A DNA stretch of 64,000 nucleotides from Clavaria fumosa (lineage: Eukaryota; Basidiomycota; Agaricomycetes; Agaricales; Clavariaceae): the NCBI GenBank assembly GCA_951802425.1, contig OX637803.1, positions 3,279,055 to 3,343,054 of the forward strand, given 5' to 3'. Below the pieces are notes generated by a model. It made no database searches. It saw only the letters and a list, made by a program, of their open reading frames with translations, and had not been told where the DNA came from. Made by a program: the position numbers and the translations under genes. This document shows positions 1 to 64,000 of the stretch, one piece after another. Each line of letters starts with the position of its first letter. The first letter of the stretch is position 1.

Positions 1-1033
1 CTCAGTCACTGATGACGACGATGAGCTAAATAAACCTCCAACACCTCGAGCCGAATGCAAACTAACTCCGGTGCATCGCCTTCAGAAGATTATTGACACC
101 AACAAGTGCCTGGAGATGGTTAAACCACATGACCCCAATACCCTTCGATGGCTCAGATGCTAAGAAGTTGAAAAGCTTCTTGGTCCAATGCCAATTGAAC
201 TTCCTTGATTGCCCTAGAGCGTTCAAGTCCAATTCTCATAAGATATGCTATGTCCTTTCCTTTCTCCATGGCTTCGCCCTGGAATGGTTTGAACTGATGA
301 TCCTGGATGGCAAAGGCCATCCGGTCCTTTCAAACTATAAGATGTTCATTGCTCAACTTACAGAGAACTTTGGTCCATACGACACGATCCGCAAGGCGGA
401 GTTTGAACTCGAATGCCTCTGGATGTGCGAGGACCAGAGGTTGATGAAATACACCATTTCATTCAACAGATTCGCATCCATTGTCCATTGGGACGAGTAT
501 GCGTTGCAGTGGCAGTTCTACAAAGGACTTGCCAGCTGCATCAAGGATGAACTGGCCTGCATTAACCCCATGGACTCCATGAGCAAGCCAGTGCAATCGA
601 TGGCTGTTATTGGGCTTGGCAGCAGGAGATCTCTCAGGACTCCATTAAAGCTCCAACGCCTAACAACACCATTAAAAAGGAGACTTTGGATAGTTCCAAG
701 TCCCCAAACACTTCCGGCGCTAATACCAAGTCTGAGAAACCATTGGAAAAGCATCTGGTAAACTCCAGTTTGACTTCCAGGAACTCCATTCCAAAGGTCA
801 CTGAGGGCTCTGCTAACTCCAGTAGCTCCAGCGATACAAAGAAGGCTCATCTGGGTCAGGATGGAAAACTGACTCCAGAGGAATGCCAACAGCATTTCGA
901 TAATAATCTGTGCCTATTCTGTGGAATAGCAGGCCACAAAGCCAACAAGTGTCATAAGTGGACCTTGTGGGTCAGTGCCAGTGCTGCACAAATCACCTCT
1001 GATGGAGATGACTCCATGCCAAAAAAAGATTGA
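1..1033 (+). pseudogene. Ty3/gypsy gag fragment (family E)
   Basis: Remnant of a gypsy capsid/nucleocapsid gene. From about 123 the frame encodes a Retrotrans_gag-type domain, with the usual hydrophobic/tryptophan pattern (FLHGFALEWFE near 265-300) and the motif FYKGLASCIKDEL near 515-550. Near 670-690 the reading shifts frame, and the second frame ends with a single zinc knuckle of CX2CX4HX4C form (CLFCGIAGHKANKC, about 910-951) that would bind the element's RNA. The 5' end lies outside the window, so no start can be chosen. A protease remnant follows directly in a third frame, giving the normal gag-pol order. At least one frameshift makes it non-functional. The protease tail matches the minus-strand element at 8131-11230, so both are placed in one family (inference). 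Confidence 0.85.
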
Positions 1034-1318
1034 GCAGCCCAGAGAGCACAGTACGACTCTCTGGCTGCTCCAACTCCAATCATACTAAACCTATACTCGA
1101 TACCCTTTCCTTTCATCGTTCTCTTTTGCTTCTTGCCTCCTCGCCTTCTATTTCTTCCCTGTTCAAAGCAATGATAGACTCCGGCACTGAACTTTGTTTC
1201 ATTGATGCCAAATTTGCCTCTTGTTTCTGTCTTCCAAAAACTCTGGTGACCCCTTGGGAGGTCATTTTTATTAATGGGACCACCTCTGTATGGGTTACCA
1301 AAGCAGTCTGGTTATCCA
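1034..1318 (+). pseudogene. Gypsy aspartic protease N-terminal fragment (family E)
   Basis: Start of a retroviral-type aspartic protease directly downstream of the gag zinc knuckle. The catalytic motif is visible as MIDSGTELCFID near 1168-1205 (the D-S/T-G triad), followed by the flap-like stretch NGTTSVWVTKAVWLS ending near 1318. There the gypsy sequence stops and LINE ORF1 sequence continues in the same frame, so an open frame artificially fuses the two. The WVTKAV stretch recurs in the protease of the minus-strand element that begins at 11230, which supports assignment to the same family. It is a truncated relic; no reverse transcriptase follows. Confidence 0.75.
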
Positions 1319-2016
1319 TGACTAATGAAGCAGCAGCAGACTGGCTGCGATGAGAGGATGTCAGGAAAGCCTTCACAGACCACTATGGGACACCAGTCAA
1401 AGTAAGAGGACAGGGATATGGCATGATATGCGAGTACGTGCCAATCTCATTTGACCCTAACACTAGCACCACAACTGTGGAGATTGTCAATGAGCTCCCA
1501 GCAGGAGCAATCTCGGAAGCCAGATACCTAAAGGACCCCAAGAAATGTGCCCCGAACCAACAGACAGCTTTCGTCCTGCTCACCTTCAGAACGGCAAGAC
1601 AGGCCAATAAGGCATTAAGGGAGGGCCTAATCATCGAGGGTAAGAAGGTCTTCAGCTGCAAGGACATCCAGGAAGCAAGATGGTGCCTCAAATGCCAAGG
1701 CTACACACACAGACACCTGGCCGCAAACTGCCCCCAGATTCATGACACATGCACCATATGTGGGAAGATGCACAGAACCTCAGAGTGCCCAATGGAAGAC
1801 CCCAGGAGGTTCTGCGCAAACTGCAAGAAAGACAGGCACATGGCTAGCAACAGGAACTGTCTGGTTTTCAAAGCTGAGTGCAACAAACTCAACCAACACT
1901 TCCCAGAGAACAAGTATAGATACTACCCGGTCATCGATGACCCCACTACATGGGAACTAGCCCAACCGAAAGACGACGTGACTCTAACACCCCCCCAAGC
2001 TGCGACCAACAGATGA
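1319..2016 (+). pseudogene. Non-LTR retrotransposon (LINE) ORF1 C-terminal fragment
   Basis: C-terminal half of a LINE ORF1 nucleic-acid-binding protein of the Tad/I type found in basidiomycetes. A degenerate RNA-binding fold (about 1420-1680) is followed by three cysteine knuckles: CLKCQGYTHRHLAANC (CX2CX4HX6C), CTICGKMHRTSEC (CX2CX3HX4C) and CANCKKDRHMASNRNC. After these comes the family's conserved tail with a PEN...YYP...W pattern near 1905-1955. One in-frame TGA at 1351-1353 interrupts the reading and fits CGA decayed at a CpG. The N-terminal half is replaced by gypsy protease sequence at about 1318. No endonuclease or reverse transcriptase ORF2 follows, so this is a dead fragment. The family assignment rests on the knuckle order and tail. 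Confidence 0.85.
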
Positions 2017-2189
2017 TACTTCACCCAACCCACACCACCCACATGCATACAACTGCAACTGCAACTGCAAACACAACATCGGAACACCCACCAAAGCAAC
2101 CGGATGCATCTACAACTGCCAAGAACTGCCTCACTTGCCAAGAACACCTCACCTATCAGACTGGGTCTCACACAACTTAAGGGTAAGGT
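2017..2189. other. Low-complexity tail after LINE fragment
   Basis: Short CA/AACTGC-rich stretch (three AACTGC units near 2050-2070) between the LINE ORF1 end and an LTR-like segment. No gene is recognisable; it is possibly leftover LINE inter-ORF sequence. Confidence 0.4.
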
Positions 2190-2463
2190 CATGATGACAA
2201 TACTAAGATAAGGGGAAAAAGGTACAAATAGTGAAAAGTGAAATTATATATAGCAAACTTGCTGAAACTTTCCCACACACGGACCTTGGGTCATGTGATT
2301 TTTCCACGCCCTCCTCTCCTTTCTGTTTGTACATGTTTGTAGCCACTGTCTGACAGTGACCCCCTGCATCCGGCCATGAGGTCATGTGACCTTTTCCCAT
2401 GCTCTCCTCCTCTTGTTTTTCCACAACTGCTCTTTTAGGATGCTTATGTAAGCGATCCTAACA
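2190..2463 (-). mobile_element. 3' LTR remnant of a family-4-like gypsy
   Basis: The right edge (GCGATCCTAACA ending at 2463) lies next to a C-rich run (CACCCCCCTCTTAAGG). Read on the minus strand this is a purine tract followed by TGTTAGGATCG, the same arrangement as the PPT/LTR border of the complete gypsy at 37493. The minus-strand chromodomain to its right confirms the orientation. The left boundary is uncertain. Confidence 0.55.
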
Positions 2464-2474
2464 TCACCCCCCTC

Positions 2475-2815
2475 TTAAGGCTGGGCGTCCCGACCAGCTA
2501 GCTCGGCCTTGTCAGGGTGAGCAAGGAAGAAGTCCTGGAGAAGCAGTGCCACATTGGTGAGGTTCTGTCGTGGCTCCCAAGTGTTCTCCTCTACAGGGTA
2601 TCCCAACCACTTCACCAGGTGTCTCACTCCATGCCCCACCTTCTTAACATCAAGGATCGCCTCCACATCATACTCCAGGTGGTCATCATCGATCGTAGGG
2701 GGCAGAGGGGGAGGCAGGTTCTGAGAAGGGAAGGAAGGGGGATGGTATGGTGTCAACAGCAACTCATTGAAGACCCGATGGATGCACCAGGCCTGAGGGA
2801 GCTTGAGGCGATACT
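2475..2815 (-). pseudogene. Gypsy integrase C-terminus with chromodomain (fragment)
   Basis: Last ~110 codons of a chromovirus pol on the minus strand. It starts in the integrase tail (VFNELLLTPYHPPSFPS), runs through a proline linker, and ends in a chromodomain (EYDVEAILDVKK near 2660-2625; HLVKWLGYPVEENTWEP near 2620-2570) that would direct integration by binding chromatin marks. It is closely similar to the end of the family 4 pol at 37504-37790, including the GRDAQP/GRDTQP terminus. At 2815 the pol sequence is cut by unrelated sequence beginning TGTTAGGGATGG. No other pol domain is present. Confidence 0.85.
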
Positions 2816-4140
2816 GTTAGGGATGGGAGTAATCCCATAGTCAGAGTGCAGAGTATCTGGTGCATAGCCTACAATCATTCACCATTGTGGCTAGTAGTTA
2901 ATGGAACCTCTTGGAGCACAGTTCTGTGTTCTATGATAAGTGCCTTGAGAGAAGGACTAGGAATGGTGTCCCATTGACTAGGCATATTACCTGCCATACT
3001 TCTCTGTATTACCTACAAGAATCACTCATGTGTTACCAGTATGATTTGGTGGTTCTAGGTAAACTCTGATGAATCTCATTGACAGAACAATCCCCACATT
3101 CTTATTATGAACATGCCAGTGTTACATGTAGCTATGTAAACCTTATTGCATAATTGCATAGTCATATAAAGGATATATTGTAGATGTCATGTTTATACTT
3201 TCAGGGTTTCAGTATGTATGCCCCTTAAAGTGGAGACATTGCATGTAGCATCCTTATAGTCAAATCATTATATCCACCTATGAGACTGTTCTATTGTACC
3301 ATGTAGCATATAGGTGTTTGGCTACATTTATTGTCTACATGTCCACAAAGTTTCATGGAAAGCAATAGGAACTGGCTGAGATATTTACAAGAGGAATTAT
3401 TGTAAATATTGCACCAAAAATGCGAACTGTTATAGCAGGCCAAGTTCCTATTCAACTATTCTGCATATAGTATCAAACTATAGTTATATTTTATCTCTAC
3501 CTATGTGCAAAGTTTCATGAGGATTGGTTGAGAACTCATGGAGTTATTCACAGTTTGGTAAAACTTGTTGACAGTCAAGGTGCTGTACTTGCCTAGTTGG
3601 GACAGTCATCCAAAGTCTTGGTCATCCATCCATCCTAAAGGGGGATGAGTTTCACAGGGAAACCATATCTAGAAATTATTACTTAAGCAGGAGTGCTTAG
3701 AGAATTGTTTATCCTTGTTAAATCCCAAGGGCAAAGCCCTCCAGAGCCAAAACACCTTTTAGGTGGCCAGACAGCAAGCCAGAGCGACAAAATTGCCTAA
3801 TTAGGAAGGTTGGAGCGGAGTTTGAACTTTAAAATCAAACCTTCGGTTTTGAACTTTAAAATCAAACCTTCGGTTTTGATCTGTCTTTCAAAACCGACTC
3901 AGAGGCCCACACACTCATTGTAGGTAAGTTTTCTAATTGGGGTTCAGGTTTGGGAAGGGTTCAGGTTGTTTCTATGCCAGCATTTTAGAGGTCATTTGTG
4001 AGGGGTTAGTAAGTTATTTAAATTGTTTGAGTTAGATAGGTTACGTTTTTGTGGTTCAGGTTGTGTTATTATTATTCTTGAGCTAAGTCTAGACATCTGC
4101 ATGTACTTGCTATTATTTTACATCTAACGATTAATGCATA
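2816..4140. other. Non-coding stretch, possible LTR of an unidentified element
   Basis: No gene is recognisable. It begins TGTTAGGGATGG exactly where the chromodomain remnant is cut, which suggests an LTR or other element edge at 2816, but no matching right border was found. Two degenerate copies of a roughly 55-base segment containing CAAAGTTTCATG lie at about 3342-3396 and 3498-3552. Confidence 0.4.
3826..3880. repeat. 27-bp tandem duplication with hairpin
   Basis: The unit TTTGAACTTTAAAATCAAAC plus CTTCGGT is repeated twice in tandem. Each copy can fold into a small hairpin (ATCAAACC pairing with GGTTTTGAT around a TTC loop). Confidence 0.6.
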
Positions 4141-4584
4141 CCATTCATACATGGTGTGCAGGAAGTTAAAGGAGCAGTCACTCATGCAATTTCCCACACA
4201 CAATCTATGAATGGTATGTGGGAGTTGAAGGAGTCATCACTCCTGCAATTTCCCGCACACCATTCACACATGATGTGCGGGAAGTTTAAGGCGTGGTCAT
4301 TCTGCAGGTTTCCCGCACACCATACGTGAATGGTGTGCGGGAAGTTGACGGAGCAACCACTCCTTCAACTTCCCGCATATCATGCGTGAATGGTGTGCGG
4401 GAAGTCGAAGGAGTGGTCGCTCCTCCAATTTCCCGCACACCATTCACGTATGGTGTGCGGGAAATTGCAGGAATGACCACTCCCTCAACTTCCCGCACAC
4501 CATTCACATACGGTGTGCGGGAAGTTGAAGGAGTGGTTGCCCCTGCAATTTCCAGCATAGCATTCACACATGGTATGGGGACAG
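4141..4584. repeat. 60-bp tandem array of near-palindromes
   Basis: About 7.4 units with a period of exactly 60 bp. Each unit holds a ~30-bp palindromic core (CCCGCACACCAT...ATGGTGTGCGGG) and a ~32-bp spacer that is itself almost self-complementary (GGAGTGGTTGCTCC versus GGAGCAACCACTCC). In the better-preserved half of the array the spacer orientation alternates from unit to unit. Because the repeat is nearly strand-symmetric and 60 is divisible by three, open frames exist on both strands with almost the same peptide; these are shadows, not genes. Confidence 0.85.
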
Positions 4585-4592
4585 GCAAACTG

Positions 4593-5166
4593 ACCCAAAG
4601 ATATCTTACTCTCCTCTATGAGCTGGATATTCTCTTGCTTTGTCTTCTCAACCAGTTTCATGGCCTCCATGGCCTGTTCAAGTACCTGGATTTTGGCAGT
4701 CTGAGTCCTTTGCAGCTTGTGCTTTGTAATATAAAGGGATGCAGAATGCTCCCTTTCACCCTGGAGTTCTGCTCTGGCATTGCTTAAGGCCAATATTGAG
4801 CATTATGCAATGCAGACTCAACACCCTCAAACTGCTTGTCAGAGGCAGGCTCTGATGGTCCTACACCTCCCTCCTGTAGTCTCCTGGCATGAGCTGCGAG
4901 CAGCTGCTCTCTCTGATCCTGTGACCTCTGTGATGCTGAATACTTTGGAGGCATAAATTCAGCCTGTATAGCTGATAAGAGATAATGAGCCAGAAAGCCA
5001 AGGTTTTGCCCAGCTGCAATTCATCAAGAGATATGAATAAGTGAATATATAGGTTCAGAAAATGGTATAATAGTGCTTACCTAGGTGTTCCAAAGCCCCA
5101 AATTCTTCCCCCCAAGTACACACAGTCCAGTACAAGTCCCTAAAGTGTCAGAAGGTGGTATTCAGC
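4593..5166 (-). pseudogene. Unrecognised spliced gene fragment with coiled coil
   Basis: A decayed minus-strand gene I do not recognise. Exon 5081-5166 joins exon ~4593-5013 across a clean 67-bp intron (5014-5080; GTAAGC donor, TTGCAG acceptor) with frame preserved. The joined reading contains WTVCTWGEEFGALEHL followed by FLAHYLLSAIQAEFMPPKYS, then a Q/R-rich stretch. After a frameshift near 4795 comes a heptad-like coiled coil (KIQVLEQAMEAMKLVEKTK). A TGA near 5148 is likely a decayed TGG. Further exons may lie upstream, since GTAAGT-like donors occur near 5233 and 5389. It could be part of a DNA-transposon-associated or host gene; that is a guess. Confidence 0.5.
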
Positions 5167-6888
5167 CTGAAATGTAGAGAAAACAGTAATTTATATGATA
5201 AGATAGGAAAATATGAAGTTTTGGAGGCTTACCCTGTGCACACAGAGTGTTTTAAAGTGGGGGGAGAATGAGAGCCAGAGAATGAGGCCACAGAAACCTT
5301 GTGGTGTATGCACACAGCCACTGACTACATTAACACACAAGTCCAGCAGCATCAAATCTGTAGGCCTCATAGACCTTTTGGGACTTACCTTTGCTGAGAG
5401 GAAATGTTCAGAAATCTTATTTGAACATTTTGTTCAAGATGGAATCTTTCTAAAGTCTTTGTTATCTAGATAACAACAATATCTCAATAAATAAAGTGTT
5501 TTTCAAAGGTCCATCTTGAACAAAAGTTTCTAAATTTAATTTCAGACTGTCAAGAACAGTGAGGACAAAGTCCCAATGCACAGACCAGGTGTCAATAATG
5601 TTGAACTGAGGAGCATGGAGATACATGGGGGGTTCATATACTACTAGGGTAGGGCATAGGGGCTAACTGTGAAACATGAGTATATCAGATATCTATAGCA
5701 ATTTCACCTGAGGAGTGGGAAGGCATGGATGATACATGTAAGACAAAGAATATGTTCCCATGGGTAGTGGGCATCATCCCAATGGTTGCTAATCATAGAC
5801 TAGCACCAAGGGAAATGCCAGAAGTAAAGTCCATTTGGTCTGGAAGTCCAATTGATTGGAGCAGAGGAAGCAGAGGTGTGGAATCAGAGTTTGGAGTTTT
5901 GGTGCAGAGGTGCAGAGGTGTGGAGGGAGCAGAAGTGTGGAGGGAGGGCAAAAAAAGTTGGAGATGCTGGGGGGCTGAGAGGACCTATTGTAAGTTCACT
6001 CACCCCTCCCTCCTACAAAATTTTTTATCCTAAGAAGAAATTTTACTAAGGAATTGTCAAGAAGCAGGCTAGAGTAGACAGAAGAGTAGAACAAACAGAG
6101 CAAACAAGGAGTGTTGGAGTTGTACAAAAGGTAACATTGTATGAACAAGATTTCAGAGTTTTTGCAAGGTCAAGAAAAATCAGAGAATCAAAGTATCAAG
6201 GAATCAGAAAAAGCAGAGTTTCAGAGTTTTGGTATTTGTGAGGACTGGAATAACAAGGAACAGAAGAACATAAGGAGTGTGGGTTTAGATTGGAGGTGCA
6301 GATTGGAGGTTTGGATTGGACCTTTGGCTGTTGCAGCAAGGAGCAGGGCAGGAAGCAGCACAAAGGGCAAGCAAAGGACCAGTTGTATACACAAGGTTGT
6401 AGTTTGAATATACTTCTAAAGTCTATAGGGTCAATATCCCACTAATAGTGCATTGGTGGAAAATCTAAAGAAATATTCATAGCAAGCCTAATACCTAAGA
6501 TATTGGCATGGGGTTTGCTTCTTCCTAACCCTAAATCCTACACCAATTCTGTAAAACAAGAATGGTGTAGGATTGTGGGAATTTCAACCCTTAGCTGCCA
6601 GGTAAAGCCATAGGCCCCATTCACTAGGTCACATGACCTATTCCCCAATTTTCACCAATGCCCCCTTTTCAGGTGATCTTTAGGTACAATATTCCTCAAT
6701 TCTATTAGGTGCTTGGGATCTGGGAAACTATTAGGCACAGGATGCCAAAAAAGGCAATATCCACTCCACAAATGGGTTGGAATTAGGTGCCTGAACCATT
6801 TTCAATTAGGTGCCAGCACCACAAAACCACCAATAGGTCAATTTCCACATATCTTATAGGGTCAATATCCCACCAATAGTGCATTACC
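5167..6888. other. Mostly non-coding, purine-rich stretch
   Basis: No convincing gene. 5233-5540 may hold further decayed exons of the minus-strand gene at 4593-5166. A short inverted repeat (TGTTCAAGATGGA / TCCATCTTGAACA) lies at about 5433-5520. 5820-5990 is GAGGTGTGG-rich. A 16-17-bp stem (AATCCTACACCA...TGGTGTAGGATT) lies at about 6532-6574. A 30-bp direct repeat sits at 6425-6454 and 6856-6885. Confidence 0.45.
6425..6885. repeat. 30-bp direct repeats flanking 401 bp
   Basis: A 30-bp sequence beginning ATAGGGTCAATATCCCA and ending AATAGTGCATT occurs at 6425-6454 and 6856-6885 with one mismatch. The enclosed 401 bp contains a 16-17-bp hairpin. It may be the footprint of a small insertion or an internal duplication. 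Confidence 0.55.
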
Positions 6889-7800
6889 ATGCCCTGTGGT
6901 CACCATCCCCATGCATCCAGAGTATGAGGACCCCAAGATTGTGGCCCTTGCAAGGTGGTTCAAGAGAAGAAGGCACAGGAGGAGGACAAGTGGAAGAAGA
7001 GGGAGGAAGTGGATCAGGTGTGGTGGGAGGAGATGGAGTGGGTGAAGGCAGTGGAGGTGAAGTGGCATGTGGAGGAGATCGCATGAGTGCATGGAGTGGG
7101 GCAGAAGCGGAATCCAATGCCAGAGTCTGAGGTGGAGCGAGGGGTATGCATGCAGTGCTGGCTGTTGTCACTGGGCTGCATGTACCCAAGTGGAGGGCAG
7201 GGCACTTCATGTGTTGCCTGTGTGGGGGTGAAGCAGAAGTGTGTGGGTGGAGAGGCAGAGGGGCTGGAGCAGAAGAGACTCCACTCTGTGAAGTCAAAAA
7301 AGGTGGTAGAGGAGGAGGTGGAGGTGTGGGAGGTGCGGGCTCTGCAAGCAGAGGTGGAGAGGGCAGAAGTGGAGTGGGCGAGGTTGGCAAAGGCCACCCT
7401 TGACTTGGTGGCCTGCAGTGTGGCAGAGTTGGAGGAGTGGAGGAAGGAGGCAAGGGTGGAGAGGAAGGAGTGGAGGGTGGAGCAGAAGGCAGTGGCAGAG
7501 GATTGGAGGATCCTCCAAGAGTTTTTTATGGGGAAGTGGGGGGTGGAGGCAGAGGTGGAGGAGAAAGCAGAGGGAGAGAAGATGGTGGTAGAGTCAGAGG
7601 CAGAGATGGAGATGGAGGGAGAGAAGGAGAAGGAGGATGCAGAGATGGATGCAGAGGTGGAGGTGGAGGCAGAGATGGAGGCAGAGGTGGAGAAGGAGAA
7701 AGAGGCAGAGGCAGAGGAGGGGGAAGTAGGAGCAGAGTCCAGGCTGAAGGAGCCTGAAGGAGTTTTACAAGCATTGCCTGGCTCACCCCCCTCTGCCTAA
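6889..7800 (+). pseudogene. Antisense accessory gene of gypsy family E: Zn2Cys6-like, Glu-rich
   Basis: Plus-strand gene just downstream of, and convergent with, the minus-strand gypsy pol at 8131-11230. The frame is best from 7087 to 7800. A CX2CX6CX10CX2CX6C cluster at 7147-7242 (CMQC...C...[11 protein letters not shown]) has the spacing of a Zn2Cys6 binuclear cluster. A long charged helix rich in E, V, W and A follows (residues ~75-230; coiled coil likely), ending SPPSA. Upstream, 6889-7086 is homologous to the N-terminal part of the copy at 24656-25445 but has shifted frame. The 5' end is cut at 6889. A nucleic-acid or protein-binding role is only inferred from the cysteine spacing. The GGAGAA-rich region makes parallel frames look open. 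Confidence 0.6.
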
Positions 7801-8130
7801 TATATATATATATATATATTATCTACTTATTTATTGTTTCTTTTTTTATCTTTTATCTTTTCTTTTATAAAATTTATCTTTTATCTTTTGAACTTGAGTG
7901 AAAGTAAGCAGTGTGAAAACAGAAAATGAGGTAAAGTGGAACAGAGAAACAGAAGAAAAGTCCAGAGTTGGACTTGATGAAATAAAATTTCAGAGTTTTT
8001 TGGAGAAGAACAAAGGTTTTTTTTTTTTTTTGGGATTCAGAGAAAGTGGAGAAAGCAGAGAGGAGAGACAGAGAGACAAGGAGACAGAGAGACAGATCAA
8101 AGGGAATTGAGAGGTCCAGGCTTGTTCAGA
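7801..8130 (-). other. Family E 3' untranslated region between pol and accessory gene
   Basis: Non-coding region with a (TA)10 tract at about 7800-7820 and a pyrimidine-rich message-strand stretch. It is homologous, in reverse orientation, to 24240-24660, where it again lies between the chromodomain end and the accessory gene. Convergent transcripts from pol and the accessory gene would both end here. Confidence 0.6.
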
Positions 8131-9446
8131 TATGCATGGATGGAAGTCCAAAACAGCCTCAGAGGTGTGTACAAGGTCTGTAGCTGGTAACCAAGATGTT
8201 TCCTCATTGGTCCCACTGCACCAAGTAAAGGAGTTTGCAGGTGTGGTGTTTGTTGATCTTGGAGTTAGAAATGTGGAAGACAGGGTGGACCACTCACATG
8301 GCTTCAGGGAGTTGGAGTATGAAGGGATGCAAGCCAGCCTCTCCAATGATCTCGAAAGGTCCAAGGAACCTTTCAGAGAGCTTCTGGGATGGTCTGGTGG
8401 TATGGAAAAACTTTGCCTTAATGTAGACTTGGTTTCCAACCTTAAACCTCAGTGCCAGAGCCCGATGGGTGTCTGCTGGACCTTGATAGTGACATTGTGC
8501 ATTGGCAATGTGGGTATGGAGTTCTTGGTGGAGCTCATCCAAGTCCACAGCAAGTTCTCAGGCACAAACCAAGATTACTTCATGTTCAGGGTACACCAAT
8601 ATGTTCAGATGATAGCCCTTGTTTGCAAAGAATGGAGAAACCCCAGTAGTGGCACTCAGAGCATTGTTGTAGGCAAACTCCACTAGAGGCAGCAGTTCAG
8701 ACCAGTTGTCCTGCTGGTAATTGCAGTAACAACAGAGGTATTGTTCCAATGTCTGGTTAGTGCTCTGTTTGTCTGTTGCCCTCCAGATGATATCTGGAGG
8801 TAAAGTGCAAAGTCATATCAAGGACTTTGCCCAATGAGCAGAAGAAATGGGAGACAAACTCAGAGCCACAATCAGAGGTGACATGTGACAGAACTCCATG
8901 TTTTGAAAAGATGTGAGGTATGAACAGGCAAGCCAACTCTGTGGAGTTCACTTTGTTGGTTGTTGGGATGAAAATCCCCTGCTTCATAAACCTATCAACA
9001 ACCACCAAGATTGTGGTAAAACCAGAGCTCTTGGGGAGTTGCTCAATGAAATCCATTGAGATGGAATTCCACAGTTTCTCAGGTATGGGCAGCTGCTTAA
9101 GCATTTCATATGGCTTATGCTGAGGGGCTTTCACCCTACCACAAGTTGTGCAAGATTTGCAAAAGTCTGATACAAATCCTTGGAGTTTTGGCCAGGAATA
9201 GTCCCTGAAGACCAAGGCCATAGTCTTGGTCCAACCAAAATGTTCAGCAAGCGGGTGATCATGTCTTGCATGTAAAATGCAGAATTGGAGGTCATCAACA
9301 TCTGGTACATAAATCTGTCTGCACTCACAGAGAAGTCCATTGTTGTCCATGGAGTTCAAGCAGAGGTCCTGCAGAATTGGAGTGATCACAGGATCAAGCA
9401 AGAGTCCAAACCAGATATCCTCACAGAGTTGATTATTGTCAATCAC
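8131..9446 (-). pseudogene. Gypsy integrase with partial chromodomain (family E)
   Basis: Minus-strand integrase. The zinc-binding part shows H and C pairs (HARHDHPLAEHFG, then CKSCTTC near 9160-9140). The catalytic core shows SMDFIEQLP (first D), VTSDCGSEF (second D) and, in place of the usual GQTER, a degraded GNRQTEH near 8765. Downstream pieces give [19 protein letters not shown] (about 8710-8655) and the conserved GPF.I...LQLPEAM tail near 8300. After HPVFHIS there is a deletion, then a partial chromodomain (CKLLYLVQW ... ETSWLPATDLVHTSEAVLDF, 8240-8140). Several frameshifts and stops make it inactive. Confidence 0.9.
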
Positions 9447-9599
9447 GAATGAGGCACATGCATGTAGTGCAGCACATAGAGCAATGAAGCTTGGAGTGAT
9501 GAAATCAATTGTCCACCAGTGAACATTGGCTAGAGATTCTGTGGATTGATGCAGGCATGATCACTATCCACCTCTTTGGGATAGACATCCCAATGTCTA

Positions 9600-10950
9600 G
9601 TCAACATCAGGTTTCATTCCAAGGTGACTGGGGCAGAATCAGATCATGAAATTGAACTGGGAGAGGAACTTCAACCACCTGGCTTGACACCAGGTGAGCA
9701 GGCAGACCATGGAGAAATACTCAAGGTTCTTGTGGTCAGTAACAATGTTGACCAGAGTTTCAGAACCTTCGAGATAATGCCTCCAAGTGGTAAATGCCCA
9801 GGGTGTGGAAATGAAAAGTGATAGGATGGACTTCACTGTCGGAGGTGACCGTAGAGAGAATCATGGAAACAGCATAGTCTGAGGTGTTGGTTTTGACTAT
9901 AAGCAGAGCTCCAGGGATAAAGTGTGAGAGGATCAGCATGGAGGAGAACACAGTTTGTAGAGAGTCAAAAGTGGACTGGCAGTTGTCAGACCAATGCCAC
10001 TGTATGTTCTTATAAGTGAGGCAGTTCATTGGAGAGACAACATTGCAGTAGCCATGGATGAAACAGCAATAGAAATTGGCAAATCCAAGGAAGGACTGTA
10101 CATCTTTGACCTTCTGCGGAGTGGGCCATTCCTGTATAGCTTTAACTTTAGTTGTTTCCATAGAAGGTCCAGCTGGAGATAAGACAAATCCAAGGTACTC
10201 CATGGTCTCAGCATGAAATTCACACTTAGCTGGGTTCAGGAAGAGACTGTTCTTCTGGAGCCTTTGGAGTACCTCTCAGACATGTTCATACATGTTGTTC
10301 TGGGTCCTCAGAGTAGATGAGGATGTCATCAAGATAGACAACCATGAACATGTCAAGGAGGTCAGAGAAGACATTGTTCATGAAATGCTGGAAAATGGTG
10401 GGTGTGTTTGTGAGCCCAAAGGGCATCACACCATTTGAAGGACCCATATTGGGTGCAGAATATGGTCTTCCATTCATCACCCTCAGCAATATGGACCAGG
10501 TGGTATGCATGTTGGAGGTCAAGTTTAGTGTAGATTTGGGCTTTTCCTGGAACATCAAGAAGATCTTTGGTTAGCAGAAGTGGATAATGGTCCTTTTTGG
10601 TCACTTTATTGAGACCATGGAAATCAACACAGTGTCAGAGTGTTCCATTCTTTTTCTGGATGAAGAGCACAGGTGCTCCATGTGGAGAATGGCTCAGACA
10701 TATGGATCTGATGCAGAGATGCTCATCCAGAAACTTGTGGAGTTCACTGAGTTCAGACTGCAACAAAGGATAGACTATACCTGGCAGAAGAGATTGCCCC
10801 TCCAGATGGTTGGTGCAGAGCCAGGGTGTCTGCCTTCTTTTTACTGAAGATGTCCAGAAAATCCCTGTACTCCTCTGGGACAGAGAGGAGATCCTCCTGG
10901 GTGGTGTCAAGGACGTGCTGCAGATGATGGTTGAGCCAAAGCACATGGAA
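9600..10950 (-). pseudogene. Gypsy reverse transcriptase-RNase H (family E)
   Basis: Minus-strand RT and RNase H in several frame-shifted pieces. In order: a palm start with SPHGAPVLFIQKKNGTL (~10690-10640), [23 protein letters not shown] (10530-10460), [17 protein letters not shown] (~10440-10370), the catalytic [11 protein letters not shown] box near 10345-10310, then LGFVLSP and the connection domain (10200-10000). The RNase H part ends in TWRHYLEGSETLVNIVTDHKNLEYFS near 9790-9700. The order matches Ty3/gypsy pol. There are multiple frameshifts, so it cannot encode one polyprotein. Confidence 0.9.
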
Positions 10951-11230
10951 TGGAGACAGACAGAGAGACAGAGGTGGACAAAGGGACAGAATGGAGAGTG
11001 CTGGCCAGTGCACCCTCCAGGACAGATTCCAGAGTTTTTTTCTCATTTATAGATGGTCTGGGTGTTATCTGGGCAGTAGTCCAGTCAACCAGCAGGTTGC
11101 GTTGGAACAGCCAATTCATTCCCAAGATCACATCACATGAGGGGTCAAGATCAGTAAGATGTTAGTCAGATCCATGGGGGAGAGCTGAATGGAGAGCTGG
11201 ACTGCTTTGGTAACCCAGATGGAGGTGCCT
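10951..11230 (-). pseudogene. Gypsy protease C-terminal fragment (family E)
   Basis: Minus-strand protease tail with WVTKAVQLSIQL near 11215-11180 and the family motif ILGMNWLFQRNLLVDW near 11131-11080, followed by the protease-RT linker (EYRDFLDIFSKKKADTL, ~10870-10820). The left arm of the protease and all of gag are missing: at 11230 sequence of an oppositely oriented gypsy begins. A matching gag plus protease start of the same family exists at 1-1318, but the two pieces overlap by about 13 diverged codons, so they come from different copies. Confidence 0.8.
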
Positions 11231-11830
11231 TGTGAACTACTTGCCATTTCCAGAGATGTCCGCAAAAAGATGAAGGATATGGTCACTGCCCGCCGTGTTC
11301 TGGTCACGGTCTCTGCAGTGCAGGATACACTCTACACAAATGTTACGGCTCCGGACACCTCCGATCTCGTTGTGGCAGTCGATGCCGCTCCGCTCCGCAT
11401 TGTAGAAGGCATATTGGATGGTCGAATCGCTGTGGAGTGCCTTCTCGACCAGGGAAGTTCGATTGTAGCAATGTGGCGAGACGTCTGGGAGAAACTTGGC
11501 AATCCACTACACTCTGAACACGTTATTCACATGGAATCCTCTCATGGTACCATTGCTCTGATGCTCAGACTCATCAAAAATTCCCCTTTACAGATCGGTC
11601 TGTGCACGTTCCATGTTCAAATGCAAGTGGCAGACACACTGCCCTGCGAGGTTCTTGTCAGACGACCATTTTTTATGCTAACTGGCTCGCAAACAATCGA
11701 TCATCCCCATGGGGCCCAGGACCTCATTCTAAATGATCCAAACACAGGAGAACGAATCATAGTGCCAACAAAAGAGCGAATCCCGATCTGCAAAACATTG
11801 AAGAATAAGAAACCGCATCCGGATTTTTGA
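11231..11830 (+). pseudogene. Gypsy aspartic protease region (family 2)
   Basis: Start of the surviving part of a plus-strand gypsy. About 200 codons encode the protease domain: a leader (TSDLVVAVDAAPLRIVEG), the catalytic loop LLDQGSSIVAMW near 11446-11480 (D-x-G-S type), and a C-terminal VLVRRPFFMLTGS motif near 11650-11690 that resembles the ILGRPF of this lineage. The gag gene is absent; the junction with the family E element is near 11230. Coding resumes at 12937 after an inserted LTR. The reading frame is open here, but later pol parts carry stops. Confidence 0.75.
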
Positions 11831-12029
11831 TGGCTGGAGCCTCGAACATCCGCAAATCTATGGACTCACCTCTGATCAATGTGGACATGGAAACTATACC
11901 CAAATACGAGACTCCAGCCATCTTTTCCACTTCCGTTCAGAATTCCTCATCATCTCTTTGTAAATCTAGCCCCTCTTGATCCTTGTATCAGTGTCTTGGA
12001 CATTTCTCTCGATTCTGTTGATTCCCCAG

Positions 12030-12936
12030 TGTAGTAGGCTGTACAGGTGTTGGCTGCAAATAGATGTTCGTGGCCGGGTTCTTCAGGGGGTCTTATTACA
12101 CAATGGGTACACTAGACAGAACCTTGGAGGATGTGGAGGTTGAGTGTAAAAAGGTTCAGAGAGTGAAAATATACGTTGTCCGGAGTATCCGGTATCGGAT
12201 CCGATAGAGTCCGATGTTTGGATCGAAGGTTGGAGGGGCCAGCAACGACGAAGGCCAGCGGATCAATAGGTACGACGAAGGGTGAGCTTGCTAAAAATCA
12301 CAGCACGATGTGGGCGTTCAAAAAGCTGGATTTCCATATAGTCCGAAGTGTGCTTAAGTACAGTTCTGTAAGTACGGCAAATTGGAATGTATGGAAATGT
12401 CCGGAAAACATATGGAACAGCGCCATGTCGCGTGAAGGGTTATATGGAGGAGTTATATCACAAGGGAATTGAGTAGCTCAGAGGAATGAAATGTCCGATG
12501 TCCGGACCGCTCGTAAACTGAAGGAAAGTGGGGCTGGTACAGCAAAGGGGTATTAGGAACAATGGGCAAAGTACTGCAAAGGGTTTGAAACGTTCAAATG
12601 ATTGAATGGTTGAAAGGGATCACAATATGAAATTTACAGCATGTTATATGAAATAAAGGAATGGGAATGGAATAGTGAGTATGTCGAGCGCTGACCATGC
12701 TGGAGTGATGAAATAGAAAGGCGTGGGCGGTGTGTGAGACCTGCGGGCTGTGATCGTCACGGGGGATTGAAGACCGGGGAGTCCGATATCGAATATATAT
12801 CAGATGCTATTGGACGTTATCGGACGGTGTCGGATGGTTATCAGATCGTATCGCACGTAATTGCCTTGGATCGCAAAATATCCGGATAGTCGGTTTCTGT
12901 CATATTTCCGTGTTTAGACCACATATAATCCTTACA
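12030..12936 (-). mobile_element. Solo LTR of family 2 inserted in a family 2 pol
   Basis: 907-bp LTR running from TGTAGTAGGCTG to ATAATCCTTACA. It is the same family as the LTRs at 18265-20051 and lies in opposite orientation to its host element. It splits the pol linker between CISVLDISLDSVDSP and VATKCELTHP; removing it rejoins the frame. Flanks are CCAG on the left and CCGG on the right, read as a 4-bp target-site duplication (CCGG) with one CpG-type change. No internal element sequence is present, so it is a solo LTR. Confidence 0.8.
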
Positions 12937-14760
12937 CCGGTCGCTACCAAATGTGAACTGACACATCCGAATATCGCATATCCCCTGTACAACAATTCCT
13001 CCGAAATGAAGGTCCTGTCTACAGATGCCATTTTGCCAGTTTACTTAGGAAAGAAATATAAGAAGGTGGCGAACTGCATCAATCCAATCAAAGCGACAGT
13101 ACCCGAAGAATTCTGTATTGTCTGACGATGGCATCCAGACCCCCTAGCCGATATACCGACTCTTCCAACACACCCCCCCGATTTCACCCCCAGTCTCTGA
13201 TATACTCAAGACCAGAAAGATGCGCATAACACAAACCCCACCGGATTCTTATGGCCGGAGGAAGAAGAACTTGTTCACTATCTTATCAAAGCCCAGGAAG
13301 ATGCCTTCGCTTGGATGGAGACTGAAAAAGGACGATTCAACGCAAAATACTTTGATCCAATTATCATCCCAACAGTCAAACATGTCCCCTGGATTTTCAA
13401 AAATATACTGATTCCCCCTGGCATCTACAATGAAGTCCTAAAGGTTATCTGAGAAAAGATAGCAGCTGGAGTCTACGAAGAATCCAATTCATCTTATCAG
13501 TCCCAGTGGTTTTGTGTGTTAAAGAAAGATGGAAAGTCCCTCCGACTCGTACACAACCTCCAGCCATTGAACAAAGTCACTATCAGCAACTCGGCAGTTC
13601 CCCCAATAATGGAGGTTTTTGCAGAATCATTTGCTGGACGCGGATGCTACGGATCACTCGATTTATTTGTCTCCTTCGATCAACAGTCTCTCGATGAGTG
13701 AAGCCGAGACCTTACCACATTTCAAACCCCTCTCGGAGTCAAACGGCTCACTTGCGTCCTGATGGGATACACCAACGTGACGCAAATTATGCATGGAGAC
13801 ATCACGCATATCTTGCAAGATGAAATTCCGCATGTCACCATCCCATTTGTAGATGATGTAGCAATTAAGGGCCCAGAAACCCGATACAAGCTTCCGGATG
13901 GCACTTACAAGACGATCCCGGAGAATCCGCAAATATGGCAGTTTGTTTGGGAGCATTTAAATAATGTCAACCGGGTGCTCCAACGAATCAAGAAAGTCGG
14001 AGGAACCATTAATGGCAAGAAAACAACAATTTGCACCCCCGAAACAATAGTTACTGGACACATGTGCACATATGAAGGGCAAGTTCCGGATGCTTCCAAT
14101 GTTCAGCGTATTCGAGACTGGCCTCCATGTGAAACACTCACAGATGTCCGATCATTTGCAGACTACTCCAGATATTCATTAAAAACTATGCAGTACTTGC
14201 CTGACCACTCATCAATCTGACTTGCAAGGATGTTCCATTCAGGTTTGAAGAAGAAGAGCAAAATTTGATGGACCGACTTAAGGATGTAATAGTCAACTCA
14301 TCCACCGTTCGACTGATCAATTACCGCTCTGGATGGCCCGTGATTATGGCCATTGACTCGTCCAACATCACAGTCGGCTTTGCGCTATTTCAAATCAGAG
14401 AAGATGGAATCTGGTACCCATCTAGATTCAGTTTGATTACCTGGAATGAACGCGAGGCCTGATACTCTCAAGCAAAAATTGAGTTATACGGACTGTTCTG
14501 CGCACTTCAGTCATATCGGATTTACCTTATCACCTTCCGAAATTCATTGTCAAAATGGGCACTAAATTCATTAAGGGTATGCTAAACAATCCAGACATCC
14601 AACCAAACGCTGCCATGAATCGATGGATTGCTGGTATACTGCTTTTCGATTTCGACCTTGTTCATATTCCCGCAAATAAACACACCAGAGCCGATGGATT
14701 ATCATGCCGACATGCCACAGATGGTGAGGAAGACACTGAGTCCGAAGATCATGAAGAGTG
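12937..14760 (+). pseudogene. Gypsy reverse transcriptase-RNase H (family 2)
   Basis: RT and RNase H of the plus-strand family 2 element. RT motifs in order: QSQWFCVLKKDGKSLRLVHN (~13500-13550), YGSLDLFVSFD with the first catalytic Asp (~13640-13680), DLTTFQTPLG (~13710-13740), MGYTNVTQIMHGD, and the catalytic box PFVDDVAIKGP near 13840-13870 (F-V-D-D variant). RNase H begins near 14330 with VIMAIDSSNITVGFALFQ and ends about 14710 (TRADGLSCRH). Stops at 13450, 13698, 14218 and 14459 are all TGA; at least three replace Arg codons conserved in the family (CGA decayed at CpG). Clearly gypsy, and inactive. Confidence 0.9.
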
Positions 14761-16445
14761 GATCAATCGGAGCTATGTGTTCGCCATGGAACACATGAAT
14801 CGAGCACCGGAATCTTACTACCCATCCGAGGTGCACCCCCCTGGTATCACTCATACTGGCTTCCAACTTCACACAGGATTGATGCTACTCAATTCGATGG
14901 TACCATCCAATGATTCACCAGCCCCCAACAAATCCTTCACTATCTTTATACCCTGGTCAGACGCAGCAAAGAAAAGATCCGCAAAATTGAATCTTTCCTT
15001 CGAAACCTGATCCATCCTTCTGGCACCAACACAAACCAGTTCCGACGATTAGTCTGCTCCGCACCTGAGTTCTTCATCCTTGATAACAAGCTATGGTGTC
15101 GCTGACCTAACAGATGCCACCAGGTAGTACCTCCGGACTACAAATGGCTTGCAATTATCACTGAGGCACACGATTCACTTGGCCACAAAGGTGTTTACAT
15201 TATCCAGACATGTATCTTAAATCGGTTCTGGTGGCCGGTGTTGGATCAAGACGTAAAGTGGTTTGTCCAAACTTGTCACCAGTGCCAGACTCGGCAAATC
15301 TGGAAGATCTTTATTCCACCAATGGTCGCCACACCAGCCGGTCTTTTCCATTGAGCGCACATTGATACCATGTTCCTACCCAGGGCTCGCAGTTTTCGAC
15401 TTCTTCTCCATGCCCGATGCTCATTATCCACATATCCGGAAGCGAGACTGCTACGAAACGAGACTGCCCGACTTCTCGGAACCTTCATATTTGAAGATAT
15501 ACTGTGCTGATGGGGAGCAGTAGAGGAGATCATTATGGATAACAGTACCCCATTTATCAAGGCCCTCGATTTCCTCAAGAAATGGTATGGAATCTGTCAC
15601 ATCTGTATCTCCAGATATAATTCCCGCACTAATGGCATCATTGAACATGCCCACCGGTCAGTCCACAAGTCGTTAATCAAAGCAGCAGATGGAGACAAAT
15701 CGAAATGGCCAGACGTTTTACCCTCAGTCATTTGGGCAGAACGAACCACAATCCAATGATCCACCAGTCACTCTCCATTTTACATCACACATGGCGTTGA
15801 ACCACTTTTCCCTTTCAACATATCCGAAGCAACATATCTAATTCTGACCGCCGATGCCCCGATAACTACTGCGGAACTGATAGCCCTTCGAGCCTGCCAA
15901 CTACAAAAATGAGAAGAAGATCTAGCAACAATCGCTGATAAAGTACTTGCTGCCCGAAAACAATCTGTCAAGCAGTTCATCGACACACACCGGAACTCTA
16001 TCATCAACTACGATTTCAAACCCGGATCACTGGTATTGATCTGCAATTTGGCTGTAGAAATGGCACTAAATCGGAAGACAAAACCGTGATTCTTCGGACT
16101 GATGATCATTGTTCGCCGAACTCAATACAGTGCATATATCCTCTCAGAACTCGATGGCGCTGTCTCAAAGATCCACTATGCAGCTTTCCGCATCATTCCA
16201 TACTATCTGCGATTGCAAACATTGATTCCAGTCACATCTATCATCAATCAAGCGATGGAGATAAAAGAGCACATCTCACGCTATCAACCACACGAGGCCT
16301 CACATAACTCTACCAACACCAAGGATGGGGAAAACCAAACTGCTGAACTATCTGATGAATTTGATAACGAAGCCACCGACACCGACGCTCCGAAATCTCG
16401 CCCACAACGCTCCGGAGCAACCCGAAACCTTCGGCCTCGCTATTA
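14761..16445 (+). pseudogene. Gypsy integrase (family 2)
   Basis: Integrase of the same element. The zinc-binding module is EAHDSLGHKG ... CHQCQTR (15160-15300). The core D,D,E residues are recognisable as AHIDTM (~15356), IMDNSTPF (~15540) and NGIIEHAHR (~15630), each in a slightly degraded context. The tail contains AFRIIPYYLR and ends NLRPRY at 16445, with no chromodomain. Several in-frame stops (for example near 15105, 15354, 15758, 15911 and 16088) and a frame change between 15360 and 15530 disrupt it. It converges on the minus-strand accessory gene that ends at 16705. Confidence 0.85.
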
Positions 16446-16704
16446 AGCATTTTTCTCTATCATATCCCTTATTTTTTCTTTAATCCATTGATCTTTGACC
16501 AAAAAATAATAATTGAAATTTCGGACAAGTCCAAACTTTATACCTGGCGTCCCTTTTAAGCTTTTTCTTACACTCTCACATCCTTTACTCACTTCTCTTA
16601 CACAATATAGTAATCCAATTGCAAAAGAAAAACACACAAAACATTTATACAGTAAACAGCTCACCAAGGAGAAGCATCCAGAGCAACTCGGCTCTGGCCT
16701 TCAC
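16446..16704. other. Convergent 3' untranslated region
   Basis: AT-rich gap between the integrase stop (plus strand) and the stop of the accessory gene (minus strand). No gene is seen; it presumably holds both 3' ends. Confidence 0.5.
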
Positions 16705-18124
16705 CTAATCAGCCCCCCTTTCCATCATCTGGAGCGCCTCCCTCATAGACGACCCTGCCACCGTCTCCCGCTCCTTACCTTTCCGACTCGGACCCACCTC
16801 CACTTTCTTTCGCTTTGCTGGCGGCTCCACCATCTCCACGCTATCATCATCCTCAATCTCGTCTTCTTCCTCCTCCTCTGGGGTCGTATCTTCACGGACT
16901 GGTGCCCGCGTCGCACCCCGCCTCGGCCTCTTGCTCCCAGTTGCCTCCATCACCTTCAGACCTGCTCCGATACATTAGCTAATGCGGATCCGATATTTTC
17001 TTGACTTACCTCCGGTGCCGGACACCGCCACCCTCTCGGCTTTCATTCCTGAAACATACCTTTCAGATTATTTCAACACCGAAATAAAAAGAATATTACT
17101 TACCTCGTACAGCCGAGAGACTGCACGACACCTTGTAGGTCCGACACCACTGACATGCCACTCCTTCCACTCCGTAACATGAGCGCCGCTTCCGGGCGCA
17201 CGCTTCGCAGGCCGGCTTGTGTTCCTATTTTCCGGATCAGAGACCTAAGGCTCAAAAAAACCCCATTTGACAACTCACCTTGTCTCCAGGTTGCCATGCA
17301 GCTCGGGACCTGATGTCCGCTCCCGCTCCGGTCCTCCTCCCTCGCCCTCGTTTCTCTGCTGCCCCCCTCGCAATCTCAACCCATACCGGCGTCACCGTCA
17401 TCCGCCCGCACACCCGATGCTCCAGAATGGGGGGACCTTGATGACTAGGTGATGACCCCCCGGCTCCCGCACTGACTGCCCCCACGGATCCGTTTCTTCA
17501 TTTACGCCCAGCTCCACCGCCTCCGTCAGATCCGTCACGGCCGGCACAACTGTTGCTGGTATTGTTGTTGTTGCTGTTGCTGTTGCTGCTGCTGCTGCAC
17601 CCCCCTCTCCTCTTCCTCACCGTCCTCGCTCCCGACAATCCGATGCGCCCGGGCGAGTTGCGCCCTCTTCTCGGCAGCCCTCGCCGCCTCCGTCCGCCTC
17701 TCCTCCGCTGCGGCTCTCTCGGCGGCCGCCCTCTCCTCGCTCGTGCGTCTCTTTTCGGCCTCGGCCTCCTCCTGTTTCCTCGCCTGCTCGGCAGTCCATT
17801 CGTCCCCGCAGAGCCTCCGCCACTTCTTGAGCTTTCGCACAACGAGGATGAGTCCTTCGTCCACTTCCACGTCATCATCAATTGCAGCAATGTAGCCGGC
17901 AAGAAAATCATTCCATAAATTGTCAGTGCAATGTGAAAAAGAAAGAAAGATACACCATGCACAGCATCGCCCCCATACATCTGCACCCACTCTGCGTACT
18001 CACCATCCTGCCCCTGTTCCGGTAATTCTTCACCCAGCGCCATGGCCCGTGCCTCTATCATCGCCTGGACCGCATTTTGGAAGAGTAGGGAATCGAAGTT
18101 TTCCATTGTTGAATAAGTTGACAT
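16705..18124 (-). CDS. Antisense accessory gene of gypsy family 2: spliced Zn2Cys6-like protein
   Basis: Minus-strand split gene between the integrase end and the 3' LTR of the plus-strand gypsy. The start is ATG at 18124 (MSTYSTMENFDSLL). The N-terminal region is followed by a charged E/A/R helix (17830-17640) and a glutamine run (~17600-17550). Downstream exons are joined by introns 17225-17278, 17049-17103 and 16962-17009 (54, 55 and 48 bp; GTGAGT/GTAAGT donors), all frame-preserving. Exon 17104-17224 encodes CEAC...C...CQWCRTYKVSC, a CX2CX6CX7CX2CX6C cluster (17209-17123) with Zn2Cys6 spacing. The C-terminus is basic (SKRPRRG), then acidic (PEEEEEDE), then lysine-rich, a nuclear-protein look. 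Frame joins near 17930 (possible intron) and 17490 are unresolved, so it may be broken there. Function unknown; it may regulate or package the element. Confidence 0.65.
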
Positions 18125-18264
18125 ATTGCTGTTGATGGAGAAAGCACAAGAGCCTGTTTGGACCCATGCGCGCCCACACAACACATACTTCACAATCAAT
18201 AAACGATTATTTGGCTTTGTTTGGTTGCAATCGAGGACGGTTGCATTTTCAGCCCCCAGGAGAA
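18125..18264 (+). other. Pre-LTR region with candidate polypurine tract (family 2)
   Basis: Non-coding segment between the accessory gene start and the LTR. Its last bases (AGGAGAA at 18258-18264) directly precede the LTR edge and could prime plus-strand DNA synthesis for a plus-oriented element. This supports assigning the 18265 LTR to the pol at 11231-16445. Confidence 0.45.
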
Positions 18265-20051
18265 TGGAAGGATAATATACAGTTTAAACAAGGAAGCATC
18301 ACAGATACTGACTATCCAGATATTTTTCGCATCAAAGGCAACAGCGACCGATAGCGTCTGGGACGTCTGATAAATGTCTGATATCAGACTCTCCGGTCTC
18401 CAGTCCCCCATGATGATCACAGCCTGCAGGTCACACGCACTGTCTACACCCTTCTATTTCATCACTCCAGCATGGTCAGTGCTCGACATACTTGCTGTTC
18501 CATTCCCCTTCCTTTATTTCATATACCATGCTGTAAATTTCATATTGTGCTCCCTTTCAAGTGTCCACTAGTTTAAACATTTCAAACCCTTTGCAGTATC
18601 TTGCCCATTGTTCCTAGTACCCCTTTGCTGTACCAGCTATGCTTTCCTTCATTTTACGAGCGGTCCAGACATGTGCTGGTCATCGGACATTTGATTCCTC
18701 CAAACCGCTGTAAGGATGATATGCGGTTTAGACAAGGAAACATCACAGATACTGACTATCTGGATATTTAGGCATCAAAGGCAACAGCGACCGATAACGA
18801 TCCGATACTGTCTGATAACATCCGGGACATCTGATAAACATCCAATATCGGACTCTCCGGTCTCCAGTCTGCCATGATGATCACAGCCCGCAGGTCATAC
18901 ACACCGCCCACACCTCTCTATTTCATCACTCCAACATGGTCAGCACTCAACATACTCACTATTTCATTCCCCTTCCTTTATTTCACATACCATGCTGTAA
19001 ATTTCATATTGTGATCCCTTTCAACCATCCAATCATTTAAACATTTCAACCCTTTGCAGTGCTTTGCCCATTGTTCCTAGTACCCCTTTGCTGTACCAGC
19101 CACACTTTCCTTCATTTTATGAGTGGTCCAGACATATGCTAGTTATCGGACATTTCATCCCTCCGACTCACTTATGAATTATGGCCCTTATATGACCCTG
19201 TGCACAATACTGCATTGCCTTCTGTAGCTTCCAGAGATTTCTGTAGGATCGGATTTGCTGTACTTAGAAAAATTGTACATAAGTATGTACCAGACTCTAT
19301 GGAAATCCAGCTTTCTAGACGCCCATATTGCACTGGGATCTTTAGCAGGCTCACCCTTCGTCATACCCATTGATCCACTAGCCTTTGTCGTTGCCGGCCC
19401 CTTGAACCTTCGATCCGAACATCGGACTCCACTGGATCCGATACCGGATACTTTGGATAACATATATTTTCATTCTCTGAACATTTTATACTCAGTCTCT
19501 ACTTCCTCCAAGGTTCTGTCTAGTGTCTACGTCGTGTAACAAGACCCCCTGAAGAACCAGGCCATGAACACTTGCTTGCAGCCAACACCAGTACAGCCTA
19601 CTACACCGCATGACTCATTTATGAATTATGGCCCCTATATGACCTTGTACATGATATTGCATTGCCTTCTGTAGCTTCCAGAGATTTTCGTAGGATCAGA
19701 TTTGCTGTACTTAGAAAAATGTACATAAGTATGTACCAGACTCTATGGAAATCCAGCTTTTTGAATGCCCACATTGTGCTGTGATCTTTAGCAGGCTCAC
19801 CCCTCGTCATACCCATTGATCCACTGGCCTTCATCATTGCCGGCCCCTCGAACTTTCGATCTGAACATCGGACTCCACCGGATCTGATACTGGATACTTC
19901 GGATAACATATATTTTCATTCTCTGAACATTTTACACTCAGCCTCTACATCCTCCAAGGTTCTGTCTAGTGTCTCTGATGTGTAACAAGACCCCCTGAAG
20001 AACCTGGCCATGAACACCCATTTGCAGCCAACACCAGTACAGCCTACTACA
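18265..20051 (+). mobile_element. Family 2 3' LTR, interrupted by a younger LTR
   Basis: Outer LTR made of two halves, 18265-18708 and 19610-20051 (886 bp together), beginning TGGAAGGAT and ending CCTACTACA. It is split by the complete LTR at 18709-19605. The halves align in order with that inner copy and with the 12030-12936 copy. To its right lies an unrelated minus-strand gypsy protease, which it abuts at 20052. Confidence 0.8.
18709..19605 (+). mobile_element. Solo LTR nested in an LTR of the same family
   Basis: 897-bp LTR from TGTAAGGATGAT to CCTACTACA, flanked on both sides by CCGC (18705-18708 and 19606-19609), a perfect 4-bp target-site duplication. No internal region is present, which is consistent with LTR-LTR recombination after insertion. 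Confidence 0.88.
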
Positions 20052-20731
20052 ATGTCCATAAAATTGTGGTACTCCTGTAGAACTATTTCTTTGGGGTTTG
20101 GGGGAGAAGTTTGGGTGGTTGCAGAACTCACGAGTATTGATTCATCATCATAGGGGTTGTTCGCAGGCTGAAAATGGAGGAGACCTATAAATTCTCCTTG
20201 TTGTTCCAATTGACGAAGCATGGTGGCCTTGACCAATTGAACTTGCAGGGGTTTAGGAGATTTCGGTGTTGAGTTCATGAGGTCAGGAAGAGGTTTACTT
20301 GGGGGTTTCGCATCCAGAAGGGTGAGAGGGATAGTTGCGGAGCAGGCAGTCTGTCCAAAACTAAAGGAGAGGTTAGTCCAGTCAATCTTGGGGTTCCAGG
20401 TTCGCAGCCAGTCAAGCCCTAGAATGACGGGAGTGAGAGGATGGGTCTTGGTGATGAGGAACTTGATGGATTGGATGGTATCGTCAGGGAATTTTGTATT
20501 AGCGAGGATGTAGTGGGTGATATTGGAGCTGGAGGAACTTCTGTCAAAATATTGAAGAGGTAGGGGTTGTGGGAGTGGCATTAGGAGGTTCAGATGGGTG
20601 TTTGCAAGAGTAAAATCGATAAAATTCATTGATGTGCCACAGTCAACAAGAGTATTGAGAGGAATCGAGCCAAAATCTGGGATTTGCATTTTTATGAGAA
20701 AGGATTGGGAGGACTGGGAAGCAATAGGCAT
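20052..20731 (-). pseudogene. Gypsy aspartic protease and start of RT linker (family 3)
   Basis: Minus-strand protease of a gypsy whose 5' LTR is at 22862-24200. The catalytic loop is NTLVDCGTSMNFID near 20660-20620 (D-C-G-T instead of the usual D-S-G), and the C-terminal motif is ILGLDWLRTWNPKIDW near 20425-20380. The linker ends EYHNFMDIV at 20052, where RT would begin, but the sequence is cut by the family 2 LTR. The reading frame is open throughout. Whether Cys in the active loop is tolerated is unknown; the same D-C-G occurs in the separate gypsy at 46658, so it may be a lineage feature. Confidence 0.85.
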
Positions 20732-20959
20732 ATTAGAAAAGTTGCAAAGAAACTGAGAAGAGGAGGAACTAGTCGCAGCCCATGTGGGTATGGGGGTTGG
20801 TTCATCGTGACTCAGAGTTCCCCCGGAAGCTCCTGAGTCACTTCCTTGTTTAACTCTTCATGCAGATCATCAACATCCTCTTCTACTTCTTCCTCAACTT
20901 CATATGCTTCCTGGAAGTCTTCCTCTCCTTCCTCAAGCGTAAACACTGCTTGTCCGGCT

Positions 20960-22809
20960 ACTTGTCAATCGGGGCATGCTGTGCTGTAATGTCCGGGCTT
21001 CCCACATCTCAAACACAAATTTCCCTGACATTGTTGTTCTTGTTCCTCATCACTGAGGGGAATGTAAGGTGGATTTGGATTCGGCTGGCAGGGTGGATTA
21101 GCAGGTCGCAATGTGGTCATGGGGTTTTCTGTGGCTGGTCTGGGCATCGGAGGATTGTTGCCAGCAGCTGGATAAGGTCGCGACATGTTCACGAAGTTGT
21201 GATTTCCACCTTGTTGAGGAAGGGGGCGATTTCTGCCTTGTTGAGCAGGGGGATGAGGAGCAGGAGGGTTGGCGCGAAAATTGGGTTCGGTGGGTCTCGC
21301 TCTCATACTCCCAGTGCCTCTGATTGATTTGCATTGCCAAATCTTGAAGTTCCTGATACATTGTAGGTCACAGAATGACCTTCATAGCCTCTTTGATGCA
21401 CATGGACAGTGAACGATAGAGTTCCGATTGCAGAGCAGCAGAATTCCAGTTGGACTCAAAGGCGAAGGACTCGAAGCATATAATATGGTTCGAGAACCAT
21501 TCGTTTTTGCCCATCTGCAACATATGGAGGTTCTGGTCCACCTCGATCTGTGTGTTAACCACTCCAAACATCCCTCCAAACTCACAGATGAACCCTTCCC
21601 ACGAGTGTAAGGCTGGGTGTTTGGGATTGAATTGAAGGAGGGAGGTGTAGTGGCTCTGCATGGTGCCCATGAGGTAAGAGGCTGCAAATGTGACCTTCTC
21701 ATGATCCCCTTGAAAGGTTATGGGTTTCACAAAGAAAGTCATTAGGCATTCCATGACAAAGGGTTTCCATTTACACTGGTTGCAACCATTGAATGGCTTG
21801 GGGTGCCTAGTGTCAAGCTTAGATTCTCAGGCAGAAGTGTTTTAAGCTGATGGTCTTTTGGAAGGAGGGGCCTGGTAATAGTAGTGGTGATGGTGGGTAC
21901 CAGGTGCCTCATCTTGAAGCATGGTAGTGAGGTGTGGAGGCATATGGGGGACTGGAGGGGCCTGCAGGGCTTCAGCCTGAGACAGGGGGCAAGATGCTGG
22001 TTGCATCTCCATCGGAGGTACTGGTCATGCTTCCAGTTGAGGAATATGGAAGGGTTAGACCGGTATCTCGAGGCAGGGGGCAGGTTGAAGCATTGCTTCG
22101 GTCCCTATAGGGTTACGAGGGAGCGCCCTGCTCAGAGTAGTGGCTGGTTGTGTCCAAGTGGGCCAGCTGCTATGAGGGGTGGTGTACCCAGGGATTCTGG
22201 AGACAATGGCAGGTCATTCATCAGGCACAGCAGGATTTGCAAAGTTCTGCAGAGATTGGGCCACAACCTGGAAAAGTGGGGCCATATCCCAGGGTCCTCT
22301 GGCAGGATGAACTGATCTCGGAGGTCGCGAGGGGGTATCCAGGTCAGGGGGAGTGGGGACTCCACAGTCAGTGGTTCCTGGGTACTGATGCTGACTCTTG
22401 TATAGTTGGTTCTGTGGGTTAGCACAGAATCTGTCCATCAATCATACCAAAGGCTCATAAAGATTTGTGGTCTCTATGAGATACGCCAGTTCTTTGTCAA
22501 GGGTTCCTGCTTCGTACTGGCAGTGAGTATTATTAAGGATTTGGTAAGTACGGTGGCAAGGACAGTCAAAGTGCAGGTAGCCATGCTGCTCTACAAGGGA
22601 CTTGGCTTCTTCACACAGGGATGAAGCTTGGCTGGGGTGATTTGGGTGGTTTCCTTGGGTTGTGATTGAACGATGGATGCTGGTCACTCTTGAACAGTGG
22701 TAGGCGGCTCACAGGTAGCCTCCAAGGCCATTGGAGTAATCGCACGGCTGCCTGTGCGGGTCTGAAAGTGATGAGTGATAGGTTGGGGAGGAGTGTGACT
22801 GGTGGACAT
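20960..22809 (-). pseudogene. Gypsy gag (family 3)
   Basis: Degenerate gag on the minus strand, starting around an ATG at 22809 just inside the 5' LTR. A proline-rich N-terminal part (22800-22130) is broken by stops and frame changes. The capsid domain is clear at 21754-21368 (VTFAASYLMGTMQSHY, then WEGFICEFGGMFG and FFSN-type motifs). The nucleocapsid ends with a zinc knuckle, CLRCGKPGHYSTAC, near 21013-20972. Protease follows in a new frame at 20731. The stop-rich state is similar to neighbouring elements. Confidence 0.8.
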
Positions 22810-22861
22810 AATAAATGGTTCTGGGTGTTGAGTGGTGGGGTGAGGGGGAGACTTGATATTA

Positions 22862-24200
22862 TGTTAGGGCCTGTCCTGTCTTGTAAGTAACGTTGAAGGT
22901 TGACTTGTTGGTGACCAATCCTGGAAACTTGCTAAGACCAATCAACTGTTGAGCACAGTCTTGGTCCTGGAAGGTTGTGGGGATGTCTGAAAGGTGTAAG
23001 AATGGAAATAGACAAATAGGGAGACAGGAGGACATCGCTGGGAAGGTCACGAAGTCAGTAGACAAAGTGTAAAGAAGGAAAAGGACAAGTTGAGAGAAAC
23101 AGATAATGCTGAGAAGGTCACGAAGTCGACCAACAAAGTGTAGAAGGAGAAATAGACAATGTTGAAAGAGTCATGGGTAGTTGTGATGGTGTCGAGAGAT
23201 GTGTTGGTGAAGGCAATGACTTTGCCAACCAATGAGAGAACCTATGGGGTTCGAAGAATCAGTACCAAGACAAAAGAAAGGAAATACTTAGAGCGTGCAA
23301 GTTGTATGAATGCAGAGGATGAATTTAGAAAGAAGCAGAGTGATCTTGGTGTTGTCAAGGTGAGACAAGACCTATCAATCATGGTGGTTCCAAGCTCAAA
23401 GGGTGTAATAGCCTCAAGCTTAAACCAAAGTGCGTCAATATCAAGTCTACAGTATGAGAAGTACATGTGAGACTTATATAAGTGCATAGAGAAGAGTATA
23501 ACAAAAGAGGAAAAGTACAGAGGTCACCAAGTGACAAGACTATAGTAGTATGGGGTATGTTTAGTCGTAAAGTGACTAGGCGCATGTTCTACTAAGGTCG
23601 CAAGGGGTTAAGAAAGCATAGGTAAGGTTGTGACCTGGTTAAATAATCATATATGTAACTATAACTACGGGGGATTCTCAGATCATATGTAACATAGTTA
23701 TAGACAACTGAGGAGAGGAAGGAGAACATAATTTGAAGGGTATATGCAGCTGACCGTCAGTGGCGCGTTTGAGTGTTAAGGTCACAAGGTCATAAGAGTG
23801 GTCATGTGGGTGACGGTAGTGATGCAGGTGACCTTGGGCGGGAGGTCACATGGGTAACGCTGGTAATGTGGGTAACAGTCGTAATGCTGATAATGTATTG
23901 GTGCTGGTAGTGGTAGCGCCGAGAGTGCCGAGCGGCAAGTCACATGCCAGCTGAAGAAGATGTGCAACAGCATGTCACGCATTGAGGTGGTGGGCCCAGG
24001 CAAAGTATACACATGGGTGAGGCAGAGAGAGGTGTCGCGAGTATGGCATGGTGGTCGCGAGTGTTGTGTGAACATGGGGGAGGTTGGGGAGGCTTCCAGA
24101 AGTGTGTAGAGGAGCTTGCGAGGTTGTAGAGGGTTGTCAGGAGGTTCATAGGTGTTTGTAAAGTCAGCTTGGGTAAGGGAAAAATGAATGGGTCCTGACA
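22862..24200 (-). mobile_element. 5' LTR of family 3 gypsy
   Basis: 1339-bp LTR with borders TGTTAGGGCCTGTC...GGTCCTGACA on the plus strand (TGTCAGGACC...GGCCCTAACA in element orientation). The minus-strand gag starts about 50 bp beyond its inner edge, so it is the 5' LTR. It inserted into the pol 3' end of the family E element that resumes at 24201. Related copies lie at 43799, 48683, 52465, 52893 and 57376. Confidence 0.85.
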
Positions 24201-24300
24201 ACCAGCTACAGAACTTATACATGCCTCCAAGGCTGTGTCAGACTTCCATCACACTTATCTGAACAAGCCAGACCTCTCAACTCCCTTTAAACCTTACTCT
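24201..24300 (+). pseudogene. Chromodomain end of a second family E pol
   Basis: The first bases after the family 3 LTR read PATELIHASKAVSDFH, collinear with PATDLVHTSEAVLDFH of the family E element at 8131-8180. This is the last part of a plus-strand pol whose remainder was displaced by the family 3 insertion. Confidence 0.7.
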
Positions 24301-24655
24301 GCTTACTCTGATACCCTGAAATTCTTATATATTTTTCTACTTATGTACATTTCCTTTCTATATCACTCCACCCCTTCTCTGAAACAAAAAAAAAATCTGT
24401 CTCTCTGTCACTTGTCTCTCTGTCTCCTTGCTCCATTTTGTATGAAACTCAAAAAAAAAATCTTACTTCTTCTTCTCTGAAAAACTCTGAAACTTTTGTT
24501 TTTCTCAAGTCTGACTCTGATTCTTCTTCTTCACTTAGTCCATTTTGCTTTACTTATTTTCCTTTCACTCCACTTACTTTCACTCAAGCTCAAAGAATAA
24601 AAGAAAATTTTATAAGAAGATAAATAAGTATGTAAAATAATTTTAAGTTTAATTT
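24301..24655 (+). other. Family E 3' untranslated region, T-rich
   Basis: Pyrimidine-rich non-coding segment homologous in reverse to 7801-8130, with A9-A10 runs near 24386 and 24449. It again separates pol from the convergent accessory gene. Confidence 0.6.
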
Positions 24656-25445
<790 letters not shown>

Positions 25446-25667
25446 GTTGTGAAAAAATTTAGAAAGAGTTTTGCCCATGCTAGGGGCTAGTGATGGTGGT
25501 AGTGGGTTAAGGAAGAAAAGAAAAAAGGAGTGTGATGCACATGGCCTTTTGAGCCCCAAAATATTTTCAGACTCTGCTTGACATGCCACGAAACTCCAAG
25601 ACTAACTCATTATGGGAGACATGTGTTCATGTGGACTTTGGCTAGAGGGTCTCAGGGGTTTGACCCT

Positions 25668-25680
25668 AAGAGGGGGATAC
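25668..25680 (+). promoter_or_regulatory. Polypurine tract of family E
   Basis: AAGAGGGGGATAC lies directly before the LTR start TGTTACA. This is the expected plus-strand primer site of a plus-oriented LTR retrotransposon and sets the element's orientation, opposite to the accessory gene. Confidence 0.75.
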
Positions 25681-26495
25681 TGTTACAACCCCATCTGATC
25701 ACATAAGCACAATCCCTGCTCTGGACTCCAGACTCCATACCAACTCCAGCCATCTCTGATCCACTCCTCTGTAACTCCACACGCTCTGCTCTGCACCTTC
25801 CTTGGACTCCATTCCACTGTCCTTCAGACCTTTCATACTTTGTTCTAGAACCTTCTCCCCTCATCCCCTCATTCTGTCCACCAATGGGAGGATGCCCATG
25901 ACCCATGGGAATCATCTTTTGTTGTTGTTTCTTTGTTCCAAGAAAATTGCACAGGCACATGTGGTGAAACTCTCCTAGTAAGTTGATATATACTATGTTT
26001 GAAGTACTCCTATACTCCTGTCCTTACAGTATAAGATCCTACCTGTATTTCCCTGTTCTCCAGTTCAAATATTAACATCTCTTGGCTCCAAACATCCCTG
26101 AGCTTTCATCCTCATTGTCCTTGACATTCTCCATGTCATCCAACCAACTCTGAGTAACTCTGGCAGACTCCAACAGAATTTGGAGTTTGACTTCTGTTTT
26201 TGATCTTCTTCTTTGGTGTTGTTTCTGTCTGACAAATAGGGACATGTATATATGTGGCAGCACAACACATACATTGAGGCCATAGTCCCATAAGTTTCTG
26301 CTTATGCTATCTCTTTTCCATTCATCTGACATTGGACTCTTATCTATATATCTCTGCTCTGCTAACTACTCTGCTGCATGACACCAACACTGACTTAGTA
26401 CTTGATATTTGTTACTGTTATCATTACCAGTTTGCTGAGGGCTTGCCCTAAGCCTTTATGATGAAGGCAGATTATCTAATGTAACAAATGTAACA
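25681..26495 (+). mobile_element. 3' LTR of family E gypsy
   Basis: 815-bp LTR with perfect 7-bp terminal inverted repeats (TGTTACA...TGTAACA). It contains a TATA-like GATATATACTATG near 25984-25996, which could act as its promoter. The polypurine tract abuts its left edge. The upstream pol is truncated, so only the 3' end of this element survives. Confidence 0.8.
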
Positions 26496-26768
26496 GTATG
26501 CATTAAGAAAAAGTGTACTGTATTATATAATTGATTTGTACAGGACTGCTAACTGGCATGTAAAAGAACAGCACACTTTCCCACATAAAAGAACAGCTAT
26601 ATCTGCACACCATGTCTGTGACTGAATGGGTTCAATACCAAGTGATCTGGGCATTTTGTAACCAGATAATTAAATGACATGGGGGTCAACATGTAAAGCA
26701 AAATAGGGGAAGGGGAGGGGCTCCAAATGGCTTGTTAGAAGTGGTATCAGTACGAACAAAGAACCAAA
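26496..26768. other. 3' flank of the JmjC gene
   Basis: AT-rich, no gene seen; probably the 3' untranslated region of the minus-strand JmjC gene. Confidence 0.4.
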
Positions 26769-29700
26769 TCAACTTCTCCTTGGCCGCTTCACCACCTCAA
26801 CATAGACATCATGCATGGCACGATTGAGGGCACGTTTGAGACCTGCAGGGCCTAGGTTAAAATAAATAAATAATTCAAAGGGAATGGGAAACCAACAATG
26901 AAACAACTCACCAACTGACTGGTCTTCATCAGCTGGGGGACATTCACTCAATGGGACTACAGAGAATTCACCACCTGTCCAGTCAAAAGTTTTGACATCA
27001 TATGGAATGTCTGAGACACCACTCTTCATGTGATTAGTCAGTGGTGTCAACAGATCAGGCCGATGCTTTCTAAAATGCTCCATCATTTTGTTCTGGAAGG
27101 CCAACAACTTGAAAGATGGATTGGCCTTTGGGTGCAGTTCCTTGTACTTGCAGAGTCCCAGAGCCAATTTCAACAGTGTGAGATTGAAGATTATTCCCCT
27201 AGGACTCTGATACTTGTCCCCTGTCTTCAGTCGGTATCTCTTGCAGAAGTCATCTTGGAAGTTACTCCAGGTCTGGACCAACTTAGCTCTTTGGGCTGCT
27301 TCCAGTTCAGGAATCCCTTCTGCAGTATATGCTCGGGGGTCATAGACCACACTAAGCTCCAATACATTGGCCAGGGTGACAACATCCAACAAACCAGTCA
27401 TGGTCAGGACATTGAATGAGTGTGCTGAAGTTGTGAGAGACTGGTTTTGTCCTGGCAAAAAGAAAAAGATGAGACTTGAAAGCAAAGCAAATAGAAACTC
27501 ACCCTTTAATTCCGTATACTCTACAATGGCCATTGCCAGCATTCGTCGAAGGAAGATGTCAGCTTCATACTGAAGTGTGTTGGTAATGTTGTAGAGCAAC
27601 ATCCCAGAGTGGATATGTGCCCAGCAGGTGTCACGAATGGTGGTTGTGGTGAACATGTGGCGGCCCAGGGTTACTGAGTTCTCAACTGTCACAACTAAGT
27701 GAGGTGTGTTTGGTCTCATGAAGCTGAGAGAAAGGATGTGAAAACAAATCTTACTAAATGGAGACATGACTCACAAGACTGTCCCAGCCTGGAGAACCAC
27801 AGCTTCATATTCAAAGCAAGGTGGGACACCACCATCTCTTGTCCACTCAACCCCATACATAGATGCCATGTCACCATCTTGCCCCTGTGTCATGCAATCC
27901 CTTTTCTGTCTGCCAACCACCCAATACTTTGTGCCTGTAATGCTATCCACAATTGTCCCAAATCCCTTACCATCAATATGAAATGCAGTTGTTGCATTTT
28001 TCATGGCTGCTGTGGCCCATATAAGGTGATCTGTGGGGGGGTTGTCCTGTGTAAAACCAGGCAGTCCCCTTGTTTGTTGCCATGCCACTCCATGAGAGTA
28101 CAGGTGACTAGAGTATTATTTTTCAGCTTAGAAAGCAAGCAAGGAATCAGCTACATACTGATATGGTAAAGCTTGCCGATATTCAATACCCAGAGGGAGA
28201 TCCAACACATTGAGGATCCGACCCATCCCAGTAACTTGGCTTTGTGCATAAAAGTCCACAAGTGTCCCCTGGCTGTGACGTAGTCCTTTTCCTGTCATTG
28301 GGAGGCTCATATCTGCACTCAATGGTAAGAATCTTGGTTCAAATAAGGAACAATCCACTTACCAACCATGTCCACTGTTCTGTGAACATTTGCATACATT
28401 TTGAGGGTGTTCAGAGTGAATCCCTCATCATGTAATGGTACTTTGAGCACCAAGATATGCCGATGGTGGAATATTTGCTGGATCTCCTGTGCTGATAGCC
28501 TGTTGAACTCCTCAAAGTTACAGACAAAGATGCTGGAGGGGGGAGGACATTTGTGATCATATCCCTGCTCCCAAGCAGATATGTGATGATGGGGTGGGTG
28601 GCCATCAATGTATCTAGCCTCAATACTCTGTTGGAGCTTTCTTATAATTGGATACTCAATCTCAGTCTTTGTAATGTCCATTAGCATCTAATAATATTTC
28701 AAATATAGATGTACTTACTGCATTTTCAGCAGTTTGGAAGTGCACCTCAATGGGCAGTGCATCACGGCATGGTAGATAAGCTTGGAAGATGATCTCCTCA
28801 TCAGACAACTATGGATAACTCGATATATCAGAGGTAAAAAGAGCTATTAATGAACACACACCTTGACCTCATCATCCACATTGTCCAGAAGGGTGTTGCG
28901 TGTATAATGCTAAAAATTGTTAATGTAAAGAGAAAGCAATTCAGAAAAGTACTTACATCACCCTCCAAGTCAACATATATAGGGTATTGCTTTGTCCCCT
29001 TGTGTTTAGCCATTCCTTTTTTTAGATGCTGCTGCTCATTTTTAGACTGGTGGTGGGTTTGTGGTTTCCTGGACTGTGAAGGCTCCTCAACCTCAACCTC
29101 AACCTCCCCCTCCTCTCCACTCTCCTCTTGACTGTCCCCTTGACTCTCCTTTTCACTCTCCCCTTTGTGATAGACCTCATCTTCACCATCCTCATCCTCC
29201 ATTTCAGCCTCCCCCTTGCCATCCTCATCATTATCCTCAACTTCCATTTCACTGTCAAGACCTTGGTCCTGACCTTGTTCTGCTATTGGCAATGAAGGTG
29301 ATTTCTGAAGAGATGGCTCAGGGGATGAAGATGATGTTGTCAAGGGGGAGTTTGACATTGAAGTGGGTGATGAGGGTAGAGGGAGTCTCACATCCCTAGC
29401 AGCTGGGGTCACTGGAATTGCTGGAGTGGTTGGAGCAGATGAAGTTGCTGGAGGTGCTGTTATACCCAGAGCTGCTGGAGCTGCTGGAGTCATTGGAGCT
29501 GTTGGAGTGACTGGAGTAGCTGGAGGTGTAGTCTCTAGAGCAGCTGGGGTTGCTGGAGTGATTGGGGCCACTGGTGTTGGAGTGGCTGGTGAATCCTCTG
29601 TTGGAGCTATTGGTAATTTGGGACCCAGATTGCTACCCTTAGTTCTCACATGCAAGGAAGACAAAGTGAGAACATACCAAGCATAAAACATTCCTTTTGT

Positions 29701-31603
29701 GCACACTCTTCCTGTGACAGTGGGTGAAACATGTCTATATCTCTATTGGAGTGTGATTAGCCAATATCCTCCCTGAAAATGCAGACTGACTGTGTCTCCT
29801 GTGTCTCTTGTGTCTCCTGAGGCCCTGCCCCTTCTTGGGTCTGCCCATCATCTTGTGATGGTGGGTGAAAAGTGTCCACATCCCTATTGATGTGTGATTA
29901 GCTTGTAAGCTTGTATCCTCCCTGAAATTGCAGACTGACATCTGCTGTGTCTCTTCTTCCTGGGTCTGCTGCTCATTCTGTGGTGGTGGGGAAGAAATGT
30001 CCATGTCTCTATAGAAGAGTGATTAAATGGCATCCTCCCTGAGAATGCCAACTCACTGTGTCTCCTGTGCCTCTTGTGCTTCCTGAGGTGCTGCCCCTGT
30101 ATTCTCATGCATCTCCCCTTCATTAGGAAGAAGTGCAGGTTGAATTTGGGGGAATAATACATCTGGTATATCACCTGAACCAAAGAAGTGAGTAGATGAA
30201 CTCTGGATAAATGTGGAACATGCTCACGTGTAACAAACCAATCCTGTAATTGTGGTATGTTGCCTTTGCACTCAAGTGCTGCTCCCATCTCATGAAGTTC
30301 AATAACTTCAGCCTTGTACTCCATCCCACATGATGATCTTAGTAATGCCTTCCACATCATTTTCTCTATAGCCAGTAGTGAACTTGGCTTTCCACCAAGT
30401 GACTGTCCCAACTGGGCCAATGAATCATAAAGATTAACCCATAAAAGGATAATAAAAAGCTTAACTCACCAAAAAGAGCTGCTCTTTATTGATGGACTGT
30501 GAGGCACTATTCCGTGGCACTAAGAGGATGAGAGGGGAGATCGCCAGGGCAAGTTGTGTGTATTGGATTATGTTTCTTATCACTGCTGCATTGGTAAGAC
30601 CAGCAGGCAGTGCAACTTGGTGATCTGCAGCCTGCCTGGTTTTCATTGTCAGCAGAAATTCAAGAATATTAAAAACTAAATGCACATATGAAGGCTGTGG
30701 AGTAGGTCACTTTGTGGACCCTGGCTCTTGAGGTATGACTTGACATTGAATTAGTTATGATCTGTGATATCCAAAGTAACACTCACTGGTCTAAATGCAC
30801 TGACTGCAAAGGCTACAGAATGCCACTGTTCTAAAACATCATGTGTGGAGCGGTGAATAGCATGCTGGGATGCCTTGAGCAGGTTTGAAATCGTGGCCTT
30901 GAACCTGCGAGGCTCCTCAGCATCCCCCACATCCCCCACATCCACATCCCACACATCCAGGTCCTGGACTGTTGAAGTGCTTGCCTCTAGCACAGGAAGA
31001 GCAGGCAGGGCAGATATGAGAGGAGGGGCAGGAAGGGCAATATTATGTGGTGAATGTACAAGGTGCTGTATAGCCCTGTTGGCAGTTGATGGGACAATTG
31101 AAGTCCATTTCTCAAGATTTTTGAGGATTCTCTCCAGAGTGGGTGAGAGAGTTGGAGGGTGAGAGCGGGGGGTGGGATGGAGAGCAGGATGTGGAGGCCA
31201 GTCTTGGACCCACAAGAGGACATCAAGGAGTTGGTACATAAGAATAATTTTACCAAAGTAGGCCTGTTCTAATGGTATGGGTGTGTGGCTGATTTGGCTA
31301 GGGATCAAAATGGCAAGGACATAGGCATTTGCTTTGTCAACTGCCAGGGGTTCATTTTCAACTGTATCTATTTCTTGTGCAAGCATCTACAGACTATCAA
31401 GGACAGTAACTGTGCTGGTAAACCTGAACACTCACCTTGATGAGATTGTGTGCAGGAGAAGGAAGTACAGTTGGGCAGTGGCTTTCTACCCATGCAAGGA
31501 GAGGTCCTGGTTCATGAATGCACCCATTTCGCCATGGGTAAGACTTTAGGACAGAAGAATTGATTCGAATATCACGGAGGCAGTGGAATTGGGTTTGAGA
31601 CAT
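26769..31603 (-). CDS. JmjC-domain protein, many exons
   Basis: Minus-strand gene with at least ten exons, start near ATG 31603 (MSQTQFHCLRDIR), stop TGA at 26769. JmjC proteins are Fe(II)/2-oxoglutarate oxygenases. The core exon (27775-28107) has the iron-binding H-x-D in AFHIDGKGFGT (27980-27972). After intron 27724-27774 a distal His lies in NTPHLVVTVEN (27701-27699). Other introns seen: 26852-26911, 27452-27502 and 28108-28158, 51-60 bp with GTGAGT/GTATGT donors. The N-terminal half holds helical regions, a Pro-Ala-Thr repeat (29600-29395), an acidic E/D stretch (29250-29080) and a K-rich patch. C-terminal of JmjC is a helical region ending VVKRPRRS. The exact 5' exons are unresolved. It is the only gene here that looks host-derived and mostly open. 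The demethylase function is inferred from the family. Confidence 0.75.
29395..29600. repeat. Pro-Ala-Thr coding minisatellite in the JmjC gene
   Basis: Imperfect short repeats of the type GCTGGAGTNATTGGAGC encode alternating TP, AP and PA on the minus strand. They form a low-complexity linker before the acidic region. Confidence 0.6.
29713..30108. repeat. Three tandem diverged ~126-141-bp units in the JmjC gene
   Basis: Three successive units (29713-29853, 29854-29979, 29980-30108) share GTGGGTGAAA...CTATTG...TGTGATTA...ATCCTCCCTGAAA...GCAGACTGAC. They appear to duplicate an exon-intron block upstream of the Pro-Ala-Thr region and may add alternative exons. Confidence 0.6.
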
Positions 31604-31702
31604 GACAGTATGTATGAGAGTGCTGGGAGTGTGTTATCAAGATTGGACCAAATGATGATAAACATGAACATTGTTCATGTACTTACCTGACCTGCTCAAA
31701 TA

Positions 31703-31766
31703 GAGTAGCTTTGTATTTGTTTAGGCCTCAAATATATTTGAGGCCTAAACAAATACAAAGCTACTC
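31703..31766. repeat. Perfect 64-bp palindrome
   Basis: 32-base arms with no spacer, centred at 31734/31735 (…GGCCTCAAATATATTTGAGG…). It lies about 100 bp upstream of the JmjC start, and its right arm is the first unit of the adjacent tandem array. In DNA or RNA it would form a cruciform or hairpin. Confidence 0.95.
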
Positions 31767-32128
31767 ACCTGACCTGCTCAATATATCTAAAGCCTAAACA
31801 AATACAAAGCTACTCACCTGACCTGCTCAATATATTGAAAGCCTAAACAAATACAAAGCCACTCACCTGACCTCATAACTGGCTCAAATATATTTGAGGC
31901 CTAAACAGATACAAAGCTACTCACCTGACCTCATGACTGGCTCAAATATATTTGAGGCCTAAACAGATACAAAGCTACTCACCTGACCTCATGACTGGCT
32001 CAAATATATTTGAGGCCTAAACAAATACAAAGCTACTCACCTGACCTCATGACTGGCTCAAATATATTTGAGGCCTAAACAAATACAAAGCTACTCACCT
32101 GACCTGCTCAACATATTTAAGGCCTAAA
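31735..32128. repeat. 58-bp tandem array
   Basis: About seven units of ~44-58 bp containing TGAGGCCTAAACARATACAA and AGCTACTCACCTGACC; the later units are 58 bp and nearly identical. On the minus strand each unit contains CAG|GTGAGTAGC, a good splice-donor consensus, repeated just upstream of the minus-strand JmjC gene. Confidence 0.85.
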
Positions 32129-35100
32129 CTAGCTGTAAAACAAATGGCCAATGCAAGTTTGGCCACATAATAAAAAACTGCAAAATGTGTTATAGGAACT
32201 TTGTAGACATGTTCTATAGGTAAAACAATACAACTTTTGTATGGATCATGTCTCACCCCACTTGCTACTTCAAAAGATCCCCTGGTTTTCATTTTGGCCT
32301 CTTCCTAGTGTATCATTACAAAGAATAGCATATTGTACAATACGTAGGCATGGGAGGCCTATGAAACTTTGAGGAGACATTCTCTATAGTATATCAATGG
32401 TTTATGGCCACTTACCTGATCCCCTAAGCTTCTACTTTCAAAGATCCCCTGAAAATGCCCAAAAAACTCATTTTCCCGGGATCTTTGGACCTGGACACTA
32501 AAACACTTATGTAAAGCACCCACACCCTTTCCCTATACCCCCTCTAACCCCCCATACCATTCACTACCAAGTGGCCAATGCTCCACTTTCTGCTGACCCT
32601 TCTCTAACATCTGGCCACAGCTGGCCACTGTAGTTTCGGAACCTGGGATCTTTGGAAGCATAAGGTATACCACACTCAAAACACCTGGAACCTAGTGTCA
32701 AATAGGTGCCCTAACCCCAGGAATATTTTCAGGATTTTTGAACCGCTTATAGATTCTGGCCAATAGGCCACTTTGCCAAGACCCTAGCTGTAAAACAAAT
32801 GGCCAATGCAAGTTTGGCCACATAATAAAAAACTGCAAAATGTGTTATAGGAACTAGCTGTAAAACAAATGGCCAATGCAAGTTTGGCCACAAAATAAAA
32901 AACTGCAAAATGTGTTATAGGAACTTTGTAGACATGTTCTATAGGTAAAACAATACAACTTTTGTATGGATCATGTCTCACCCCACTTGCTACTTCAAAA
33001 GATCCCCTGGTTTTCATTTTGGCCTCTTCCTAGTGTATCATTACAAAGAATAGCATATTGTACAATACGTAGGCATGGGAGGCCTATGAAACTTTGAGGA
33101 GACATTCTCTATAGTATATCAATGATTTATGGCCACTTACCTGATCCCCTAAGCTTCTACTTTCAAAGATCCCCTGAAAATGCCCAAAAAACTCATTTTC
33201 CTGGGATCTTTGGACCTGGACACTAAAACACTTATGTAAAGCACCCACACCCTTTCCCTATACCCCCTCTAACCCCCCATACCATTCACTACCAAGTGGC
33301 CAATGCTCCACTTTCTGCTGACCCTTCTCTAACATCTGGCCACAGCTGGCCACTGTAGTTTCGGAACCTGGGATCTTTGGAAGCATAAGGTATACCACAC
33401 TCAAAACACCTGGAACCTAGTGTCAAATAGGTGCCCTAACCCCAGGAATATTTTCAGGATTTTTGAACCGCTTATAGATTCTGGCCAATAGGCCACTTTG
33501 CCAAGACCCTAGCTGTAAAACAAATGGCCAATGCAAGTTTGGCCACAAAATAAAAAACTGCAAAATGTGTTATAGGAACTTTGTAGACATGTTCTATAGG
33601 TAAAACAATACAACTTTTGTATGGATCATGTCTCACCCCACTTGCTACTTCAAAAGATCCCCTGGTTTTCATTTTGGCCTCTTCCTAGTGTATCATTACA
33701 AAGAATAGCATATTGTACAATACGTAGGCATGGGAGGCCTATGAAACTTTGAGGAGACATTCTCTATAGTATATCAATGATTTATGGCCACTTACCTGAT
33801 CCCCTAAGCTTCTACTTTCAAAGATCCCCTGAAAATGCCCAAAAAACTCATTTTCCTGGGATCTTTGGACCTGGACACTAAAACACTTATGTAAAGCACC
33901 CACACCCTTTCCCTATACCCCCTCTAACCCCCCATACCATTCACTACCAAGTGGCCAATGCTCCACTTTCTGCTGACCCTTCTCTAACATCTGGCCACAG
34001 CTGGCCACTGTAGTTTCGGAACCTGGGATCTTTGGAAGCATAAGGTATACCACACTCAAAACACCTGGAACCTAGTGTCAAATAGGTGCCCTAACCCCAG
34101 GAATATTTTCAGGATTTTTGAACCGCTTATAGATTCTGGCCAATAGGCCACTTTGCCAAGACCCTAGCTGTAAAACAAATGGCCAATGCAAGTTTGGCCA
34201 CAAAATAAAAAACTGCAAAATGTGTTATAGGAACTTTGTAGACATGTTCTATAGGTAAAACAATACAACTTTTGTATGGATCATGTCTCACCCCACTTGC
34301 TACTTCAAAAGATCCCCTGGTTTTCATTTTGGCCTCTTCCTAGTGTATCATTACAAAGAATAGCATATTGTACAATATGTAGGCATGGGAGGCCTATGAA
34401 ACTTTGAGGAGACATTCTCTATAGTATATCAATGATTTATGGCCACTTACCTGATCCCCTAAGCTTCTACTTTCAAAGATCCCCTGAAAATGCCCAAAAA
34501 ACTCATTTTCCTGGGATCTTTGGACCTGGACACTAAAACACTTATGTAAAGCACCCACACCCTTTCCCTATACCCCCTCTAACCCCCCATACCATTCACT
34601 ACCAAGTGGCCAATGCTCCACTTTCTGCTGACCCTTCTCTAACATCTGGCCACAGCTGGCCACTGTAGTTTCGGAACCTGGGATCTTTGGAAGCATAAGG
34701 TATACCACACTCAAAACACCTGGAACCTAGTGTCAAATAGGTGCCCTAACCCCAGGAATATTTTCAGGATTTTTGAACCGCTTATAGATTCTGGCCAATA
34801 GGCCACTTTGCCAAGACCCTAGCTGTAAAACAAATGGCCAATGCAAGTTTGGCCACAAAATAAAAAACTGCAAAATGTGTTATAGGAACTTTGTAGACAT
34901 GTTCTATAGGTAAAACAATACAACTTTTGTATGGATCATGTCTCACCCCACTTGCTACTTCAAAAGATCCCCTGGTTTTCATTTTGGCCTCTTCCTAGTG
35001 TATCATTACAAAGAATAGCATATTGTACAATACGTAGGCATGGGAGGCCTATGAAACTTTGAGGAGACATTCTCTATAGTATATCAATGATTTATGGCCA

Positions 35101-36597
35101 CTTACCTGATCCCCTAAGCTTCTACTTTCAAAGATCCCCTGAAAATGCCCAAAAAACTCATTTTCCTGGGATCTTTGGACCTGGACACTAAAACACTTAT
35201 GTAAAGCACCCACACCCTTTCCCTATACCCCCTCTAACCCCCCATACCATTCACTACCAAGTGGCCAATGCTCCACTTTCTGCTGACCCTTCTCTAACAT
35301 CTGGCCACAGCTGGCCACTGTAGTTTCGGAACCTGGGATCTTTGGAAGCATAAGGTATACCACACTCAAAACACCTGGAACCTAGTGTCAAATAGGTGCC
35401 CTAACCCCAGGAATATTTTCAGGATTTTTGAACCGCTTATAGATTCTGGCCAATAGGCCACTTTGCCAAGACCCTAGCTGTAAAACAAATGGCCAATGCA
35501 AGTTTGGCCACAAAATAAAAAACTGCAAAATGTGTTATAGGAACTTTGTAGACATGTTCTATAGGTAAAACAATACAACTTTTGTATGGATCATGTCTCA
35601 CCCCACTTGCTACTTCAAAAGATCCCCTGGTTTTCATTTTGGCCTCTTCCTAGTGTATCATTACAAAGAATAGCATATTGTACAATACGTAGGCATGGGA
35701 GGCCTATGAAACTTTGAGGAGACATTCTCTATAGTATATCAATGATTTATGGCCACTTACCTGATCCCCTAAGCTTCTACTTTCAAAGATCCCCTGAAAA
35801 TGCCCAAAAAACTCATTTTCCTGGGATCTTTGGACCTGGACACTAAAACACTTATGTAAAGCACCCACACCCTTTCCCTATACCCCCTCTAACCCCCCAT
35901 ACCATTCACTACCAAGTGGCCAATGCTCCACTTTCTGCTGACCCTTCTCTAACATCTGGCCACAGCTGGCCACTGTAGTTTCGGAACCTGGGATCTTTGG
36001 AAGCATAAGGTATACCACACTCAAAACACCTGGAACCTAGTGTCAAATAGGTGCCCTAACCCCAGGAATATTTTCAGGATTTTTGAACCGCTTATAGATT
36101 CTGGCCAATAGGCCACTTTGCCAAGACCCTAGCTGTAAAACAAATGGCCAATGCAAGTTTGGCCACAAAATAAAAAACTGCAAAATGTGTTATAGGAACT
36201 TTGTAGACATGTTCTATAGGTAAAACAATACAACTTTTGTATGGATCATGTCTCACCCCACTTGCTACTTCAAAAGATCCCCTGGTTTTCATTTTGGCCT
36301 CTTCCTAGTGTATCATTACAAAGAATAGCATATTGTACAATACGTAGGCATGGGAGGCCTATGAAACTTTGAGGAGACATTCTCTATAGTATATCAATGA
36401 TTTATGGCCACTTACCTGATCCCCTAAGCTTCTACTTTCAAAGATCCCCTGAAAATGCCCAAAAAACTCATTTTCCTGGGATCTTTGGACCTGGACACTA
36501 AAACACTTATGTAAAGCACCCACACCCTTTCCCTATACCCCCTCTAACCCCCCATACCATTCACTACCAAGTGGCCAATGCTCCACTTTCTGCTGAC
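32129..36597. repeat. 655-bp satellite array
   Basis: Six full monomers start at 32129, 32854, 33509, 34164, 34819 and 35474. A 469-bp partial seventh starts at 36129. A 70-bp partial duplication (32784-32853) lies between monomers one and two. Monomers differ by only a few bases (for example CCGGG/CCTGGG and ACGTAGG/ATGTAGG, both CpG changes), so the array is recent or homogenised. Each monomer holds inverted motifs around AAAGATCCC/GGGATCTTT and a minus-strand CAG|GTAAGT. A 66-codon open frame recurs in every monomer, but array homogenisation alone explains that. Confidence 0.97.
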
Positions 36598-36932
36598 CCC
36601 TACCCACAACACTTGGCCAATGCAGCATTGGCCAACTTCTGTTAAATAATTTCCAATAATCACCAAAATATTCATATGCCTAGTTCCCATTTTTGGCATC
36701 ATCTTTTGTATGGAAACCATATCCCACTTTCCATCTGTTCCAAAGATCCCCATTATTCTTGATATTAAATGAGCTTGGCACATTGGCTATATCTCAGCAA
36801 ACACTTCATATATTTTCATCAGACTTTGTGAGTAGATGCATACCTATGAGCAGTATCCTCAGTAATATTTATATGAATTTACATGATTTAATGTAAAGGG
36901 TAGAGTGGGTGTGCAGATGAAGCAGAAGTATG
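36598..36932. other. Diverged satellite-like flank
   Basis: No gene. 36690-36760 (TCTTTTGTATGGAAACCATA... CCAAAGATCCCC) resembles part of the 655-bp monomer (ACTTTTGTATGGATCATG...AAAGATCCCC), so it looks like an old single copy at the array edge. A near-perfect 23-bp inverted repeat (TTGGCCAATGC/GCATTGGCCAA) lies at about 36613-36635. Confidence 0.55.
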
Positions 36933-37492
36933 TGTCAGTCCAAGTCCCTCACAGAAGTGAGAAGGGGAAAGAAGCTCGATTTCAATGTAGGGAACTACAC
37001 ACATTACAAAGGTACTATATATACTGGGGAAAGGGGGCTGTGTAGGGGATGAGTCATAAAAAGGGGAATGAGGCTACGCGCACTGAGTTGCGCAGAATAG
37101 GGGAGGCAGTATAGGGAAAAGGGGATACCAAATACAGAAGGTAGCAGCAAGGGACGGATAAGGGGAAAATGACAAGAGAAATGCTTAGCATGGGCTTGGC
37201 TGGCCGTGGAGGGGCCTGGATTAGTCCCGATTAGGGTAGATTACTTGATGGGAGCTGTCAGAGGGATTATTGCTGATCTGCCTCCATCACAAATTGCAAA
37301 GTGTGGGAAAAGGTCGAGGAACGTGGGCATGGGCACGTGGCAGCGCTTATCGGGAGCTCATAGGTGTCAGCGCATGGTCGCAGGCGACTCCAAAGGTTGC
37401 AGAGGGTCATGTGGTCCCATACTCGGCCCTCGTAACTAGTCCCTAGTGCGTTGTGGATTCAGTGACGGTGGCTTATGTAATGGATCCTGACA
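36933..37492 (-). mobile_element. 3' LTR of family 4
   Basis: 560 bp, TGTCAGTCC...ATCCTGACA on the plus strand. A TATA-like ACTATATATACTG lies at about 37014-37026, shared with the other LTR. It has more TpG/CpA at differing sites than the 5' LTR, so it is the more decayed of the two. Confidence 0.92.
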
Positions 37493-37503
37493 TGGCCCCC
37501 TCC
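37493..37503 (-). promoter_or_regulatory. Polypurine tract of family 4
   Basis: Minus-strand GGAGGGGGCCA directly precedes the 3' LTR start TGTCAGGATCC and directly follows the pol stop codon (37504-37506). It is the expected plus-strand primer. Confidence 0.8.
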
Positions 37504-40500
37504 TCAAGGCTGGGTGTCTCGACCGGCCAATCGCGCCTTGTCCGGGTGCTTGAGGAAGAAGTCGCAGAGAAGAATTGCGGTGTTGGTAAGGTTTTGGCAG
37601 GGTTCCCAGGTGTTTTCTTCAATCGGGTAGCCTAGCCACTTTACCAGGTATTTCACTCCTTGTCCTACTTTCTTCACATCCAGGATCTCTTCGACCTCAT
37701 ACTCTAAGTGGTCGTCATCAATGGTTGGAGGAGGCGGAGGAGGTCAGGCTTGGGAGGCAAAAGAAGGGGGAACGAATGGGGTTAGGAGGAGCTTGTTGAA
37801 TACATCGTGAATGCGCCAAGCAGGAGGTAGCTTGAGGCGATACCCTGCTGGTCCTACTTTCTCGACGATGGCAAAAGGCCCAGCCCATTTGTTGTCAAGT
37901 TTCTTGGTTGGGCAGTCCATTTTCAAGTTTCGCGTGTCGAGCCAAACTAAGTCTCCCTTCCCATACTTGCGACTGGGTCGCTTTCTGCTGTTGTAGCTTT
38001 TCTTCATTGCCAGCACAGCTTTCTCCATGGCTTCTTTGGCAGCACATCGCGACTCTTCCAACTTCGCCATCCACTCATCAGCAGCTGGGTTCACCTCTGT
38101 CCGCGGGTGTATACCTCCATTCCAGGGGTGTTGGCCGTAGTCCAGGAAGAAGGGCGTGTAGCCTGTCGCGGAATGTTCCCGGTTATTCAGCACGAATTCC
38201 GCTGTGCTCAACCACTCCGCCCAATCATCCTGGAGATGGTCGACGTATTCCCGCAGGTAGGTTTCAATCTCCTGATTCACCCGTTCCATTTGTCTGTCAG
38301 TTTGGGGATGGAAGGCAGTGCTCAGATTAGCCTTTATCCCAATCATCCGGTAGAACTCCTTCATGAATCGAGAGATGAACTGTGGGCCACGATCGCTGAC
38401 GACCTTCTGGGGGATTCCGTGGTTCCGGAATACACAGTCGTGGAGGATCCTAGCTGCTCCCAAACTTGTTAAGTCAAAACCGATTGCTTCGATGAGCATG
38501 CGCTTGGTGAATTTGTTGACAATCACAAGGATGGAGTCGAAGCCACGGGACTGTGGCAGCGGCCCTACTATGTCCCAGCTGATCGCCCACCATGGACCGT
38601 TCTGGACTGGGTGTGGGTGTAGGGGTGCGGCACGCTTGGTTCGGTCAGGTTTGGTTCTCTGACAGCCTTCGCATCCAGACACATACTTCTCCACATCTTT
38701 TACCATCTCAGGCCACCAGTAGGCTTTGAGCATCGTGGCCTTCATCTTCTTAATCCCGAGGTGTCCCACAATGGGAAGGTCATGTTCATAGTTGAGTACC
38801 ACCTCGCGGACTGCCGGGGGTATCCATACAGTGCCACTTCTCCACCACAATCCCAAACGGTCTCGCATCCAGCTGTCATCGATTTCCATAGGCTTGGTGA
38901 CGTGTTCTGCGCTCCTCTTCTGGAGGAGCGTCTCCATTTCAGATGTGAAGCCAGTGCGTACATCCACATCGGGGGGGAACATCTGGACGGGAGCATCTTC
39001 TTCAGCGGTCTCCCCGTAGTCGGGTCTTCGCGAGAGGGTATCGGCTTTGGTGTTGCTTTTACCAGTCCAATACTTGATCGCGAAGTCGAAGTTCTGGAGT
39101 TCTCCGTACCAGCGTATTTGTCATGGCTTCAGTTTTTGGGGCTTTCTGAAGTATTGCAAGTTTGCATGGTCGGTCCATATCTCGAAGGTTTCATCCACTC
39201 CTATGAGATATGCTCTCCACTCTCTCAACGCTCTGATAATTGTGAGGAGCTCCTTGTCATAGACGTCATAATTCTTTTCGGCCGCTGTGAGAGCCTCGGA
39301 GATGTAGTCGACTGGTCTCCAGGTCCCGTCGGGCTGCTGCTGGGAAAGAACTCCACCTGTCGCGAGGTTACTAGCGTCTGTTTCTACTTTCCACCTGCCT
39401 GTATCCTGGGGTAGAGCAAGGACTGGAGCTGAAACGAGCGCTCTTTTCATGTCCAGGAAAGCCGTGACCTGTTCGCTCTGCCAGCACCAGGGGACGTTAC
39501 TGGTGAGCTTAAACAGGGGTTTGGCTCGTGAGGACAGATTAGGGATGAACCTCCGCAGGTGGTTGACCATTCCCAGGAAACATTGGAGTTCCTTGACATT
39601 TCGGGGCTCTGGCCAGTTTCGGATTGCTTCCGCCTTGGCCAGGTCGTGCTCGAGTCGGTTGTGCGAGAGCCTGAGCCCTAGGTAGAATACCTCTGTCTTC
39701 TCAAACTCACACTTGCTCAGTCGGAGGCACAGTCCATTGTCGCGGAACCTCTGCAGGACTCGGTCCATCCAGAAACGGTGGGTCGCGAGGTCATCCGCGA
39801 AGATAATGACATCATCGATATACGCGAGTACATGTCCGCCGGCAATTTCTTCTCTCAAGATATGGTTCATAAATCTCTGGAAGGTCGTGGGAGCATTCTG
39901 GAGCCCAAACCACATTACCGTGGGTTCGAACAAACCTCGCGATGTCAAGAAGGCGCATCTCTCCTGGTGTCCTTCCCACAGCCTCATCGATGGAAACCCT
40001 CCCTTCGCGTCAATCTTGGAAAAGATCCTGGCTCCTCGCAGATTGTCTACACAATCACAGATGCACGGCAATGGAAACTTATCCTTAATCAAAAACGAGT
40101 TGAGGCATGAGTAATCGATGATGGGCCGGAGCTTGCCTTTTTCTCACTTGAAAAAGAACGGGCTGGCATAGGGGGATTTGGAGGGCCTTATCCTTCCTGA
40201 AGCCAGCTGCTCGTCGATCCACCTATTCATTTCTGTCATTTCCTCCCTAGTCAGCGAGTACAGTTTGGAGGATAAGTGCCCTGGGTCCTCGCGGAACTCG
40301 ATCTTGATGTCAAAATCAGGTCACGGTTTGGGTAACTCATCCCATTTTGCTTCACTAAAGACCGTTGGATATAGCAACGGCCAGTCGGGCATATCTCCAG
40401 AGTCCAAAAAGCGAATGTCTATGGTCGTCTGTAGTGCATTATCCCATATACTGCCTTTAGGATAGGCCCAAGGGCTTGTGAGATGTGGGTCAAAGTGGCA

Positions 40501-41052
40501 ACTTGTGGGGCAGTGCGTGAAGGAAACCTTGCCTAGTGGCCAATTGATCTCGGGGTTGTGTTTGGACAGCCAGTCATGCCCCAAGATGATCTTGTGCGAT
40601 TTGGCAGCTCCGAGCAAGAAGTGTATTCATTCCTGGTGGTCCCCTATCGTTAGCAGGAGGTCGATGCCGTAGCGGATTGGTCCGTTCTTGTTTGCTGAGC
40701 CGTCCACATTGTACACTTTGATCGGGTTTTGTAGCGGGACGGGTTCCAGTCCATATTCCTTACACCAGGCCAGGTCCATAAAACAATTGGTACATCCTGA
40801 GTCGATCAGGACCTTAACACCTCCCCATTCAGCCGTAGTCAGAGTTTCAAAGTGCGCCAGTAAAGTCAACTCTCTCTTCTGCCTCTTTGGTTTCTCTTCC
40901 GCGACTTTTGTCGTTCTGTTGTCCTCAAGTTCGTTTGTGCTCCGAGCATGTCTCTGTTGCAAGATTGTGTATTTGGGTATACTTGCTACGGGTACAGGGG
41001 TGGGGGTGGGAACGTTGCTTGTACTATTACAGAGACGCGAGTTCGGACTCAC
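37504..41052 (-). pseudogene. Gypsy pol (family 4): protease-RT-RNase H-integrase-chromodomain
   Basis: About 1180 codons in one frame without frameshifts, broken by five TGA stops near 40627, 40321, 40148, 39121 and 37744. Each sits where CGA (Arg) would decay at a CpG. Domains in order: protease VLIDSGCTNCFMD (~40810), ILGHDWLSKHNPEINW (~40570), RT with FSKIDAKGGFP (~40020) and AYIDDVIIFADD (~39820), RNase H VETDASNLATGG (~39390), integrase zinc site (HLGIKK...CEGCQRTK, ~38680), catalytic SWDIVGPL (~38580), VVSDRGPQF (~38400) and QTDRQMERVNQE (~38280), and a chromodomain (EYEVEEILDVKK...VKWLGYPIEENTWEP, ~37710-37620). It overlaps the gag stop in a different (-1) frame, so it was probably made by frameshifting. 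All catalytic acids are kept. Confidence 0.95.
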
Positions 41053-42356
41053 TGCGTCTCTTCTCCAAAACCCTGCTCCTGGGTGGGAGCCGGCGGGAGC
41101 TGTTGTTGTTGTTGCTGGGCCTGCGGGGCACCAGCCATCTGTCTCTCTCTCTCATATATCGCGAGCCTGTCGCGGAGTAGCGTGAGTTCGTTCTCGTATT
41201 CTTCCACCTCTACTGGGCCAGGGACCATCGCACAAACCTGCGGCCTCGGGACATAGGGTTGTGAGTCCGGGAGGTGGCAGTTTCGGGCGATGTGACCCAC
41301 CTGGCCACAGCGGAAGCATCGACGTTCAGCCGCAGGAGCCCGCGTCTGGTCCACGATCATCCTGTCACTGGCACCAGCGGGACGGGGCATGATCTGCGGA
41401 GCAGGGGTGCATTGCTGCTGCTGCGGAACAGAGGGGAAGCGAGGCACGGGTCGCGGTGGGTTCGGGTTCGGGTAGCGCAGGGGCGTAGGGAGTGGTTGCG
41501 ACTGCTGGAATTGGGTAGGGGCGGGGCGGCTGGCGTTTTGCTCACATATAATGGCGTCGAGCCTCCTCTGTTGGGCATCCAACATTTCGACCAGTTGCTT
41601 CCACTGGGCGTAGGTGACTGGCATGGGGTTGACATTGTAGACCCGCGTGGTCAGCCTCCGGTTGAGGTTCATCTCCAACCAGTGGATTAACACATCCGAG
41701 TTGTCGACCGGGTCTAACTCTGCCTTGCGCATCAATGTCTCGAATAGAGCGAAAAACTCCGCAGCTTCTAGCGCTCCCTGTTTCAACTTGGTGATGTCAT
41801 TTAGGGCGGTTGCCATGATGTTAGGGTCATCGAAGGCCCTATGCAGATCCAGGATGAAATCTTCCCAAGTCCCAGCTACTCCAGCATTTAGGATCTCATC
41901 ACCTTGCATGTTCGCCCATTCTGCTGCAAATCCTTCTCCTGTAATCTTACTCAGCGCAAACAGGATCTTGTTCAGATCACTGGCATAGAGCCCCTGGTTT
42001 CCCAGGAACTGTAGTCGGAGGGACCTGAGGAAGGTCTGGAAATTCTTCTTATTTCCATCAAAAGATGGAATGGCTAGGTCCAGCCTCGGCATTGGGGCTG
42101 CGGGGACAGCGTCTGCCATTTCGGGTGCGGGCAAGGGCGGCGGCGAGGGTTCTGGCGGCAATGGACTCGCGGGTTGGGGTCGCGGTTCCAGTTCTGGAGT
42201 CGCAGGTGATTGTGGTGGTGGTGGTGGCGACGGTGCTGGCTGGGCTAGGCGCTCGTCTAAACTCACGAAGTCTACAGGGGGCTCAGTATGAACTGGTGGT
42301 GCTGGGGGGGATGGGGTTGATGGGACGACAGATGAAGGCGAGGGGTCGGTACTCAT
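41049..42356 (-). CDS. Gypsy gag (family 4)
   Basis: 435-codon intact gag, ATG at 42356. The N-terminal ~95 residues are proline-rich (PSPPPPPQSPATPE). The capsid domain spans residues ~95-260 (IPSFDGNKKNFQTFLRSLRL; WEDFILDLHRAF; EFFALFETLMRKAEL). Then comes a P/Q-rich linker and one zinc knuckle, CFRCGQVGHIARNC (~41320-41278), followed by a short coiled coil (ENELTLLRDRLAIYERERQ) and a Q run. It binds element RNA and forms the particle. It overlaps pol by a few bases and the leading ORF by about 74 bp. It is the only family 4 ORF without a stop, although its CpGs are also exposed to decay. Confidence 0.95.
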   Translation of the reverse strand: MSTDPSPSSVVPSTPSPPAPPVHTEPPVDFVSLDERLAQPAPSPPPPPQSPATPELEPRPQPASPLPPEPSPPPLPAPEMADAVPAAPMPRLDLAIPSFDGNKKNFQTFLRSLRLQFLGNQGLYASDLNKILFALSKITGEGFAAEWANMQGDEILNAGVAGTWEDFILDLHRAFDDPNIMATALNDITKLKQGALEAAEFFALFETLMRKAELDPVDNSDVLIHWLEMNLNRRLTTRVYNVNPMPVTYAQWKQLVEMLDAQQRRLDAIICEQNASRPAPTQFQQSQPLPTPLRYPNPNPPRPVPRFPSVPQQQQCTPAPQIMPRPAGASDRMIVDQTRAPAAERRCFRCGQVGHIARNCHLPDSQPYVPRPQVCAMVPGPVEVEEYENELTLLRDRLAIYERERQMAGAPQAQQQQQQLPPAPTQEQGFGEETQ

Positions 42357-42831
42357 GGATGAGGAATTGTTCGATTCCGATGAGGCTAAGCTCTGTCTGG
42401 ATCGCCACGGAAATGTGCGTGGGTTCGTTCATCGACTCGTCATTGTCGCTGTTCACGTAGTCCTCAAGGTCGTCGAGGTTAATGTCAATAGTGCTGTGTA
42501 TGGGCGATCTCATGCCTGAGGTCGTGGAATCTGGTAGGGCAGCTCTCAGTGCCTCTCTCAATCTCTCTTGTCGTCGACTCTGTTCCTGTGCGTACAACCT
42601 TGCGAAATAGGGGGCAAGTCATCTCTCCTCCTCAATAATCCACAGTTTGAAAGGGCGTAGCTCTCGCAGTCTCAGTACTGCAGCTTCCATCTCCGATACG
42701 TCGGATTCCATCGGGGTGTCCGGGTAGAACTCTGTTCTTATGTGGGTGTCAAAGTATCGGGCCCAATATTCGTCCTCACCAAAATCTAGGACCATGATGA
42801 GCCACTCGTCTATTATGTCTTCGTTACGCAT
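42283..42831 (-). pseudogene. Extra ORF upstream of gag in family 4 (ORF0)
   Basis: A ~180-codon frame between the 5' LTR and gag, overlapping the gag start by ~74 bp in another frame. The first in-frame ATG is at 42831 (MRNEDIIDEWLIMVLDFG); the frame is open further upstream to about 42933 but without ATG. It encodes an acidic N-terminal part (FGEDEYWARYF), a basic R/Q helix (EQSRRQERLREALRAAL) and an acidic middle (NLDDLEDYVNSDNDE). A single TGA near 42618 fits CGA decay. I do not recognise the protein. The continuous frame and biased composition suggest it was real coding sequence, perhaps a pre-gag or regulatory protein. Confidence 0.55.
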
Positions 42832-42952
42832 CGGGTACGCCAGGATGACTCTCTTGTCGTTCTGTTGCACACGACAGGCAGGGGGTAGGGAGAAAGCTAG
42901 GCCGACCGGGGGTTGACAGGGTTGAGGTAGCAAGGGGTGGACATTGAAATTG

Positions 42953-43512
42953 TGTCAGTCCGAGTCCCTCACAGAAGCAAGAAGGGGAAAGAAGCTTGAT
43001 TTCAATGTAGGGAACTACACACATTACAAAGGTACTATATATACTGGGGAAAGGGGGCTGTGTAGGGGATGAGTCATAAAAAGGGGAATGAGGCTATGCG
43101 CACTGAGTTGCGCAGAATAGGGGAGGCAGTATAGGGAAAAGGGGATACCAAATACAGAAGGTAGCGGCAAGGGACGGATAAGGGGAAAATGACAAGAGAA
43201 ATGCTTAGCATGGGCTTGGCTGGCCGTGGAGGGGCCTGGATTAGTCCCGATTAGGGTAGATTACTTGATGGGAGCTGTCAGAGGGATTATTGCTGATCCG
43301 CCTCCATCACAAATTGCAAAGTGTGGGAAAAGGTCGAGGAACGTGGGCGTGGGCACGTGGCGGCGCTTATCGGGAGCTCATAGGTGTCGGCGCATGGTCG
43401 CAGGTGACTCCAAAGGTCGCGGAGGGTCACGTGGTCCCATACTCGGCCCTCGTAACTAGTCCCTAGCACGTTGTGGATTCAGTGATGGTGGCTTACGTAA
43501 CGGATCCTGACA
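42953..43512 (-). mobile_element. 5' LTR of family 4
   Basis: 560 bp, same borders as 36933-37492; TATA-like box at about 43034-43046 in element orientation. The inner edge is followed on the minus strand by CAATTTCAATG, where the primer-binding site should be; I cannot match it to a tRNA. Confidence 0.92.
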
Positions 43513-43798
43513 GTGTGAGCCAGGGTGAGAGTGAAGATGATTGTGAGAGTGACAGAGTAAATGGGGTGGGTGAGGGTGAGTAAGAGTGTTCATGAAGGTG
43601 AAGGTGAGGGGTGAAGGTGACTGAGAGTGGGGTTCAGGCTTCTTTTCTTATGACTGTAATGGTCCCTTGTCCTTCACAGGTGTAATACTTTCTATCCCTC
43701 AAATGAACTGGACTCAATGGTATATTGAGCTAGTAGTTCTATGTAGAGGGATCCACCCCTCTGTACAGTTGTGACACAGTATATATATGTGAGTGGCC
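43513..43798. other. GTGA-rich low-complexity stretch
   Basis: Imperfect GTGAGA/GGTGAA repeats at 43513-43635, then unremarkable sequence. No gene seen. Confidence 0.5.
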
Positions 43799-44040
43799 TG
43801 TCAGGACCCATTCATTTTCCCTTACCCAAGCAGACTCTACTGACACTTATGAACCTCCCAACAGCCTTCTACAACCTTGCGAGCCCCTTTACACACTTCT
43901 GGAACCTGCAGTCCCCTTCCAGAAGCCTCTCCGACCTTCCCTGCTCTTACATGAGACTCACAACCACCAGGCTGTACTTGCAATGCCCTTCCCTAACACA
44001 CCTTATGCATACCTACCACCTGAACCCCATTGCACATCTG
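43799..44040 (+). mobile_element. Family 3 LTR fragment
   Basis: Begins TGTCAGGACCCATTCATTTT and stays collinear with the reversed 57376-58919 LTR for about 240 bp (including AACCTCCCAA...CACACTTCTGGAACCTGC), then diverges. Truncated. Confidence 0.75.
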
Positions 44041-45255
44041 TTATGGATCTGGTACTGGGTGCAGTCAGAAATGAGTCACTGAGAATCAGGATGACTCAGA
44101 CAGGTCCTCAATTCCTTATGCAGTTGGCCTACAGGACTAGTAGACCCTCCAGTTCCATACCTTCCTGCTAACAGTATTGAAACCAACACTGCTAGCAAGG
44201 CATTGCTTTGGGCAGATATTATTATTAGTTAGTAACCTAAGTCACAACATCCCATGGGCTTAGCCATTGACCCCCATAGTCTGCCTCAACCTGGTATCAC
44301 TCCACAGGTTGATACTATGGCTCAATGACTGACCACTCCATAGGTATTGTACGCTTAAGCCAAATCAATGTAGATAGGTCAAAATAGGTCAAAATAGATC
44401 AGTAAATATGCAGCTAACCAGACACGGGAAAAACAAGCTACAGAGTTCATGGGATTCTCCTGGTCTTGTAGACCATTCTACCTCTATAAACCTCCACCTA
44501 ATTCTCAGTACTTGGCTAGCTATTCACTACTTACTCTGATGAATACACTGGTACATTGTACAGTAGAACAGCTTGTACCCTATACCAAGATATCTGTAAC
44601 TTGCTCAATACTTACCACGCCGAGGGAGTCGGCATAGGGCGGCTCAATCAAAGCCTGGGTACCCTTGGGTACCCAGATCACTTGACCAGACTAAGTCCTT
44701 AGTCAGCAATTACTAGATTTAGTTCAACTAGATTTAGTCCTTAGTTTAACTAAATTTGTCCTTAGCTCCTTGCTGGGCTAGACATAGGCTTAATCCTCTT
44801 GGGGGATGGTGTAATCGATAAGTGGGTATGTAATTATGCCTGCAACGTGAGGTTCTGTCAGCTATTTATACTCAAATTTGCATATCTACTACATTTGGAA
44901 AGATTCAACATAGCTCCTTAACTAGTAATCCTAACATACCATTTAAGGACTCTAAATTAAGGAGAATTTGGTAGGTTTACATATCAGGCAGGTGTCACAA
45001 CCCAACACACCCCACTATGGGCCGCCCGACACACCCGCACACACCACGACTACTCCCAATGTAATTCCGCCGCCCGACTGCTGTCCCAAATCGACAATCA
45101 GCAATACCATGTGTGGGTCGAAATTCCAACATACTACGCATGCTTTGCCATTGTTCAGCTGACATCGGGAAACTTGGGAAACAAGTGGAGTCAGTTTAGG
45201 ACTTGCAGGGTGGTCACCCGACCAACAACCTTCGGGTCCCCAGACCCCGGCCTCT
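44041..45255 (+). other. Presumed leader/LTR of the gypsy at 45256, boundaries unknown
   Basis: No gene recognised. As it immediately precedes a plus-strand gag, part of it is probably a 5' LTR and primer-binding region, but I found no second copy to define edges. Repeated ACTAGATTTAGT/TTAGTCC motifs lie at 44690-44765, and a near-palindrome CTGGGTACCCTTGGGTACCC at about 44658. Confidence 0.4.
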
Positions 45256-46620
45256 GTGTCCGCTTCGTTAGGGATGATGCTCGGACCAGGTTTGGTTTCC
45301 TCAGGGAGCTCCAACCCCTTGGTCCCAGTAACCCTGTATCCTCCCGCTCCACCCACAATGCCTCCAAGCCCTACTCCACTACCTCGACCCTCAGTCCCTG
45401 CTCTTGTGTTGAGAAATACACTTACACCAGTACTACCCCCACTATCCCTACTCACAACTAACTACTCTGGAGTGCTACCAGTGCTTCCTTTTCCGATACC
45501 CAGTGTCAACCCACCATCCTCAGCATGAGGGTCACGATGTCTGCTGCTGCCAACCCCAAGCCTCCCGCCACAGTTGCTGCCATGACCTTTCGAGATTCCA
45601 GGGATTCCGCAAGGAATTCCACTGGCGGTACCTCCTGTGGTACCCATCGGAAATCCGCCCACCAGTCTGCCATACTACATCTACTACCTGGCACCTGGAG
45701 ACGACGGCCCCAAACTCAAGGAGCCCGATGTCTTCACAGGTAAGGACCCAGCATGGCTAACAATGTTCATCTTGCAGTGCATTACATGGTTTCTGGGGAA
45801 GCCACGGAAATTCGCTACTGATCGGGATCATGTTCTATTCGCCACGTCGTATCTCCGAGATCAAGCGAATACCTGGTGGATGCCATACCTTGTCCAGCAA
45901 CCGCCCCCCACAATGTTGGACAATTGGGATAACTTCACCATGGAATTATTTCTGGTATTCAGAAACCCCCCCCCACATATGACTTCGAAGAGCGTGTTGC
46001 ATAATTTGAAGATGCCCAACAATTCCCGCATCACAGAATACATCATCACCTTCAATTCGCATGCACCCTACACTGGATACAATGACACCGTGCTCACCAA
46101 GGCCTTTTACCAGGGGCTCACCAACTGCATCAAAGACCAATACACGAGTCGAGAGCAGGAGTTCACCGGACTCTGTCAACAAGCTTTGGCCTTCGAGCAG
46201 CAGTACTGGCAATGTGAGGAAGAACAAGGCCGCTTTCCGACATCTGTCCAATACAGAAAGTGACCCGGCGACTCATCGTGCGGAAATTTGTCAAACCCGA
46301 TGAAAGACCGCAATGTGAAACCCACCAACAACCAATCCTCGAACCGCCCTGCGCCCACTCCAGTAACCAACCCCATCATGACATCCGCTCTGGCCAAACC
46401 TGCCTCAACCCCTGTAATGAAGCCGAAGGAGGGAAAGATGGAGAAATCCACACCTTGCAGACCATTCTCCACCGGGCCGCTGGACTTTGCTTATATTGCA
46501 TGGGTCAAGGGCATTTCTCAAATACATGCCTGTTGATCCCCGCTAACTGCAAGTCTGCTGCCCATGCCACCCTCACATTTACCATGACCGCAGCTGAGCC
46601 CTTGGCCAGTGACAAGTTGG
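45256..46620 (+). pseudogene. Gypsy gag (plus-strand element)
   Basis: Proline-rich N-terminus from 45256 (LVPVTLYPPAPPTMPPSP), then the capsid domain from ~45640 (KLKEPDVFTGKDPAWLTMF; FATSYLRDQANTWW; FYQGLTNCIKDQYTS). Stops at 45526, ~45585 and 46261 are TGA in one frame, and at least two fit decayed CGA. A frameshift near 46470 separates the capsid frame from the zinc knuckle (CLYCMGQGHFSNTC, ~46487-46528). Related in layout to the family 3 gag at 20960-22809 but distinct in sequence. Inactive. Confidence 0.85.
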
Positions 46621-46657
46621 GAAATGCTCCAGCATCTCAAGGCATGTAGGGAGATTC

Positions 46658-47113
46658 TTGAGTTGCGATATTGCCATAGATACCAATACTGATACCTGTA
46701 CCATGGATGAACTCCCCTTATACACGGTTCTGTCATCTATTTCTTCTGCTGCCTTTTTGATTTCCGTTGTTATTCTGCAAATTAGCAATACCCCTGTACC
46801 CACACTTGTAGATTGTGGAGCTACCGAATGTTTCGTTTTGCCCGACTTTACACCTTTGAAATTCCATTCAACACTAACCCACCCTATACAACTTAGGCTA
46901 TTTGACGGGTCCATCGCAGGACTGATCACCCAAGTGACCGACCAACAATTCTGCTTTGAGGACAGCACAATGCACACTGAACATTTCTATGTTACCCAAC
47001 TCCATTCGGATGTGAAGGTCATACTCGGACTGTCATGGCTTTGGAAACACAACCCAGACATCGATTGACCAACCCTCTCGATACAATTCCACAATTCCAA
47101 TATCTGACCGCTG
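46658..47113 (+). pseudogene. Gypsy aspartic protease (plus-strand element)
   Basis: Protease with catalytic loop PTLVDCGATECFVLP (~46799-46840; D-C-G-A rather than D-S-G) and C-terminal ILGLSWLWKHNPDID (~47021-47065). The frame then meets a TGA at 47066-47068 where the family has Trp, and another at about 47105. It shares the frame with the RT block at 47114. The D-C-G variant matches that of family 3 at about 20640, suggesting related lineages. Confidence 0.85.
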
Positions 47114-48682
47114 ATGATGAAGCCCTTGCCCACTGTGGCCACCGATGCAGCAAGGCCTGCAGGGTCTCATGACCCAACCACTGATGAACTCAGGGTCCTG
47201 AAGGAGCTCGCTCCTAAGGACTGGTCAACACTGAGCCCAGGACTACCCACGGGGACCACTGGAAATCCACTGTCAGAGTTGAACCCCACTGTGCCTGATA
47301 GCAATTCTGCTATGTCGGGAACTTTGAACTCCACCACATGGGACTGGGCAAACCTACCCGAGGAGCCTTTGCCACCTTTTCCCACTGTTGTTGCTGCTGA
47401 TAAAACTTTACCCAACACGAATTTACACAGAACAGGGTCACAGGAAAATTCTGCTGCCCTGTTGCCCAAACCAGCACCTATCGAAATTCGAATTTTGGAT
47501 CCCGCCCACTTCACCAACCATCTAGTGGGTGAGGATATAATTCTGCATGCTGTTTATCATTTTTTCCCTGCACCTGAAGACTCGCTCCAAGCTAATGCTG
47601 CACTAATCAATTCTGAACCCCCAGAAGCAAGGGCAAACCTACCACCTCAATACGCAGACTTTACCAATGTCTTCTCCAAGGAAGAGGCCTGCACCCTTCC
47701 ACCCCACCGAACTTACGATCATGCGATACAACTTGAACCAGACACCAAAGCCCCTTGGGGTCTGCTGTATAACATGTCTGAGCTGGAATTAAAGGTTTTG
47801 CATGACTATATTGATGACATGCTCCAGAAGGGATTTATCCACCCTTCTGAATCCCCCATGGGAGCCCCCGTTGTATTTGCAAAAAAGAAGGACAGTTCAC
47901 TCTGTCTTTGTGTTGACTACCGAGGTTTAAACAGGGTGATGATCAAAAACCGCTACCCAATCCCACTAATAAACAATATGCTCGACTGCTTATGGGGTGC
48001 ATGGATCTACTCAAAAATCAACCTCCATGCCGGATACAACAACATCCGCATCAAGGACAGTGACAAGTGGAAAACTGCCTTCCGCACCCAATACAGTGCC
48101 TTTGAGTACTTGGTGATGCCATTTGGGCTAACCAATGCTCTGGCAATGTTCCAGCGGTTCATGAACGACATCTTCGCCAACATGGTCAACTCTTTCATGG
48201 TTGTCTATCTTGATGATATTTTAATTTATTCCGACAACACGATGGTGCATGAGGGTCACATCTGCTGCGTTCTACAGCGGCTCCACGACAATCAACTTCA
48301 TGCAAACCCAATGAAATCGAGTTTCCACCTTGATTCCATGGAATATTTGGGTTTTATTGTTTCTCCTAGTGGAATTTCTATGGACTCAACAAAAATTGAT
48401 GCCATCTTAAACTGGCCATCGCCTACTAATGTTAAAGAAACACAGTCCTTCTTAGGTTTCATGAATTTCTACCAACGATTCATCCATGGCTACTTGAGAA
48501 TAACCTGACCATTCAATAACCTCATGCAGAAAGGGCTCTGCTTTGACTGGACAACGGATTGCCAAGCGGCATTTGACCACTTGAAGTCGGTATGTACATC
48601 TGGTCTGGTCCTTGCACATTACGACCCAGAAAACCCCACTGTCATAGAGACGGACAGGTTGGAATACGCCATAGCAGCAATT
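47114..48682 (+). pseudogene. Gypsy reverse transcriptase, truncated in RNase H
   Basis: A long linker (47114-47630), then RT: FTNVFSKEEACTLPPHR (~47660), MGAPVVFAKKKDSS (~47860), VDYRGLNRVMIKNRYPIP (~47915), KINLHAGYNNIRI (~48010), MPFGLTNALAMFQRFMND (~48115) and catalytic [12 protein letters not shown] (~48200). The first catalytic Asp is Asn (AAC at 48020-48022), explained by a CpG change in ATCGAC. A TGA at 48506-48508 sits at a family Arg. RNase H begins (VIETDRLEYAIAAI) and is cut at 48682 by the family 3 LTR. No continuation was found to the right. Confidence 0.92.
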
Positions 48683-50171
48683 TGTTAGGGCCTGTCTCGT
48701 CTCAATAGTAGTGCCAGAGATTGACTTGTTGGTGACCTATGCTGGAAACTCGCTAAGACCAATCAACTGTTGAGCACAGTCGAGAATGCTCAGTCCCAGA
48801 AGGTCGCGAAGACATCTGAGAAGATGTAAGAGCGAAGGAAGACAAGTATAGAAAGAGAAGACATTGTTTGGAAAGTCACGAAGTTGGTAGATGAAGTGTA
48901 AAGTAGGAAATTGACGAGGAGAGAAATGAGTAATGCTGAAAGGGTTGCGAAGTCGACCGACGAAGCATGAAGAAAGGAATAGACAAGGTGGGAGAAACTG
49001 ATAATGCTGAGAAGGTCGAGAGATCGACCAACAAGGTGTAAGAGAGGAAAAGACGAGGTGAAGGAAAAAGGACAATGCTAGGAGGGTCACGGGTAGTCGT
49101 GACGAGGTTAGGAAGTGTGTCGGTGAAGGCAATAACTTTGCCAACCGACGGGAGAACCTGTAGGGTTCAAAAGATCAGTACCAAGACGAAATGAAGAGAA
49201 TACTTAGGCGCGTGAGTTTATACGAGCACAGAGGATGAATCAGAGTGAAGCAGGAGTGTCTTGGCAATATTGAGGTCACCAAGTGAGACAAGACCTATCA
49301 ATCGTGGTGGTTCCAAGCTCAAAGGGCATAATAGCCTCAAGCTTAAACCAATGTGCGTCAATATCAAGTCTAGAGTACCATAAGTACATGCAAGACCTTA
49401 TATACATACGTACAGAGAGTATAATAGAAAAGGAAAAGTACAGAAGTTGCCAGGTGATGAGACTATAGTAGTACGGGGTATGTTTAGTCATAAAGTGACT
49501 AGGCGCATGCTCTACTAAGGTCACGAGGGGTTAGGTATGCATAGGTAAGGTCGCGAAGATGACCTGTCATGGGTCGCGACCTAGTTAAATAAGTATATAT
49601 GTTGCTGTAACTACGGAGGGATTCTCGGATCATAAGTAACATAGTTATAGGCGACTGAGAAGAAGAAGGGATGCATATTTGAAGTAATAATAAAGCTGAC
49701 CATTGGTGGCGCATTTGAGTGTTAAGGTTGCGAGGTCATAAGAGTGGTCACATGGGTGACGTTAGTGACACAGGTGACGCAGGTGACTTTGGGTGGGAAG
49801 TCACATGGGTAATGCATGTAACGCAGGTAATGGCCATAACACTGTTATCGTATTGGCGCTGGTGGTAGCGCCAGGGGTGCTGTGCCAAGTCATGTGCTGG
49901 TGGAAGTAGACATGCAACGACATGTTGTGCATAAGATTAGTGGGTCCGGGCGGAGTATACATGTAGAGTGAAGTAGTAGGAAGTGTCGCGAGTACAGCAT
50001 GGTGGTCGCGAGTGTCATGTGAGTGCGGGGGAGGTTGGAGAGGCTTCCGGAAGGAGACAGCGGGTTCTGGAAGTATGTAGAAGGGCTCGTGAGGTTGTAG
50101 AGGGTCGTCGGGAGGCTTGTAGATGTTGGTAGAGTCGGCTTGGTTAGAGGAAAAATGAATGGGTCCTGACA
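48683..50171 (-). mobile_element. 3' LTR of a family 3 gypsy
   Basis: 1489-bp LTR, TGTTAGGGCCTGTCTC...GGGTCCTGACA on the plus strand. Its right edge abuts a purine tract on the minus strand, so it is the 3' LTR of a minus-oriented element extending right. It cuts the RNase H of the gypsy at 45256-48682. Confidence 0.85.
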
Positions 50172-50188
50172 TTACCCCCCCTTCAAGC
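50172..50188 (-). promoter_or_regulatory. Polypurine tract of family 3
   Basis: Minus-strand CTTGAAGGGGGGGTAA directly precedes TGTCAGGACC of the 3' LTR. It fixes the element orientation as minus, opposite to the accessory gene that starts at 50288. Confidence 0.75.
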
Positions 50189-50287
50189 CTCAAGCCCTGC
50201 AAGAGTGGAGGTCACGTGATGATTAGTCAGCGCGATGTTTGTTGATCAAGTCACGACACCCAAAAAATTTCTCTAAGTCCAACCACC

Positions 50288-51962
50288 ATGGTGTCCTCTT
50301 TCATCAAACAGCACGAGCCTGAAACCGGCAAGAACCAAAATGAGGTTGCATGCGAAATGCAGATTTACAATGCAATGGAGCCTGGGATCGACTTGGGGAT
50401 CCTAGAAGACACGCTGGCCCATCAAAAGGCCGAACAGGCGCAATGTGTGCATTCTCGAGAAGAAGTCGCGAGGCACAAAAGGAGGAGCAAGGTTGCGAGT
50501 CCCAACAAGGCAAGGGATGTCGTCGTAGGCCCTAGTGGGTCAATGGAGAACGTTACAGGCGGGACTGACCCCTCTCCCGTAGACTTCTTGAAATTATGGA
50601 AGAAAATCAGGTCAGCAAAAGAGAACAAGGACTGGAATGAGGTAGAGTGTGAGGTGCGTAGTAATAATTCTCATTCCAATTCCTCTCTAATGGTTGTGTT
50701 ACAGGATTGCGACAATTGCGTTGCGAAGAGCCGGCAGTGCGAGTGCAGTGCTGCCAGTAGATGTCGTCAGTGCGTGGAGGACCACGGAAAATGTTCGTGG
50801 GTCCAAGATTTTCGTTGGTGGCACATCAAGGCTCAGCTTGGGTGGGATGACATGCAGGTGGACGAGGTGTTGAAGCGCATTGACGGACCGGAAACGGTGG
50901 GCATGGGGGCGCCCAAGGTTGCAAGCCGAGTGGGGAGAAAACTTCCCACCCTATCGATTCCGGAGACCCTGACACGAACAGGGCACGGAAAACGAGTGAG
51001 GGTAAGGTTGTGGTCGCTGATGCCGGGTCCTTCAATGTCGAGGAGGTGAGTTGCGGACGTACCAGAAACAGAGACGGAGGCAGAGGAAGACACGCCGGTG
51101 CGTCTAACAAATGTCGTGAAAGTTTGTGCGGAGAAGGCATGGATTCTGACAATCCCGGGAGAGAAGGGGCGGTTGCTTCGGAAGGTGATGGACTGTGAGG
51201 AAGAAGTCAAGATCCTTCAAGGGTGGTTGGACATAAGGGCGACGAAGGAGCACTGGTTGGAAGGAAGGCTGAAGAAGAGTGAGGAGGAGGTGAAGAGATT
51301 GAAGCAGGTCACGACGATGGCACAGACGAAGGCGGTGACCTCTTCACAAGAGTCCGGAACAAGGGAGGAGATGGAGAGGGAACTCGCGACGTTGAGGCAG
51401 CAGGTCACGGAACCCTCGAGGAAGATGTTGTGGGTGGAAAGGTCCAACAGGGAGGGAGAGTTAGAGGGAGAGTTGGTGGTGGTAAAACACAAGTTGGAGG
51501 AGGCGTGGAAAAGCGCAAAAGGTGAGTTTTAGTGTTTCTTTACTGATTCACGGTTTTACTGAACTCACGGGTTCATAGGGAAAGGCAAGGAGTGCGGGAG
51601 AAATCATCGAAGGTGCCCACATCCAAAATTGTGGATGCGGAAGTCACGGAATTGACAGTGCAGGCGGAGGGGGCGGAGAGGGAGTTTGAGGCACTCCACA
51701 GGGAGTGGGAAGGTAAGTAATCATTTGGTTTTACTGCATTACAAATTGATTTCCTTTGTTTACTCAGACCAGGAAACCAAGTTGAGAGAGGCACGCCGTG
51801 AGGTGAAGGAATTGGAGAAGGAAAAGGAGGGTAATTCAATGATCACAAGTGTGGAATGAATTAATTTCGCGTTTCTTAGGGTTAATTGTGACTAACAGCA
51901 TAGTCCTTGTGCAGATGGAGTATCTGCGCTTTCTTTCACTGCAAGCTAACCACTCAAGCTAG
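50288..51962 (+). pseudogene. Antisense accessory gene of gypsy family 3: spliced Zn2Cys6-like coiled-coil protein
   Basis: The best-preserved copy of this gene type. ATG at 50288 (MVSSFIKQHEPETGK), TAG at 51960-51962. Four introns, 50654-50704, 51522-51578, 51713-51767 and 51831-51879 (49-57 bp, GT...AG), join one frame throughout. The only defect is a TGA at 51047-51049 that fits decayed CGA. The N-terminal ~120 residues are helical and basic. The cluster CDNC...C...CRQCVEDHGKC (50708-50794) is CX2CX6CX7CX2CX6C, Zn2Cys6 spacing. After a WWHIKAQLGWDD segment and a basic patch (TGHGKRVRVR) a long coiled coil runs to the end (LRKVMDCEEEVKILQ...LREARREVKELEKEKE). It starts ~115 bp inside the 3' LTR and points toward pol. 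Nuclear DNA or protein binding is inference. Confidence 0.75.
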
Positions 51963-52464
51963 TCTTTTGAAATTTTGTGTGCCTATATCTACCCCTCTAA
52001 TCCTCAATCTCCATGGTTTACATTTTCCCAAAACCTATTTCGCAATGCATGCCAGAGCTGCTGACCAAACCAGTCAAAATTCTCCCATTTATCAAAACCA
52101 ACCATAGGATTCCAAAACAAATGGAATTCTATACTGGGCCATCCCATACCTATCATATTCCATCCCTCTCTCTCCCCTCCCATCACCCACAAAGCAACAA
52201 TTCCAGCATACAGTCAGAATCGAGTTCTCACAGTCCTCACACAGTTTGTACTTAGTGGCACCCTGACAAGGACCCCACATGAAATATTCCCAAATAAAAA
52301 AATCCCCCCTTTTAGTTCTCACTATGTCTTTGATGATGTTTACTCTCATTTGGTGCTTTCCCTCAAAACTTTTTTTTCACCCCAAAAATTCATTTAGGGT
52401 TCCTGGGGGTCTTCCAGCAAAAATTGAAATATAGTAGCTGTGAAGTAGTTATTAGTGCCATTTA
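51963..52464. other. Unassigned sequence after the accessory gene
   Basis: No gene recognised. If the family 3 element were intact, its integrase end should follow on the minus strand here, but I cannot recognise it. AT-rich with C-runs near 52305. Confidence 0.4.
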
Positions 52465-52620
52465 GAAGAACATATGCAGCTGACTGATGGCTGCATATAT
52501 GTTGATGTTGTCACATCATGAAGTGGGTCACATGGTGATGCTTGTGACCATGAGTAATGCTAGTAATGTGAATAAGACTAATGTATCTATGTGGCATGTC
52601 ATGTGCCAGATGAAGGGATT
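52465..52620 (-). mobile_element. Diverged family 3 LTR fragment
   Basis: ATGCAGCTGACTGATGG...CACATCATGAAGTGGGTCACATGG follows the same order as 58389-58470 of the solo LTR, with many changes. Fragment only. Confidence 0.55.
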
Positions 52621-52654
52621 GTGCCATGGTACACCATATATAATATCATACATA

Positions 52655-52885
52655 ATATTGGAGGCTGCTGGTGTGCCATTATTGTTGTTAGCTGCTGGTG
52701 CATCATCATCATCAGCTGCTGCTGCTGTCATCAGTCATTGTTGTTGGCTGCTGGTGCATTGTTGTTGTCATTGTTGGCTTCTAGTGTGCCATTGTTGGCT
52801 TCTAGTGTGTCATTGTCATTGGTCATCATCATTGGCTGCTGGTGTGTCATTGTCATCATCAGCCACTGCTGCCATCATTAGTCAT
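52655..52885. repeat. Trinucleotide-rich tract
   Basis: Interspersed CATCAT, TTGTTG and GCTGCT runs with repeated TTGGCTGCTGGTG motifs. Low complexity, so open frames here are not genes. Confidence 0.7.
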
Positions 52886-52962
52886 CATTGGTGTTAAGGC
52901 CTGTCCTGTCTCATAAATAACACTGAAGGTTGATTTGATGGTGACCAGTCCTGTAAACTCAC

Positions 52963-54298
52963 TGTTGGAATTCCGGTTGTTGGTGAGTCCAGATATGATG
53001 AGACGACGCTCGAGATTAGCAGGGAACCTGGTATAAACACAAGGGAATCCAATCTACTGCCCTAGGCCTGTATAGCTACATTAAAAGTCTGACTAGGCTA
53101 TGTGCAGCGAGGGGTGTTTTCACCCAAATCCAATACTCCCCCATGAATGCATCCCCGAGCCATCTGATTAAAATGTGTAAGGTCCGCCATGTGTAGCCAA
53201 CATCGCCTGCAGGCCGTCATCACCTTTCAACTTCCCCTTCGCACCTCCCCCACGCTTGTAGCAGGCCTTCGTAAGGTGTCCCTCCGACCCACATTTATTG
53301 CATTCAACATCATTTGGAACATCGCATTCTGACCTTAGGTGGTCTGCCTCGCCACACTGCCAGCATTTGCGTGTTTTCAGCGGATTCCGGGGGGGGACGA
53401 CGGCCGCTAGTGCCGTGTTTGCAGGCATGGCCCCTCCGATCGCATGGCGCGCCTCCTCGTTCAGAATGCAGGTGATGACATGCTCGACATCGAGCTCTTT
53501 CCCTGCAGTAGCGTCTATTGAAGCCACAAAGTAGTTGTATTCCGTCCCAAGCCCCATAGTTAGCACCACAATGAGATCTTCGCTTGTGACAGACCCTCCC
53601 GAATCCTCTAAATCGAATGCCATGCTTTTGACGTGACTGGTCCATGCAGTTATCGACTCCTCGGGCTCTTTGGCCGCCATTAAAAACTTCTGCCATTTCG
53701 CAAGATGCGTTGCCAACCCGCGACTGCGATGGGTCGTTGCGAGGCTGCCCCAGATTGCCATCGGATCCCGCTCGCGCATGTATACCAGCTGTGACGTCTC
53801 GACTCGTGCTATCATCCTTGCCCTTGCCTCCCCCATCTTCTTCACAGTTCTCTTTGCAACCGCCCTAGCCTTCTCGGCTACAGTCTGCTTGATGGACTTC
53901 CCTTCATCATCTACCTCCATAATGACCTGGTCCCATAGCCCCCTTTCAATCAGCTCAGCCTCCATGTGCAATGACCATTTGACATAATTGGAGTCATTGA
54001 GCAGTGGGAACCGGTGGTGATGGTTTTCGTTGTTGGGCATCATGTGAGTGTAAAAAGAACGTAATCCGTGCTCAGCATGATGAATCCGACCAGTAAGGAC
54101 TGTGGTAGGTTATGCTGGGTGTTTATGTTGGAATTCCAGTTGTCGGTGAGTCCAGATATGACGAGACGACCCTCGAGATTAGCAGGGAACCCAGTATAAA
54201 CACCAGGGAATCCAATCTACTGCCCTAGGCCTGTATAGCTACATTAAAAGTCTGACTAGGCTATGTGTGGCAAGGGGTGTTTTCACCCAAATCCAATA
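52963..54298 (-). mobile_element. Gag-only copia-type LTR retrotransposon (TR-GAG-like)
   Basis: Complete 1336-bp element: 173-bp LTRs at 52963-53135 and 54126-54298 (10 differences by eye, ~94% identical), terminal TGTTGG/CCAATA, and a perfect 5-bp target duplication CTCAC (52958-52962, 54299-54303). The internal region holds only a gag ORF and a polypurine tract (minus-strand ATGGGGGAG next to the 3' LTR). There is no pol, so it must have been mobilised in trans. Confidence 0.92.
53168..54043 (-). CDS. Copia-type gag (UBN2-like) of the gag-only element
   Basis: Intact 291-codon ORF, ATG at 54043. The N-terminal part has the copia gag start (FPLLNDSNYVKWSLHMEAEL), then a helical capsid region (MAIWGSLATTHRSRGLATHL; EDLIVVLTMGLGTEYNYFV) typical of the UBN2/Retrotran_gag_2 family. 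Two zinc knuckles follow: CWQCGEADHLRSEC and CNKCGSEGHLTKAC (CX2CX4HX4C). It ends GGPYTF near the start of where a protease would lie; no protease, integrase or RT follows. Unlike nearby elements its frame has no stop, consistent with a younger insertion. Confidence 0.93.
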   Translation of the reverse strand: MMPNNENHHHRFPLLNDSNYVKWSLHMEAELIERGLWDQVIMEVDDEGKSIKQTVAEKARAVAKRTVKKMGEARARMIARVETSQLVYMRERDPMAIWGSLATTHRSRGLATHLAKWQKFLMAAKEPEESITAWTSHVKSMAFDLEDSGGSVTSEDLIVVLTMGLGTEYNYFVASIDATAGKELDVEHVITCILNEEARHAIGGAMPANTALAAVVPPRNPLKTRKCWQCGEADHLRSECDVPNDVECNKCGSEGHLTKACYKRGGGAKGKLKGDDGLQAMLATHGGPYTF

Positions 54299-54323
54299 CT
54301 CACTAAGACTAATCAACTGTTGT

Positions 54324-55499
54324 GGCATTACATATCAGGTAAGATCATAATTATATCCCATGTCCTCATTGAGATATTCCTTCTTGAAGGTTTTACATAT
54401 TCCAAAAATAATCAAAATGAGTCATGATGACTCATTTCTTGAGTCGCAGTCATTGGGGATTGTTGGGAAGGACCCCACAATCACCCCCAATCACTTCTAT
54501 GACATTCCACAACTTTCTGCAATGTTCCTGGCCTTGATTGCATCATTATCTTGTTGATACTTCCTCTGCTTCCTCTTATCTCCCCCAGACTAGTCATAAT
54601 TAAGTGTACTAGCTCTATTTAGCATGTGTTTCAGCTGTATTCTATGCCAGATACATGCTAGTAATACTCTAGTACAAAGGGAGATGAGGGGAAGGCCAAG
54701 GGACTGCACATAAAGGTTGTGGGCACACAGTCCACTCATAAGGATGACCAGTCCATATTTGGTAGTGCGGCAGTGTTGGCCATCACTGCTGATTGCTGCC
54801 CCCACCACCATGGGAACTGGGCCGAACTGCCAGCCCTCAATCGCTTGATTGGGGTCTGATCATGATTGGGACTGCCCCACAATGCCAGAGTGGTGCCAAA
54901 CTCACACCAGCACATTCACAACCCTGTAGCTCAGCCGCAAAAGCTCCGCACCGCTTGTAAACTCGCGGATATGGCCTTATGGACCTTCTCGACACTTTTG
55001 TCTGTTCAGCATTTCCCACTTAGAGCCTCCCTTTAGTGCTACTTTATTAATACTGGGATGTAGCCTAAACAGTAGTAAAACCAGCTTGAGGGAGTAAATA
55101 ACAGTTATTTCCTTCTGCCTTTATGCATATAAGAGTAACAAGGCAGTGGAAATTCAATGGTAAAGACCATTTGTTTGTGTGGTTCTTTTTTCCTACTGTA
55201 GAGCCATTTCTTTCTGTCCTAGTACCACTTTCCATAGCTTAAGTCATTGGGAGTAAGTCTACATGGGTAAGTAGTACAGAATAGGCAGAGGACTAAGAGA
55301 GAGCATAGGGAATGATTGAAGAGATGCATAAGGTGCTGAACTGCTTGTTCAAGGGCTAGGCACTATAGACCATTAAGTACCCTAACAGACACTAGGTGGC
55401 AAGGACATCAGACATGAGCAGGGAGGTTTCATGATTATCTGCATTTTATGGGCCACTGGGCCATAGACTGACAAGGAGTCGGATTCCCAGGGATGGCCC
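54324..55499. other. No recognisable gene
   Basis: Unique-looking AT-rich sequence. A short minus-strand open frame at about 55019-54837 (SRRSIRPYPRVYKRCGAF) looks compositionally biased, but I do not recognise it. Confidence 0.35.
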
Positions 55500-56010
55500 A
55501 ACCATGTCTGGCAGGAAACCATGCAGCCATGGCTCAGTCATTCCATTCCACCAGTCAGATGTTCATTGCAATTCCATACAACACCAAACAACCAGATCCT
55601 CAGAGGGAATTTGGATAAATTGGCTCAGTCATCCCATATTTGGAGGCTACATCCAGAAAAGACAAGTTGTTGGTTCCTCATCAGTGATGCATGCTGGCGC
55701 CTCATTGACAACCACAGTCAATAAGTCACTATGAAACACACCTTGCAAGCCAGTCGCTATGGTCCACAGCAGGCACCCAGCAATGACACCCCCCCTCAAT
55801 GTGTGCATGGTTGCCTGATTGTGAACTCAAGAAGCACAGTGGGGGACCTAACACTTAGGAAACATCTGCATGAGACCTACATGAAGGGGAACCCCATCAT
55901 GCAACACATCCAAAACATGCATGAGTTTGCACTCAAGGTTGTTGTTGCTGTCAACAGGATCAGATAAGATGATGAATTGACCTTGATCAAGACATCTTCC
56001 CAGCAGCACT
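55500..56010 (+). pseudogene. Degenerate copia-type gag fragment
   Basis: Within a stop-rich stretch, 55827-55990 reads VGDLTLRKHLHETYMKG, MQHIQNMHEFALKV and DDELTLIKTSS. This is the order seen in copia UBN2 gag (first helix, 'M..HI..M.EL', then 'D(D/E)...L..SLP'). No zinc knuckle or pol is visible. It is an old relic, unrelated at the sequence level to the gag at 53168-54043. Confidence 0.45.
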
Positions 56011-56040
56011 GTTAGTCTAGATGCTCCTGCTATCATCAGC

Positions 56041-56370
56041 AACCACCGCAGGCTCGCGAGGGGAGGCGCAGGCGCACGGGGGGGGTGCACGTGGGAGGAG
56101 CAGGCACGAGGCGCAGGTGCGCAGGGGAGGCGCAGGCGCACATACCCTCACAGGCGTGCAGGCTCTCACAGGTGCACAGGCTCTCACAGGCGAGGCGCAG
56201 GTGCGCAGGGGAGGCGCAGGCGCACATACCCTCACAGGCGTGCAGGCTCTCACAGGTGCACAGGCTCTCACAGGCGAGGCGCAGGCACGCAGGGGAGGCG
56301 CAGGCACACATACCCTCACAGGCGCACAGGCTCTCACAGGCGTCGTGCAAGCGTGCAGGCTCTCACAGAA
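56041..56370. repeat. GC-rich 84-bp minisatellite
   Basis: About three units with period 84 bp (starting near 56111, 56195, 56279), each built from GGCGCAGG and 18-19-bp CAGGCGTGCAGGCTCTCACA submotifs. It is CpG-dense, unlike almost all surrounding sequence. 84 is divisible by three, so long shadow frames arise on both strands. Confidence 0.85.
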
Positions 56371-56639
56371 GCATCATCTCCTTGTCCTGAGGGCCTTCTG
56401 CCTTCCAGATCTTGAAGCAGGATGAAACTAACAGGTTTGTGAGCATGTGACCTTGGATGTCAACAAGTGAATGTGGGGCTAGCAACAAGTCCAGGTAAGC
56501 TCATGACCTTGAATGCCCTTGATGCCCCCAAGCATGTTGCGAGGATTGGCTAGACCCCATCACAGGGCATGCTATTGGGTTGATCTAGCAAGTCAAAGCA
56601 GAATGCACCATTCTAGTGAGTTGAAGTGCTCACCTTTTC

Positions 56640-56900
56640 AAGGAGTCTTCAAACATCGCCAATCCGAAACGTTTTGAGTGGCCTGTGTTGCGATCCACCA
56701 TAACAGTGGCATTGACAAGTTTTCCATAAGCAGAAAAGAATTCATGCATGGATTCTGACATCGTGTTGGATGACAGACTGCCGACGAAGTACTGCACACT
56801 TCTGAGATGCTCATTTTGGGGTATGGTGTTGACATTGTGTTGGATGACAGACCGCTGACAAAGTACTGCACACTTCTGAGATGCTCATTTTGGGTTAAGG
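56640..56900 (-). pseudogene. RNA recognition motif (RRM) gene fragment
   Basis: The minus strand encodes an RRM of the glycine-rich RNA-binding protein type. RNP2 is VQYFVGSLS (~56790-56765), then MHEFFSAYGKLVNATVMVDR and RNP1-like HSKRFGLAMF near 56670. The reading ends EDSLKR at a GTGAGC that may be a splice donor, giving a truncated exon. Upstream, a 74-bp tandem duplication (56764 and 56838 share TGTTGGATGACAG) repeats RNP2 and shifts the frame. The second half of the RRM is not found. It could be a captured or duplicated host gene piece. Confidence 0.65.
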
Positions 56901-57375
56901 CCATATGAAAATAAGACGAAGTGACTGGGATGCAAAGGAGGCAGGAAACTACAGAGGAGATGGATACAATGTCCAACAAAGCTTGAAGGCAGGATGCACT
57001 AGAATCACAAGGGCAACAAGACTGAGGAACTTAAAGAAAGGCAGAGTGCATCAGAGTCATGAGAGCAGCAAAGAGCCTGAGCACACCAATGAAGAGGAGC
57101 AAGAAGGGCAACTCCAAAGGGTCTAGCAACTCCATAACAGAGTGTCTGTCATGTAGATTCATGGGAGGGACAAAAACTGAACACCAAGCTAATACTCAGA
57201 GTAACCTCTATCTGCTATTAGAACTGCCATTAGAGATGGGGTGTGTGGCATGGACAGAATATTTCAGCAGGCCTGGCTACATGAAGGTGGAGGCTGCCAA
57301 CCTGGATAAATGCAGAGGCAGCTTGAGCTGCAGATCCAGGCAGCTGGGGCGCAGAGGCAGCACAAACTGGAAATC
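56901..57375. other. No recognisable gene
   Basis: Purine-rich sequence upstream of the RRM fragment and left flank of the solo LTR. The target sequence continues at 58925 after removal of the LTR. Confidence 0.4.
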
Positions 57376-58919
57376 TGTTAGGGCCTGTCCCATCTCATAA
57401 ATAGCACCATAAGTCAATTTGTTGGTGACCAATCCTGAAAACTCACTAAGACCAATCAACTGTTGAGCACAATTGAGAATACTCAGTCCCAGAAGGTTGC
57501 GAAGACATCTGATGAAGTGTACAAACAGAAAAAGACAAGTTGGAAGAGGGGAGGCATTGCTGGAAAGGTTGCGGAGTTGGTAGACAAAGTGTAAAGAGGG
57601 AAAAAGATGAGTTGAGAGAGGGAAGATGTTGCTGAGAAGGTTGGGAAGTCAACCAACAAAGTGTAGAAAGAGAGATGGATGAGTTGGGAGAAACAGATAT
57701 TGCTGAGAAGGAAGGTCGTGAAGTTGACTTATGAAGTGTAAAGAAGAAAATAGATGAGATGGGAGAAAGAGATGTTGTCAAAAGGGTCACAAGTGGTTGC
57801 AATGATGTCAAGAAGTAAATCAGTGAAGGCAATGACTTTGCCAGCTGATGAGAGAACTTGTAGGGTTCGAAGAATCAGTACCAAGATGAAGTACAGGAAA
57901 TACTTAGGTGCGTGAGTTGTACAAGCACAGAGGATGAGTTTAGAGGAAAGCAGAGTGTGTCTTGGTGTTGTCAAGGTCACCAAGTGAGACAAGACCTATC
58001 ATTTGCAGTGGTCCCAAGCTCAAAGGGTGTAATAGCCTCAAGCTTAAACCAAAGTGTGTCAATATCAAGTCTACAGTACCATATGTACATGTGAGACTTA
58101 TATATGTGTGTACAGAGAGTGTAACTAATCAGGAAAAGTACAGAGGTCACCAGGCAACAAGACTATAGTAGTATGGGGTATGTTTAATTGTAAAGTGACT
58201 AGGCACATGTTCTACTAAGGTTGCGAGGGGTTAGAAATGCATAAGTAAGGTCACAAAGATGACCTGTCATGGGTTGCGACCTGGTTAAATAATCATATAT
58301 ATAGCTATAACTATGGGGGGATCCTCGGATCATAACTATCATAGTTATAGATTACTGGGGGCAAGAAGGAGAGCATATTTGAAAGGTAAATGCAGCTGAC
58401 TGTTGGTGGTGCATTTGGGTGTTAAGGTTGCAGTGTCATGAGGTGGGTCACATGGATGATGCTAGTGATGCAGGTGACCTTGGGTGGGGGTCATGTGAGT
58501 AATGCTGGTAACACGAGTAACACTGGTGGTGTCATAGTGCTGGTAGTGTCAGTAGCATCAGTGATACTGGTAGCGCCAGTGACACTGGTAACATATTAGT
58601 GCTGGTAGTGGTAGTGCCAGGGGTGCCATGCAGCAAGTCATGTGCTGGCTGAAGAGGATGTGCAACAGTGTGTTGTGCATCAAGATGGTGGGTCTGGGTG
58701 AAGTATATGCATGGGGTGAGGTGGAGAGAGGCATCGTGAGTATGGCATGGTGGTTGTGAGTGTCATGTGAATGTGGGGTAGGTTGGAGAGGCTCCTGGAA
58801 GGGGATGGCAGGTTCCAGAAGTGTGTAGAGGTGCTTGTGAGGTTGTAGAGGGCCATTGGGAGGTTCGTAGGTGTTGGTAGAGTTGGCTTGGGCAAAGTAA
58901 AAATGAATGGGTCCTGACA
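57376..58919 (-). mobile_element. Solo LTR, family 3
   Basis: 1544-bp LTR, TGTTAGGGCCTGTCCC...GGGTCCTGACA, flanked by a perfect 5-bp duplication AAATC (57371-57375 and 58920-58924). No internal sequence. It is the longest copy of this LTR in the window and a useful reference for the others. Confidence 0.93.
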
Positions 58920-59189
58920 AAATCCAGGCAACTGAGGTGTTAGAGTGATTAGCCACAGCTGCAGGAGCACTGGACTGAGGCATACAGTGGGCCAAGGCAG
59001 GAGGACCAGGCAGAAATGCCAAGTTTCCACTTCTGGTCCTCCCCTCACTATGCAAAACTGTGCAGTGGGGAGCAGCAGAGCTGAGGCTCTGGTGCAAGTC
59101 TGTGGAAATGGGGAAGCAGCACCCATGTGAGGGGCCTGAGGGACAGGTTAAATTAGCAATGATATTTATTGAATTACATGAGACCATTC

Positions 59190-60290
59190 ATGTACAGGAG
59201 TTGAGGGGCCACAGCCACAGAAGGGCAAAGTGAGGAGCAGTGGCCATGTCCTGGGGCTGAGGAGCAGCATCTGAATGCAGGATCTCAGGGACCCAGCCAC
59301 AGCTGCATGTGAGTCCACAGAGAGGGAAGAAGCCTCAAGTGCATGGCATCCCCACACAGGAGCCAGGGACTGTGGCTGCAGCCAGGCACAATATCACAGC
59401 AACAGATGCTCACACAGAGAGAAAGCAGCACCCAGCTTGGGTGAGGGACCACAGCTGCAGCTGGACACAAGTCCACAGAGTGGGAGCTGCATCTGAGCAT
59501 AGGAGCTGAGGGACCGCAGCCCCAGCCAGGTGCAAGACCACAGAGAGAGTGGCATCTGCACATGGGAGCCAAGGGAGAGGGGAGCCAAGGGAGAGGGGAG
59601 CTGAGGGGGCAACCCATGGCTGCAGCTGGGCAGAGGACTCAAGGGGCTGCAGCTGACACTGGGCACAAGTCTGTGAAGCTGAGGCTGGGCATAAGCCCAC
59701 AACATGGGGAACATCAGCTGAAGGAGTGTAGCAACAGCTGCACACAAGTCTGGCCAAGAGGGTCAGATGGAGTCATGTATATGATGTAGAGACCCAGGCA
59801 CAGGACCTGAGGGGCAACAGCTGGGCTGAGCACTCGGGCCAGGTGCTAGGCCACAGATCCATAGCTGGACCCACAGAGTGGTGGGGGGGGGGGCAGCACT
59901 TGAGCACAGGAGCTGAAAGACCACAGTTGCAGCCAGGCACAAGTGTGGGAGGTGACGTCCATGCATGGGAGCAGAGCCTGCTGGCCAGGAGGACCAATGG
60001 TGGGCATATGCAATGCCTGCTGGCCAACAGGGTTGGTGGGGACACATGCAATTTGAGAGATCCCAGCACAGGACCTGAGGGGCCACAGCTGAGGCTGGGC
60101 ACAATCCCACAGAGTGGGGAGCAGCATCTGCATGCAGAGCTGAACCACAGCTGCAGCAGGCACAAGACCCTAGAGTGGGGGCAGGGCCTGCTGGCCAAGA
60201 GGAACAACAGCAGGCTCATGCAGTGCCTGCTGGCCAGGAGGAACAACAGCAGGCTCACACAGTGCCTGCTGGCCAAGAGGATTGGCAAAA
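59190..60290. repeat. Diverged tandem array of ~60-80-bp units
   Basis: Repeated pattern GAGGGACCACAGC(TGCAGC)CAGGCACAAG...CACAGAGTGGG...AGCAGCATCTGAGCACAGGAGCT, imperfect and with indels. A variant at 59985-60290 has GCCTGCTGGCCAAGAGGA units. Both strands have long biased open frames, which are by-products. Confidence 0.7.
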
Positions 60291-60784
60291 CAGGTGCCCA
60301 AGCACCTGACAGGAATGATAGTGGGGCCTAGCACCATACATCAGACTCAGACAATGGAGGGTCGAGGTCCAGAGCCCCCTGTATCTACCTCTGGGTTCAC
60401 TGGACCATCTGAACCTGGACCCAGCAAATAGACAAAGGTGGTACTCAACTGCACACAGGATCTTGCCAGGGGCTGGCATGGCAGAGAGAACTGGAGGGCA
60501 TGACTGAGAGGAAGGAGGAGGGAATAGAAGGCAAGGGTCTTTCCAGAGCTGTAGGTATCTTGGAGGCCCCAGGGCCATCCTAAGACACCCTGTGTGACAC
60601 CCTGCCTGGAGGACCACGGCAGGGCCCAGCAGGATGTAGACACAGACACAAAATTGGCTGCTCCAGTACCCCCTCCTTCAGAGGGGGATCAAAATAAGCA
60701 AATCCAGAGGGACCAGGGTTTGAAGTCCCAAGAGGACTGTGCCTGAGGGATGGAGTCACAAGGAGCCACCTCACATTTCATCAA
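60291..60784. other. No recognisable gene
   Basis: Sequence between the diverged array and the giant inverted repeat. Minus-strand open frames at 60255-60774 (for example PGPSGFAYFDPPLKEG) are unrecognised and not convincing. Confidence 0.35.
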
Positions 60785-62128
60785 TATATTCACATGAATC
60801 TGCCATGGACCTTAAGAAATACAATTTTCTTTCCACATTTCAGCAGTATTTCTTGTCCACATGGATGACATTGTTATGCCTTCCTGTCTCCACTACCAAC
60901 TAAGGGCCTTCTTCTTCCATTCCATCTAGCATCCATTCAAGCCCTCATCCATCTGAGGTGCTCCCTGTTGCCCCTGTAGCATCATCAGATAGTCACCCAT
61001 GTACCAGCATACCATTGCCCTTGTATGATTGTCTGCTCTCCTGTCTCTTCCCCATTCTCTTCATTCAGCAATTGTGTCTCCCCCATGTGTTGATAGCTGT
61101 GGGCCACACACTTTGATACACATGCTTTCAAGCTTTGACACAAACTCAACTCATAACTTAATTGACTCTGTGAGATGGGGCATCCAGGACACCAACTTTG
61201 ACATTCACATCTAGTCAACTTTGTGTGTCATGTGGGCATGGCAGTCCTGGACACCCACCTTGAGGTACACATTGAGTCAACTTACTTTGTACATTATGAG
61301 AGATGTGGGTGTCCTGGTCCTCCTGGCATGGCTTACCTGTATCTGTATGATGTCCCAGCCTGCATCACATTGGATCTTGGTAGGTATGTAGGACCTAGGT
61401 TTGGCATGCTAAGAGTGAGTAGCACAGGTGGTGTAAGTAGGATGGAGGGGTGGACAGTGTGAGTGGAGTGGGTGGGTGGCACAGGCAAGGTGAGTAAGGC
61501 AGGTGGCACAAGTGAGGAGGTGCAAGTGAGGCAAGCCATGTGGTGTAGCACCAATGAGGTGAGTGGGCTGCTCATGTTCATCAGCCATTGCTTATGTGTG
61601 CCATACAGTGCCTAGGCTATGTCCATGCTGCTCATAGCAACCCACCTCCAGACCCTGTTCTTTTTTCCCTTCCCCAGGTAGTCCAGCACAATGCAGTTCT
61701 GCCTCCTCCCCTTCCTTGCCATGTGCTATCCACTCTATGCTGCTTGTCTTGTTCTTCTGTCTGGGAGTCATGTGATTAACATAGACCCATGCTATTCACT
61801 TGGCTTATTTTATCTATGGCCTTATGGCCTCTGTCCATGTAAGATTGGTTTGTTGAGACCAGAGATCCCTGAGTCACAAGTGCATTAGAACCCTGTTTAT
61901 AGCAGTAGTCATGCAGTCATGGTGACAGTAGTGGGATAGATGTGGCTGGTTAGCTAAGTATACAAGGAAACCCCTTCACCCCTATGGTTGACCCTTACAG
62001 TGCACCAATATTATCAATTGCCCTTACCATGCAATGGCAGTGAATGTCAAGATACCTCCAACCCAATAATAGCCTTAGTGGCATCAGGGAATTGGGAAAG
62101 GGACATACACAAGTACCAAAAGCATATG
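60785..62128 (+). repeat. Giant inverted repeat, left arm
   Basis: 1344-bp arm whose reverse complement is 62160-63503; any position x pairs with 124288-x. It is identical wherever I compared it. There is no CpG dinucleotide anywhere in the arm. No protein family is recognised in its short frames, and each frame is mirrored in the other arm. Confidence 0.97.
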
Positions 62129-62159
62129 CCACCAGGTCATATACAGGTCATATGCAGGT
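62129..62159. other. Loop of the giant inverted repeat
   Basis: 31-bp spacer with CAGGTCATAT-type direct repeats continuing into the right arm (GGTCATATACAGGTCATATG). Confidence 0.9.
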
Positions 62160-63503
62160 CATATGCTTTTGGTACTTGTGTATGTCCCTTTCCCAATTCC
62201 CTGATGCCACTAAGGCTATTATTGGGTTGGAGGTATCTTGACATTCACTGCCATTGCATGGTAAGGGCAATTGATAATATTGGTGCACTGTAAGGGTCAA
62301 CCATAGGGGTGAAGGGGTTTCCTTGTATACTTAGCTAACCAGCCACATCTATCCCACTACTGTCACCATGACTGCATGACTACTGCTATAAACAGGGTTC
62401 TAATGCACTTGTGACTCAGGGATCTCTGGTCTCAACAAACCAATCTTACATGGACAGAGGCCATAAGGCCATAGATAAAATAAGCCAAGTGAATAGCATG
62501 GGTCTATGTTAATCACATGACTCCCAGACAGAAGAACAAGACAAGCAGCATAGAGTGGATAGCACATGGCAAGGAAGGGGAGGAGGCAGAACTGCATTGT
62601 GCTGGACTACCTGGGGAAGGGAAAAAAGAACAGGGTCTGGAGGTGGGTTGCTATGAGCAGCATGGACATAGCCTAGGCACTGTATGGCACACATAAGCAA
62701 TGGCTGATGAACATGAGCAGCCCACTCACCTCATTGGTGCTACACCACATGGCTTGCCTCACTTGCACCTCCTCACTTGTGCCACCTGCCTTACTCACCT
62801 TGCCTGTGCCACCCACCCACTCCACTCACACTGTCCACCCCTCCATCCTACTTACACCACCTGTGCTACTCACTCTTAGCATGCCAAACCTAGGTCCTAC
62901 ATACCTACCAAGATCCAATGTGATGCAGGCTGGGACATCATACAGATACAGGTAAGCCATGCCAGGAGGACCAGGACACCCACATCTCTCATAATGTACA
63001 AAGTAAGTTGACTCAATGTGTACCTCAAGGTGGGTGTCCAGGACTGCCATGCCCACATGACACACAAAGTTGACTAGATGTGAATGTCAAAGTTGGTGTC
63101 CTGGATGCCCCATCTCACAGAGTCAATTAAGTTATGAGTTGAGTTTGTGTCAAAGCTTGAAAGCATGTGTATCAAAGTGTGTGGCCCACAGCTATCAACA
63201 CATGGGGGAGACACAATTGCTGAATGAAGAGAATGGGGAAGAGACAGGAGAGCAGACAATCATACAAGGGCAATGGTATGCTGGTACATGGGTGACTATC
63301 TGATGATGCTACAGGGGCAACAGGGAGCACCTCAGATGGATGAGGGCTTGAATGGATGCTAGATGGAATGGAAGAAGAAGGCCCTTAGTTGGTAGTGGAG
63401 ACAGGAAGGCATAACAATGTCATCCATGTGGACAAGAAATACTGCTGAAATGTGGAAAGAAAATTGTATTTCTTAAGGTCCATGGCAGATTCATGTGAAT
63501 ATA
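62160..63503 (-). repeat. Giant inverted repeat, right arm
   Basis: Reverse complement of 60785-62128. It ends at ...GTGAATATA (63503), after which the flanks diverge (CAATATGGG to the right versus CATTTCATCAA to the left of the other arm). A transcript across it would form a ~1.3-kb hairpin. Confidence 0.97.
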
Positions 63504-63553
63504 CAATATGGGTGAAGGATGATCAGCAGGGGATGCACATGGGTCGATGATCT

Positions 63554-64000
63554 GAGGTGTTGTTGAAGGGATTTTTATTGTTTTTTAATGTTTTTCATAA
63601 TTTTTTAGTTGTGTTTAATGGTTTTTAATAGTTTTTAATGATTTTAGAGTGCATACACAAGGTTCGGGAGGTGTTGTTGAAGGGATTTTTATTGTTTTTT
63701 AATGTTTTTCATAATTTTTTAGTTGTGTTTAATGGTTTTTAATAGTTTTTAATGATTTTAGAGTGCATACACAAGGTTCGGGAGGTGTTGTTGAAGGGAT
63801 TTTTATTGTTTTTTAATGTTTTTCATAATTTTTTAGTTGTGTTTAATGGTTTTTAATAGTTTTTAATGATTTTAGAGTGCATACACAAGGTTCGGGAGGT
63901 GTTGTTGAAGGGATTTTTATTGTTTTTTAATGTTTTTCATAATTTTTTAGTTGTGTTTAATGGTTTTTAATAGTTTTTAATGATTTTAGAGTGCATACAC
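63554..64000. repeat. 114-bp tandem array, running off the window
   Basis: Unit starts at 63554, 63668, 63782 and 63896; copies are almost identical. The AT-rich unit (TTTTTAATGTTTTTCATAAT and related) has a short GGTTCGGGAGGTG segment with its only CpG. The array end is outside the window. Confidence 0.96.

Follow-up and report, generated by a model that had tools for sequence, protein, structure and literature searches.

An antisense gene with a Zn2Cys6-like cysteine cluster recurs between pol and the 3' LTR in three gypsy families of Clavaria fumosa

RESULTS

Antisense genes at the 3' ends of gypsy elements

The stretch of DNA analysed here (the window, 64 kb at its full length) is the end of contig C10 of Clavaria fumosa, and the host genome that was searched for further copies comprises 48.8 Mb in 17 contigs. 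Retrotransposon remnants crowd the window, and three of the gypsy families represented in it, designated A, B and D, carry an additional gene (Table 1). In element B, protease, RT, RNase H and integrase H2C2 domains are followed by gene B on the opposite strand and then by the 3' LTR, and family B displays both the protease-RT-RNase H-integrase order and the direct LTRs of Ty3/gypsy elements. Similarity of the protease region to other copies starts at ~11228, indicating that the 5' end of element B is missing. The element is interrupted by two solo LTRs of its own family, one inverted and one nested in its own 3' LTR. A cut of the element at 12942 was considered and ruled out, as the inverted LTR is an insertion: its two flanks directly abut in 8 of 10 loci (the other 2 have no match to the left flank), and similarity already begins at ~11228.

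Table 1. Positions of the accessory genes and of the associated element features in the window
Feature	Position	Strand	Basis or remark
Gene A, 5' part missing	6889..7797	+	cluster at 7147-7242
Element A pol: RT, RNase H, Integrase_H2C2, rve, SH3_Tf2-1	8261..11042	-	
Second copy of gene A	24656..25460	-	second half of cluster only, then GAGAAG simple repeat
Element B (Ty3/gypsy)	~11228 to 20054	+	5' end missing
Element B aspartic protease frame	11189..11827	+	Pfam Asp_protease_2 E 7e-5, just under cut-off
Solo LTR of B family, inverted, between protease and RT	12031-12936	-	flanks CCAG/CCGG
Element B pol: RVT_1, RT_RNaseH_2, Integrase_H2C2, gypsy order	13522..15297	+	stops read as X; RVT_1 under its cut-off
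Gene B, antisense accessory gene, broken copy	18106-16705	-	alignment of 20 rows from 18 places, GT..AG introns
Gene B exons	18106-17954, 17912-17279, 17224-17104, 17048-17010, 16961-16705	-	copy alignment
Intron 1 of gene B	17913..17953	-	acceptor lost in window copy
Zinc-cluster-like motif CX2CX6CX7CX2CX6C, exon 3 of gene B	17123..17209	-	
Leader dyad TGCAACCG-CCCT-CGGTTGCA in L024 and L027	18226..18245	.	decayed in window copy
3' LTR of element B, outer pieces 18265-18708 and ~19606-20054	18265..20054	+	self-BLAST and comparison with copies
Solo LTR of B family nested in 3' LTR	18709..19605	+	CCGC/ACCGC on either side
U3 stretch with TCCGATA-type repeats (CGG/CCG half-sites), ~10-11 bp spacing	18755..18873	+	candidate sites; partly decayed in window
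D-type LTR adjoining gene D	48679..50171	+	recurrent GGTCAC
Gene D, cut at ~51893	50288..51893	+	early stop at 51047
Gene D introns	~50655-50705, 51522-51578, 51713-51767, 51831-51879	+	by eye from GT..AG and frame; 49-57 nt
CX2CX6CX7CX2CX6C cluster of gene D	50708..50794	+	same six Cys in L071 and P0005
Stop-free clusters	7147-7242 (+), 17123-17209 (-), 50708-50794 (+)		six-frame scan

The first-pass annotation of this DNA had placed all of these genes opposite to pol at the 3' end of a gypsy element. This is the arrangement of A and B, but in the window gene D and its own pol are not connected: beyond ~51893 the sequence no longer resembles other copies and gives way to a subtelomeric repeat, and the pol across the LTR from the gene (45586-48505) is on the same strand as the gene. 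Gene A is cut at ~6886, so that its start and LTR are missing in the window, and a long GAGAAG simple repeat (~24735-25055) has expanded inside its second copy. The gene copies of the window are decayed, and in A and D the gene has also been separated from a portion of its own element; to this extent the earlier description does not hold as worded.

A six-frame scan of the 64 kb recovered exactly three stop-free CX2CX6CX5-12CX2CX6C clusters, at the same three positions where complete clusters had been reported for three of the four annotated genes, and the fourth copy (25445-24656) keeps the end of its cluster only, also as reported. No such cluster occurred in 60 order-1 Markov controls. The fixed CX2CX6CX7CX2CX6C spacing common to B and D matched twice in the window and in none of 100 dinucleotide shuffles.

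Several other features of the window were recorded. A gypsy element at 36931-43512 has frames from gag to integrase and LTRs that are 96.6% alike; with ~255 bases between pol and LTR it leaves no room for an antisense gene, and it is a single negative example. A short element at 52963-54301, in which a copia-type gag with two CCHC knuckles lies between 176-base repeats 94% alike and no pol was seen, looks like a small non-autonomous LTR element. Subtelomeric tandem arrays of 655-base and 114-base units are present at 32129-36428 and 63440-64000, and near the contig end there is a perfect 1344-base inverted repeat (60785-62128 and 62160-63503, with 31 bases between the arms), which could be a true palindrome or an assembly fold-back. 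Neither TTAGGG nor CCCTAA was found in the last 1 kb of the window, at the contig end.

Gene B is a multi-exon gene whose introns are retained across copies

Alignment of 20 gene B sequences from 18 places defined five exons, amounting to ~455 codons, and four introns of 41-60 nt that lie at the same places across the copies. The ATG at 18124, from which the gene had initially been read, is absent from the other aligned copies, and the start conserved among the copies lies at 18106. The initial description of several ~50-bp introns in two of the genes was accurate, with the four of gene B joined by ~four of 49-57 nt assigned by eye in gene D. In the window copy of gene B, the acceptor of intron 1 has been lost, exon 2 is frame-shifted by one base, and the last frame ends 15-20 codons short of where it does in open copies. 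Three of the 20 sequences remain open throughout: L029 and L038 do so to the natural end, and L020 for as far as it was read.

The exceptions to the common intron pattern are a rearranged sequence (L023), a changed intron 1 donor (L028), and two sequences from which intron 2 is gone together with flanking exon bases (L031 and L033). Clean intron loss was found in none of the 20 sequences, in agreement with the earlier argument that these introns cannot be removed from the sense genomic RNA. The retention of the introns in the absence of any clean loss fits propagation via sense genomic RNA, in which antisense introns are unspliceable.

The gene recurs at a consistent position throughout the genome

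Searches of the host's own genome located gene B at at least 40 places (72 matching rows merged to 40), gene D at at least 35 (after dropping 15 rows that matched only subtelomeric repeat and merging 3) and gene A at at least 37 (after dropping 5 short rows). In the listed gene-pol pairs, which are best candidates, the gene was antisense to pol and 3' of it in 18 of 18 pairs for B, 16 of 16 for D and 15 of 17 for A, and among pairs more than 300 kb from contig ends the counts were 7/7, 10/10 and 4/6, respectively. No pol was listed within 4.5 kb for 22 of the 40 B, 19 of the 35 D and 20 of the 37 A places, which is not evidence of its absence. The two exceptional A pairs, with gene and pol on the same strand, are both on C2 and look like one duplicated arrangement.

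Seven full-length copies of family B, 9.8-10.8 kb in length, are marked by direct LTR pairs. Gene B was listed in three of these, and two more, chosen by the LTR pair alone, carry the gene with its six cysteines. An antisense ORF between pol and the 3' LTR (aORF-3R), a designation that applies where most copies of a family have one and it is conserved to a degree comparable with the element's other proteins, is thus found in all five LTR-pair copies examined, and the expectation that other family B copies would carry the gene at that position held without exception among them.

Eleven B places, including that of the window itself (L009), show 98-100% similarity to one another, and none of the 11 is farther than 300 kb from a contig end. 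Identity is 73-87% for the remaining 29, of which 25 are more than 300 kb away from contig ends. Recent transposition as the origin of the near-identical copies was ruled out by their shared solo LTRs and subtelomeric placement. Among the matches listed, at least 9 of the 10 others carry the inverted solo LTR at 99-100% (C6 is not among these), and 9 of the 10 match the window over all 4.7 kb compared, including the nested solo LTR, with L017 matching over 3.7 kb. Given the shared solo LTRs, these copies are block duplicates.

For family D, the order that is disrupted in the window can be read at L071 (C13:195900-201400), where an LTR is followed by gene D on the plus strand and then, on the minus strand, by an integrase, a Tf2-1-like SH3 domain and a chromodomain, an order that places gene D antisense between pol and the LTR. 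The family D domains seen were integrase and chromodomain only, and gene D of L071 has a stop inside. Family A is the weakest of the three, since the only copies of it that were read, both in the window, have decayed, and a protein search with gene A returned no relatives. Public contigs from other sources contain relatives of exon 2 of gene B (P0001-P0003) and of gene D (P0004 and P0005, the latter with the whole cluster), and no relatives were found in the plasmid collection or the viral contigs searched.

Gene B and its cysteines are under purifying selection

Pairwise dN/dS for gene B had a median of 0.285 and a mean of 0.31 (78 pairs from 13 of the 20 sequences; L025 and L035 were left out as repeating the same places, L023 as rearranged, and L027, L032, L033 and L034 through thinning). 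The values lay between 0.18 and 0.39 for 67 of the 78 pairs and between 0.41 and 0.60 for the 11 others, which are closer pairs (dS 0.06-0.36). Neutral evolution was simulated with the observed CpG, transition and transversion rates. At dS 0.09-0.27 the mean values were 0.69-0.75, and single runs went as low as 0.38; when the simulation was extended beyond dS 0.27 to matching divergence (dS 0.36-0.88), the means were 0.67-0.70 and the lowest of 800 runs was 0.47. The 67 pairs therefore fall below every one of the 800 neutral runs at matching divergence. For the RT of family B, the median was 0.19 and the range 0.11-0.43 (153 pairs with dS >0.1 among 19 of 21 sequences, with L061 and L066 excluded by a length rule). 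Compared with the RT and with the neutral runs, gene B is constrained, somewhat less than RT, with copies drifting after insertion; this level of conservation accords with the aORF-3R designation.

The six cysteines of exon 3 were kept in all 17 sequences counted (L023, L025 and L035 were left out of the 20), so that 0 of 102 cysteine cells differed from the majority, compared to 72 of 572 other cells of the exon. The first-pass annotation had looked to dN/dS for purifying selection that includes the cysteines, and for gene B this is borne out. For gene D, the one pair available gave 0.23 for exon 1 and 0.79 for exon 2, and constraint on this gene is thus only partly supported.

These data bear on two further explanations. 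The functional product could be the antisense RNA, acting through dsRNA or in copy-number control, rather than a protein, and a dsRNA role of antisense transcripts has been proposed for plant elements (PMC7264820; here and below, statements on cited papers reflect the excerpts of them that were consulted). However, purifying selection on codons and cysteines and the conservation of splice sites disfavour an RNA product, which we consider very unlikely. It could also be argued that the genes derive from a captured host gene, Zn2Cys6 genes of the host being present in the genome (16 matches), or that they are chance frames hitch-hiking in a few copies. The number of places occupied by each gene, their consistent position, the selection on gene B, and the failure of 60 controls to yield a single chance cluster all argue against such an origin, making it highly improbable overall. 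It is disfavoured for B and D, and less so for A because only decayed A copies were read.

The cysteine cluster resembles that of fungal Zn2Cys6 domains

The six cysteines of fungal Zn2Cys6 domains (PF00172) are spaced CX2CX6CX5-12CX2CX6-8C, and the window clusters conform to this spacing. The first-pass annotation's equation of the spacing with that of fungal Zn2Cys6 domains therefore stands, but membership of the family is only suggested, as the scores miss the Pfam Zn_clus cut-off of 21 bits: L029 (B) reached 13.2 bits (E 0.1) over the whole domain and L071 (D) 11.1 bits (E 0.44), and there was no Zn_clus match for L020, the window D piece, P0005 or gene A. In profile comparisons with three host clusters of complete spacing, B and D gave pairwise E values of ~2e-4 and a probability of ~47%, and gene A gave no alignment; B compared with D gave E 3e-4 and a probability of 38%. 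Pfam detected no second transcription-factor domain in the B, D or A proteins, and there was no sequence match in the PDB. The fold models were poor (pLDDT 56 for B and 60 for D), and a Foldseek search with the poor B model found no match. The accessory proteins thus share their six-cysteine spacing with fungal Zn2Cys6 transcription factors and differ from them in scoring below the Pfam cut-off and in having no second transcription-factor domain found. Given the sub-cut-off scores, weak profile similarity and poor structure models, we refer to the proteins as Zn2Cys6-like and do not file them in PF00172.

Besides the zinc-cluster-like module, the predicted gene B protein has a charged helix and basic stretches resembling nuclear signals. 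Long helices were also seen.

Family B LTRs contain arrays of candidate binding sites

The B LTR begins with TG and has TCCGATA-type repeats at ~80-160 bases, spaced 10-11 bases apart, and another cluster lies near 720-755. The typical target of Zn2Cys6 proteins is a pair of CGG triplets, whether inverted, direct or everted, and Pho7 reads TCGGA (PMC5559640). We propose that the TCCGATA arrays are candidate half-sites of the CGG kind for a Zn2Cys6-type protein. TCCGA/TCGGA occurs 5-13 times per B LTR (16 LTRs), compared to a mean of 1.0 per 900 bases in the window when B LTRs are excluded (586 overlapping stretches, of which the highest, with 7, falls in gene B) and 2.2 per 900 bases in host Zn2Cys6 loci (178 stretches; maximum 6). 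All 10 B LTRs tested exceeded each of their 300 dinucleotide shuffles (0.9-2.5 in shuffles), although the motif counts are not independent because the B LTRs are related. In the internal part of copy L039, there are up to 9 per 900 bp. A control LTR without an antisense gene was enriched in G-rich words and CTGACA (4 vs 0.3; 6.8-fold), indicating that enriched words alone are not unusual. In the D-type LTRs at 22967-24201, 48679-50171 and 57372-58919, GGTCAC, another family-specific motif and not a CGG one, occurs 5-7 times per LTR compared to 0.6-0.8 expected.

The leader of some B copies also contains a dyad of the form CCG-N4-CGG, ~20 bases inside of the 3' LTR edge, that is perfect over 20 bases in L024 and L027; longest dyads as good as this one were found in 1.3-2.3% of shuffles. 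Of the 20 gene B sequences, 3 have both triplets intact, and the changes in most of the remainder are CpG-type transitions. The dyads of the D leader, the A leader and B copy L020 were no better than those of shuffles (34-45% of shuffles), and none was found in the window copies of the B and D leaders.

One alternative is that the protein acts once the element has been transcribed, by helping the pre-integration complex into the nucleus, influencing where integration occurs or exporting RNA, and that a host factor reads the LTR arrays. Nuclear roles of such a kind have been suggested for plant antisense ORFs (PMC7264820), and the basic stretches and long helices are consistent with them; however, neither the conserved zinc-cluster-like module nor the CGG arrays are predicted by this alternative, which we regard as unlikely.

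VANDAL elements are DNA transposons. The VANC protein that they encode binds short, tandemly repeated motifs in the non-coding DNA of the element it comes from and brings about a loss of methylation (PMC5735166), and family B likewise pairs an element-encoded protein with short motifs that recur in the element's own non-coding sequence. VANC is a different protein, and binding has been shown for it, whereas the sites described here are candidates from sequence. It is conceivable that the accessory protein is a sequence-specific anti-silencing factor like Arabidopsis VANC, binding its own repeated motifs, rather than an ordinary transcription factor. The B LTR has a conserved repeat array, the D LTRs have another recurrent motif, and CpG transitions are over-represented between B copies (relative rate 6.0-7.1, compared to 1.5-2.3 for other transitions and 1 for transversions), as expected if the copies are methylated, which makes silencing by methylation plausible in this host. 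On the other hand, the B LTR array could serve any DNA-binding protein, and we judge this alternative rather unlikely.

DISCUSSION

An antisense accessory gene situated between pol and the 3' LTR is a recurrent feature of three gypsy families, A, B and D. Considering its anatomy and recurrence, the retention of its introns, the purifying selection on gene B and the motif arrays, we put at about 50% the probability that gene B is a genuine Ty3/gypsy accessory gene, with counterparts in A and D, whose spliced product is a nuclear DNA-binding protein through which the element regulates its own LTR or counteracts silencing. That selection has preserved gene B implies that the element probably uses the protein to control itself.

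Under this self-regulator reading, which accounts for the observations most economically, gene B would be transcribed antisense, from the 3' LTR edge toward pol, and the transcript would be spliced by the host to encode a product with the zinc-cluster-like module, charged helix and basic stretches. As the introns run against the genomic RNA, they would not be removed in retrotransposition, and each new copy would inherit an intron-bearing gene, so that protein could be made only from an integrated copy. The protein would then enter the nucleus and bind zinc and the CCG/CGG half-site arrays of its own LTR and leader, and this binding would set transcription of the element or guard it against methylation-based silencing. 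The effect may be of either sign, as activation, repression (as for HBZ) or removal of silencing (as for VANC) would, by analogy, all fit.

For plants and for the Boty element of Botrytis, the existence of antisense ORFs located between pol and the 3' LTR is established (PMC7264820, PMC11963269, PMC8365987, PMC4227169), and the function of such ORFs in LTR retrotransposons has been called unknown (PMC7264820, PMC11963269). Boty-like elements carry the antisense gene brtn (Zhao et al. 2011, via PMC7264820, PMC8365987 and PMC4227169) and, like the families described here, combine a fungal gypsy element with an additional antisense gene; the Boty pol has a chromodomain, as does family D. Botrytis is an ascomycete, however, and the consulted excerpts of these sources mention no zinc cluster for brtn (PMC7264820, PMC8365987, PMC4227169). 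In the plant element Retand, the antisense TRP28 ORF is predicted to bind DNA and a regulatory role has been proposed for it (PMC11963269). The words 'intron' and 'zinc finger' do not occur in the main text of that paper, and no match to TRP28 (PF04195) was found by Pfam in the B, D and A proteins at E values up to 10. Gene23 of maize Grande is likewise antisense and 3' of pol, and encodes a nuclear protein with its own promoter; proteins of this kind are reported to lack clear similarity to others, and no LTR motif array is mentioned for them in the excerpts consulted (PMC7264820). HBZ of HTLV-1 is an antisense gene with an antisense promoter in the 3' LTR, and its product is a regulator of the DNA-binding type that represses viral transcription (PMC8622228, PMC7264820). 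HBZ is a bZIP protein of a retrovirus, and the comparison with gene B concerns only how it works, with no homology claimed.

Among the open-licence papers listed by the searches, no zinc-cluster gene in a retrotransposon was apparent from titles or the beginnings of abstracts. As far as could be seen, what is new relative to the literature searched is the zinc-cluster-like product, the presence of several introns, the occurrence in three families of one genome, and the LTR motif array in the best-studied family. More generally, and tentatively, fungal gypsy families might possess self-recognition pairs, each consisting of an antisense spliced zinc-cluster gene and a family-specific array of LTR sites, which would co-diverge as VANC and its targets do, with the introns restricting the protein to integrated intact copies; we consider this generalization possible, though doubtful.

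A recognisable cysteine module together with matching-looking half-sites in the LTR turns the question of antisense ORFs into one for a direct binding or reporter test. If the self-regulator reading is true, fungal LTR elements use their own sequence-specific regulators, and the antisense introns would provide a simple reason for the gene facing backwards.
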